In this document: positions 1 through 34,856 of the stretch, piece after piece
How positions within the stretch are numbered: position 1 is the first letter of the stretch
Layout of the letters: each line of letters opens with the position of its first letter
NCBI GenBank assembly: GCA_030428835.1
Contig: JAUIEP010000038.1
Location: 1-34,856, forward strand
Origin: Gammaproteobacteria bacterium
Lineage (GTDB): Bacteria; Pseudomonadota; Gammaproteobacteria; Pseudomonadales; Halieaceae
DNA length: 34,856 bases
Direction: 5' to 3'
Made by a program: the position numbers and the translations under genes
The notes under the pieces: model-generated
What the model saw: the letters and a program-made list of their open reading frames with translations, nothing else
The model's database searches: none
What the model was told of the DNA's origin: nothing

Positions 1-1
1 C

Positions 2-1054
2 ATGTTACGCATCGTGCAATGGACCACCGGTAATGTCGGGCAGCGCGCTGCCCGGGCGGTCATCGAAAACCCCGGCCTGGAACTGGTCGGCTGCTATGCC
101 TGGTCGCCGGACAAGGTCGGCGTCGACGTGGGCGAACTCATCGGCACCGGGCCTGTCGGCGTCGCGGCAAGCAACGACATCGACGCATTGCTGGCGCTCA
201 AGCCCGACTGCATCACCTACACGCCCAAGTTTCCCGACGTGGACGAGTGCGTGCGCATCCTCGAGTCGGGCTGCAACATCGTCGCGACCGCCGGCTTCAT
301 CACCGGCCACGCCCTGGGAGAGGACGGCCGTGCGCGGCTGCAGGCGGCCTGCGAGCGCGGCGGCAGCTCGATGTTCGGCGCCGGCGCCAACCCGGGCTTC
401 CTCAACCTGCTCGGCCTCGTCTCCACCGTGATCTGCGACCGCGTCGACTGCATCACGGTGACCGAGTCCGTGGACTCCACCGGCTATGACTCCCCGGAGA
501 CCGAGATGCCCTGCGGCTTCGGGCGCCCCATCGACGACCCGGAACTGCCGGCCATGGCGCGCGCCGGCACCGCCGTGTTCGAGGACGCCGTGCGCATGAT
601 GGCCGACACGCTCGCCCTGGATATCGACGAGGTGCACTTCGAGGCCGAGTTCGCGCAGACCACGCAGGATCTCGACCTCGGTTCCTGGCAGATCGATGCA
701 GGCTGCGTCGCGGGCATCTCGGCGAGCTGGCAGGGACGCGTGAACGGCGCCACCGTGCTGGATCTGAGGACGGTGTGGCGCAAGGGCAAACACCTGGAAC
801 CCGACTGGCAGGTGGCGCACGCCTACCTGGTGGAGGTGCAGGGGCAGCCCTGCGTGAGCACGCGGGTGCAGTTCTACCCGGGTGAGGACTTCCCGGCCAC
901 CACCTTCCAGGAGCTGATGGTGATCGGCATGATCGCCACCGCGATGCCCGCCGTGCACGCGATCCCCTCCGTGGTCGCGGCGCCTCCGGGCATTGTCACC
1001 TACGCCGACCTGCCGCTGACGACGGCGCGGGGGAGTATTTCCCACGGCCGCTGA
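2..1054 (+). CDS. Dihydrodipicolinate-reductase-like NAD(P)H-dependent dehydrogenase
   Basis: A 350-residue protein with an N-terminal Rossmann fold: the dinucleotide-binding stretch QWTTGNVGQRAAR sits at residues 6-18, directly after the initiator. The whole sequence resembles the dihydrodipicolinate reductase-like / 2,4-diaminopentanoate dehydrogenase group rather than true DapB, which is about 270 residues. Members use NAD(P)H on imine, amine or carbonyl substrates; the substrate here is unknown. The ATG at base 2 fits the family start, so the gene is probably complete although its upstream region is outside the window. Such proteins often occur near CoA-ester and P450 catabolic genes, as found 18 kb downstream, but no operon link is visible. 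The family call is good; the function is not specific. Confidence 0.8.
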   Translation: MLRIVQWTTGNVGQRAARAVIENPGLELVGCYAWSPDKVGVDVGELIGTGPVGVAASNDIDALLALKPDCITYTPKFPDVDECVRILESGCNIVATAGFITGHALGEDGRARLQAACERGGSSMFGAGANPGFLNLLGLVSTVICDRVDCITVTESVDSTGYDSPETEMPCGFGRPIDDPELPAMARAGTAVFEDAVRMMADTLALDIDEVHFEAEFAQTTQDLDLGSWQIDAGCVAGISASWQGRVNGATVLDLRTVWRKGKHLEPDWQVAHAYLVEVQGQPCVSTRVQFYPGEDFPATTFQELMVIGMIATAMPAVHAIPSVVAAPPGIVTYADLPLTTARGSISHGR

Positions 1055-1291
1055 TCCGGACGGTTGTTCCGCCCGCGTTTTTCCTCAGAGTCGACTCGCG
1101 TCCTGCTTCACCGGCGAGGGGCTGCACCTGAAAGGCACCAAGTACTCCCGGGCGCATTGGCCGGAGATGACTTAACGCGCGGTTTGACGCTGGCCGGCAG
1201 TACTCCCAGGCTACTTCTAGACATCGACGACAACGACAGAACCACCGTAAGACGCTTGGCCTATCCGGGAGAGCCCGGGAGGGAATGCATA

Positions 1292-1320
1292 TTGACTATA
1301 GTCACTGTTCAGAGTAACCT
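1292..1320 (+). promoter_or_regulatory. Candidate higBA promoter with overlapping operator palindrome
   Basis: TTGACT at 1292-1297 (5/6 to the -35 consensus) is followed after 17 bases by TAACCT at 1315-1320 (3/6 to the -10). TGACTATAGTCA at 1293-1304 is a perfect 12-bp palindrome lying on the -35 box, the usual place for HigA autorepression. TATAGT at 1297-1302 is an alternative -10, but without a good -35. With the first choice, transcription would begin almost on the first higB codon, giving a near-leaderless message. Confidence 0.5.
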
Positions 1321-1325
1321 GTTAA

Positions 1326-1604
1326 ACGATAAAGAGTTTTCGACATCGAGGCCTGAGGCGTTTCTTTGAACGCGGCGACAAGAGCAGGATCAATGCGAAC
1401 CAACGCGACAAGGTGGCACTGATACTGGCCGATCTCGATACCGCAACGACGGTTGAACACCTACGGCTCCCCGGCTATCGGCTGCATGAACTCAAGGGCG
1501 ATCTGCGGAATCACTACGCGGTCGATGTATCGGGCAACTGGCACATTACGTTTCGCTTTGATAACGGTGAAGTGCAGGACGTGGATTTAGTGGACTACCA
1601 CTAG
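1326..1604 (+). CDS. higB: HigB-family (RelE/ParE superfamily) toxin, non-ATG start
   Basis: HigB toxins are small ribosome-dependent mRNA endonucleases. The frame from 1326 to the TAG at 1602-1604 encodes 92 residues, the normal HigB length. It starts IKSFRHRGLRRFFERGDKSR after the first codon and ends with the family-typical LPGYRLHELKGD...VSGNWHITFRF...VDLVDYH. The first residue should be Met, but the codon at 1326-1328 is ACG, preceded directly by an in-frame TAA at 1323-1325. The next codons are ATA AAG. The first conventional start is GTG at 1413, which would remove about 29 N-terminal residues. No good ribosome-binding site precedes 1326. The toxin may therefore be weakly translated from ACG/ATA, or be inactivated by one ATG-to-ACG change. 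It precedes higA by 16 bases, the usual order. Confidence 0.7.
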   Translation, partial: TIKSFRHRGLRRFFERGDKSRINANQRDKVALILADLDTATTVEHLRLPGYRLHELKGDLRNHYAVDVSGNWHITFRFDNGEVQDVDLVDYH

Positions 1605-1620
1605 TAAGGAGTATGAACCC

Positions 1621-1911
1621 ATGCCGATGAAGAACCCGCCGCATCCCGGCAGGCACGTCAGGGTGAATTGCGTGGAAGCCGCCGGCCTGACCGTGACCGA
1701 GGCGGCAAAGATGCTGTGTGTAAATCGCAACACGCTATCGAATTTGCTGAACGAGAAGGGCGGCATTTCCGCGGAAATGGCCGTCCGTCTTGAAAAAGTC
1801 GGTTGGGGTAGCGCGGATAGCTGGATGAGCCTGCAGATGAATTATGACCTGGCCAAGGTTCGCGCCCGCGAGGATGATATTACTGTGCGCGCTCTGGCTG
1901 ATATGTTGTAA
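1621..1911 (+). CDS. higA: HigA-family antitoxin / autorepressor
   Basis: A 96-residue HigA-type antitoxin. The signature NPPHPGRHVR lies near the N-terminus and a Cro/CI helix-turn-helix spans about residues 22-48 (LTVTEAAKMLCVNRNTLSNL), followed by GISAEMAVRLEKVGWGSADSW. It should neutralise HigB and repress the operon by binding the upstream palindrome. The start is supported by AAGGAG at 1606-1611, nine bases before ATG 1621; a second in-frame ATG at 1627 is possible. Unlike higB it has a good ribosome site and start. Its lower GC content than the flanking genes fits a transferred addiction module. Confidence 0.88.
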   Translation: MPMKNPPHPGRHVRVNCVEAAGLTVTEAAKMLCVNRNTLSNLLNEKGGISAEMAVRLEKVGWGSADSWMSLQMNYDLAKVRAREDDITVRALADML

Positions 1912-1931
1912 GCGCCGCCGCCGGACTACCA

Positions 1932-1960
1932 GTGCGCTGCCCGAAAATCCGGGTGCGCAC
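1932..1960 (+). terminator. Strong hairpin after higA, probable terminator
   Basis: GTGCGC (1932-1937) pairs with GCGCAC (1955-1960), and CCCG (1940-1943) pairs with CGGG (1950-1953), around an AAAATC loop with a small TG/T bulge. The following GCCCCTTTCCTCTCC is only a broken T tract, so termination may be partial. It separates higBA from the urea operon. Confidence 0.5.
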
Positions 1961-1980
1961 GCCCCTTTCCTCTCCCGAAT

Positions 1981-2017
1981 ACGTTAATTGACGTACCCCG
2001 CTGCGTCGCTTGACGCA
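1981..2017. promoter_or_regulatory. Inverted repeats upstream of the urea operon sigma-54 promoter
   Basis: Two dyads lie side by side. ACGTTAATTGACGT (1981-1994) is symmetric at 12 of 14 positions. TGCGTC-GCTT-GACGCA (2002-2017) is a perfect 6+6 inverted repeat. The second is centred about 96 bases before the predicted start site, the usual distance for an enhancer-binding activator. Its TGC-N10-GCA layout is close to, but one base shorter than, the NtrC dyad TGCAC-N7-GTGCA, so NtrC binding is only a possibility. Confidence 0.4.
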
Positions 2018-2079
2018 TGGTTCGCCGCACCCCCACGGCCAATAATTCCTCTCCAGGGAAGTAACCGGATTGCTCGGTC

Positions 2080-2095
2080 CGGTACGACCGTTGCA
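2080..2095 (+). promoter_or_regulatory. Sigma-54 (RpoN) -24/-12 promoter of the porin-urt-ure operon
   Basis: CGGTACGACCGTTGCA matches TGGCACG-N4-TTGCA, with the invariant GG at 2081-2082 and GC at 2093-2094 separated by exactly ten bases. The predicted start near 2106 leaves a 20-base leader before the porin ATG at 2127. This implies activation by an enhancer-binding protein, most simply NtrC under nitrogen limitation. Confidence 0.72.
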
Positions 2096-2126
2096 ATGAC
2101 GAATCTGAACATGGAGTGGGGTTTAT

Positions 2127-3254
2127 ATGAAAAAAAGTCTTTACGGAGCGGCGGGCGCGGTGCTGTTGACCGCGACATCGGTGCCGGCCCTTGCCGGGGC
2201 GAAAATCGAGATTGGAGAGGAGTCCTGGGTCAGCGTGGGTGCCGGTATCCGCACTGCCTTCACCGCGGTGGAGGACGGCGCGCCAAGCGGCGACGACTAC
2301 AGTACTGACTTCGACGTCCAGAACATCCGGCTGTATTTCACCGGCCAGATCACGGACAAGATCGGTATCACGTTCAACACCGATGAGATCTTCGGCGACG
2401 GTCCGGTGGACACGCTCGACGTGATCGCGCGTTTTGAGTTCAGCGAGGCCTTCAACGTCTGGATGGGCCGCATGCTGACGCCGGCGGACCGCATCGAGAT
2501 GAACGGCCCGTTCTATACCGTGAGCTGGAACCAGTACACGGTGCCCCTGTACCCGTCCGACCAGGGCGGTGACGCCGGCCAGTACGGGCGCGACGACGGC
2601 CTCACCATCTGGGGCGACCTCGGCAAGTTCGACTACGCCGTCGGCGCCTTCGAGGGCCTGAGCGGCGGCCCCAACGACGAGGACAACCTGCTGTACGCGG
2701 CCCGCTTCGCGTTCCATATCCTGAACGAGGAGAACAGCCCAGCCTACTACACCAGCAGCACCTACTTCGGCGGCGAGGGCAATATCCTCACGGTCGCGGC
2801 CTCGTTCCAGACCCAGGACGGCGGTACCGGCAGCATCGCCGAGTCCGGCGATTTCGAGGGCTTCACCGTGGAGATCTTCTCCGAGACGGTGCTGGGCGAC
2901 GCGGTGCTCAACTTCGAGGCCGAGTACAAGGAGTTCGACGCGGACTACACCGTGGGCTCGCCGGCGGCGGGCGACTGCTTCTGCCTGTTCGACGGGGAGT
3001 CCTACTTCGGGACCGCCGCCTTCCTGTTTCCCGGGAAGATGGGGCCTGGCCGTATCCAGCCCTACCTGCGCTATGTCGAGAACTCGCCCTCCGACGGTGA
3101 CGACTCCGACCTGACGGAGTTCGGTGTGAACTACTGGATTTCCGGTTACAACGCCAAGCTCAACGTCAACTTCGGCACCGGCGACGCCAACATCAGCGGC
3201 TACAAGGGCGATGATGTCGATTCGTTCTCCATCGGCGTACAGCTACAGATCTGA
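2127..3254 (+). CDS. Outer-membrane porin, probable urea/short-chain amide porin
   Basis: A 375-residue protein with a signal peptide (MKKSLYGAAGAVLLTATSVPALA, cleavage after about residue 23). The rest is rich in alternating aromatic and acidic strands and ends in the outer-membrane signature IGVQLQI. No transmembrane helix is apparent in the mature part, as expected for a beta-barrel. It is the first gene after the sigma-54 promoter and lies 30 bases upstream of urtA. In Methylophilus methylotrophus the fmdC porin precedes the fmdDEF amide/urea transporter in the same way, so this porin probably lets urea or amides cross the outer membrane. GGAG at 2113-2116 supports the start. A less specific phosphate-selective-porin-like annotation remains possible. 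Confidence 0.8.
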   Translation: MKKSLYGAAGAVLLTATSVPALAGAKIEIGEESWVSVGAGIRTAFTAVEDGAPSGDDYSTDFDVQNIRLYFTGQITDKIGITFNTDEIFGDGPVDTLDVIARFEFSEAFNVWMGRMLTPADRIEMNGPFYTVSWNQYTVPLYPSDQGGDAGQYGRDDGLTIWGDLGKFDYAVGAFEGLSGGPNDEDNLLYAARFAFHILNEENSPAYYTSSTYFGGEGNILTVAASFQTQDGGTGSIAESGDFEGFTVEIFSETVLGDAVLNFEAEYKEFDADYTVGSPAAGDCFCLFDGESYFGTAAFLFPGKMGPGRIQPYLRYVENSPSDGDDSDLTEFGVNYWISGYNAKLNVNFGTGDANISGYKGDDVDSFSIGVQLQI

Positions 3255-3284
3255 CAAACACCAACTGATTGAGGAATCACAGAT

Positions 3285-4571
3285 ATGAATTTCAAGAAAC
3301 TCGTTTCGAAAGCGGCCCTCGCCGCCGGCGCGGCGGTGCTGAGCACCAGCCTCTATGCCGCCGACACCATCAAGGTCGGGGTGTTGCACTCGCTCTCCGG
3401 CACGATGGCCATCAGTGAGACCACGCTCAAGGACACGGTCCTGATGATGGTCGAGGAGCAGAACAAGAAGGGCGGCGTAATGGGCAAGAAGCTGGAGGCC
3501 GTGGTGGTCGACCCCGCCTCGAACTGGCCCCTGTTCGCGGAGAAGACGCGGGAACTGCTGACCAAGGAGGAGGTGGACGTCATCTTCGGTTGCTGGACGT
3601 CCGTGTCGCGCAAATCCGTGCTGCCGGTCATCGAGGAGCTGAACGGGTTGCTGTTCTACCCGGTGCAGTACGAGGGCGAGGAGAGCTCCAAGAACGTGTT
3701 CTATACGGGTGCCGCGCCGAACCAGCAGGCCATCCCCGCGGTGGATTACCTCATGAACGACATCGGCGCGACGCGCTGGGTGCTGGCGGGCACTGACTAC
3801 GTCTACCCGCGCACCACCAACAAGATTCTCGAGGCCTATCTCAAGGCCAAGGGTGTCGCCGCGTCCGACATCATGATCAGCTACACGCCGTTCGGTCACT
3901 CCGACTGGCAGAGCATCGTCGCGGACATCAAGAAGTTCGGCAGCGCGGGCAAGAAGACCGCGGTCGTGTCCACGATCAACGGCGACGCCAACGTGCCGTT
4001 CTACAAGGAACTGGGTAACCAGGGCATCTCCGCGGAAGACATCCCGGTCGTGGCGTTCTCGGTGGGTGAGGAAGAACTCTCCGGTATCGACACCAAGCCG
4101 CTGGTCGGCCACCTCGCCGCCTGGAACTACTTCCAGAGTGTCGAGAGCGACGAGAACGAAGCCTTCATCAAGCAGTGGAAGTCATTCATCGGCGACGACA
4201 AGCGCGTGACCAACGACCCCATGGAGGCCACCTATATCGGCTTCAACATGTGGGTGAAAGCGGTTGAGAAGGCGGGCACGACGGACGTCGACGCGGTCGA
4301 ACAGGCCATGATCGGCATGACCACGCCGAACCTGACCGGCGGCGTGGCCACGATGGGCAAGAACCATCACCTCTCCAAGCCGGTACTCATCGGTGAGATC
4401 CAGGAAGACGGACAGTTCCTGGTGGTGTGGGAAACCGACGGACTGGTGCCCGGGGATGCATGGTCGGACTTCCTGCCCGGTTCCAAGGACATCATTGCCG
4501 ACTGGACGGCCCCCATCAAGTGCGGCAACTACAACACCGTCACCAAAGCGTGCTCGGGCCAGAATTATTGA
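3285..4571 (+). CDS. urtA: Urea ABC transporter, substrate-binding protein UrtA
   Basis: A 428-residue periplasmic binding protein of the Leu/Ile/Val-binding superfamily, UrtA/FmdD branch. A signal peptide covers about residues 1-25 (ending SLYAA). The mature protein starts with the typical KVGVLHSLSGTMAISE and contains FGCWTSVSRKSVLPV and GLLFYPVQYEGEESS, both characteristic of urea-binding UrtA. It captures urea in the periplasm for UrtBC. The ATG has GAGG ten bases upstream. It is followed by a strong terminator before urtB, consistent with higher expression than the permease genes. A related short-chain amide specificity cannot be excluded, but the linked urease favours urea. Confidence 0.95.
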   Translation: MNFKKLVSKAALAAGAAVLSTSLYAADTIKVGVLHSLSGTMAISETTLKDTVLMMVEEQNKKGGVMGKKLEAVVVDPASNWPLFAEKTRELLTKEEVDVIFGCWTSVSRKSVLPVIEELNGLLFYPVQYEGEESSKNVFYTGAAPNQQAIPAVDYLMNDIGATRWVLAGTDYVYPRTTNKILEAYLKAKGVAASDIMISYTPFGHSDWQSIVADIKKFGSAGKKTAVVSTINGDANVPFYKELGNQGISAEDIPVVAFSVGEEELSGIDTKPLVGHLAAWNYFQSVESDENEAFIKQWKSFIGDDKRVTNDPMEATYIGFNMWVKAVEKAGTTDVDAVEQAMIGMTTPNLTGGVATMGKNHHLSKPVLIGEIQEDGQFLVVWETDGLVPGDAWSDFLPGSKDIIADWTAPIKCGNYNTVTKACSGQNY

Positions 4572-4585
4572 ATCCTGTGTGTCTT

Positions 4586-4614
4586 GAGAGGCCCTCGGGC
4601 CTCTCCTTTTTTTT
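4586..4614 (+). terminator. Intrinsic terminator/attenuator between urtA and urtB
   Basis: GAGAGGCCC (4586-4594) and GGGCCTCTC (4597-4605) form a perfect GC-rich hairpin, followed by C and eight T (4607-4614). It lies 14 bases after the urtA stop and 33 before the urtB start, with no promoter obvious between. It should end most transcripts after urtA and let a fraction read into urtBCDE-ure. Confidence 0.9.
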
Positions 4615-4647
4615 CCTGAATTTCTTCCATTTCCCGGAGCTGAACCC

Positions 4648-6282
4648 TTGAAGCCTCGCTGGACAGTTTTGTTCACCCTGGTACTGGTCCTGTGTTGCGC
4701 CGCCGCGTCGGCACAGGAAACGGGCGACCCCAACGAGCTGCGCGCACTGGCGCAGCAACTGGCCGGCGCCTCCCTGAGCAAGATGCCGCCTATCCTGGAG
4801 CAACTCGGGGAGACCGGTGGCGAACGCGTCGTCCCGCTGCTGCGGGCGTTGCTGGAGGGCGACCTGTACAAGGTGAAGAGCACGGACGAGATCGTCCTGG
4901 GTGTCGAGCAGGGCGACGGCTACGCCGCCAGCGACGCGCTGGACGGCACCGCCCTCGGGGAGTACCCGTCATCTGACCTGAAAAAACTGCGCGTGAACAA
5001 TTCGGTGCGCGTGCAGTTGCGCGGCATCATCGCCCGGCTGACGCTCGGCAGCGACAAGGTCGCGGTGCGCAAGGAGGCGGTGCGCAACATACTGGAGCGG
5101 CCCGACGAAGAGGGTGTCACCCTGCTGCGCGCGGCGTTGCTGCAGGAGACCGACGCGACGGTGGCCGACCTGCAGCGGCTGGCCATCGCCCTGTACGACA
5201 TCAACCATACCGACGATCCGGCGCTGCGCCTGGAGTCGCTGCAACACCTCGAGGGCAGCGTCGAGCCCGACGCCAGGAACACGCTGTTGCGGCTTGTGGA
5301 GCAGGACGGCGACGGCAATTACCTGGAGCCCAACCCTGTTATCCGCGCCAGGGCGACCGCCCTGTTGCAGAACATCGAGAGCAAGGTCGAGTTCTACGAG
5401 CTGCTCGAGACCATATTCTTCGGGCTGAGCCTGGGGTCCGTGCTGCTACTGGTGGCGACCGGCCTCGCGATCACGTTCGGCGTGATGGGCGTGATCAACA
5501 TGGCCCACGGCGAGCTCATCATGCTCGGGGCCTACACCACGTATGTCGTACAGCAGCTCATGCCCGGCAACATCGCGCTGTCGATACTCGTGGCGATCCC
5601 GGCGGCCTTCGTGGTCTCCGGCCTGGTCGGCATCGTCATCGAGCGCGGCGTCATCCGCTTCCTGCACGGGCGCCCCCTGGAGACGCTGCTGGCGACCTTC
5701 GGCATCAGCCTGGTGCTGCAGCAGGCGGTGCGCACCATTTTCTCGCCGCTAAACCGGCAGGTGGCCACCCCGGACTGGATGTTCGGCTCGCTCGAATTCA
5801 ACGCGGTCTTCTCGATCACCTACAACAGGCTGTACGTGCTGCTGTTCGCGCTGCTCGTGTTCTTCCTGCTGCAGCTGATCCTCAAGAAGACGCCGCTCGG
5901 CCTGCAGGTGCGCGCGGTATCGCAGAACCGCGACATGGCGCGTTCGGTCGGTATCCGCACCGAGTGGGTGGACGCCATGACGTTCGGCCTCGGTTCGGGC
6001 GTGGCGGGACTGGCCGGCGTGGCGCTGTCCCAGCTCACCAACGTGGGGCCCAACCTCGGGCAGGCCTACATCATCGACTCGTTCATGGTCGTGGTCTTCG
6101 GCGGTGTCGGCAACCTGTGGGGTACGCTGGTCGGCGGCTTTACCCTGGGCATCACCAACAAGTTCCTGGAGCCGGTGACCGGCGCCGTGCTGGCCAACAT
6201 CCTGGTGCTGGTGTTCATCATCCTGTTTATCCAGAAGCGCCCGCGCGGCCTGTTCCCGCAGAAAGGGAGAGCGGCCGAGTGA
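4648..6282 (+). CDS. urtB: Urea ABC transporter, permease UrtB
   Basis: A 544-residue inner-membrane permease of the LivH family. After a signal-like segment (residues 1-22) comes a long, mostly helical extracytoplasmic region to about residue 245, typical of proteobacterial UrtB. The permease core then runs from ETIFFGLSLGSVLLLVATG to the end with about eight or nine membrane segments. The LivH-type segments GVMGVINMAHGELIMLGAYT and VVVFGGVGNLWGTLVGG are present. It pairs with UrtC to form the urea channel. The start is TTG at 4648 with GGAG at 4636-4639, eight bases upstream. It lies just after the terminator, so its expression depends on read-through. Confidence 0.95.
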   Translation: MKPRWTVLFTLVLVLCCAAASAQETGDPNELRALAQQLAGASLSKMPPILEQLGETGGERVVPLLRALLEGDLYKVKSTDEIVLGVEQGDGYAASDALDGTALGEYPSSDLKKLRVNNSVRVQLRGIIARLTLGSDKVAVRKEAVRNILERPDEEGVTLLRAALLQETDATVADLQRLAIALYDINHTDDPALRLESLQHLEGSVEPDARNTLLRLVEQDGDGNYLEPNPVIRARATALLQNIESKVEFYELLETIFFGLSLGSVLLLVATGLAITFGVMGVINMAHGELIMLGAYTTYVVQQLMPGNIALSILVAIPAAFVVSGLVGIVIERGVIRFLHGRPLETLLATFGISLVLQQAVRTIFSPLNRQVATPDWMFGSLEFNAVFSITYNRLYVLLFALLVFFLLQLILKKTPLGLQVRAVSQNRDMARSVGIRTEWVDAMTFGLGSGVAGLAGVALSQLTNVGPNLGQAYIIDSFMVVVFGGVGNLWGTLVGGFTLGITNKFLEPVTGAVLANILVLVFIILFIQKRPRGLFPQKGRAAE

Positions 6283-7409
6283 ACCACAGTCTTTATGGGC
6301 AGTTCTCGGCCCTCCACCAACTGCGCGAGCGCGCGCCGCTGTTCCTCGCGGTGCTGTTCGGCGTCACCATCTACGCCGCGACCTGCAACCTGCTGCTGGC
6401 CGAGGACTCGGTCTTCCATGTCAGCACCTACACCGTCACGCTGCTGGGCAAGTACCTGTGCTTCGCGCTGCTGGCCATGGCGGTCGACGTGGTCTGGGGT
6501 TACTGCGGCATCCTCAGCCTCGGGCACGGCGCCTTCTTCGCCCTCGGCGGCTACGCCATGGGCATGTACCTCATGCGCCAGATCGGCGACCGGGGCGTCT
6601 ACGGCAATCCGCTGCTGCCCGACTTCATGGTATTCCTCAACTGGCAGGAACTGCCCTGGTACTGGCACGGCTTCGACCAGTTCTGGTTTGCCATGCTCAT
6701 GGTGCTGCTGGTGCCCGGCGTGCTCGCGTTCGTGTTCGGCTTCCTCGCGTTTCGCTCGCGCGTGGCCGGCGTGTACCTCTCGATCATGACCCAGGCGCTG
6801 ACCTACGCGCTGATGCTCGCCTTCTTCCGCAACGAGATGGGTTTCGGCGGCAACAACGGTCTTACCGACTTCAAGGACATCCTCGGTTTCGACCTGCAGG
6901 CGGACGGCACGCGCGTGGTGCTGTTCGTGATCACGGCGGTTGTGCTGGGGCTGGCGTACTGCACCAGCCAGCTCATCCTCAGTTCGCGCTTCGGGCGCGT
7001 GATCGTGGGCGTCCGCGACGCCGAGGCCCGCGCGCGGTTCGTGGGCTATCGCACCGAGATGTACAAGGTCTGGCTGTTTGTTTACTCGGCGCTGCTGGCG
7101 GCGATGGCAGGCGCTCTGTACGTGCCCCAGGTGGGCATCATCAACCCCGGCGAGTTCTCGCCGCTCAATTCCATCGAGATCGTGGTGTGGGTCGCGGTCG
7201 GCGGCCGCGGCACGCTGTACGGCGCGGTGATCGGCGCCTTGTTAGTCAACTACGCCAAGACGCGCTTCACCGCGGTGCTGCCCGAGGTCTGGCTGTTCGC
7301 GCTGGGCGCCTTGTTCGTGTGCGTCACCGTGTTCCTGCCGCGCGGCCTGGTCGGCCTGGCGCAGCGCTGGCGACCGCGTCCGGCCGCAACGCCGGAGGAG
7401 GCCGCGTGA
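6279..7409 (+). CDS. urtC: Urea ABC transporter, permease UrtC
   Basis: A 376-residue LivM-family inner-membrane permease. The open frame extends further upstream, but GTG at 6279 overlaps the urtB stop (GTGA) and gives the family-typical N-terminus VNHSLYGQF. Recognisable parts are WGYCGILSLGHGAFFALGGY, NNGLTDFKDILGF (a UrtC hallmark), RFVGYRTEMYKVWLFVYSA and VVWVAVGGRGTLYGAVIGA. About nine or ten membrane segments are apparent. With UrtB it forms the translocation pore powered by UrtD and UrtE. The 4-nt overlap indicates translational coupling. Confidence 0.95.
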   Translation: MNHSLYGQFSALHQLRERAPLFLAVLFGVTIYAATCNLLLAEDSVFHVSTYTVTLLGKYLCFALLAMAVDVVWGYCGILSLGHGAFFALGGYAMGMYLMRQIGDRGVYGNPLLPDFMVFLNWQELPWYWHGFDQFWFAMLMVLLVPGVLAFVFGFLAFRSRVAGVYLSIMTQALTYALMLAFFRNEMGFGGNNGLTDFKDILGFDLQADGTRVVLFVITAVVLGLAYCTSQLILSSRFGRVIVGVRDAEARARFVGYRTEMYKVWLFVYSALLAAMAGALYVPQVGIINPGEFSPLNSIEIVVWVAVGGRGTLYGAVIGALLVNYAKTRFTAVLPEVWLFALGALFVCVTVFLPRGLVGLAQRWRPRPAATPEEAA

Positions 7410-8242
7410 GCGTCAGGGACGTCATGCAGGAGGTCGCCCGGCGCGACCACGTCTGGCCCTTCCTGATGCCGAGTCGGGGGCCGCGGGTGGACGTGTCGCA
7501 CAGCGTCATTCTCTACATCGAGGGGCTGTCGGTGTCCTTCGACGGCTTCAAGGCCCTCAACAACCTGAACCTGTACGTGAACGACGGCGAGCTGCGCTGC
7601 CTCATCGGGGCCAACGGCGCGGGCAAGACCACGCTGATGGACATCATCACCGGCAAGACGCAGCCGGACGAGGGCGAGGTGTACTTCGGGCGCTCCATCG
7701 ACCTGCTCGGCCGCAGCGAGGCGGAGATCGCCGAGCTGGGTATCGGCCGCAAGTTCCAGAAACCCACGGTCTTCGAGGCGCAGACGGTGTACGCGAACCT
7801 CGAACTGGCGATGAAGTCCGACAAGCGCATCCTGCCGGTGCTGACCTCCCGGCTGACGCCCGAGAAGCGCGAGCGCATCGACGAGATACTCGACACCATC
7901 GGCCTGTCGGAACAGCGCGCGCTGGACGCGGGCTCGTTGTCGCACGGCCAGAAGCAGTGGCTGGAGATCGGCATGCTGCTGATCGCCGACCCCAGGGTGC
8001 TGCTGGTGGATGAACCGGTGGCCGGCATGACCGCGCAGGAGACCGAGCGCACGGCGCAGCTGCTCACGTCGCTGGCGGGGGAGCGCACGGTGATCGTCGT
8101 CGAGCACGACATGGAGTTCGTGCGCAGCATCGCGCGCACGGTCACCGTGCTGCACCAGGGTTCGGTGCTCGCCGAGGGCACCATGGACCAGGTGCAGAAC
8201 AACCCCGACGTGATCGAGGTGTACCTGGGGGAAGAGCAATGA
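7406..8242 (+). CDS. urtD: Urea ABC transporter, ATPase UrtD
   Basis: A 278-residue ABC ATPase. GTG 7406 overlaps the urtC stop by 4 nt and was chosen over upstream in-frame positions. The roughly 30-residue extension before ILYIEGLSVSFDGFKALN is usual for UrtD. Walker A is GANGAGKTT (residues 68-76), the signature is SHGQK (179-183, a His in place of the common first Gly), Walker B is LLVDEP (199-204) and the H-loop His is 234. It hydrolyses ATP on the cytoplasmic face of UrtBC. It overlaps urtE by ATGA. Confidence 0.95.
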   Translation: MSVRDVMQEVARRDHVWPFLMPSRGPRVDVSHSVILYIEGLSVSFDGFKALNNLNLYVNDGELRCLIGANGAGKTTLMDIITGKTQPDEGEVYFGRSIDLLGRSEAEIAELGIGRKFQKPTVFEAQTVYANLELAMKSDKRILPVLTSRLTPEKRERIDEILDTIGLSEQRALDAGSLSHGQKQWLEIGMLLIADPRVLLVDEPVAGMTAQETERTAQLLTSLAGERTVIVVEHDMEFVRSIARTVTVLHQGSVLAEGTMDQVQNNPDVIEVYLGEEQ

Positions 8243-8934
8243 TCCGCCTCGAGAAGGTCAACCAGAAATACGGCGGCACGCAGATCCTGTGGGACCTTGA
8301 TCTCCAGATCGAGGCCGGTTCCTGCACCTGCATCATGGGTCGCAACGGCGTGGGCAAGACCACGCTGCTCAAGTGCCTGATGGGCCTGTTGCCGATCCAC
8401 TCCGGCACGCTCGAGATCGGCGGCGAGGACTACGTGCGGCGCAACGCGGAATACCGGCCGCGCCAGGGTATCGGTTACGTGCCCCAGGGTCGCGACATCT
8501 TCCCCCTGCTCACGGTGGAGGAGAACCTGCGCACGGCCTTCGCCGCCGGGCGCACCCCGGGCCGCAGGATCCCGGACAGGGTGTTCGAACTGTTCCCGGT
8601 GCTTAAGGACATGCTGCGCCGCCGCGGCGGCGACCTGTCCGGCGGCCAGCAGCAGCAACTGGCCATCGGCCGCGCGCTGGTGCTGGACCCGCAGATACTC
8701 ATCCTCGACGAACCGAACGAGGGCATCCAGCCGAATATCGTCAAGCAGATCGGCGACGTGATTACGCTGCTCAACCAGCAGGACGGGATGACCGTGATCC
8801 TGGTGGAGCAGAAACTCGGCTTCGCGCGCCGCGTGGGCCGGGAGTTCCGCCTCATGGAGAAGGGACGCGTGGTGGCCACCGGCCCCATGCAGGACCTCTC
8901 CGACGAGCTTATCGCCAGGCACCTGGCGTTGTAA
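8239..8934 (+). CDS. urtE: Urea ABC transporter, ATPase UrtE
   Basis: A 231-residue LivF-type ABC ATPase, the second nucleotide-binding subunit. Walker A is GRNGVGKTT, the Q-loop region is IGYVPQGRDIFPLLTVEENL, the signature is LSGGQQQQ, Walker B is ILILDEP followed by NEGIQPNIV, and the H-loop position carries Gln (LVEQKLGFA), as is common in this subfamily. ATG 8239 overlaps the urtD stop by 4 nt. Confidence 0.95.
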   Translation: MIRLEKVNQKYGGTQILWDLDLQIEAGSCTCIMGRNGVGKTTLLKCLMGLLPIHSGTLEIGGEDYVRRNAEYRPRQGIGYVPQGRDIFPLLTVEENLRTAFAAGRTPGRRIPDRVFELFPVLKDMLRRRGGDLSGGQQQQLAIGRALVLDPQILILDEPNEGIQPNIVKQIGDVITLLNQQDGMTVILVEQKLGFARRVGREFRLMEKGRVVATGPMQDLSDELIARHLAL

Positions 8935-8963
8935 TGCCGACAATCCGTAACAGGAGGTTTCCA

Positions 8964-9185
8964 ATGCGAATCGCACACGTTGTCCCCGCGCTGTTGCTGG
9001 CCGCGAGCGCCGGTGTTCACGCGCACCCGGGGGAGCATCACGGCACGCTGTCCACGGTGGTCGCACAGCTGTGGACCCATGCCGATCACTGGCCGGGGGC
9101 GCTGGCCCTGCTGGCGGTGGCCTCCGGCGCCGCCTGGCTCGCGCGGCGCAACAGCGGCGCGCAGCCGCGCCCGCACAGGGAGTGA
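8964..9185 (+). CDS. Small His-rich membrane protein between urtE and ureD
   Basis: A 73-residue protein of unrecognised family. It has a signal peptide (MRIAHVVPALLLAASAGVHA), a histidine-rich start to the mature part (HPGEHHG, then HADH), one membrane helix (about GALALLAVASGAAWLA) and a basic C-terminal tail. ATG 8964 was preferred to the in-frame ATG at 8934 because AGGAGG lies at 8952-8957, six bases upstream. The last codon overlaps the ureD GTG by 4 nt, so it belongs to the operon. The mature N-terminus recalls the HPG(H)H start of HupE/UreJ nickel permeases, but the protein is far too short for one. Periplasmic nickel binding is a guess from composition and context. Confidence 0.72.
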   Translation: MRIAHVVPALLLAASAGVHAHPGEHHGTLSTVVAQLWTHADHWPGALALLAVASGAAWLARRNSGAQPRPHRE

Positions 9186-10048
9186 CCGCCAGTCTCGCGC
9201 GGCACGCCGCGACCGCCGGTACCTGGCCCGCCAGTCTCGAGTTGCGGGTGAACCGGCGCGGCGCGGCCAGCCGCCTGGCCCGCTGCCGTCACAGCGGGCC
9301 GCTGTATGTGCAGCGCGCGTTCTACCCGGAGGGCGACGACCTCGCGCACTTGTACCTGCTGCACCCGCCCGGCGGGATCGTCTCCGGCGACGAGCTGTGC
9401 GTGTCGGTCACCTGTGACGACGGGGCGCGCACGCTGCTCACCACGCCGGGCGCCGCGCGCATGTACCGCGCGCGCGACACCTTGCCACGGCAGAGCCAGC
9501 GCGTGCGCCTTGAGCTGCGCGAGGGTGCGAGCCTGGAGTGGTTTCCGCTGGAGACCATCGTGTTCGACGGCGCCTGCGTGGACATGACGACGGATATCAA
9601 CCTGGCGGCGGGCAGCCGTTTCATCGGCTGGGAGGTGACCTGCTTCGGCCTGCCCGCCGCGGGGGTGCCGTTTGCGCGCGGCAGCTTCCGACAGCGCTAC
9701 CGGCTGTGTCGCGACGGGGAGCCGCTGTTTGTCGACGCGCTCGATGTCGATGCGCGCCACCGCGCCGCGCTGCTGGACGGCCCCGCCGCGCTGCGCGGCC
9801 AACCGGTGTCGGGGTTTTTCCTCGCGGGGCCGTTTGCGGATGCGCTGCCGGAGGAACTGCGGGAGGCGTTGCGCGCGGCGTGCGAGGGGATGCACGCCGC
9901 GCTCACCTGTACCGGCCCGATGGTCGTGGGGCGCTACCTCGGCGGCAGCGCCGAGGCGGCGCGCCGGCAGTTCACCCGTTGGTGGCAGTTGTTGCGACCG
10001 GCACTGCTGGGGCGCGAGGCCTGCGCGCCGCGCATCTGGCTGACCTGA
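9182..10048 (+). CDS. ureD: Urease accessory protein UreD (UreH)
   Basis: A 288-residue urease accessory protein. It binds apo-urease and, with UreF and UreG, forms the complex through which nickel reaches the active site. Family blocks include LYVQRAFYPEGDDLAHLYLLHPPGGIVSGD, TTPGAARMYR, EWFPLETIVFDGA and GWEVTCFGLPA. The frame is open further upstream, but GTG at 9182 overlaps the preceding small gene by 4 nt, has AGGGA just before it and gives a normal UreD length. It opens the ureDABCEFG series. Confidence 0.93.
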   Translation: MTASLARHAATAGTWPASLELRVNRRGAASRLARCRHSGPLYVQRAFYPEGDDLAHLYLLHPPGGIVSGDELCVSVTCDDGARTLLTTPGAARMYRARDTLPRQSQRVRLELREGASLEWFPLETIVFDGACVDMTTDINLAAGSRFIGWEVTCFGLPAAGVPFARGSFRQRYRLCRDGEPLFVDALDVDARHRAALLDGPAALRGQPVSGFFLAGPFADALPEELREALRAACEGMHAALTCTGPMVVGRYLGGSAEAARRQFTRWWQLLRPALLGREACAPRIWLT

Positions 10049-10063
10049 TAACGAGGGAGAGGT

Positions 10064-10366
<303 letters not shown>

Positions 10367-10424
10367 AGGCTTGGCCGATGACGCACCGGTCAACAACGAC
10401 CAGGCCAGTAGAGAGGACGCGAGG

Positions 10425-10741
10425 ATGAAACCCGGAGAACTGTTCCCCGCCGACGGGGAGATCGAGTTGAACGCGGGCAGACCCACCGTGCAACTGCGCG
10501 TGACCAACACCGGCGACCGCCCGGTGCAGGTCGGCTCGCACTACCATTTTTATGAAGTGAACCCCGCGCTGGAGTTCGACCGCGACGCGGCGCGCGGTTT
10601 CCGCCTCAACATCGCCTCGGGCACCGCGGTGCGCTTCGAACCGGGCCAGGACCGCGAGGTGGAACTGGTGGCCTACGCAGGCGCGCGCAGGGTGTTCGGT
10701 TTCCGCGGTGAAGTGATGGGGTCACTGGAGGAGGGCGGCGC

Positions 10742-10745
<4 letters not shown>
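10425..10745 (+). CDS. ureB: Urease beta subunit UreB
   Basis: A 106-residue urease beta subunit: [20 protein letters not shown], then [26 protein letters not shown] and [13 protein letters not shown] 10425 is preferred to an in-frame TTG at 10371. It matches the conserved family start and has AGAGGA at 10412-10417. The TTG start would add 18 non-conserved residues. The gene overlaps ureC by ATGA at 10742-10745. Confidence 0.95.
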
Positions 10746-12445
<1,700 letters not shown>

Positions 12446-12453
12446 GGTACGCC

Positions 12454-12909
12454 ATGATCGAAGTCTACGAACGCCTGCCGGCGGCGCCCAGCGAACGGAT
12501 CCACGACCAGCTCGTGCTGGATCACCTGCAGCGTGAGAAGGGTCGCCTGCGCGCGCTGTCGTCCGGTGGCCTGGATGTCGGCATCTTTCTCAAACGCGGG
12601 CAGACCCTGCGCGTGGGGGAGATGCTGCGCTCGCGCTGTGGCAAGTATCTCGTGGTCGCGGGCGCGGAGGAGGAGGTGCTGCGCGCGGAAGCGGATGACT
12701 GGCTCGACTTCAGTCGCGCCTGCTACCACCTCGGCAACCGCCACACGAAGGTGCAGGTCGGCGAACGCTGGCTGCGCATCGCGCGCGACCACGTGCTCGG
12801 CGAGATGTTGCGCGACCTGGGCCTGCGCACGGTTGAGGAACGCGCGGTGTTCATTCCCGAACCCGGCGCCTACGCCGGTCGCGGCCATGGCCACCACCAC
12901 GCTCACTGA
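12454..12909 (+). CDS. ureE: Urease nickel metallochaperone UreE
   Basis: A 151-residue UreE, which binds nickel and hands it to the UreDFG complex. The peptide-binding domain covers the N-terminal half (LVLDHLQREKGRLRALSSGGLDVGIFLKRG). The metal-binding domain contains YHLGNRHTKVQVGERWLRI and DHVLGEMLRDLGL. The tail GHGHHHAH supplies five extra histidines (145, 147, 148, 149, 151). Those last codons overlap the start of ureF in another frame. Confidence 0.95.
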   Translation: MIEVYERLPAAPSERIHDQLVLDHLQREKGRLRALSSGGLDVGIFLKRGQTLRVGEMLRSRCGKYLVVAGAEEEVLRAEADDWLDFSRACYHLGNRHTKVQVGERWLRIARDHVLGEMLRDLGLRTVEERAVFIPEPGAYAGRGHGHHHAH

Positions 12910-13564
12910 GGGCGCGCTGCTGCGCCTGCTGCAGCTCGCCAGCGCCGCGCTGCCGGTGGGCGGCTACGCCTTTTCCCAGGCGTTGGAAATGGCGGTGGAA
13001 CTGCGCTGGGTCAGCGACGAGGCGGACACCGACGCGTGGCTGCGGCAGCAGTTGCAGTACAGCGTCGCGCGCGTGGACGTGCCGCTGCTCCTGCGCCTGC
13101 ACCGGGCGGCGTGCGCCGGTGATGTGCGCGCGCTGGTTTACTACAACGGCTATTGCCTCGCCTGTCGCGAAACCGCGGAGCTGCGCCTGACCGACACCGC
13201 GATGGGCGAGGCCCTGTGCCGCCTGCTGCGCGACCTGGGCGAGCCGGTCCCGCCGCTCGCGGGCGAGATCAGCTACACCGCGGCATTCGCCTGGACCTGC
13301 GCGCAACGCGACATCGACGCCGCGGCGGCGAGCCACGGTTACCTGTGGTCCTGGCTGGAGAACCAGGTGGCCGCCGCGACCAAGCTGGTTCCGCTGGGGC
13401 AGGCGTCGGCGCAGCGGTTGCTCGGCGCTCTGCTGCCCCTGCTGGCAGAGGCGCACAGCCTCGGCGCGCAGGTCGCGGACGACGATATCGGGGCGTCGCT
13501 GCCGGCGCTGGCACTGGCCAGTAGCTGGCACGAGACCCAGTACACACGTTTGTTCAGATCCTAG
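12887..13564 (+). CDS. ureF: Urease accessory protein UreF
   Basis: A 225-residue UreF, which gates the UreG GTPase in the nickel-insertion complex. Family blocks include [54 protein letters not shown] and [21 protein letters not shown]. The frame is open upstream through ureE, but ATG 12887 gives the normal family start. It overlaps the 3' end of ureE by 23 nt, an unusually long overlap that falls on the His-tail codons and implies translational coupling. Confidence 0.93.
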
Positions 13565-13578
13565 AAAGGAGAGTCTTG

Positions 13579-14220
<642 letters not shown>

Positions 14221-14262
14221 CACCCGGCGCGCGATGCCACCGCGCATCACCGCCTGCCCCGG

Positions 14263-15201
14263 TCAGTCGTCGTCCAGCAGGAAGCGCAGGGCGATCGCGG
14301 CCGCGGAGGTGCGGTTGTCCACCTCCAGTTTGCGGAAGATCTGTTCCAGGTGCTTGTTCACCGTGCGCGGGCTGGTGTCGAGGATCTGGCCGATCTCGCG
14401 GTTGGTCTTGCCGTTGCCTATCCAGTACAGCACCTCGGACTCGCGCTCGGTGACCGGCAGGTGCACGCGCAACTTCTGCGCGCCGGTAGGCGCCTTGCCG
14501 TCCAGCAGTTTGAGCAGGATGCCGTCGCCGTCAGTGCGTTCCACCAGCTTGACCTCCAGCGGATAGTCCAGCGCCTGCAGGCGCAGCGCCTGCCCGGCGG
14601 CGGGCGTGAAGGCCAGCCAGTGGCGCAACTGCCCGGCGAGTTCCTCGGCCAGCCACGCCTCGGTGACACCCGCGCGCTGCAGCAGTGCCCGCGCCTGTGG
14701 CGTCGCCCACTGCATGACGCCGCGGTTGTTCACCGTGAACAGGTGCTGCCCCGTGCTGTCCAGCGCGAGCTGCGCGCTCTGCTTCAGGTGGGCGTTGGCC
14801 AGGTGCACGCGCATGCGCGCCACCAGTTCGTCGATGTTCACGGGCTTGGTCAGGTAGTCCACGCCGCCCGCGTCCAGTCCGCGCACGATGCTCTGCGTGT
14901 CCGACAGGCCGGTCATGAAGATCACCGGTATGTCGGCCAGCCGTGGTTCCGCCTTCAGCAGGCGGCAGGTCTCGAAGCCGTCCAGGGTGGGCATGATGGC
15001 GTCGAGCAGGATGATGTCCGGGCTGATCTTGCCCGCGATGGCCAGCGCCTGGCGGCCCTCCAGCGCGATCAGTACGGTATAGCCCTGCTGTTCCAGGGCG
15101 GCGTTCAGCATGCTCAGGCTGTCCGGCGAGTCGTCGACGACCAGGACGATACCCCGGGTGCCCTGTAGTGTGACTTCCGCGGTTTGCGTTGCGTGCGACA
15201 T
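14263..15201 (-). CDS. REC-LuxR response regulator paired with the NCS1-sensor kinase
   Basis: A 312-residue two-component regulator. The receiver domain (about 17-130) has acidic pocket Asp23-Asp24, phospho-acceptor Asp67 in IILLDAIMP, Thr97 and Lys119. A middle segment (about 140-235, TGQHLFTVNNRGVMQWATPQ) looks PAS-like. A LuxR/GerE DNA-binding domain (about 245-305) contains PVTERESEVLYWIGNGKTNREIGQ. The initiating ATG shares its A with the stop of the upstream kinase gene (TGATG), so the two are translated together and are almost certainly cognate. Its targets are unknown; the adjacent urease/urt operon and its own operon are the obvious candidates. LuxR-type regulators do not normally activate sigma-54 promoters, so it may act at another promoter or modulate RpoN control. 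Confidence 0.9.
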   Translation of the reverse strand: MSHATQTAEVTLQGTRGIVLVVDDSPDSLSMLNAALEQQGYTVLIALEGRQALAIAGKISPDIILLDAIMPTLDGFETCRLLKAEPRLADIPVIFMTGLSDTQSIVRGLDAGGVDYLTKPVNIDELVARMRVHLANAHLKQSAQLALDSTGQHLFTVNNRGVMQWATPQARALLQRAGVTEAWLAEELAGQLRHWLAFTPAAGQALRLQALDYPLEVKLVERTDGDGILLKLLDGKAPTGAQKLRVHLPVTERESEVLYWIGNGKTNREIGQILDTSPRTVNKHLEQIFRKLEVDNRTSAAAIALRFLLDDD

Positions 15202-18200
15202 CAGACTGTACTCCTTTTCAGCAGGTCCACGATTTCCGTGTAGCGCATCTGTCGCGCCAACAGGCCCAGTTGTTCGAGCGCGGAGAGCGGCAGCAGCCCG
15301 CCCTGCTGCAGCTGGTCGAGTTCATCGTTTACGCCGCGCGAGTAGCCGATCTCCGCGAACGCCCGCAAGCGGCTGACGTTGGCGGCGGTGCCGGCGGAGA
15401 TCGCGAGCGACAGGTGTTCGCGCTGCGCCGTCTCCTCGGGCCAGCGGTAGATCCACTCGAGGTCCAGCAGTGCGGCGAGCAGGTCGGTGAGTGCCGCCAG
15501 CCGCAGCGGCTTGACCATGTAGGCGTCGTGCGCCGTGTCCGGGTCATTCCCGGCGGGGCGTTCCTGCGCGTCGGCGGACACCATCACGATTGGCGCCTCG
15601 ACGCCGCGCTCACGGAGGCGGCGCGCGAGCGCAAGGCCGTCCATGCCGGGCATGGAGACATCGAGCAGGAACACGTCCGGCGCGTTCTCCCGCAGCAGCC
15701 GCAGGCAGTGGTGCGCGTCCTCCGCCTCGATCACCCGGAAACCCAGCGGCACGAGAAAGTCGGCGAGCAGGCCCCGGTGTATCGCCTCGTCGTCGGCCAC
15801 CAGCACGGTCTTCACGTCGCCCTGGTAGCCGGTGATCATCTGGCTCGCGGAGCCATAGGCGGGCGCGGTGTCCACGCGGGTCAGCATCAGGGTCAGTGTG
15901 AAGGTGCTGCCGGCGCCGGGCGCGCTCTGTACATCGAGGTCGCCGCCCATGATCTCCGCCAGCAGCTTGACGATGGTGAGGCCGAGGCCCGTGCCGGCGA
16001 TGTCCGCGGCCTCGTGGCTGTGCACCCGCTCGAAGGGGTTGAAGATGCGCGGCAGGTCCTGCGCGTCGATGCCGATGCCGGTGTCGATCACGCTGATCCT
16101 GGCGACCTGGTTGCGGTAGCTGGTGCGCAGCGTCACCTCGCCCGTGTGCGTGAACTTGACGGCGTTGGAGAGCAGGTTGATGAGAATCTGCCGCAGGCGC
16201 TTGCCGTCGGTGATCACAAAGCGCGGTAGCCCCGCGTCGGCGACATAGGTGAAGCGGATGTTCTTCCCGGCTGCCTGCAGGCTGAACATGTCAACCAGTT
16301 CGTCGAGCATGGACGCGAGGTCCACCCGGTCGCGGTAGATCTCCAGCTTGCCCGCCTCGATGCGCGAGATGTCCAGCAGGCCCTCGATCAGGTCGGACAG
16401 GTATTCACCGGAGCGGCGCATGATCGCCAGTGAATCGCGGCGGTCGGCGGGGATGCGCTCGTCGCGCGCCAGGATCTGCGCGTAGCCGAGTATGGACTGC
16501 AGCGGCGTGCGCAGTTCGTGGCTGATGCCGCCCAGGTAGCGGCTCTTGGCATCGTTGGCCGCCTCGGCGAGTTCCTTGGCGGTCTGCAGTTCCAGGTCAG
16601 TCCGCCGGTGCGCGTCGATCTCCTCCAGCAGCAGGCCGGTCTGCCGGGCCGACTCCTCCTGCGCCACCGTGCGACTCTCGTGGGCGAGCAGGAACAGCCA
16701 GGCGATGACCCCGAAGATGATGAGCAACAAGAAGAACAGCGTCTGCAACATGTCGCGCAGCGATTGCGCCAGCACCGGGTCCTGCGGACTGCTGTGGTAG
16801 TAGGCCAGGGACAGCATCCCCGCGCAGGCGAGGGAGATGAGCGTGAGGATGCCCAGCAGTCGCGCAAGGCGGGTATCGAGCAACGCCAGGTAGCGTTCCG
16901 GCACGACCTTGCCCAGCAGTAGCAGCGTCTGCGTGGAGAACCGCGCGTCGTCCTTGCAACTGTCCTGGCAGCGTGAGTCCAGTGTGCAGCACAGCGAGCA
17001 GATGGGCCCCTGGTAGGCCGGGCACAGGCTCATGTCCTCGGTCTCGAAGTGGTTTTCACAGATCACGCACTCGTGCTCGCTGTGTGCGAGCAGCGCCTCG
17101 TCCGGCCCCCGGGCGATGTAGTAGCGGCCGCCGGTCACCCAGGCGATCAACGGCACCATGATGAAGGTGCAACCCAGCGTGATGAAGTGGGTGAGCGCCT
17201 GGGCGTTGTCTCCCAGCATGCCGAGGTGGCACAGCATGCCCACCGCGGTGGCCACGAACATGGAACCCACACCCACGGGATTGATGTCGTAGAGGTGGGC
17301 CCGCTTGAACTCGACAAAAGGCGGGCTCAGGCCCAGCGACTTGTTGATCAACAGGTCGGCGCTCAGTGAGCCCAGCCAGCTCACCGCGATGATCGCGAAG
17401 GCGGAGAGGATATTTTCCAGGGCGCGGTAGATGCCCAGTTCCATCAGCAGCAGGGCAATGCTGACGTTGAACACCAGCCACACCACGCGGCCCGGGTGAT
17501 TGTGCGTGAGCCGGGAGAAGAAGTTCGACCAGGCGATGGAGCCGGCGTAGGCGTTGGTGACGTTGATCTTGAGCTGCGCGATGATCACCATCACGCCCGC
17601 GAGTACGAGGGCGACACCCGGCGATTGTGTGACGTAGCTGTACGCGGCCTGGTACATGTGGGTGGGGTCCGCCGCCAGGTCCGTACCCACCCCCTGGCTG
17701 AAGGCCAGCCAGGCGAGGAAGGAGCCGAACAGCATCTTGGGGATGCCGATGAAGACCCAGCCGGGGCCCGCCATGAGCAGCGCGGCCCACCAGCGCGCGC
17801 GCCCGGTCTCCTCTTGCGGCGGCAGGAAGCGCAGGTAGTCGACCTGTTCGCCGATCTGCGCCATCAGCGCGAACAGCACGGAGGAGGCGGCGCCGAACAA
17901 CAGCAGGTTGAAGTGGCCGTCGTGCCGCGGCGAGTCCGTGGCGCCGGTGAACGTCGTCCAGCGCTGCACCGCGTCCGCCTCGTGGTAGATGACCGCCGCC
18001 AGCGCCATCACCTGCAGCGCCAGCCACAGGTAGTGGGTACCCACCTGGAAGCGGGAGATAAAGGTGATGCCGTGGGTCACGATGGGAATCACCGCCACGG
18101 CGCAGAGGATATAGCCGATGGCGGGCGGGATGCCGAACAGCGCCTTCAGCGCCATGGCGAGGATGGCGGCCTCGATGGCGAAGAACAGGAAGGTGAACGA

Positions 18201-18575
18201 CGCGTAGATGAGAGAGGTGAGCGTGGAACCCAGGTAGCCGAAGCCCGCCCCGCGCGTGAGCAGGTCGATGTCCACGCCGTACTTCGCCGCGTGGTAGGTG
18301 ATGGGCAGCCCGGTGACGAAGAGCACCAGCCCCACGGTGAGTATCGCCAGTGCGGCGTTGGTGAACCCGTAGCTCAGGGTGATCGCGCCGCCGATGGCCT
18401 CGAGGGCGAGGAACGCGGTGGCGCCCAGCGCGGTCAGCGCGACCACGCCGGGGCTGAAGCGACGCGCGCGCTTGGCGGTAAAGCGCAGGGCGTAGTCTTC
18501 CAATGTCTGGTTCGCGACCCACTGGTTGTACTGGCGGCGGGTGCGGAATATCTCTTGCGAGGGGCGCGCGTTCAC
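15201..18575 (-). CDS. Hybrid histidine kinase with NCS1-permease sensor domain and Cys-rich module
   Basis: A 1124-residue fusion. Residues about 40-485 form a complete multi-span transporter resembling NCS1 nucleobase/hydantoin/allantoin permeases, including GEQVDYLRFLP and KINVTNAYAGSIAWSNFF. Residues 503-540 hold eight cysteines in a C-x2-C...C-x7-C-x2-CC-x5-C-x3-C pattern, a likely metal-binding module. Two more membrane helices follow (about 570-590 and 613-631), then a coiled-coil linker. HisKA has the phospho-acceptor His686 (ISHELRTP). HATPase has N804, DTGIGID (831-837) and GTGLGL (861-866). A C-terminal receiver has Asp928-Asp929, Asp972, Ser1000 and Lys1022. The protein probably binds or transports a nitrogenous solute and signals its presence, analogous to SLC5-fused kinases such as CbrA/CrbS but with a different transporter family. 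The start is GTG 18575 with a weak ribosome site. It lies next to the urea operon and has its own sigma-54 promoter. Confidence 0.9.
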   Translation of the reverse strand: MNARPSQEIFRTRRQYNQWVANQTLEDYALRFTAKRARRFSPGVVALTALGATAFLALEAIGGAITLSYGFTNAALAILTVGLVLFVTGLPITYHAAKYGVDIDLLTRGAGFGYLGSTLTSLIYASFTFLFFAIEAAILAMALKALFGIPPAIGYILCAVAVIPIVTHGITFISRFQVGTHYLWLALQVMALAAVIYHEADAVQRWTTFTGATDSPRHDGHFNLLLFGAASSVLFALMAQIGEQVDYLRFLPPQEETGRARWWAALLMAGPGWVFIGIPKMLFGSFLAWLAFSQGVGTDLAADPTHMYQAAYSYVTQSPGVALVLAGVMVIIAQLKINVTNAYAGSIAWSNFFSRLTHNHPGRVVWLVFNVSIALLLMELGIYRALENILSAFAIIAVSWLGSLSADLLINKSLGLSPPFVEFKRAHLYDINPVGVGSMFVATAVGMLCHLGMLGDNAQALTHFITLGCTFIMVPLIAWVTGGRYYIARGPDEALLAHSEHECVICENHFETEDMSLCPAYQGPICSLCCTLDSRCQDSCKDDARFSTQTLLLLGKVVPERYLALLDTRLARLLGILTLISLACAGMLSLAYYHSSPQDPVLAQSLRDMLQTLFFLLLIIFGVIAWLFLLAHESRTVAQEESARQTGLLLEEIDAHRRTDLELQTAKELAEAANDAKSRYLGGISHELRTPLQSILGYAQILARDERIPADRRDSLAIMRRSGEYLSDLIEGLLDISRIEAGKLEIYRDRVDLASMLDELVDMFSLQAAGKNIRFTYVADAGLPRFVITDGKRLRQILINLLSNAVKFTHTGEVTLRTSYRNQVARISVIDTGIGIDAQDLPRIFNPFERVHSHEAADIAGTGLGLTIVKLLAEIMGGDLDVQSAPGAGSTFTLTLMLTRVDTAPAYGSASQMITGYQGDVKTVLVADDEAIHRGLLADFLVPLGFRVIEAEDAHHCLRLLRENAPDVFLLDVSMPGMDGLALARRLRERGVEAPIVMVSADAQERPAGNDPDTAHDAYMVKPLRLAALTDLLAALLDLEWIYRWPEETAQREHLSLAISAGTAANVSRLRAFAEIGYSRGVNDELDQLQQGGLLPLSALEQLGLLARQMRYTEIVDLLKRSTV

Positions 18576-18632
18576 TCTTGTTGTTGGGGCCTCGCGATCA
18601 TGGCCGGGCCGGCCTGTTCAGCCGAAAAACAT

Positions 18633-18648
18633 CGCAAGGAACGTGCCA
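18633..18648 (-). promoter_or_regulatory. Sigma-54 promoter of the sensor kinase operon
   Basis: Read on the minus strand, TGGCACGTTCCTTGCG matches TGGCACG-N4-TTGCW at every position but the last. GG is at 18647-18646 and GC at 18635-18634 with ten bases between. The predicted start near 18622 leaves about 47 bases before the GTG at 18575. Confidence 0.8.
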
Positions 18649-18693
18649 CGCGGTCGGCTACCCCCGGACGCGGGTCGCGTTGGATTATCCAGC

Positions 18694-18714
18694 GTGCGAA
18701 TACGCCCGACGCAC
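18694..18714. promoter_or_regulatory. Dyad GTGCG-N11-CGCAC upstream of the kinase promoter
   Basis: A 5+5 inverted repeat centred about 82 bases upstream of the predicted start of the kinase operon, an enhancer-like position. Its right half contains GACGCA, also present in the dyad at 2002-2017 before the urea operon. Half spacing differs between the two, so a shared regulator is speculative. Confidence 0.3.
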
Positions 18715-18766
18715 GGGTGAGGCCACCCGCTACACGCTATTACCTGGGGATAGGCGCCCGGGGTAT

Positions 18767-18784
18767 GACCCCGTCGACGGGGTC
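18767..18784. repeat. Perfect 18-bp palindrome in the kinase upstream region
   Basis: GACCCCGTC followed directly by its reverse complement GACGGGGTC. An overlapping alternative hairpin is GGGGT-ATG-ACCCC (18760-18772). It lies about 85 bases after the stop of the deazaflavin-oxidoreductase-like gene and about 150 before the kinase transcription start. No T tract follows on either strand, so an operator is as likely as a terminator. Confidence 0.6.
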
Positions 18785-18870
18785 GTGCGCCAAAATGTCT
18801 CGCGCGTGCACCACATTAGATCGCTGTATCCTCGTGCCGGGGTCATGGACTGCCTGCGGAGCGCCCACCT

Positions 18871-19386
18871 TCAGGACTGCCGGATGCCCGTCGCGTCGGA
18901 TGCCTTGAACACGGCCGTCGGCTCCACGGCCTGGAACGCGAGCACCGGCAACACCCGCGACGTCGACGCCTGGTAGTCCGCGTAGAACGGGTGGCAGTCG
19001 ATGAAGAACGTCCAGAGCTTGTCCCGCTCGGCACCTTCGGCCTCGCGCCACGTGGCGCGGAACGCCTGCGTGGCGATCTGTATCTCCAGCTCCGGGCTGG
19101 CGATGATATTGAGGTACCACTCCGGGTGGTGATCCGCGCCGCCCTTCGAGGCGCACACGATCACCTCGCCGCCGATGTCGGCGTAGGTGAGCGGCGTGAT
19201 GAAGGTCTTGCCGCTGTTGCGGCCGCGGTATTTCACCAGGCAGTGCGTGGCGAAGTAGCGGCCGCCGACGGCGGTGATGTCCATGATGTGGCCCTCCACA
19301 CCGCCCGAGGTGAGATAGGCCTCACGGTGATCCGTGACCCAGTCGCGGCGCGTGGCGCTGATGGCGGCGGATGATTCGTCACTCAT
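18871..19386 (-). CDS. Nitroreductase-family deazaflavin-dependent oxidoreductase (DUF385/Ddn-like)
   Basis: A 171-residue protein of the split-beta-barrel DUF385/Ddn family, whose best-known members use coenzyme F420H2 to reduce quinones or nitro compounds. The family core is recognisable: KYRGRNSGKTFITPLTYADI, then VIVCASKGGADHHPEWYLNI and ASPELEIQIATQAF. It is the last gene of the leftward arm after the CoA-transferase and EthD genes, so a redox role in the same pathway is likely. A paralogue lies at 28761-29207 on the other arm. F420 use is not proven; some relatives bind other flavins or have no known cofactor. Confidence 0.85.
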   Translation of the reverse strand: MSDESSAAISATRRDWVTDHREAYLTSGGVEGHIMDITAVGGRYFATHCLVKYRGRNSGKTFITPLTYADIGGEVIVCASKGGADHHPEWYLNIIASPELEIQIATQAFRATWREAEGAERDKLWTFFIDCHPFYADYQASTSRVLPVLAFQAVEPTAVFKASDATGIRQS

Positions 19387-19425
19387 GTTGTGCTCCTCTC
19401 AATCGTTGTCGAACGCGTGCGCCGT

Positions 19426-19839
19426 TCAGTCGCCATACCTCAGGTCGACATGGGTCGCCTCGCCGTTGGGGCCCATGGGCGAGTCCCATTCTATGACCGA
19501 GCAGACGGGATTGGCATGGGAGGCGAAGAGTTTCTGCTCGTCCGCCTTGATAGCCGCCAGTCGCTCGGGGTCCTGCATGACGCGCTGCGAGTTCTCGAAG
19601 TCCTCGCGGCTGTTCCACCAGATCTCCATGATGCAGTCGTAGCCCGGGTCGTGGACCTCGCCGGTCACGGGGTTCTTCTCGTGCTGCAGGTAGCGCCTTA
19701 CGTAGCGCACGGCGTTGGGTATGGAGGGCGAGCGCCCCATGCGCTTGGACAACTGCGAATGCTGGTTCTCGTAGTAGTCCATGAACTCCTCCATGGACAT
19801 GTCCGGGTGCTTGCGGAAAAAACAGATCTGCTTGAACAC
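19426..19839 (-). CDS. EthD-domain (dimeric alpha/beta-barrel) protein
   Basis: A 137-residue protein of the EthD/dimeric alpha-beta barrel type: MFKQICFFRKHPDMSMEEFMDYYENQH is the typical opening, and YDCIMEIWWNSREDFENSQ the typical second strand-helix unit. EthD proteins accompany P450 systems in ether degradation and several CoA-ester catabolic clusters; their biochemical role is poorly defined. The start is GTG 19839 with a GAGGA ribosome site upstream. It lies 184 bases after the CoA-transferase gene and 39 bases before the DUF385 gene, in the same direction. Confidence 0.82.
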   Translation of the reverse strand: MFKQICFFRKHPDMSMEEFMDYYENQHSQLSKRMGRSPSIPNAVRYVRRYLQHEKNPVTGEVHDPGYDCIMEIWWNSREDFENSQRVMQDPERLAAIKADEQKLFASHANPVCSVIEWDSPMGPNGEATHVDLRYGD

Positions 19840-20023
19840 GTCGGGTCCTCGTTATGTCGGTGTCGTGTGCGCCGATGCGATTCCATGTGTTCCGGGTACA
19901 GCGGCGCAACGTTATTCAAAGTAATAGCCGCGCAACCCGTCGAATGCAACCACGGGATCGCGCGCAATCCCCGCCGGGCGTTGGTTATCCTGCAGGCAAG
20001 AGGCGGGTGCTGCTCGCCGGCTG

Positions 20024-21244
20024 TCAGGGAATAACGCCCTGCGCCTGCAATGCGGCGATGCGTTCCCAGTCGTAGCCCATCTCGAGCAGCACGGCCTCTG
20101 TATGTTCGCCGAGTTCCGGTGCCCGTCGCAGCGCCGGGGGAGTCTCGTCGAACTGCACGGGGACCGCGGGCAGCCGGTATGCCGGAGCGCCGCCGGCTGC
20201 CTCGACCTCGCCGATGTAGCTGTTGGCGATAACCTGCGGGTCGTCGGGCAGTTCCTCCATGCGTTGCACGGGAGCCCACGGAACGTCGACGCTGCGCAGT
20301 ACCTCCTTGCACTGTGTAAAGCTGCGTTTACCGAACTCGCCGTCCAATGCCGCGATGCACTCGGCGCTGTTGGCGCGCCGCGCTGCGATATCCGCGAACC
20401 TCGGGTCGTCCACCAGGTCCTCGCGGCCGAGCGCGCGACACAGCTCCGGCCAGTGGCGATCACCCTGCAGCATCATGAGCTGGATGAAGCGCCCGTCGGC
20501 GGCGCGATAGGTGCCCGTGAGTGGGTTGGGGGAGTTCGTGCGTTCGCCCGGGCGCGGAATGTCGCGGCCCTGGAGCACGCTTAGCAGATCCGAGGAGAGC
20601 GTCCACATGGCTGTCGCAAGCAACGAGACGTCGACCACCGACCCCTCTCCCTTGCGCTGTTGTTTCAGCAGGGCGCCGGCGACGCCGAAAGCAATCGCCA
20701 TGGCGCCGTTGCGGTCGCCCATCGCGCCGCGTTGCGTGATCGGGTAGTCCCGGTCGGGAGGCGTCAGTGCATCGGCGACGCCGCCGCGCGCGAAAAACGC
20801 CGAGGCGTCGTAACCGGCCTGGTCGGCGTCCGGGCCGCGCACACCGAAGCCGTGCCCCCTGGCATACACCAGGCGCGGGAAGCGCGCGCGCAACTGGTCG
20901 GCGTCCAGTCCCAGGCGCTGCAGCGCCGCCGGTCGCAGGCTGGTGAGAAAGACATCGGCGGACTCCAGCAACTGGAACAGCACATCGCGACCGGCTTCCG
21001 CTTTAATATCGATGGCGAGGGAGCGCTTGCCGCGGTTGGCGAGTGCGACCGACAGGTTGACGCCGCCGCTGTCCGTGCCGATGCCCTGGGTGGCCAGCGC
21101 GCGGTAGGGGTCGCCGTCGGGGTGTTCGACGCGAATGACATCGGCGCCCCAGTCGGCGAGCAGGGCGCCGGCCACGGGCACGAAAACCCACTGGGCGAGT
21201 TCGACCACGCGTACGCCCTCGAAGATATCGGTCACGGGTTCCAT
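20024..21244 (-). CDS. CaiB/BaiF-type (family III) CoA-transferase
   Basis: A 406-residue family III CoA-transferase, normal in length. It starts FEGVRVVELAQWVFVPVAGALLADWGADVIRVEHP, and has SLAIDIK, SADVFLTSLRP and YARGHGFG. The expected nucleophile is Asp146 in GYDASAFFARGG, and GSVVDVSLL follows. It should move CoA between an acyl-CoA donor and a carboxylate, activating a substrate or intermediate for beta-oxidation. It is the first gene of the leftward arm, opposite the TetR gene, with a good promoter carrying a possible TetR box. The carboxylate substrate cannot be read from sequence. Confidence 0.92.
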   Translation of the reverse strand: MEPVTDIFEGVRVVELAQWVFVPVAGALLADWGADVIRVEHPDGDPYRALATQGIGTDSGGVNLSVALANRGKRSLAIDIKAEAGRDVLFQLLESADVFLTSLRPAALQRLGLDADQLRARFPRLVYARGHGFGVRGPDADQAGYDASAFFARGGVADALTPPDRDYPITQRGAMGDRNGAMAIAFGVAGALLKQQRKGEGSVVDVSLLATAMWTLSSDLLSVLQGRDIPRPGERTNSPNPLTGTYRAADGRFIQLMMLQGDRHWPELCRALGREDLVDDPRFADIAARRANSAECIAALDGEFGKRSFTQCKEVLRSVDVPWAPVQRMEELPDDPQVIANSYIGEVEAAGGAPAYRLPAVPVQFDETPPALRRAPELGEHTEAVLLEMGYDWERIAALQAQGVIP

Positions 21245-21336
21245 GGGGTGCCCCTGTGTTGGTGAGACGTCTTGCAGACGCTGCGAAGGCCTTGCCAGCC
21301 GTTACCTTCGGCGGCCTTTTCGATCGACTGCAAGTT

Positions 21337-21365
21337 ACTCTAAAGGCAACAAAAAGTTGTGTCAA
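21337..21365 (-). promoter_or_regulatory. Sigma-70 promoter for the leftward arm
   Basis: On the minus strand TTGACA (21365-21360, perfect) is followed after 17 bases by TAGAGT (21342-21337, 4/6). The spacer holds the CAAC-N5-GTTG box. Transcription would start near 21330, about 86 bases before the CoA-transferase ATG. Confidence 0.65.
21347..21359. promoter_or_regulatory. Probable TetR-family operator, box 1
   Basis: CAACAAAAAGTTG, an inverted repeat CAAC-N5-GTTG lying exactly between the -35 and -10 of the leftward promoter. The same arms and spacing occur in box 2 on the opposite promoter, next to a TetR gene. Confidence 0.55.
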
Positions 21366-21454
21366 CGCCGCCAGATTTCGGCCGTCTCATTCGCCGCTGG
21401 GCGCTGATAGGGCGGTTTTCCGCCACCCGGGGGCCGTGCCCTCGATCTAAAACG

Positions 21455-21467
21455 CAACTACTAGTTG
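21455..21467. promoter_or_regulatory. Probable TetR-family operator, box 2
   Basis: CAACTACTAGTTG is a perfect palindrome around a central C and shares CAAC-N5-GTTG with box 1. Its last three bases are the first three of the rightward -35 TTGACA, so a bound repressor would block that promoter. Confidence 0.65.
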
Positions 21468-21494
21468 ACATTAATCCGAGCTGCCGCCTAAGCT
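21465..21494 (+). promoter_or_regulatory. Sigma-70 promoter for the rightward (TetR-P450) arm
   Basis: TTGACA at 21465-21470 is a perfect -35. TAAGCT at 21489-21494, 18 bases on, is a fair -10 (3/6). The leader to the TetR ATG is about 105 bases; it is GC-rich and no riboswitch is recognised in it. Confidence 0.55.
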
Positions 21495-21605
21495 GTCTCC
21501 CTGGTGGTGATCGGTGCGAGGCGGCCCCTTCCCCTGGGGTGAATTTCCGGGGGTTGGCACGGCGCCGGCTTGCAGGCGCGGGAGGATGGCGCAGGTGAAC
21601 AGCTT

Positions 21606-22271
21606 ATGAGTACCGCGGTTGCGGGTAAGAAGCAGGCGCGCGGGAGTGACCGCCGCACCAGCGGCGTGCAGCGCCAGGGTCGCGCGGCGAAGGTGGTCGA
21701 GAGCGTGCTCAAGGCCACCGGCGAAGAACTCAATCGCGTCGGCTATGCCAACCTGCGCGTGGAGTCTGTGGCGGAGCAGGCGGGCGTCAACAAGACCACC
21801 ATTTACCGCCGCTGGCCCACCAAGGCCCTGCTGGTGTCCGACACGCTCGATTCCCATTTCCAGGCCGACCGCGAGATGCCCGACACCGGCAGCCTGCGCA
21901 ACGATTTCATCGAGTATCTCGGCAACATGGCAACGCTCAGCCGCGCCGCCATGTGGCGCGGCATACTCTCCGCGCTTTCCGGCCGTACCGACCCCGAGGT
22001 GGAAGCGGTGGCGCGCAAGCTCTACCTGCGCGAGCGCCATTTCAGGACGCGACTGGTACAACGCGCTATTGATCGCGGCGAACTGCCGCGCCAGGCGAAC
22101 GCCGAACTGGTGGGTGACATGTGCTCCGCGCCGGTGCTGCGGCGCCTGCTGACCTTCGGCGAAATTGTCAAGCAAGACTATATTGAAGCGGTCGTCGACA
22201 CCGCGCTGGCCGGCACGGTGGTGGTCGCGGCGCGTGGCGGCGTCGACAACCTGGTTTACGGCAGGGATTGA
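21606..22271 (+). CDS. TetR/AcrR-family transcriptional regulator
   Basis: A 221-residue TetR-type regulator. The N-terminal helix-turn-helix lies at about residues 35-75 (LRVESVAEQAGVNKTTIYRRWPTKALLV), followed by an alpha-helical ligand-binding domain. ATG 21606 is preferred to an in-frame TTG at 21570 because AGGTGA is properly spaced before it. It is the first gene of the rightward operon, so it probably represses itself, the P450-led operon and the divergent CoA-transferase arm through the two CAAC-N5-GTTG boxes. The inducer is likely a pathway substrate or CoA ester. The P450 ATG follows 29 bases after its stop. Confidence 0.9.
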   Translation: MSTAVAGKKQARGSDRRTSGVQRQGRAAKVVESVLKATGEELNRVGYANLRVESVAEQAGVNKTTIYRRWPTKALLVSDTLDSHFQADREMPDTGSLRNDFIEYLGNMATLSRAAMWRGILSALSGRTDPEVEAVARKLYLRERHFRTRLVQRAIDRGELPRQANAELVGDMCSAPVLRRLLTFGEIVKQDYIEAVVDTALAGTVVVAARGGVDNLVYGRD

Positions 22272-22300
22272 GAGCCCTGCGCACGCACGGGAGAACAGGC

Positions 22301-23590
22301 ATGGCGGAATCACTGGTAGCTGAAGACGCGCGTTACGCGCAGTTGTTCGACGTGGTCAAGGAGGCGTCGTCCCACGGCGGCGACGTGTTCGGTGATCTCA
22401 CGCCCGGCATGAATGCCCTGCGCGACAGGTACCCGGTGATGAAGGGCTCCCTGCGCGAACTGCTGGAGCTGCCGCCCGCGCCGCACACGATGTACGAGAA
22501 CGAACGGCCGCACTACACGGTGCTCAACTACGCGCTGTGCAACCGGGCACTGCGCGAGAACCTGCTGTTCTCCTCCGAGGTGTACGAGGAGAGTCCCGGT
22601 GTGCGGCAACTCGGCAAGGTGATCCTCAAGATGGTGGGCGACGAACACCTGCGCTACCGCAAGATGGTGCAGCCCATGTTTATCCGGCCGCGCGCGATGA
22701 CCTGGTGGCGCAAGAACTGGATCGAAAATTCCGTTGCCGCGCTCATGGAGCGCCTGGGCACGATGGATAAGGCCGACCTCAACCTGGATCTCTGCGCGCG
22801 CCTGCCCGTCAGTATCGTCACCCAGGGCATGGGGCTCGGCGGCGAGGATGCGCTGACGTTCCGCGTGCACCTGCAAAAGAGCATGATGGCGCGCACGCTG
22901 CCCATTGAAGAGGTGATGCAGGCCTCCGGCGAAGTGCAGCGCATGTTGAAGGAGGTAATCTCATCGCGCCGGGAAAACCCGCAGGACGACGTGGTGACCG
23001 AACTGGTGCGGTGCGAGCTGGAACTGGAAGACGGCAGCACGCGACCGCTGGAAGACGATGAGATATTCGCCTACTGCCGCCTGATCATCCTCGCTGGCGG
23101 CGGCACCACCTGGCGCCAGCTCGGCATCACCCTGTACCAGTTGCTCAGCAACCACCAGTTATGGGAGGCCTGCCGCGAGGATCGCGACCTGGTGGAGCCG
23201 GCCATTGAGGAGGGCGCCCGCTGGATGCCGACGGACCCGGTGTTTTCGCGCCTGGTGAAGGAGGACGTGGAGCTGGAGGGCGTGACCATTCCCGCGGGTT
23301 CGCGACTGGACATGTGTCTCGGCGCCGCCAACCGCGACCCGGCGGTGTGGGACAACCCCGACGTGTACGACATCCACCGCCCGCGCGGCGACAAACCGCA
23401 TCTCGGCTTCGGCATGGGACCGCACCGTTGCCTGGGGCTGGAGGTGGCCAAGCAGGAGATGGTGGTGGCCATCAACGCGCTGCTGGATATATTCCCGAAC
23501 CTGCGCCTGGACGCGGCGGCGCCGGAGCCGCAGTTGCTCGGTGGCCTGGAACAGCGCGGCATGTCCGCTATTCCTGTCGTTCTCAAGTAA
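22301..23590 (+). CDS. Cytochrome P450 (first of two)
   Basis: A 429-residue soluble bacterial P450 that should hydroxylate a hydrophobic substrate using electrons from separate ferredoxin partners, none of which is encoded here. The I-helix motif is AGGGTT (265-270), ExxR is EGAR (304-307), and the haem loop is FGMGPHRCLG (370-379) with ligand Cys377. ATG 22301 with GGGAGA upstream is preferred to a TTG at 22268 inside the TetR 3' end. It overlaps nothing and is followed by the aldehyde dehydrogenase within 2-11 bases, so its product may be oxidised further by the next two genes. Confidence 0.95.
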   Translation: MAESLVAEDARYAQLFDVVKEASSHGGDVFGDLTPGMNALRDRYPVMKGSLRELLELPPAPHTMYENERPHYTVLNYALCNRALRENLLFSSEVYEESPGVRQLGKVILKMVGDEHLRYRKMVQPMFIRPRAMTWWRKNWIENSVAALMERLGTMDKADLNLDLCARLPVSIVTQGMGLGGEDALTFRVHLQKSMMARTLPIEEVMQASGEVQRMLKEVISSRRENPQDDVVTELVRCELELEDGSTRPLEDDEIFAYCRLIILAGGGTTWRQLGITLYQLLSNHQLWEACREDRDLVEPAIEEGARWMPTDPVFSRLVKEDVELEGVTIPAGSRLDMCLGAANRDPAVWDNPDVYDIHRPRGDKPHLGFGMGPHRCLGLEVAKQEMVVAINALLDIFPNLRLDAAAPEPQLLGGLEQRGMSAIPVVLK

Positions 23591-23592
23591 CG

Positions 23593-25071
23593 GTGCCGCC
23601 GGTGACCGAACAACAGCCAGCGGGATTCGTTAACGGCGCGTTCATCGCGGGCGCAGGTGCCGACATCTGCGTTGAGGACCCGTCCACGGGCGTGGCATTC
23701 GCGCGCTTTCCCGGCCTGGATGTCGCACAGGTGGCGTCCGCCATCGAGGCCGCGCGCGCGGCCTTCGACAGCGGCGCCTGGAGCGGGTTGCCGGCGCCGG
23801 AACGCGCGGCCGCGTTGCGTCGTTTTATCGGCGCGCTCGCCGCGAGGAGCGAACACATCATCGATACCGTTGTGCGCGAGGCCGGCTGTCCGCGGCACAG
23901 CGGCGTGATGATGGCGCAGGTGCTGGCGCCGCTGAAGCAGGCGGGCGACACCCTCGAGTTGTTCCTGTCGCTGCCGGAGGTGGAGGAGAACCCGCTGCCA
24001 CTGGCCGAGCGCATCAATCCCATGGGCCAGGTAGTGCAGAGCCTGCGCCGCTTCACGCCGACCGGTGTGGTCGCTGCCATCGCCGCGTACAATTTTCCGT
24101 TCTACACCGCGCTGTGGAAGGTGGTGCCCGCACTCATCACCGGCAACACGGTGGTGTTGCGGCCGAATCCGCTCACGCCGTTGTCTGCGCTCGCGCTCGC
24201 CGAGGCGGCGCATGAGGCGGAGCTGCCGCCGGGTGTGCTGAATATCGTGCTCGAGGCGGGGCTGGAGGGCAGCCGGTTGCTGACCACTGACCCGGCCGTG
24301 GACATGGTGGCCTTTACCGGTTCATCGACCGTGGGCGAACAGGTCATGGCGCAGGCGGCGCCCACCATGAAGCGCCTGCAACTGGAACTCGGCGGCAAGT
24401 CCGCGCAGGTCTTCCTGCCCGACGCGCTGGACCAGGTGATCGCCGCCGCCATGGGCGTGTGCATGGCCCACGCCGGGCAGGGCTGTGCGCTCGGTACGCG
24501 CCTGTTTGTGCCGGAAGGCAGCAAGGCGGAACTCCTGCAACACCTGGCGGCGGTCGGCTCCATCAGGGTCGGCCCCGCGGACGACCCCGACACGCAGATG
24601 GGCCCGCTCATCAGCCGCGCGCAGGTGGAACGCTGCGAACACTATGTACAGGCGGCCGTTGCGCACGGCGCCACGATCGTGGTCGGCGGCGAGCGGCCCT
24701 CTGGCCTCGGCGACGGTTTCTACTACGCGCCCACGGTGCTGGACGTGCCGGACAACGACAATCCCGCCGCGCAGGATGAAATCTTCGGGCCGGTGGTCTG
24801 CGTCATTGGCTATCGCGACCTCGACCACGCGGTCGCCATGGCCAACGACTCGCGCTTCGGCCTGTCTGGCTATGTGCACGGCAAGGACCGCAAGGCGGCT
24901 CTCGACGTCGCGCTGCGCATCAACAGCGGCACGGTGAACGTGAACGCGGGACTCATGAGCGCGTACGCGTCGTCCGGTGGCCAGCGCATGAGCGGGATCG
25001 GCCGCGAACGCGGCATCGAGGGACTGCGCATCTACCAACAACTCACCTGCCTGAACATTGGGGGACTCTGA
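23593..25071 (+). CDS. Aldehyde dehydrogenase family protein
   Basis: An approximately 492-residue NAD(P)-dependent aldehyde dehydrogenase. The key residues are present: Asn167 (YNFPF), Glu265 (LELGGKS), Cys298 (GQGCALGTR) and FTGSSTVG (241-248). The coenzyme-binding Lys of the usual KPSE motif is Arg here (VLRPNPLTP). It probably oxidises a pathway aldehyde to the acid. The start is uncertain between GTG 23593 and GTG 23602; neither has a good ribosome site, and coupling to the P450 stop three bases upstream is likely. The frame is also open back into the P450 gene, but that extension is a shadow. Confidence 0.92.
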   Translation: MPPVTEQQPAGFVNGAFIAGAGADICVEDPSTGVAFARFPGLDVAQVASAIEAARAAFDSGAWSGLPAPERAAALRRFIGALAARSEHIIDTVVREAGCPRHSGVMMAQVLAPLKQAGDTLELFLSLPEVEENPLPLAERINPMGQVVQSLRRFTPTGVVAAIAAYNFPFYTALWKVVPALITGNTVVLRPNPLTPLSALALAEAAHEAELPPGVLNIVLEAGLEGSRLLTTDPAVDMVAFTGSSTVGEQVMAQAAPTMKRLQLELGGKSAQVFLPDALDQVIAAAMGVCMAHAGQGCALGTRLFVPEGSKAELLQHLAAVGSIRVGPADDPDTQMGPLISRAQVERCEHYVQAAVAHGATIVVGGERPSGLGDGFYYAPTVLDVPDNDNPAAQDEIFGPVVCVIGYRDLDHAVAMANDSRFGLSGYVHGKDRKAALDVALRINSGTVNVNAGLMSAYASSGGQRMSGIGRERGIEGLRIYQQLTCLNIGGL

Positions 25072-25074
25072 GTC

Positions 25075-25854
25075 ATGCAAGGGTTATTGCACGGGAAAGT
25101 GTGTGTCATCACGGGCGCGGGTTCCGGCGTGGGCCGCGCCGCCTGCCTTTTGTTCGCCGAGCACGGCGCGAAGGTCGTGGCGGCGGATATCGACACGGCC
25201 GCTGTGGAGGAAACGGTGGCCGCGGTCGCGGCCGACGGCGGCGAAGCGCTGGCGGTGCAGTGCGATGTCACGGATGCCGCATCCGTCGACGCGCTGGTGG
25301 CTCAGGCCGTCGCGACGTTCGACCGTCTCGACGTGATGTACAACAACGCCGGCGTCACCACCCAGCCCGGCCAGACGTTCATGGACGCCTCGGATGCGGA
25401 TCTCGAGAAGCTCACGGCCGTCAACGTGGGCGGTGTCATCCACGGCTGCAAGGCGGCCATCCGCCAGTTCGAGGCGCAGGGTGGCGGCGGCGCGATTGTC
25501 ATCACCGCGTCGGTCGCGGGCCTTATCGGTTTCGGCGGCGTCGTCTACGGCTCGTCCAAGGGCGCGGTGACCAGCCTCACCCGCGGGCTCGCACTGGAGG
25601 TGGCCGGGCGCGGCATTCGCGTCAACTCGGTCTGCCCGGCGGCGATGCCGACCAACTTCGGTGGCGGGGTGCTCAAGGCCTCGGAGGCAGCGCAGCAGCA
25701 CACGGCGGCCTACCATCCACTGGGCCGCGTGGTGGAGCCGCGCGAATGCGCCGCCGCGGCGCTGTTTCTCGCCTCGGACCTCGCCGCCAACATCACCGGC
25801 GTCAACCTGCCGGTGGACGGCGGCCTGTCCGCCGGCAAGCCCCTCGGCCGTTGA
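25075..25854 (+). CDS. Short-chain dehydrogenase/reductase (classical SDR)
   Basis: A 259-residue classical SDR, NAD(P)-linked alcohol or ketone oxidoreductase. The cofactor motif TGAGSGVG is at 13-20, NNAG at 90-93, and the catalytic Ser146, Tyr158 and Lys162 are all present (YGSSK). Asp38 and Asp40 after the second strand (ADID) favour NAD(H). It starts three bases after the aldehyde dehydrogenase stop. It probably oxidises an alcohol made by the P450 or during side-chain degradation. Confidence 0.93.
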   Translation: MQGLLHGKVCVITGAGSGVGRAACLLFAEHGAKVVAADIDTAAVEETVAAVAADGGEALAVQCDVTDAASVDALVAQAVATFDRLDVMYNNAGVTTQPGQTFMDASDADLEKLTAVNVGGVIHGCKAAIRQFEAQGGGGAIVITASVAGLIGFGGVVYGSSKGAVTSLTRGLALEVAGRGIRVNSVCPAAMPTNFGGGVLKASEAAQQHTAAYHPLGRVVEPRECAAAALFLASDLAANITGVNLPVDGGLSAGKPLGR

Positions 25855-25867
25855 GGTAAGACGGCGG

Positions 25868-27007
25868 ATGCGCGGCAAGTGTGCGATCGTCGGCCTCGGT
25901 GTCACCGAGCAGGGCATCGGTATCGGCCTGGAAGGCCGCGAGCTGCGCGCCCGCGCGGTGGACCTCGCACTGGCCGACGCCGGCCTGCCGCGCGACGCGA
26001 TCGACGGTTACATCCGCGCCCACGTTGCGCCGGAGGACCTGCGCCACATGGGGCTGTCCCCGAACTTTTCCGTGTCGATGATGACCGGCGGCGCGACGCC
26101 CGTGTTTGCCATCGTCGCCGCCATGGCATTGATCGAGGCCGGGCAGGCGGAGGTGGTCGCGTGCGTGTACGGCGAGGCCCAGTCCGCCGCGGCGATCACC
26201 GGCAAGCCCGACATCGTGTCCTACGGCTATGGCTACCCCATGCTCTACGGTTTGCTGGGCGCCGCCGCAACCCATGCCTTCCACGCGCAGCGTCACATGC
26301 ACCTGTACGGCACCACCTCCGAACACCTGGGCGCCGTGGCGGTGACGCAACGCGATTACGCGGTGGCGCGCCCCGGCACGCTGGGGTTCGGCAAGCCGCT
26401 GACGCTGGCGGAACACCAGGCGTCGCCGCTGATTACCGACCCGCTGCGCCGCTACGACTGTACCCGCAACACCGATGGCGGCGTCGCGGTGCTGGTGACT
26501 TCAGCCGGGCGCGCACGCAGCCTGCGCGCGCGGCCCGTGTTTATCCTGGGCGCCGGCACCGGCCACAACATCGTGAACTGGCACCGGGGACTGGTATATG
26601 AGAACCACGACAACGTCGCGCCGGCGAAGGCGCGCGCGCTCGGGCAGGCGGGAATGACGCTCGACGATATCGACATGGCGCAGCTCTACGACCCGTTCAC
26701 CATCTCGCCGCTGATGCAGTTGGAAGCCTACGGCGTCGTGCCGGAAGGGCACGGCGGACCGTTCTACGCTGAGGGCGGGGCGCGCCCCGACGGCGCGATG
26801 CCCACGAATACAGGAGGCGGTCAATTGTCGGCGTACTACAGCACGGGTTTCACGGGTGTCGCCGAGGCGGTGCTGCAGTTGCGCGGCCAGGCGGGCGCGG
26901 GCCAGTTGCACAAGGCGGAGACGTCATTGGTGAGCGGCCACGGCATGAACGCGGGCGTGCAGAACACCTGGGCCCACGCCTGCATGATCCTCGGGCGCAA
27001 TCCATGA
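25868..27007 (+). CDS. Thiolase-superfamily SCP-x/Ltp2-like protein lacking the condensing Cys
   Basis: A 379-residue lipid-transfer/SCP-x type thiolase homologue. The fold is clear from the N-terminal CAIVGLGVTEQG through DIDMAQLYDPFTISPLMQLE to VSGHGMNAGVQNTWAHACMI. The region where thiolases carry the acylated Cys (about 70-85, SVSMMTGGATPVFAIVAAM) has none. This is the pattern of non-thiolytic members such as Ltp2, which with a DUF35 partner performs retro-aldol cleavage of steroid side-chain CoA esters. The DUF35 gene follows 16 bases downstream, supporting a complex. ATG 25868 is chosen over upstream in-frame positions overlapping the SDR gene. The substrate is unknown. Confidence 0.85.
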   Translation: MRGKCAIVGLGVTEQGIGIGLEGRELRARAVDLALADAGLPRDAIDGYIRAHVAPEDLRHMGLSPNFSVSMMTGGATPVFAIVAAMALIEAGQAEVVACVYGEAQSAAAITGKPDIVSYGYGYPMLYGLLGAAATHAFHAQRHMHLYGTTSEHLGAVAVTQRDYAVARPGTLGFGKPLTLAEHQASPLITDPLRRYDCTRNTDGGVAVLVTSAGRARSLRARPVFILGAGTGHNIVNWHRGLVYENHDNVAPAKARALGQAGMTLDDIDMAQLYDPFTISPLMQLEAYGVVPEGHGGPFYAEGGARPDGAMPTNTGGGQLSAYYSTGFTGVAEAVLQLRGQAGAGQLHKAETSLVSGHGMNAGVQNTWAHACMILGRNP

Positions 27008-27023
27008 CGCGGCAGGCAACGCA

Positions 27024-27470
27024 ATGAGCGAACAGGCGCAACAAAAACAACAACAGCACCGACTGATGGCCGCGATCCGCCAGTACGGCGGCGACGTGGC
27101 GGACATTCCCTTCTGGGAGGGCTGCGAGCAGGGCGTGTTCCTGCTGCATCGTTGCAACGCTTGCGGCCGCCACTACTGGCCCGCCAGTCGCTGCGTCGAG
27201 CACGGCGACCACGACATGCAGTGGGTGGAGGCCTCCGGCCGCGGTGAAGTCTATACCTACACGGTGATGCACCGTGCCTATACGCCCGACAAGAAAGACA
27301 AGGTGCCGTTCGTCATTGCGGTGGTGCAATTGCGCGAGGGGCCGTTCTACCACAGCAACATCGTCGACAGCGCCCACGACGAGGTGGCGATCGGCATGGC
27401 GGTACAGGTGGTGATGACGCCGCACGAGAGCGGTCTCACCATCCCGCAGTTCAGGCCCGCCGACGACTGA
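27024..27470 (+). CDS. DUF35 / Zn-ribbon-OB-fold protein, partner of the thiolase homologue
   Basis: A 148-residue OB-fold protein with an N-terminal rubredoxin-like zinc ribbon: Cys44 and Cys47 (CNACGRHYWP), then Cys57. The fourth position, normally Cys, seems to be His60 (CVEHGDH). The OB part has GRGEVYTYTVMHRAYTP and PFVIAVVQLREGP. Such proteins (for example ChsH2) bind SCP-x/Ltp2-type thiolases and are needed for acyl-CoA binding or retro-aldol activity. Adjacent placement to the thiolase homologue is the standard arrangement. Confidence 0.87.
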   Translation: MSEQAQQKQQQHRLMAAIRQYGGDVADIPFWEGCEQGVFLLHRCNACGRHYWPASRCVEHGDHDMQWVEASGRGEVYTYTVMHRAYTPDKKDKVPFVIAVVQLREGPFYHSNIVDSAHDEVAIGMAVQVVMTPHESGLTIPQFRPADD

Positions 27471-27525
27471 CGGGCTCAGCCGCGCGGCACGAAGATACGG
27501 GAGCAAATCACGAGGAGGATTTGTC

Positions 27526-28713
27526 ATGGCGACAGCAGCAATGCAACAGCAGGACCCCCGCAGCGGTGCTGCGGTCAAGCGCAACATCGTGGATGCGGAT
27601 GCCCACATCGATCCGCCGTACGAGATGTGGAAGGACTACCTGCCCGCCTCACAGGCGGAGAAAGCGCCCTACATCGAGAACGGCGAGGAACACGACTGGA
27701 TCGTGTTCGAGGGCAAGAAGCGCCCGGTGATGATGATTTCCAACCAGGCGGGACGCAAGGGCGAGGATTACAAGATGGTGGGGCGGCGCTCGGAGATGCG
27801 CCCGGTCTGGCTGCCCGAAACTCGGCTCGAGGACATGACCACAGACGGCATGGACGCGGCGGTGCTGTTCGGCGGCGGGCCGCTGGGCACCGCCGACCCC
27901 GACCTGTACATCGCGAGCTTCGACGCCTACAACCGCTGGCTGTGGGATTTTTGCGGTGCGGATCGCAAGCGCCTGGTGCCGGTGGGTTACGTGCCCATGC
28001 GCAATGTGGACGAGACTGTCGGCATGCTGCGCGAGCTGGGCAAACTCGGGTTCCGCACCGTGAACATCCCCGCCTTCCCGATGGACCCGGACGTGCCGAA
28101 GGCCGGGGGCTTCAGCGCCCAGGCGCTGGGCCTGACCGGCAACCCGGACGGCGAGCGCTCCTACCTGGACGCGGAGTTCGACCCGCTGTGGCAGACCGTG
28201 ACGGAACTCGACATGACGCTGACCATGCACCTCGGCGGACGCATTCCGCGCTTCGGCAACAAGCAGCACTTCCTGCCGGACCTGGTCATGAGCAAGACCG
28301 CCATGGCCGAGCCGGTCGCGATCATGGTCTTCGGCGGCCTGTTCCAGCGCTTCCCCCGCTTGCGCCTGGCCATCGTCGAGAGCGGCGTGGGCTGGATGTC
28401 GTGGATGGCGGAGTACATGGACCGCACCTGGGAGCGCCAGCGCTACTGGACCGACAGCCCGCTGACCGAAAAGCCCAGTTACTACATGGACCAGAATGTC
28501 TACGCGTCCTTCATCCACGACCGCGTGGGCATCCTCAACCGGGAGTTACCGGGTGGCAAAAACATCATGTGGTCCTCGGACTACCCGCACTCGGAGACCA
28601 CGTTCCCGAATTCCTTGCACGTGATCGCGCGCGACTTCGACGGCATTCCGGAGGCGGCCATCAACGAGATCGTCTTCGCGCGCGCGAAGCGCCTGTACCG
28701 TGTCGGTGAATAA
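27526..28713 (+). CDS. Amidohydrolase-family (ACMSD-like) metal-dependent hydrolase/decarboxylase
   Basis: A 395-residue TIM-barrel amidohydrolase of the amidohydrolase-2 group. The first metal motif is reduced to DADAHIDPP (23-31), later ligand regions include LTMHLGGR and WSSDYPHSETTFP. Relatives are hydrolases or non-oxidative decarboxylases of cyclic acids. AGGAGG a few bases before the ATG supports the start. It lies 55 bases after the DUF35 gene in the same operon. Whether it opens a ring, hydrolyses a lactone/amide or decarboxylates cannot be told. Confidence 0.85.
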   Translation: MATAAMQQQDPRSGAAVKRNIVDADAHIDPPYEMWKDYLPASQAEKAPYIENGEEHDWIVFEGKKRPVMMISNQAGRKGEDYKMVGRRSEMRPVWLPETRLEDMTTDGMDAAVLFGGGPLGTADPDLYIASFDAYNRWLWDFCGADRKRLVPVGYVPMRNVDETVGMLRELGKLGFRTVNIPAFPMDPDVPKAGGFSAQALGLTGNPDGERSYLDAEFDPLWQTVTELDMTLTMHLGGRIPRFGNKQHFLPDLVMSKTAMAEPVAIMVFGGLFQRFPRLRLAIVESGVGWMSWMAEYMDRTWERQRYWTDSPLTEKPSYYMDQNVYASFIHDRVGILNRELPGGKNIMWSSDYPHSETTFPNSLHVIARDFDGIPEAAINEIVFARAKRLYRVGE

Positions 28714-28760
28714 TCAGGCGAATGAATAATTGAACAGGCTGGCAGGTAAGGAGAACGACA

Positions 28761-29207
28761 ATGTCCGGTGACAATTCGAGCAGGTACGTGGATACAGACC
28801 TGTCCCTGCTCAACGAGGAACACGTGCGGCGCTACCGTGAAACGGGCGGCGAGGTCGGCCACATCTGGAACGGTGCGACCGCGCTGTTGCTGACGACCAC
28901 CGGCAACAAGTCGGGGGAGAAGCGGACCACACCGTTGATCTACGCGCAGGACGGCGAGGACTATGTCGTCATTGCGTCCAAGGGCGGGGCGCCCGCGCAC
29001 CCGGCCTGGTACCTCAATGTCGATAAAAATCCCGAGGTGGAGATCCAGGTCCTGGACCGTGTGATGCCGGCCACGGCGACCACGGTTACCGGCCCGGAGC
29101 GTGAACGGTTGTGGCAGGTCGCAACTGAGGTCTGGCCCAACTTCGACCAGTACGCCGAACGCACCGAGCGCGTCATCCCGGTCGTGAAGATCACGCCGCG
29201 CGACTGA
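28761..29207 (+). CDS. Nitroreductase-family deazaflavin-dependent oxidoreductase, second copy
   Basis: A 148-residue DUF385/Ddn-family protein, shorter than the copy at 18871-19386 but with the same blocks: LLLTTTGNKSGEKRTTPLIY, DYVVIASKGGAPAHPAWYLN and NPEVEIQVLDRVMPA. In the known members these build the F420-binding split barrel. The ATG has AAGGAG upstream. It sits between the amidohydrolase and kinase genes, four bases before the latter, so a redox role in the pathway is likely. Cofactor identity is unproven. Confidence 0.87.
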   Translation: MSGDNSSRYVDTDLSLLNEEHVRRYRETGGEVGHIWNGATALLLTTTGNKSGEKRTTPLIYAQDGEDYVVIASKGGAPAHPAWYLNVDKNPEVEIQVLDRVMPATATTVTGPERERLWQVATEVWPNFDQYAERTERVIPVVKITPRD

Positions 29208-29211
29208 CGGT

Positions 29212-30285
29212 ATGGCCGACGCGCCGGTGCAATCTACCGCGACGATAGAACTCACGGTTCCGGAAACGCTCGAAGGCGCGCTGGATCCAGAGTGGCTGGG
29301 CGCGGCGCTGGCGCCGTACTCGGGCGGCGCGGCTGTACAGGACGTGCAATTCACCGAGTTGGTACAGGCCATGGCGGCCAAGGCGCGCATCGCCGTAACG
29401 TTCGCATCCGAACCCGACCGCCAGCATCATTTCTGCGTGAAGGGTTTCCTCGATACCGACATCGACCGCCGCAGCGCCGGCGCGGTCACCACGCGCGAGG
29501 CGCTGTTCTACAGCCGTATCGCGCCCCATACCAGCATGCGTGTGCCGGCGTGTCCCGCCGTGGTGACCGATGCTTCCGGGCAGGCGATCATGATCATGGA
29601 GGACGTGATCGCAAACGGCGGCCGCTTCTGCGACACGCACAACCCGTTCACCGTGCAGCAGGTGCAGGACACCCTGGAACAGGTCGCGCGCCTGCACGCG
29701 GCCTCGCACCTGTTGCGTGACAATCCCTGGATCCCGCGCGGACTGGGCTGGATGGCCGAGTCGCGCAACTTCCCGCAGGACTGGATTCACGCGCAGATGC
29801 ACGACGGGCGTGGCGCCGGGTTGCCCGAGGCGACGCTGGACGGCGCCAACCTGCTCGCGGCGCTGCGCGTCATGGCCCGGTTGAGCGCCGACGGGGAGCA
29901 GGCCCTGCTGCACGGCGACACGCACATCGCCAACGTGTACACCACGGCGGACGGCCCCGGCTTCGCCGACTGGCAGTTGCTCAAGGCCGCCAACTGGGCC
30001 ATCGATGTCGCTTACCACATCAACTGCGTGCTGCCGGTCGAAGTCGCGGAGCAGCGGGAGCGGGAGCTGCTGGCGTTCTATCTCGATGCGTTGGGCCGGC
30101 ACGGTGGCCGGCCTGTCGATAACGATACGGCGTGGGAGGACTACTGCCGCGCGACGCCCTACGGCCTCTACCTGTGGGCCATCACCACCCGGGTGGACCC
30201 CGCGAAAACGCGCGAGAACTTCCGGCGCCTTGGCGCTGCGGTCACTCGCTGCGACGCCTACCGCCGCCTGGGCGTGCTCGCATAG
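29212..30285 (+). CDS. APH-fold phosphotransferase (ecdysteroid-kinase-like), copy A
   Basis: A 357-residue aminoglycoside-phosphotransferase-fold protein. The catalytic loop is HGDTHIAN (234-241), the metal motif is DWQ (253-255) in place of DFG, and Lys77 (FCVKGF) is the probable ATP-binding Lys. Sequence style is that of EcKL/FadE36-like kinases found with lipid and steroid catabolic genes, not antibiotic resistance enzymes. It may phosphorylate a hydroxylated intermediate. It is the last gene of the rightward operon and has a paralogue at 32822-33883 with the same HGDTHI loop. Confidence 0.85.
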   Translation: MADAPVQSTATIELTVPETLEGALDPEWLGAALAPYSGGAAVQDVQFTELVQAMAAKARIAVTFASEPDRQHHFCVKGFLDTDIDRRSAGAVTTREALFYSRIAPHTSMRVPACPAVVTDASGQAIMIMEDVIANGGRFCDTHNPFTVQQVQDTLEQVARLHAASHLLRDNPWIPRGLGWMAESRNFPQDWIHAQMHDGRGAGLPEATLDGANLLAALRVMARLSADGEQALLHGDTHIANVYTTADGPGFADWQLLKAANWAIDVAYHINCVLPVEVAEQRERELLAFYLDALGRHGGRPVDNDTAWEDYCRATPYGLYLWAITTRVDPAKTRENFRRLGAAVTRCDAYRRLGVLA

Positions 30286-30292
30286 ATCGCGC

Positions 30293-30312
30293 GCACAGGT
30301 TCAGGCCTGTGC
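30293..30312. terminator. Hairpin at the convergent junction
   Basis: GCACAGG (30293-30299) and CCTGTGC (30306-30312) form a perfect 7-bp stem with a 6-base loop, straddling the end of the minus-strand P450 gene. No T run follows on either strand, so it is at best a weak bidirectional terminator. Confidence 0.4.
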
Positions 30313-31509
30313 GGCGCGTTCGCAGGTGATGTCGGCGTTGCGCAATTCGTAGCTGCCCAGTTGCGCGTTCCAGCTCATGTCCGGTTCGCGCTCGAGCGTC
30401 ACGCCCGGCACGCGGAACAATGCGGCGAGGAACACGCGGGTTTCGTGCAGCGCCACCTGCCAGCCCGGGCAGGTGTGCGGCCCGTCGCCGAAGCTGAGGT
30501 AGCGACCGGTCTCCTGCTGGCGTTTGGCCCTTTCCGGGTCGACGGCGAAGGGGCAGGCGCCGGTGACCGACTCGTCGACGTTGGCGGCGCGGATGTCGAT
30601 GCCGTATTTCTCGCCGGGCGGCAGCGGGCCGTCGCCCACACCCTCCACCGGTTCATTCACGCGGCGGTGAATCATCGCCGCCACGGGCTCCAGCCGCAGG
30701 ATCTCCATCAGGATCGCGAGCTGGCCCTTGCTGTCCGCGTCGAGGAAGCGCGTGCGCAGCGCCTCGTCCTCGAACAGGTACCACGCCGCCATGATGATGA
30801 ATTCGCGTGTGGTGAGCATGCCGGCCGTGCCGTAGGTCAGGCACTCGATCACGATGGCCGGGTTACTGTAGCCCTCCGACAGGTAGAACGAGATCGCGTC
30901 GTCGCGCGGCTTGAGTTTGCGCGCCTTGATCGCGGGCCGCACATCGGCGAGGAAGAAGATGCCGACGCGGTACGCGCGCGCCAGGTTCAGCGTGAAGCGC
31001 GACAGCGCGCTGTCGCCCGCGTTGGCAATGCTGGCTTTCAGCACCTTCTGGATGCGCCGGGCGCGCGCGTCCTCGTTGCTGTCGGTCAGGCCCAGTATTT
31101 CACCGACCACCTCGATGGCCAGCGTGAAACTGAGATCCTCGAGCTTGGCGCTGCCGTCGCGCTGGAACTGCGCCAGCAGTCGCGCGGTGCAGTTCTCCAT
31201 CGTGGCCTGGTGCTGGTCGGTGATCGCCTTGGCCGACAGGAAGTGGTTGGTCTTGCGGCGCTTCTCCAGGTGGTCTTCGCCGTCCAGGAAAAACACCGGG
31301 GCGTGTTCCGGATTCTTGAAGGTGACGAGGTCCGCGCCCGCGCCGCCCTGCAGCGACGCCTTGCTGCGCAGGATCTGCCGCGCGAGCGCGGCGCCGCGCA
31401 CCCAGTGCGCCCCCTCGTCCGGCTGCGTCTCGCGCCGGGCCAGCGCCGCGGACTTGCGCCTGTCGGTGTTGTCGAGCGCGGGCTGCCCCGAGGCGGTGTG
31501 CGTTGTCAT
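30301..31509 (-). CDS. Cytochrome P450 (second of two)
   Basis: A 402-residue soluble P450 clearly different from the one at 22301. The I-helix is AGMLTT (229-234), ExxR is EILR (269-272) and the haem loop is FGDGPHTCPG (340-349) with Cys347. The Pro after Cys in place of Leu is seen in some bacterial families. It is the last gene of the minus-strand operon RuBisCO-like protein, kinase, MFS, P450, starting nine bases after the MFS stop. No redox partner is encoded nearby. Its substrate may be imported by the adjacent MFS protein. Confidence 0.93.
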   Translation of the reverse strand: MTTHTASGQPALDNTDRRKSAALARRETQPDEGAHWVRGAALARQILRSKASLQGGAGADLVTFKNPEHAPVFFLDGEDHLEKRRKTNHFLSAKAITDQHQATMENCTARLLAQFQRDGSAKLEDLSFTLAIEVVGEILGLTDSNEDARARRIQKVLKASIANAGDSALSRFTLNLARAYRVGIFFLADVRPAIKARKLKPRDDAISFYLSEGYSNPAIVIECLTYGTAGMLTTREFIIMAAWYLFEDEALRTRFLDADSKGQLAILMEILRLEPVAAMIHRRVNEPVEGVGDGPLPPGEKYGIDIRAANVDESVTGACPFAVDPERAKRQQETGRYLSFGDGPHTCPGWQVALHETRVFLAALFRVPGVTLEREPDMSWNAQLGSYELRNADITCERAAQA

Positions 31510-31518
31510 AGCGATCCT

Positions 31519-32778
31519 TCAACCGGTTTCCGGTAACTCTTGGGCGACATCGCCGGGTTCGCGTGGCTGCAGCCGCAGCGCCGGCGCCAAGGCCAGTGCG
31601 GCGATGGCCAGCGCGCAGAACGTCCAGAAGATGCCGGTGTAACTGCCCGTGAGGTCGAAGATTAAACCGAACAGCGGCGGCGTGGCCAGCAGCGCGAGGA
31701 GTATGACACCGGACAACAGCCCCATCGCCCGACCGACAATGTGCTGCCCGAATATCTTCGGTGCCAGGTAGCTCTCCATCGGCACCATGAGGCCGCCGAA
31801 CAACCCGGTGAGCGCGACGCCCAGCGCGATGACGCCGTAGCCCAGCCGCGCCTGCGTGAGGCAGGCCATGCCCAGGGCGAAGCCGCCGAGCGCGCAGAAC
31901 ATCAGCACGCGCGGGCCCAGGCGGTCGGACAACATGGCAAAGTTGATTTTCGCGATAAAGCTGCAGCCGGCGAATACCGAGATGAGGGGTGCGGCGTCGC
32001 TGGCCGTGATCCCGGTATCGATCGCCAGCGGCGCGAGGTTGGTGATCATGCCCTTCATCCCCGCCGTCACCACGGCGACCGTCGCCGCGATCATCCAGAA
32101 CGCGGGGTCGCCCAGTATCCAGCGCAGCGACACGGGGCCGGTGATGACCTCGCCGGCAACCATGGCCGGCTGCCGGCTCGCGCCGTCGGCGTAAAGGCCG
32201 CGGTCGGCCGGGTGGTTGACGACGAACAGCGCCGCGGAGACCGTCCACAGCGCGAGGATCAGCCCGAGCAACTGCAGCGCCTCGCGCCAGGGATAGGCAT
32301 CCAGCAGGCCCTGGATAATGAAGGGAAACAGGAAACCGCCCGCGGAGATCCCGGCGATGGCGATGCCGACGGCGCGGCCGCGGCGCTCGGCGAACCAGCG
32401 CGACAGCAGTACGGTGATAGCCACCGGGCCGAGCATCACGTTGGCGGGCGCGATCAGCAGCCCGAAAACCAGGAGCACCTGGTTGAAAGACGTCGTCAGC
32501 GACAGCGCGGCGTAGCCCAGGCCGAGCAGCAATCCGCCCACAACCATGATGAGCCTGAGCGAGGTGCGATCCATGAGTGCGCCGAGGGCGGGGGACAGGA
32601 CGGCGCAGGTCCCGGCCAGCACCGTCATCGCCAGCATGAGGACCATGCGGCTCGGCTGGTATTCCTGCGCGAGCGGCACGGCGATGATCGAGTAGGTCGC
32701 GGCGATCATGCCGGTCGCCGCCAGCAGCATGAAGCAGATGCCGACCTGCCGCCAGCCCGTTGAGAAAGAGTCCGTCAT
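31519..32778 (-). CDS. Major facilitator superfamily transporter
   Basis: A 419-residue MFS protein with twelve hydrophobic segments in two halves. The loop 2-3 motif is GALMDRTSLRLIMVVGG and the second half repeats it as MLSDRLGPRVLMFCALGG. Overall it resembles the monocarboxylate/oxalate:formate-type branch. It probably imports the pathway substrate or a carboxylate intermediate. It lies between kinase and P450 genes in one operon. Upstream (32779-32821) the GGTGGTA heptamer occurs twice on the minus strand. Confidence 0.9.
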   Translation of the reverse strand: MTDSFSTGWRQVGICFMLLAATGMIAATYSIIAVPLAQEYQPSRMVLMLAMTVLAGTCAVLSPALGALMDRTSLRLIMVVGGLLLGLGYAALSLTTSFNQVLLVFGLLIAPANVMLGPVAITVLLSRWFAERRGRAVGIAIAGISAGGFLFPFIIQGLLDAYPWREALQLLGLILALWTVSAALFVVNHPADRGLYADGASRQPAMVAGEVITGPVSLRWILGDPAFWMIAATVAVVTAGMKGMITNLAPLAIDTGITASDAAPLISVFAGCSFIAKINFAMLSDRLGPRVLMFCALGGFALGMACLTQARLGYGVIALGVALTGLFGGLMVPMESYLAPKIFGQHIVGRAMGLLSGVILLALLATPPLFGLIFDLTGSYTGIFWTFCALAIAALALAPALRLQPREPGDVAQELPETG

Positions 32779-32821
32779 CGCATCATGCTACCACCTAACG
32801 GTACCACCATTGCGCCTGACC

Positions 32822-33883
32822 CTACAGCCGCAGCTCCGCCAGCGCGCCCGCGCCGTCGAGTTCCACGAACGCCGCGGCAAACCGCTGCGCCAGCGCCAGC
32901 GACACCTCGCGCGACTGGTAACCGTCGGTGCCCAGCGTGGACAGCCAGATGGCGAGGCCGTAGCAGCTCGACGCCCGGTACCACAGCCAGGCCTCCTCCC
33001 GTGACGGCCGCTGGTCACCGGGCACAGCCAGGGCCGCGCGGTAACCCTCCATCAGGTCGCGCTGCGCCGCGCGCCGGTCCTCCACCGTCAACGCACTGAC
33101 CGGGAAGTAGCCGGCATCCTGTGACCAGTGCCCGCGACGCACCACCTGCCAGTCGAGGAAGCCCACCTCGCCGCCCGGCAGCAGGTAGGTGTTGCCGATG
33201 TGCGTGTCGCCGTGCAGCAGCGTGACAGGTGCGCGCGACAGCCCGCGCACGTAGCGCACCCACAGGTCGACGATCGCATCGCCCGTGAGCCGGGTGACCT
33301 CGACAGGCAGGTCACCCGCGCCGCGCTCCAGTCCGCGCGGCACGCAGCGCTGCAGTCCCACCTGCCAGCCTTTTGTGGGGCGCCAGGGTTTCACCCAGCG
33401 CAGGCGCCTGTCGCGCCACCGGCTGAAATTCCAGTAGCGGCCGTGCAGCCGCGCCAGTCCCTCCATTCCGTTCGTCACCTGTTCCACGCTCATGGGCCGC
33501 GTGGCGTCGCGCGGGTCGGCGCCGCGCTGCAACAGGTCTTCCATCACCAGCAGGAAGTCGAGGCGCAGGTAGTCGGGCTTCGCGAGGTACACCAGCGGGT
33601 GCTCCAGCGGCAGTTCGGCGCCACAGGCGAACAGGCGCGCCTCGTTGAACAGGTTGCCGTTGCGCAGGTGCACGATGCGGTGGTTCGCGGCATGCGCCTT
33701 GATGAACACGCTGGCCGGCCCTGTGCCGCGTGCGTACTCGATGTTGAAGCGCGCGCGGCGGTTGGTGCCGTCGTCGCGCGTGGCCAGTGTCACGTTCGAC
33801 ACCTGCGCCCCCGGACAACGGGCCGCGAGCGCCGCGCTCATCCAGCCCGGGGTTACGTCATGCCAGTCGTCGGGAGAGTGCAC
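32822..33883 (-). CDS. APH-fold phosphotransferase (ecdysteroid-kinase-like), copy B
   Basis: A 353-residue kinase-fold protein. The catalytic loop is HGDTHIGN (224-231), the metal motif LDWQ (243-246), and the probable ATP Lys is Lys62 (VFIKAH). It resembles copy A at 29212-30285 in length and motifs. Only six bases separate its start from the stop of the RuBisCO-like gene, so the two are coexpressed. A kinase that makes a phosphorylated substrate for the RuBisCO-like protein is an attractive but unproven idea. Confidence 0.86.
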   Translation of the reverse strand: MHSPDDWHDVTPGWMSAALAARCPGAQVSNVTLATRDDGTNRRARFNIEYARGTGPASVFIKAHAANHRIVHLRNGNLFNEARLFACGAELPLEHPLVYLAKPDYLRLDFLLVMEDLLQRGADPRDATRPMSVEQVTNGMEGLARLHGRYWNFSRWRDRRLRWVKPWRPTKGWQVGLQRCVPRGLERGAGDLPVEVTRLTGDAIVDLWVRYVRGLSRAPVTLLHGDTHIGNTYLLPGGEVGFLDWQVVRRGHWSQDAGYFPVSALTVEDRRAAQRDLMEGYRAALAVPGDQRPSREEAWLWYRASSCYGLAIWLSTLGTDGYQSREVSLALAQRFAAAFVELDGAGALAELRL

Positions 33884-33889
33884 CGACGC

Positions 33890-34856
33890 TCAGCCGCCGC
33901 AGGCATCGCGGAACGCGCGTGCGCCGGCCTCGATGCCGTCGGGGTGGTTGTCCAGCCAGGTGGCGGCGATGATCATGTAGTCGGTCGAACCGACATCCGC
34001 GGTGTACTGGGCGAGCTCGGCGGGCTGTTTGCCGCCCTGCAGGATCGGCAGGACCGCCGCGCATTCGCCCAGCGCACCCCGGCAGGCCGCGAGGAACTGC
34101 TGCGCGAGGCCCGGGTGCTGGTACGGCGTGGCGAAGGGTCCCGGGGATACCACGAGGTCGGCGCCGCCGGCGCGCTGCAGGGTGGCCATGACGGCGTCGT
34201 TGCTGCCCCATACCCCGGCGCGCGTCGTGGCATCGCCGCAGGAATTGTGCGCCAGGATGATGAGTTCGGTGCGTTGCGCCACCTCGCCGATAAAGGACAG
34301 CCCCTGCGCCGCCGGGCTCAGCAGCACGCCGTCGGCGCCCAGCGCCTGCGCCTCATCGGCCAGCCGCAGGCTCGCGCCGATGTCATCGATGATGTTCGCG
34401 AAGTACAGCTTCTTCTCCCCGGTCTGGTCCTCCACGGCTTTCTTCATCGCGACCATGCGCTCCACCCTGTCCGCGAACGGAGAGCGGTCCGTGTTGTAGG
34501 TCAGCTCATCGTCCTTGATCACGTCGAAGCCGCCGCCCAGCACTTTGCTGTTCAGCGCGAGCATCGCGTCGGTGCCCAGGCCGGAGGCGGGTCGCATGGA
34601 GCGGCAGAAGATCGGCCGGTCCGTCACACCCAGGAGCTCGCGGATGCCGCGGGCGCCGTAACGCGGTCCGGGATACCCGCTCGCGAGGCCCGCGGGGATC
34701 CGCAGGTCAACCAGGCTGGCGGCGCTGAGGAAGCCGAGCCGGTGCACCTCACCGAACACCGAGTTCCACAGGCGTGTGATGCTGCTGCCGAAGAGCCTGA
34801 CGGGATAGGCGATGGTGGCGCGGAAGGCGCGGAACACTTGCCGCGCGGGTTCGCCC
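33890..34856 (-). CDS. RuBisCO-like protein (form IV), C-terminal part; cut by window edge
   Basis: At least 322 residues of a RuBisCO large-chain superfamily protein; the frame stays open to the window end, so the N-terminal domain lies outside. The barrel is recognisable from GARGIRELLGVTDRPIFCRS, GGGFDVIKDDELTYNTDRSP (equivalent to the Lys201-Asp203-Glu204 metal site), LYFANI, ADLVVSPGPF, LPILQGGKQP and the MtnW-like ending NHPDGIEAGARAFRDA. The Lys175 position is Arg (RSMRPASGLG), Lys177 is lost, the loop-6 GKLEG stretch is absent, and the SGG of loop 7 is QGG. It should therefore not fix CO2. Metal binding seems kept, so an enolase, isomerase or decarboxylase reaction on a possibly phosphorylated substrate is likely. 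Confidence 0.85.
   Translation of the reverse strand, partial: GEPARQVFRAFRATIAYPVRLFGSSITRLWNSVFGEVHRLGFLSAASLVDLRIPAGLASGYPGPRYGARGIRELLGVTDRPIFCRSMRPASGLGTDAMLALNSKVLGGGFDVIKDDELTYNTDRSPFADRVERMVAMKKAVEDQTGEKKLYFANIIDDIGASLRLADEAQALGADGVLLSPAAQGLSFIGEVAQRTELIILAHNSCGDATTRAGVWGSNDAVMATLQRAGGADLVVSPGPFATPYQHPGLAQQFLAACRGALGECAAVLPILQGGKQPAELAQYTADVGSTDYMIIAATWLDNHPDGIEAGARAFRDACGG

Follow-up and report, generated by a model that had tools for sequence, protein, structure and literature searches.

The 34,856-nucleotide window analysed here, a stretch of gammaproteobacterial DNA, encodes on its reverse strand an 1124-residue protein that sequence comparison and structure modelling confirm as an NCS1-type transporter kinase. 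This kinase is probably responsive to urea, and its LuxR-type partner regulator would activate the porin-urt-ure genes of the window through a site of the TACGTCA-NN-TGACGTA type. The anatomy of the system, its NCS1 kinship, its conserved linkage, and the palindrome together with its co-occurrence with the system are established by the analyses described below.

Anatomy of the sensor and its regulator

The features of the sensor-regulator pair are as follows.

14263..15201 (-): response regulator, REC-[PAS-like]-GerE, LuxR type (Pfam for REC and GerE; model for the central part)
15201..18575 (-): transporter-type hybrid histidine kinase, 1124 aa, GTG start (open reading frame and third-position GC)
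15480..15806 (-): receiver domain (REC), residues 924-1032, with D972 and K1022 (Pfam; conservation)
15879..16208 (-): HATPase_c, residues 790-899 (Pfam)
16350..16550 (-): HisKA, residues 676-742, phospho-acceptor H686 (Pfam; conservation)
16680..16877 (-): predicted TM hairpin, residues about 567-632, with a continuous helix onward into the kinase (AlphaFold helices)
16953..17078 (-): eight-cysteine cluster, residues about 500-541 (conservation)
17121..18458 (-): NCS1-like permease domain, residues about 40-485 (AlphaFold and Foldseek to Mhp1/CodB; hhalign to NCS1)

The kinase frame has a third-position GC of 0.92, and its homologues can be aligned with it from end to end. All parts of a hybrid histidine kinase with a LuxR-type regulator were found, namely HisKA, HATPase, REC, a REC-GerE partner and the phosphorelay residues. 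Every one of the 81 aligned sensors (the window sensor among them) has H686 and D972, K1022 is kept in 80/81, the remaining one having a gap, and D67 and K119 of the regulator are invariant in 46/46. The ATG of the regulator overlaps the stop codon of the kinase by one base (TGATG), and the central part of the regulator is modelled as beta-beta-alpha-alpha-beta-beta-beta. The original prediction had described a single polypeptide joining a complete NCS1-like permease (about 40-485) to HisKA-HATPase-REC, with all phosphorelay residues present and a translationally coupled REC-LuxR regulator behind it. This description holds in each part, by Pfam for the kinase and the regulator, to which a PAS-like centre is to be added, and by fold and profile comparison for the permease, although PF02133 misses it.

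Between permease and kinase, eight cysteines (C503, 506, 518, 526, 529, 530, 536 and 540) are all invariant in 81/81 aligned sensors and probably form a zinc-binding module; no Pfam model rises above chance on residues 500-650. The AlphaFold model has helices at 569-595 and 600-659, from which a membrane location of the hairpin at 567-632 is predicted. The original prediction did not mention the palindrome at 1980-1995, the invariant cysteine cluster or the hairpin ahead of the kinase.

NCS1 kinship of the permease domain

The kinship of the permease domain becomes visible by fold and profile methods; Pfam and PDB sequence searches with the domain gave nothing useful. PF02133 was absent for the window protein in a Pfam listing to E<=10, its curated cut-off not being passed, and on residues 2-649 the sole Pfam match was DUF6526 at chance level (E 2.9). 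The AlphaFold model of residues 1-660 (pLDDT 81.7, pTM 0.83) retrieved Mhp1 as the top Foldseek match (E 2.2e-8), with CodB at E 2.4e-8 and a TM score of 0.76 by target, and the best five matches were exclusively Mhp1/CodB. In hhalign, the permease domain matched an NCS1 alignment at 98.4% (E 6.6e-15, 360 columns). The PF02133 cut-off is reached by the stand-alone permeases of loci L102 (8.6e-8) and L163 (3.6e-9), one of these relatives having 41% identity, while that of L092 stays below it. Membership in SSF/SLC5 was ruled out (0.5% in the hhalign control, no SSF match in Pfam), and so was an Amt-type domain like that of Ks-Amt5 (no Amt match in residues 2-649, NCS1 fold).

Linkage to urea and short-amide genes

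The genes on the forward strand of the window, with the palindromes that precede them, are listed here.

1980..1995 (+): candidate operator with the palindrome TACGTTAATTGACGTA, 131 bp ahead of the porin start (motif discovery, mismatch scans, shuffles)
2002..2017 (+): second, weaker site with 3 mismatches, 22 bp further on (mismatch scan)
2127..3254 (+): outer-membrane porin, first gene past the palindrome (NCBIfam porin ExtI, E 1.5e-21, below the cut-off of that model)
3285..4571 (+): urtA (TIGR03407 above cut-off)
4648..6282 (+): urtB (TIGR03409 above cut-off)
6279..8934 (+): urtC, urtD, urtE (ABC_tran and BCA_ABC_TP_C in the urtD frame; names from order and annotated relatives)
10064..14220 (+): urease cluster ureA, ureB, ureC, accessory genes, ureG (UreC and a CobW/HypB/UreG-type protein by Pfam; ureA and ureB by position and conservation, ureE/F by position alone)

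The porin, which by its position we take to be FmdC-like, has matches with 29-60% identity close to urt genes in several relatives. The original prediction had proposed that the neighbours of NCS1-kinase homologues be tabulated. In a phylum sample of 398 genomes, 52 of them permease-bearing, 56 loci were fetched from 50 of these 52, and 53 of the 56 carry urea genes (urt/ure) or short-amide genes (urt-like ABC, formamidase, amidase) within about 9 kb; the remaining three are two cut-off contigs and one 28%-identical stand-alone permease. Among loci picked by similarity the linkage holds for 73/85, and UrtA above cut-off is found in 14/18 permease genomes versus 75/369 genomes in all (Fisher p 1.1e-7). 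The neighbours are thus not mostly unrelated genes, and the link to urea uptake is conserved. What the prediction had noticed was the urease type alone, whereas short-amide operons are the partners found most often: with near-copies included, 103/160 permease copies labelled by their neighbours are of the amide type.

Sensors with no urt, ure, fmd or ami gene in reach are L002, L005, L006 and L009, all with full flanks, as well as L088, L091 and L093. The genomes of L088 and L093 have the palindrome before a porin-urtA pair elsewhere, and that of L091 (G240) has no UrtA above cut-off.

A candidate operator

The palindrome TACGTCA-NN-TGACGTA is found before urtA, porin or fmdA genes. Its dyad CGTCA-2-TGACG is exact in 15/43 dereplicated intergenic regions (expected 0.02). 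A scan of the window at <=1 mismatch gave one site, against 0/100 shuffles, and positions 1980-1995 are the only such copy in the 5.23-Mb assembly; at <=3 mismatches the window scan alone is not significant, as 12/100 shuffles reached an equal number. A second site in this genome (C253:7981, 2 mismatches) was dismissed as chance level because the reversed control pattern gave 7 matches.

Sites scoring at least 13 occur in 35/75 held-out loci. These loci contain 47 sites, where the null gives 2.2 per set. Of the 47, 43 precede urt, fmd, porin or stand-alone permease genes, a count that omits the L202 site, which stands solely before a sensor gene. It should be noted that motif discovery took in four loci of the class sample (L094, L095, L098 and L099); the scoring matrix did not. 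The site precedes urtA in 12/15 genomes with sensor and regulator (the classic form being absent in G070, G107 and G240) versus 0/20 genomes without the permease, an uneven comparison, in which the control stretches measure 3 kb, four of them less (218, 470, 1270 and 1700 bases), and the sensor loci as much as 20 kb. Five of these 20 control genomes have a porin before urtA and still lack the site.

The site also occurs in trans: in G197 and G128 no urt gene lies near the sensor, and a site, weak in G128 (score 13.4), precedes a porin-urtA pair on another contig, in the same arrangement as in the window. Of eight stretches upstream of urtA that lie apart from the sensor in genomes with the permease, four have the site and the other four (L153, L155, L160 and L156, the last ending inside the porin) do not. 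The classic site at a score of at least 10.4 is lacking in 29/56 loci of the phylum sample, 15 of which have a variant and 14 neither form, including sensors divergent from ureA (L191, L195, L197, L199 and L217). The variant TACG-N8-CGTA is exact in 15/18 loci without the classic site, 128-167 bp before urtA, a count made without a null.

Nature of the ligand

The original prediction had offered a purine, allantoin, hydantoin or urea itself as the signal, and of these urea is the one that the sequence evidence favours. Sensing of a ring compound as a source of urea is very improbable, even though the fold is nearest to those of the hydantoin and cytosine transporters Mhp1 and CodB, with which the sensor shares the TM8 asparagine (N318 of Mhp1, N341 here) and, as VDYLR, the counterpart of the NCS1 'PDFSR' region. 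In Mhp1, W117 and W220 form the aromatic pair that stacks on the substrate ring. When read by hand across two alignments, these residues correspond to F131 and M238 of the sensor, the latter column being V/I/M/L in 78/81 sensors, and Gln121 corresponds to an invariant Glu, so that the aromatic pair around the substrate ring is missing from the sensor. The identical pocket occurs beside formamidase and amidase operons, and stand-alone permeases lie in urease and formamidase operons. Since both ring-stacking Trp are replaced and the same pocket is found in amide operons, a purine, hydantoin or allantoin ligand is unsupported; in the allantoicase search of the window's own genome, no control gave a signal. 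The sensor further departs from Mhp1/CodB in its fused kinase, and, in a by-hand alignment, in having invariant K336/I337 in place of S312/T313, the sodium site of Mhp1.

A general amide sensor for the H2N-C=O group, with formamide, acetamide and urea as agonists in every member including that of the window, is possible but somewhat unlikely. No alignment column separates urea-linked from amide-linked sensors, with shuffled labels doing as well as the best one; the tree calls for at least 6 changes of label; and the fmd genes of Methylophilus respond to both formamide and urea, according to the accessible part of that report (PMC10781810). Against this, the window sensor's clade of 17 (support 100) has 9 urea-linked, 8 unlabelled and no amide-linked members, and no FmdA-type protein was found in the window's own genome.

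The absence of a separating residue would also suit a signal common to both classes, for example nitrogen status. That the sensor reports nitrogen status or the transport flux of its partner, with the permease fold as a scaffold that binds no urea, is nevertheless improbable: the four full-flank orphans share the window's clade, and the stimuli and the role of the transporter domain in SLC5 sensor kinases have been called enigmatic in the accessible text of one study (PMC7918813), but the pocket-region residues E135, Q240, E243, Q244, N338 and N341 are invariant in 81/81 sensors. Sigma-54 (NtrC-type) promoters before urtA were rejected, as even a loose pattern occurs in just 1/69 intergenic regions.

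From the sequence we infer that urea is the ligand, that the regulator activates rather than represses, that porin-urt-ure form an operon and that the signal takes the following path. The NCS1-fold domain of this 'transceptor'-like hybrid kinase would bind urea, and sensors of sister lineages would probably bind formamide and other short amides. Binding would shift the permease domain and, by way of the 8-Cys cytoplasmic module, the TM hairpin and the continuous helix, act on HisKA (H686). Phosphate would then pass to D67 of the translationally coupled REC-[PAS-like]-LuxR regulator, which would bind palindromes of the TACGTCA-NN-TGACGTA type. As the one good site of the genome lies 131 bp before the porin that heads porin-urtABCDE-urease, it is most likely that the pair induces urea uptake and also, through the operon or read-through, urease.

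Relation to known systems

FmdB is presumably the putative positive regulator of the Methylophilus fmd cluster. The amide class resembles fmdCABDEF of this organism in its porin, formamidase and amide/urea ABC uptake, and induction by formamide and urea is reported there; the accessible text mentions another putative positive regulator, which counts against the reading as a sensor-regulator pair, and names no sensor (PMC10781810), a gap that this sensor family could address. Ectopseudomonas guguanensis G3 has a comparable and possibly related arrangement, in which a second urtABCDE, urt operon III, has a hybrid kinase together with a LuxR regulator beside it and is adjoined by fmdA (ACMHYQ_02750) in locus-tag numbering (PMC13296017). 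That account, in its accessible part, is a genome annotation and describes neither a permease domain nor a site, a family or a function.

As far as the accessible texts describe them, the SLC5/STAC kinases CbrA and CrbS/MxtR (PMC7918813, PMC13022988) have a transporter domain, a histidine kinase and a module between the two, together with a partner regulator. CbrA is a histidine transporter, and RpuS is a further SLC5/STAC transporter kinase (PMC9100948). The window sensor shares with them a LeuT-type transporter domain, intervening module, kinase and partner regulator; it differs in being NCS1 and not SLC5 (hhalign 98.4% versus 0.5%), in the 8-Cys linker module, in the LuxR-type regulator and in its urea/amide operons. 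Ks-Amt5, which senses a small nitrogen compound, likewise combines a kinase with a nutrient transporter put to a new use; it has the Amt fold and no HAMP-type transducer module, and its response regulator is not identified in the accessible part of the report (PMC5764959). NCS1 joins SLC5 and Amt among the folds that have given rise to sensor kinases. A search of literature that was for the most part openly accessible found no study of an NCS1-sensor-kinase family.

The family supplies a candidate sensor, regulator and operator for the uptake of urea and short amides in many Proteobacteria, a search for the palindrome allows its regulon to be predicted from sequence, and the presumed natural pair of receptor and transporter offers a way to ask how a transporter becomes a receptor.

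Varied outputs and stand-alone permeases

The most common architecture is the hybrid kinase with a LuxR partner. Kinases without REC occur in L096 and L164, and other outputs are PAS-kinase-REC (L101) and PAS-GGDEF-EAL, for cyclic-di-GMP turnover (L100). The stand-alone permease of L102, which lacks the kinase, follows ureG and is itself followed by a NicO nickel permease; of the cysteines it has a CxxC...CSLC remnant only, and its very long branch makes its placement in the tree unsure. The nickel permease and the eight invariant cysteines of the sensors would fit a cluster that is itself the sensor, reading a metal such as the nickel needed by urease. The same eight cysteines are present in sensors of formamidase operons, and formamidase is not known to be a nickel enzyme, so that metal sensing is barely credible.

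There is about an even chance that these proteins form a separate class of transporter-derived receptors, in which an NCS1 permease with an 8-Cys module reads urea and short amides for varied outputs and has its fold and pocket in common with an unnamed urea/amide permease of urease and formamidase operons. Such a common fold and pocket would make the receptor and the transporter of one ligand sister proteins. The L092 stand-alone, also without the kinase, lies before fmdA-fmdB-amiE, transcribed away from a neighbouring sensor; the 20 kb contain no urt match, and the permease takes the place of the ABC transporter in this formamidase operon. If the class is read in this way, L092 has receptor and transporter twin side by side under one palindromic operator, an arrangement seen once.

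Sensor kinase and partner regulator

A candidate operator and the gene neighbourhoods of relatives tie an NCS1-like sensor kinase and its LuxR-type partner to urea and amide genes. The pair is encoded as follows.

15201-18575, minus strand: sensor ORF, 1124 aa, GTG start
14263-15201, minus strand: regulator gene, start overlapping the sensor stop codon (TGATG)

With a GC3 of 0.92, codon usage in the sensor ORF is that of a genuine gene. Pfam recognized HisKA, HATPase_c and REC in the sensor, and a Pfam search with residues 2-649 gave a single match at chance level. An AlphaFold model of residues 1-660 (45 relatives as input; pLDDT 81.7, pTM 0.83) had Mhp1 and CodB as its top PDB matches, and profile comparison with seven NCS1 permeases gave 98.4% over 360 columns. 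Kinship of the permease domain with SLC5 was rejected, as comparison with eleven SLC5 proteins gave 0.5%. Eight cysteines located C-terminal to the permease domain are invariant in all 81 aligned sensors, including that of the window. The segment that follows them reads as a putative TM hairpin, and in the model one long helix links it to the phospho-acceptor domain. The regulator contains REC and LuxR-type DNA-binding domains (Pfam); judged from secondary structure alone, its central part would have a PAS-like fold. D67 and K119 are invariant in all 46 aligned regulators.

Sensor kinases derived from SLC5 transporters (CbrA and CrbS; PMC7918813, PMC13022988) and from Amt (Ks-Amt5; PMC5764959) have been published. 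The sensor is predicted, by analogy, to work like CbrA or Ks-Amt5, and it belongs to neither family. We found no published study of the NCS1-permease sensor family in the open-access literature searched. In a genome paper on Ectopseudomonas G3, annotation places a hybrid kinase together with a LuxR regulator next to a second urt operon (PMC13296017).

Gene neighbourhoods of the relatives

Selection by similarity gave 85 loci (the best 80 of at least 594, plus five plasmids), and these split into two main classes: the sensor-regulator pair lies either beside a urea ABC transporter and urease, or beside a paralogous urt-like ABC transporter, the formamidase FmdA, FmdB and often an amidase. Such urea or amide genes are present in 73 of the 85 loci. 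Eight of the remaining 12 miss most of one or both flanks (L003, L008, L014, L023, L046, L068, L079, L080), and four have full flanks (L002, L005, L006, L009).

In the class sample, the permease occurs in 18 of 369 genomes, the window's genome counted, and UrtA exceeded the cut-off in 14 of these 18 versus 75 of the 369 overall. Eighteen stretches were fetched from the other 17 permease genomes; 11 contain urea/amide genes, one (L090) has a porin alone at a contig edge, and no urea/amide genes were found in six (L088, L091, L093, L096, L100, L101). In the phylum sample, the permease was found at 58 places in 52 of 398 genomes. Fifty of these genomes, all but the window's and G107, which were already part of the analysis, supplied 56 loci. 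Urt, ure, fmd or ami genes are present in 53 of them, and the other three are two truncated contigs and one distant permease without a kinase.

Among the plasmid matches listed, the relative is annotated as 'ATP-binding protein' in 19 of 20 cases and not at all in one. Klebsiella variicola plasmid pX39-1 (L081) carries a sensor with a urt-like/formamidase operon near clpK and hsp20, and equal-score sensor matches lie on 15 further Enterobacteriaceae plasmids among the matches listed (H5-H20). A region that spans 80% of the query is present in at least 502 plasmid records. One genome (G249) encodes two full sensors inside 13 kb (L086:6950-19814), the first with urt-like/fmdA genes.

A palindromic candidate operator

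Motif discovery started from 69 intergenic regions, 64 of them <700 bp, which dereplication reduced to 43. CGTCA-2-TGACG is present exactly in 15 of the 43 regions (0.02 expected), and TACGTCAT in 27 (0.4 expected). The window contains one close copy of the palindrome TACGTCA-NN-TGACGTA, hereafter the classic site:

1980-1995: candidate operator, one mismatch to the palindrome, 131 bp upstream of the porin gene

This is the sole copy with at most one mismatch in the 5.23-Mb assembly; a second, weaker copy follows 22 bp downstream. A weight matrix was built from 24 sites in other loci, the window, class sample and phylum sample being outside the training; with it, the two copies scored 22.9 and 15.5 and the rest of the window at most 1.3.

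In 75 held-out loci, 47 sites scored at least 13, versus 2.2 in shuffles, and 43 of the 47 precede a urt, fmd or porin gene or a stand-alone permease gene. Eight loci carry a separate copy for fmdA (L167, L168, L169, L171, L177, L184, L189, L192). Of the 15 genomes that encode both kinase and regulator, 12 have a site of at least 13 (G000, G009, G038, G048, G052, G128, G138, G171, G197, G249, G263, G358), among them three (G138, G171, G358) that had contributed regions to motif discovery; G070, G107 and G240 have none. G032, G137 and G279, whose architectures differ, were left out of the count. No such site was found in 20 urtA upstream stretches of permease-less genomes (maximum 6.3). Four further urtA upstream stretches of permease genomes lack a site, among them L156, which ends inside the porin. 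G197 and G128 have no urt gene near the sensor, and the site precedes a porin-urtA pair on a different contig. The porin-first order with the site before the porin recurs in G038 and at the second urtA of G249.

Among 18 loci checked that lack the classic site, mostly outside the window's class, 15 have an exact TACG-N8-CGTA 128-167 bp upstream of urtA, in 13 cases as TACGC-N6-GCGTA, a form also seen in Bradyrhizobium loci. Sensors divergent from ureA have no site recognizable in the weight-matrix scan. In L071, a second strong palindrome (22.4, L071:14942), distinct from the copy near the sensor, lies in a urease cluster, about 50 bp upstream of the ureG start codon.

Ligand of the sensor

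Residues W117, Q121, W220 and N318 of Mhp1, which we take to have roles in the ligand pocket, align with F131, E135, M238 and N341 of the sensor (by hand, through NCS1), a matching that is inexact at about 20% identity. E135 and N341 are invariant, and position 238 is V, I, M or L in 78 of 81 sensors. Because F131 and M238 replace the two tryptophans, the pocket would differ from the ring-stacking pocket of nucleobase carriers.

In the tree, the clade of the window sensor (n = 17) comprises nine members linked to urea genes, eight unlabelled and none linked to amide genes. An FmdA-type protein was not found in the window's genome, which has one urtA. Thus, urea is the best guess for the ligand of this sensor. 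Across the family, at least six changes between urea and amide labels are needed, and no alignment column tracks the label beyond chance; one pocket may therefore accommodate H2N-C=O compounds as a class. The fmd genes of Methylophilus are induced by formamide and urea (PMC10781810).

Stand-alone permeases and other fusions

Two relatives lack the kinase. L102 (540 aa), which passes the Pfam NCS1 cut-off and retains four of the eight cysteines, follows ureG of a urease cluster, upstream of a NicO nickel permease. L092 (559 aa) keeps all eight and is encoded divergently from a sensor-regulator pair; downstream of it lie fmdA, fmdB and amiE in place of the ABC transporter of other loci. A third, distant stand-alone NCS1 permease (L163:9249-13673) precedes genes for a carbon-nitrogen hydrolase and an AmiC-like Peripla_BP_5 protein, a possible set for amide uptake and sensing. 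Neighbours of this sort would be expected for a permease of urea or amides.

In G137, the permease-Cys module is fused to PAS-GGDEF-EAL (L100:7349-11020, 1223 aa) and to PAS-kinase-REC (L101:9023-12841, 1272 aa). Neither stretch contains urt/ure matches, and G137 is absent from the genomes listed with UrtA over the cut-off. In L164:8099-10756, which L165 resembles by its matches, the module is fused to a REC-less kinase beside a separate REC-kinase protein, with FmdA downstream; this is the same input module in another wiring.

Other side of the window

18871-19386: F420H2_quin_red-type protein (Pfam)
20024-21244: CoA-transferase III (Pfam)

The whole of 18871-34837 looks like an unrelated catabolic region; beyond the CoA-transferase, SDR-, MFS- and P450-like ORFs were read by eye up to 34837.
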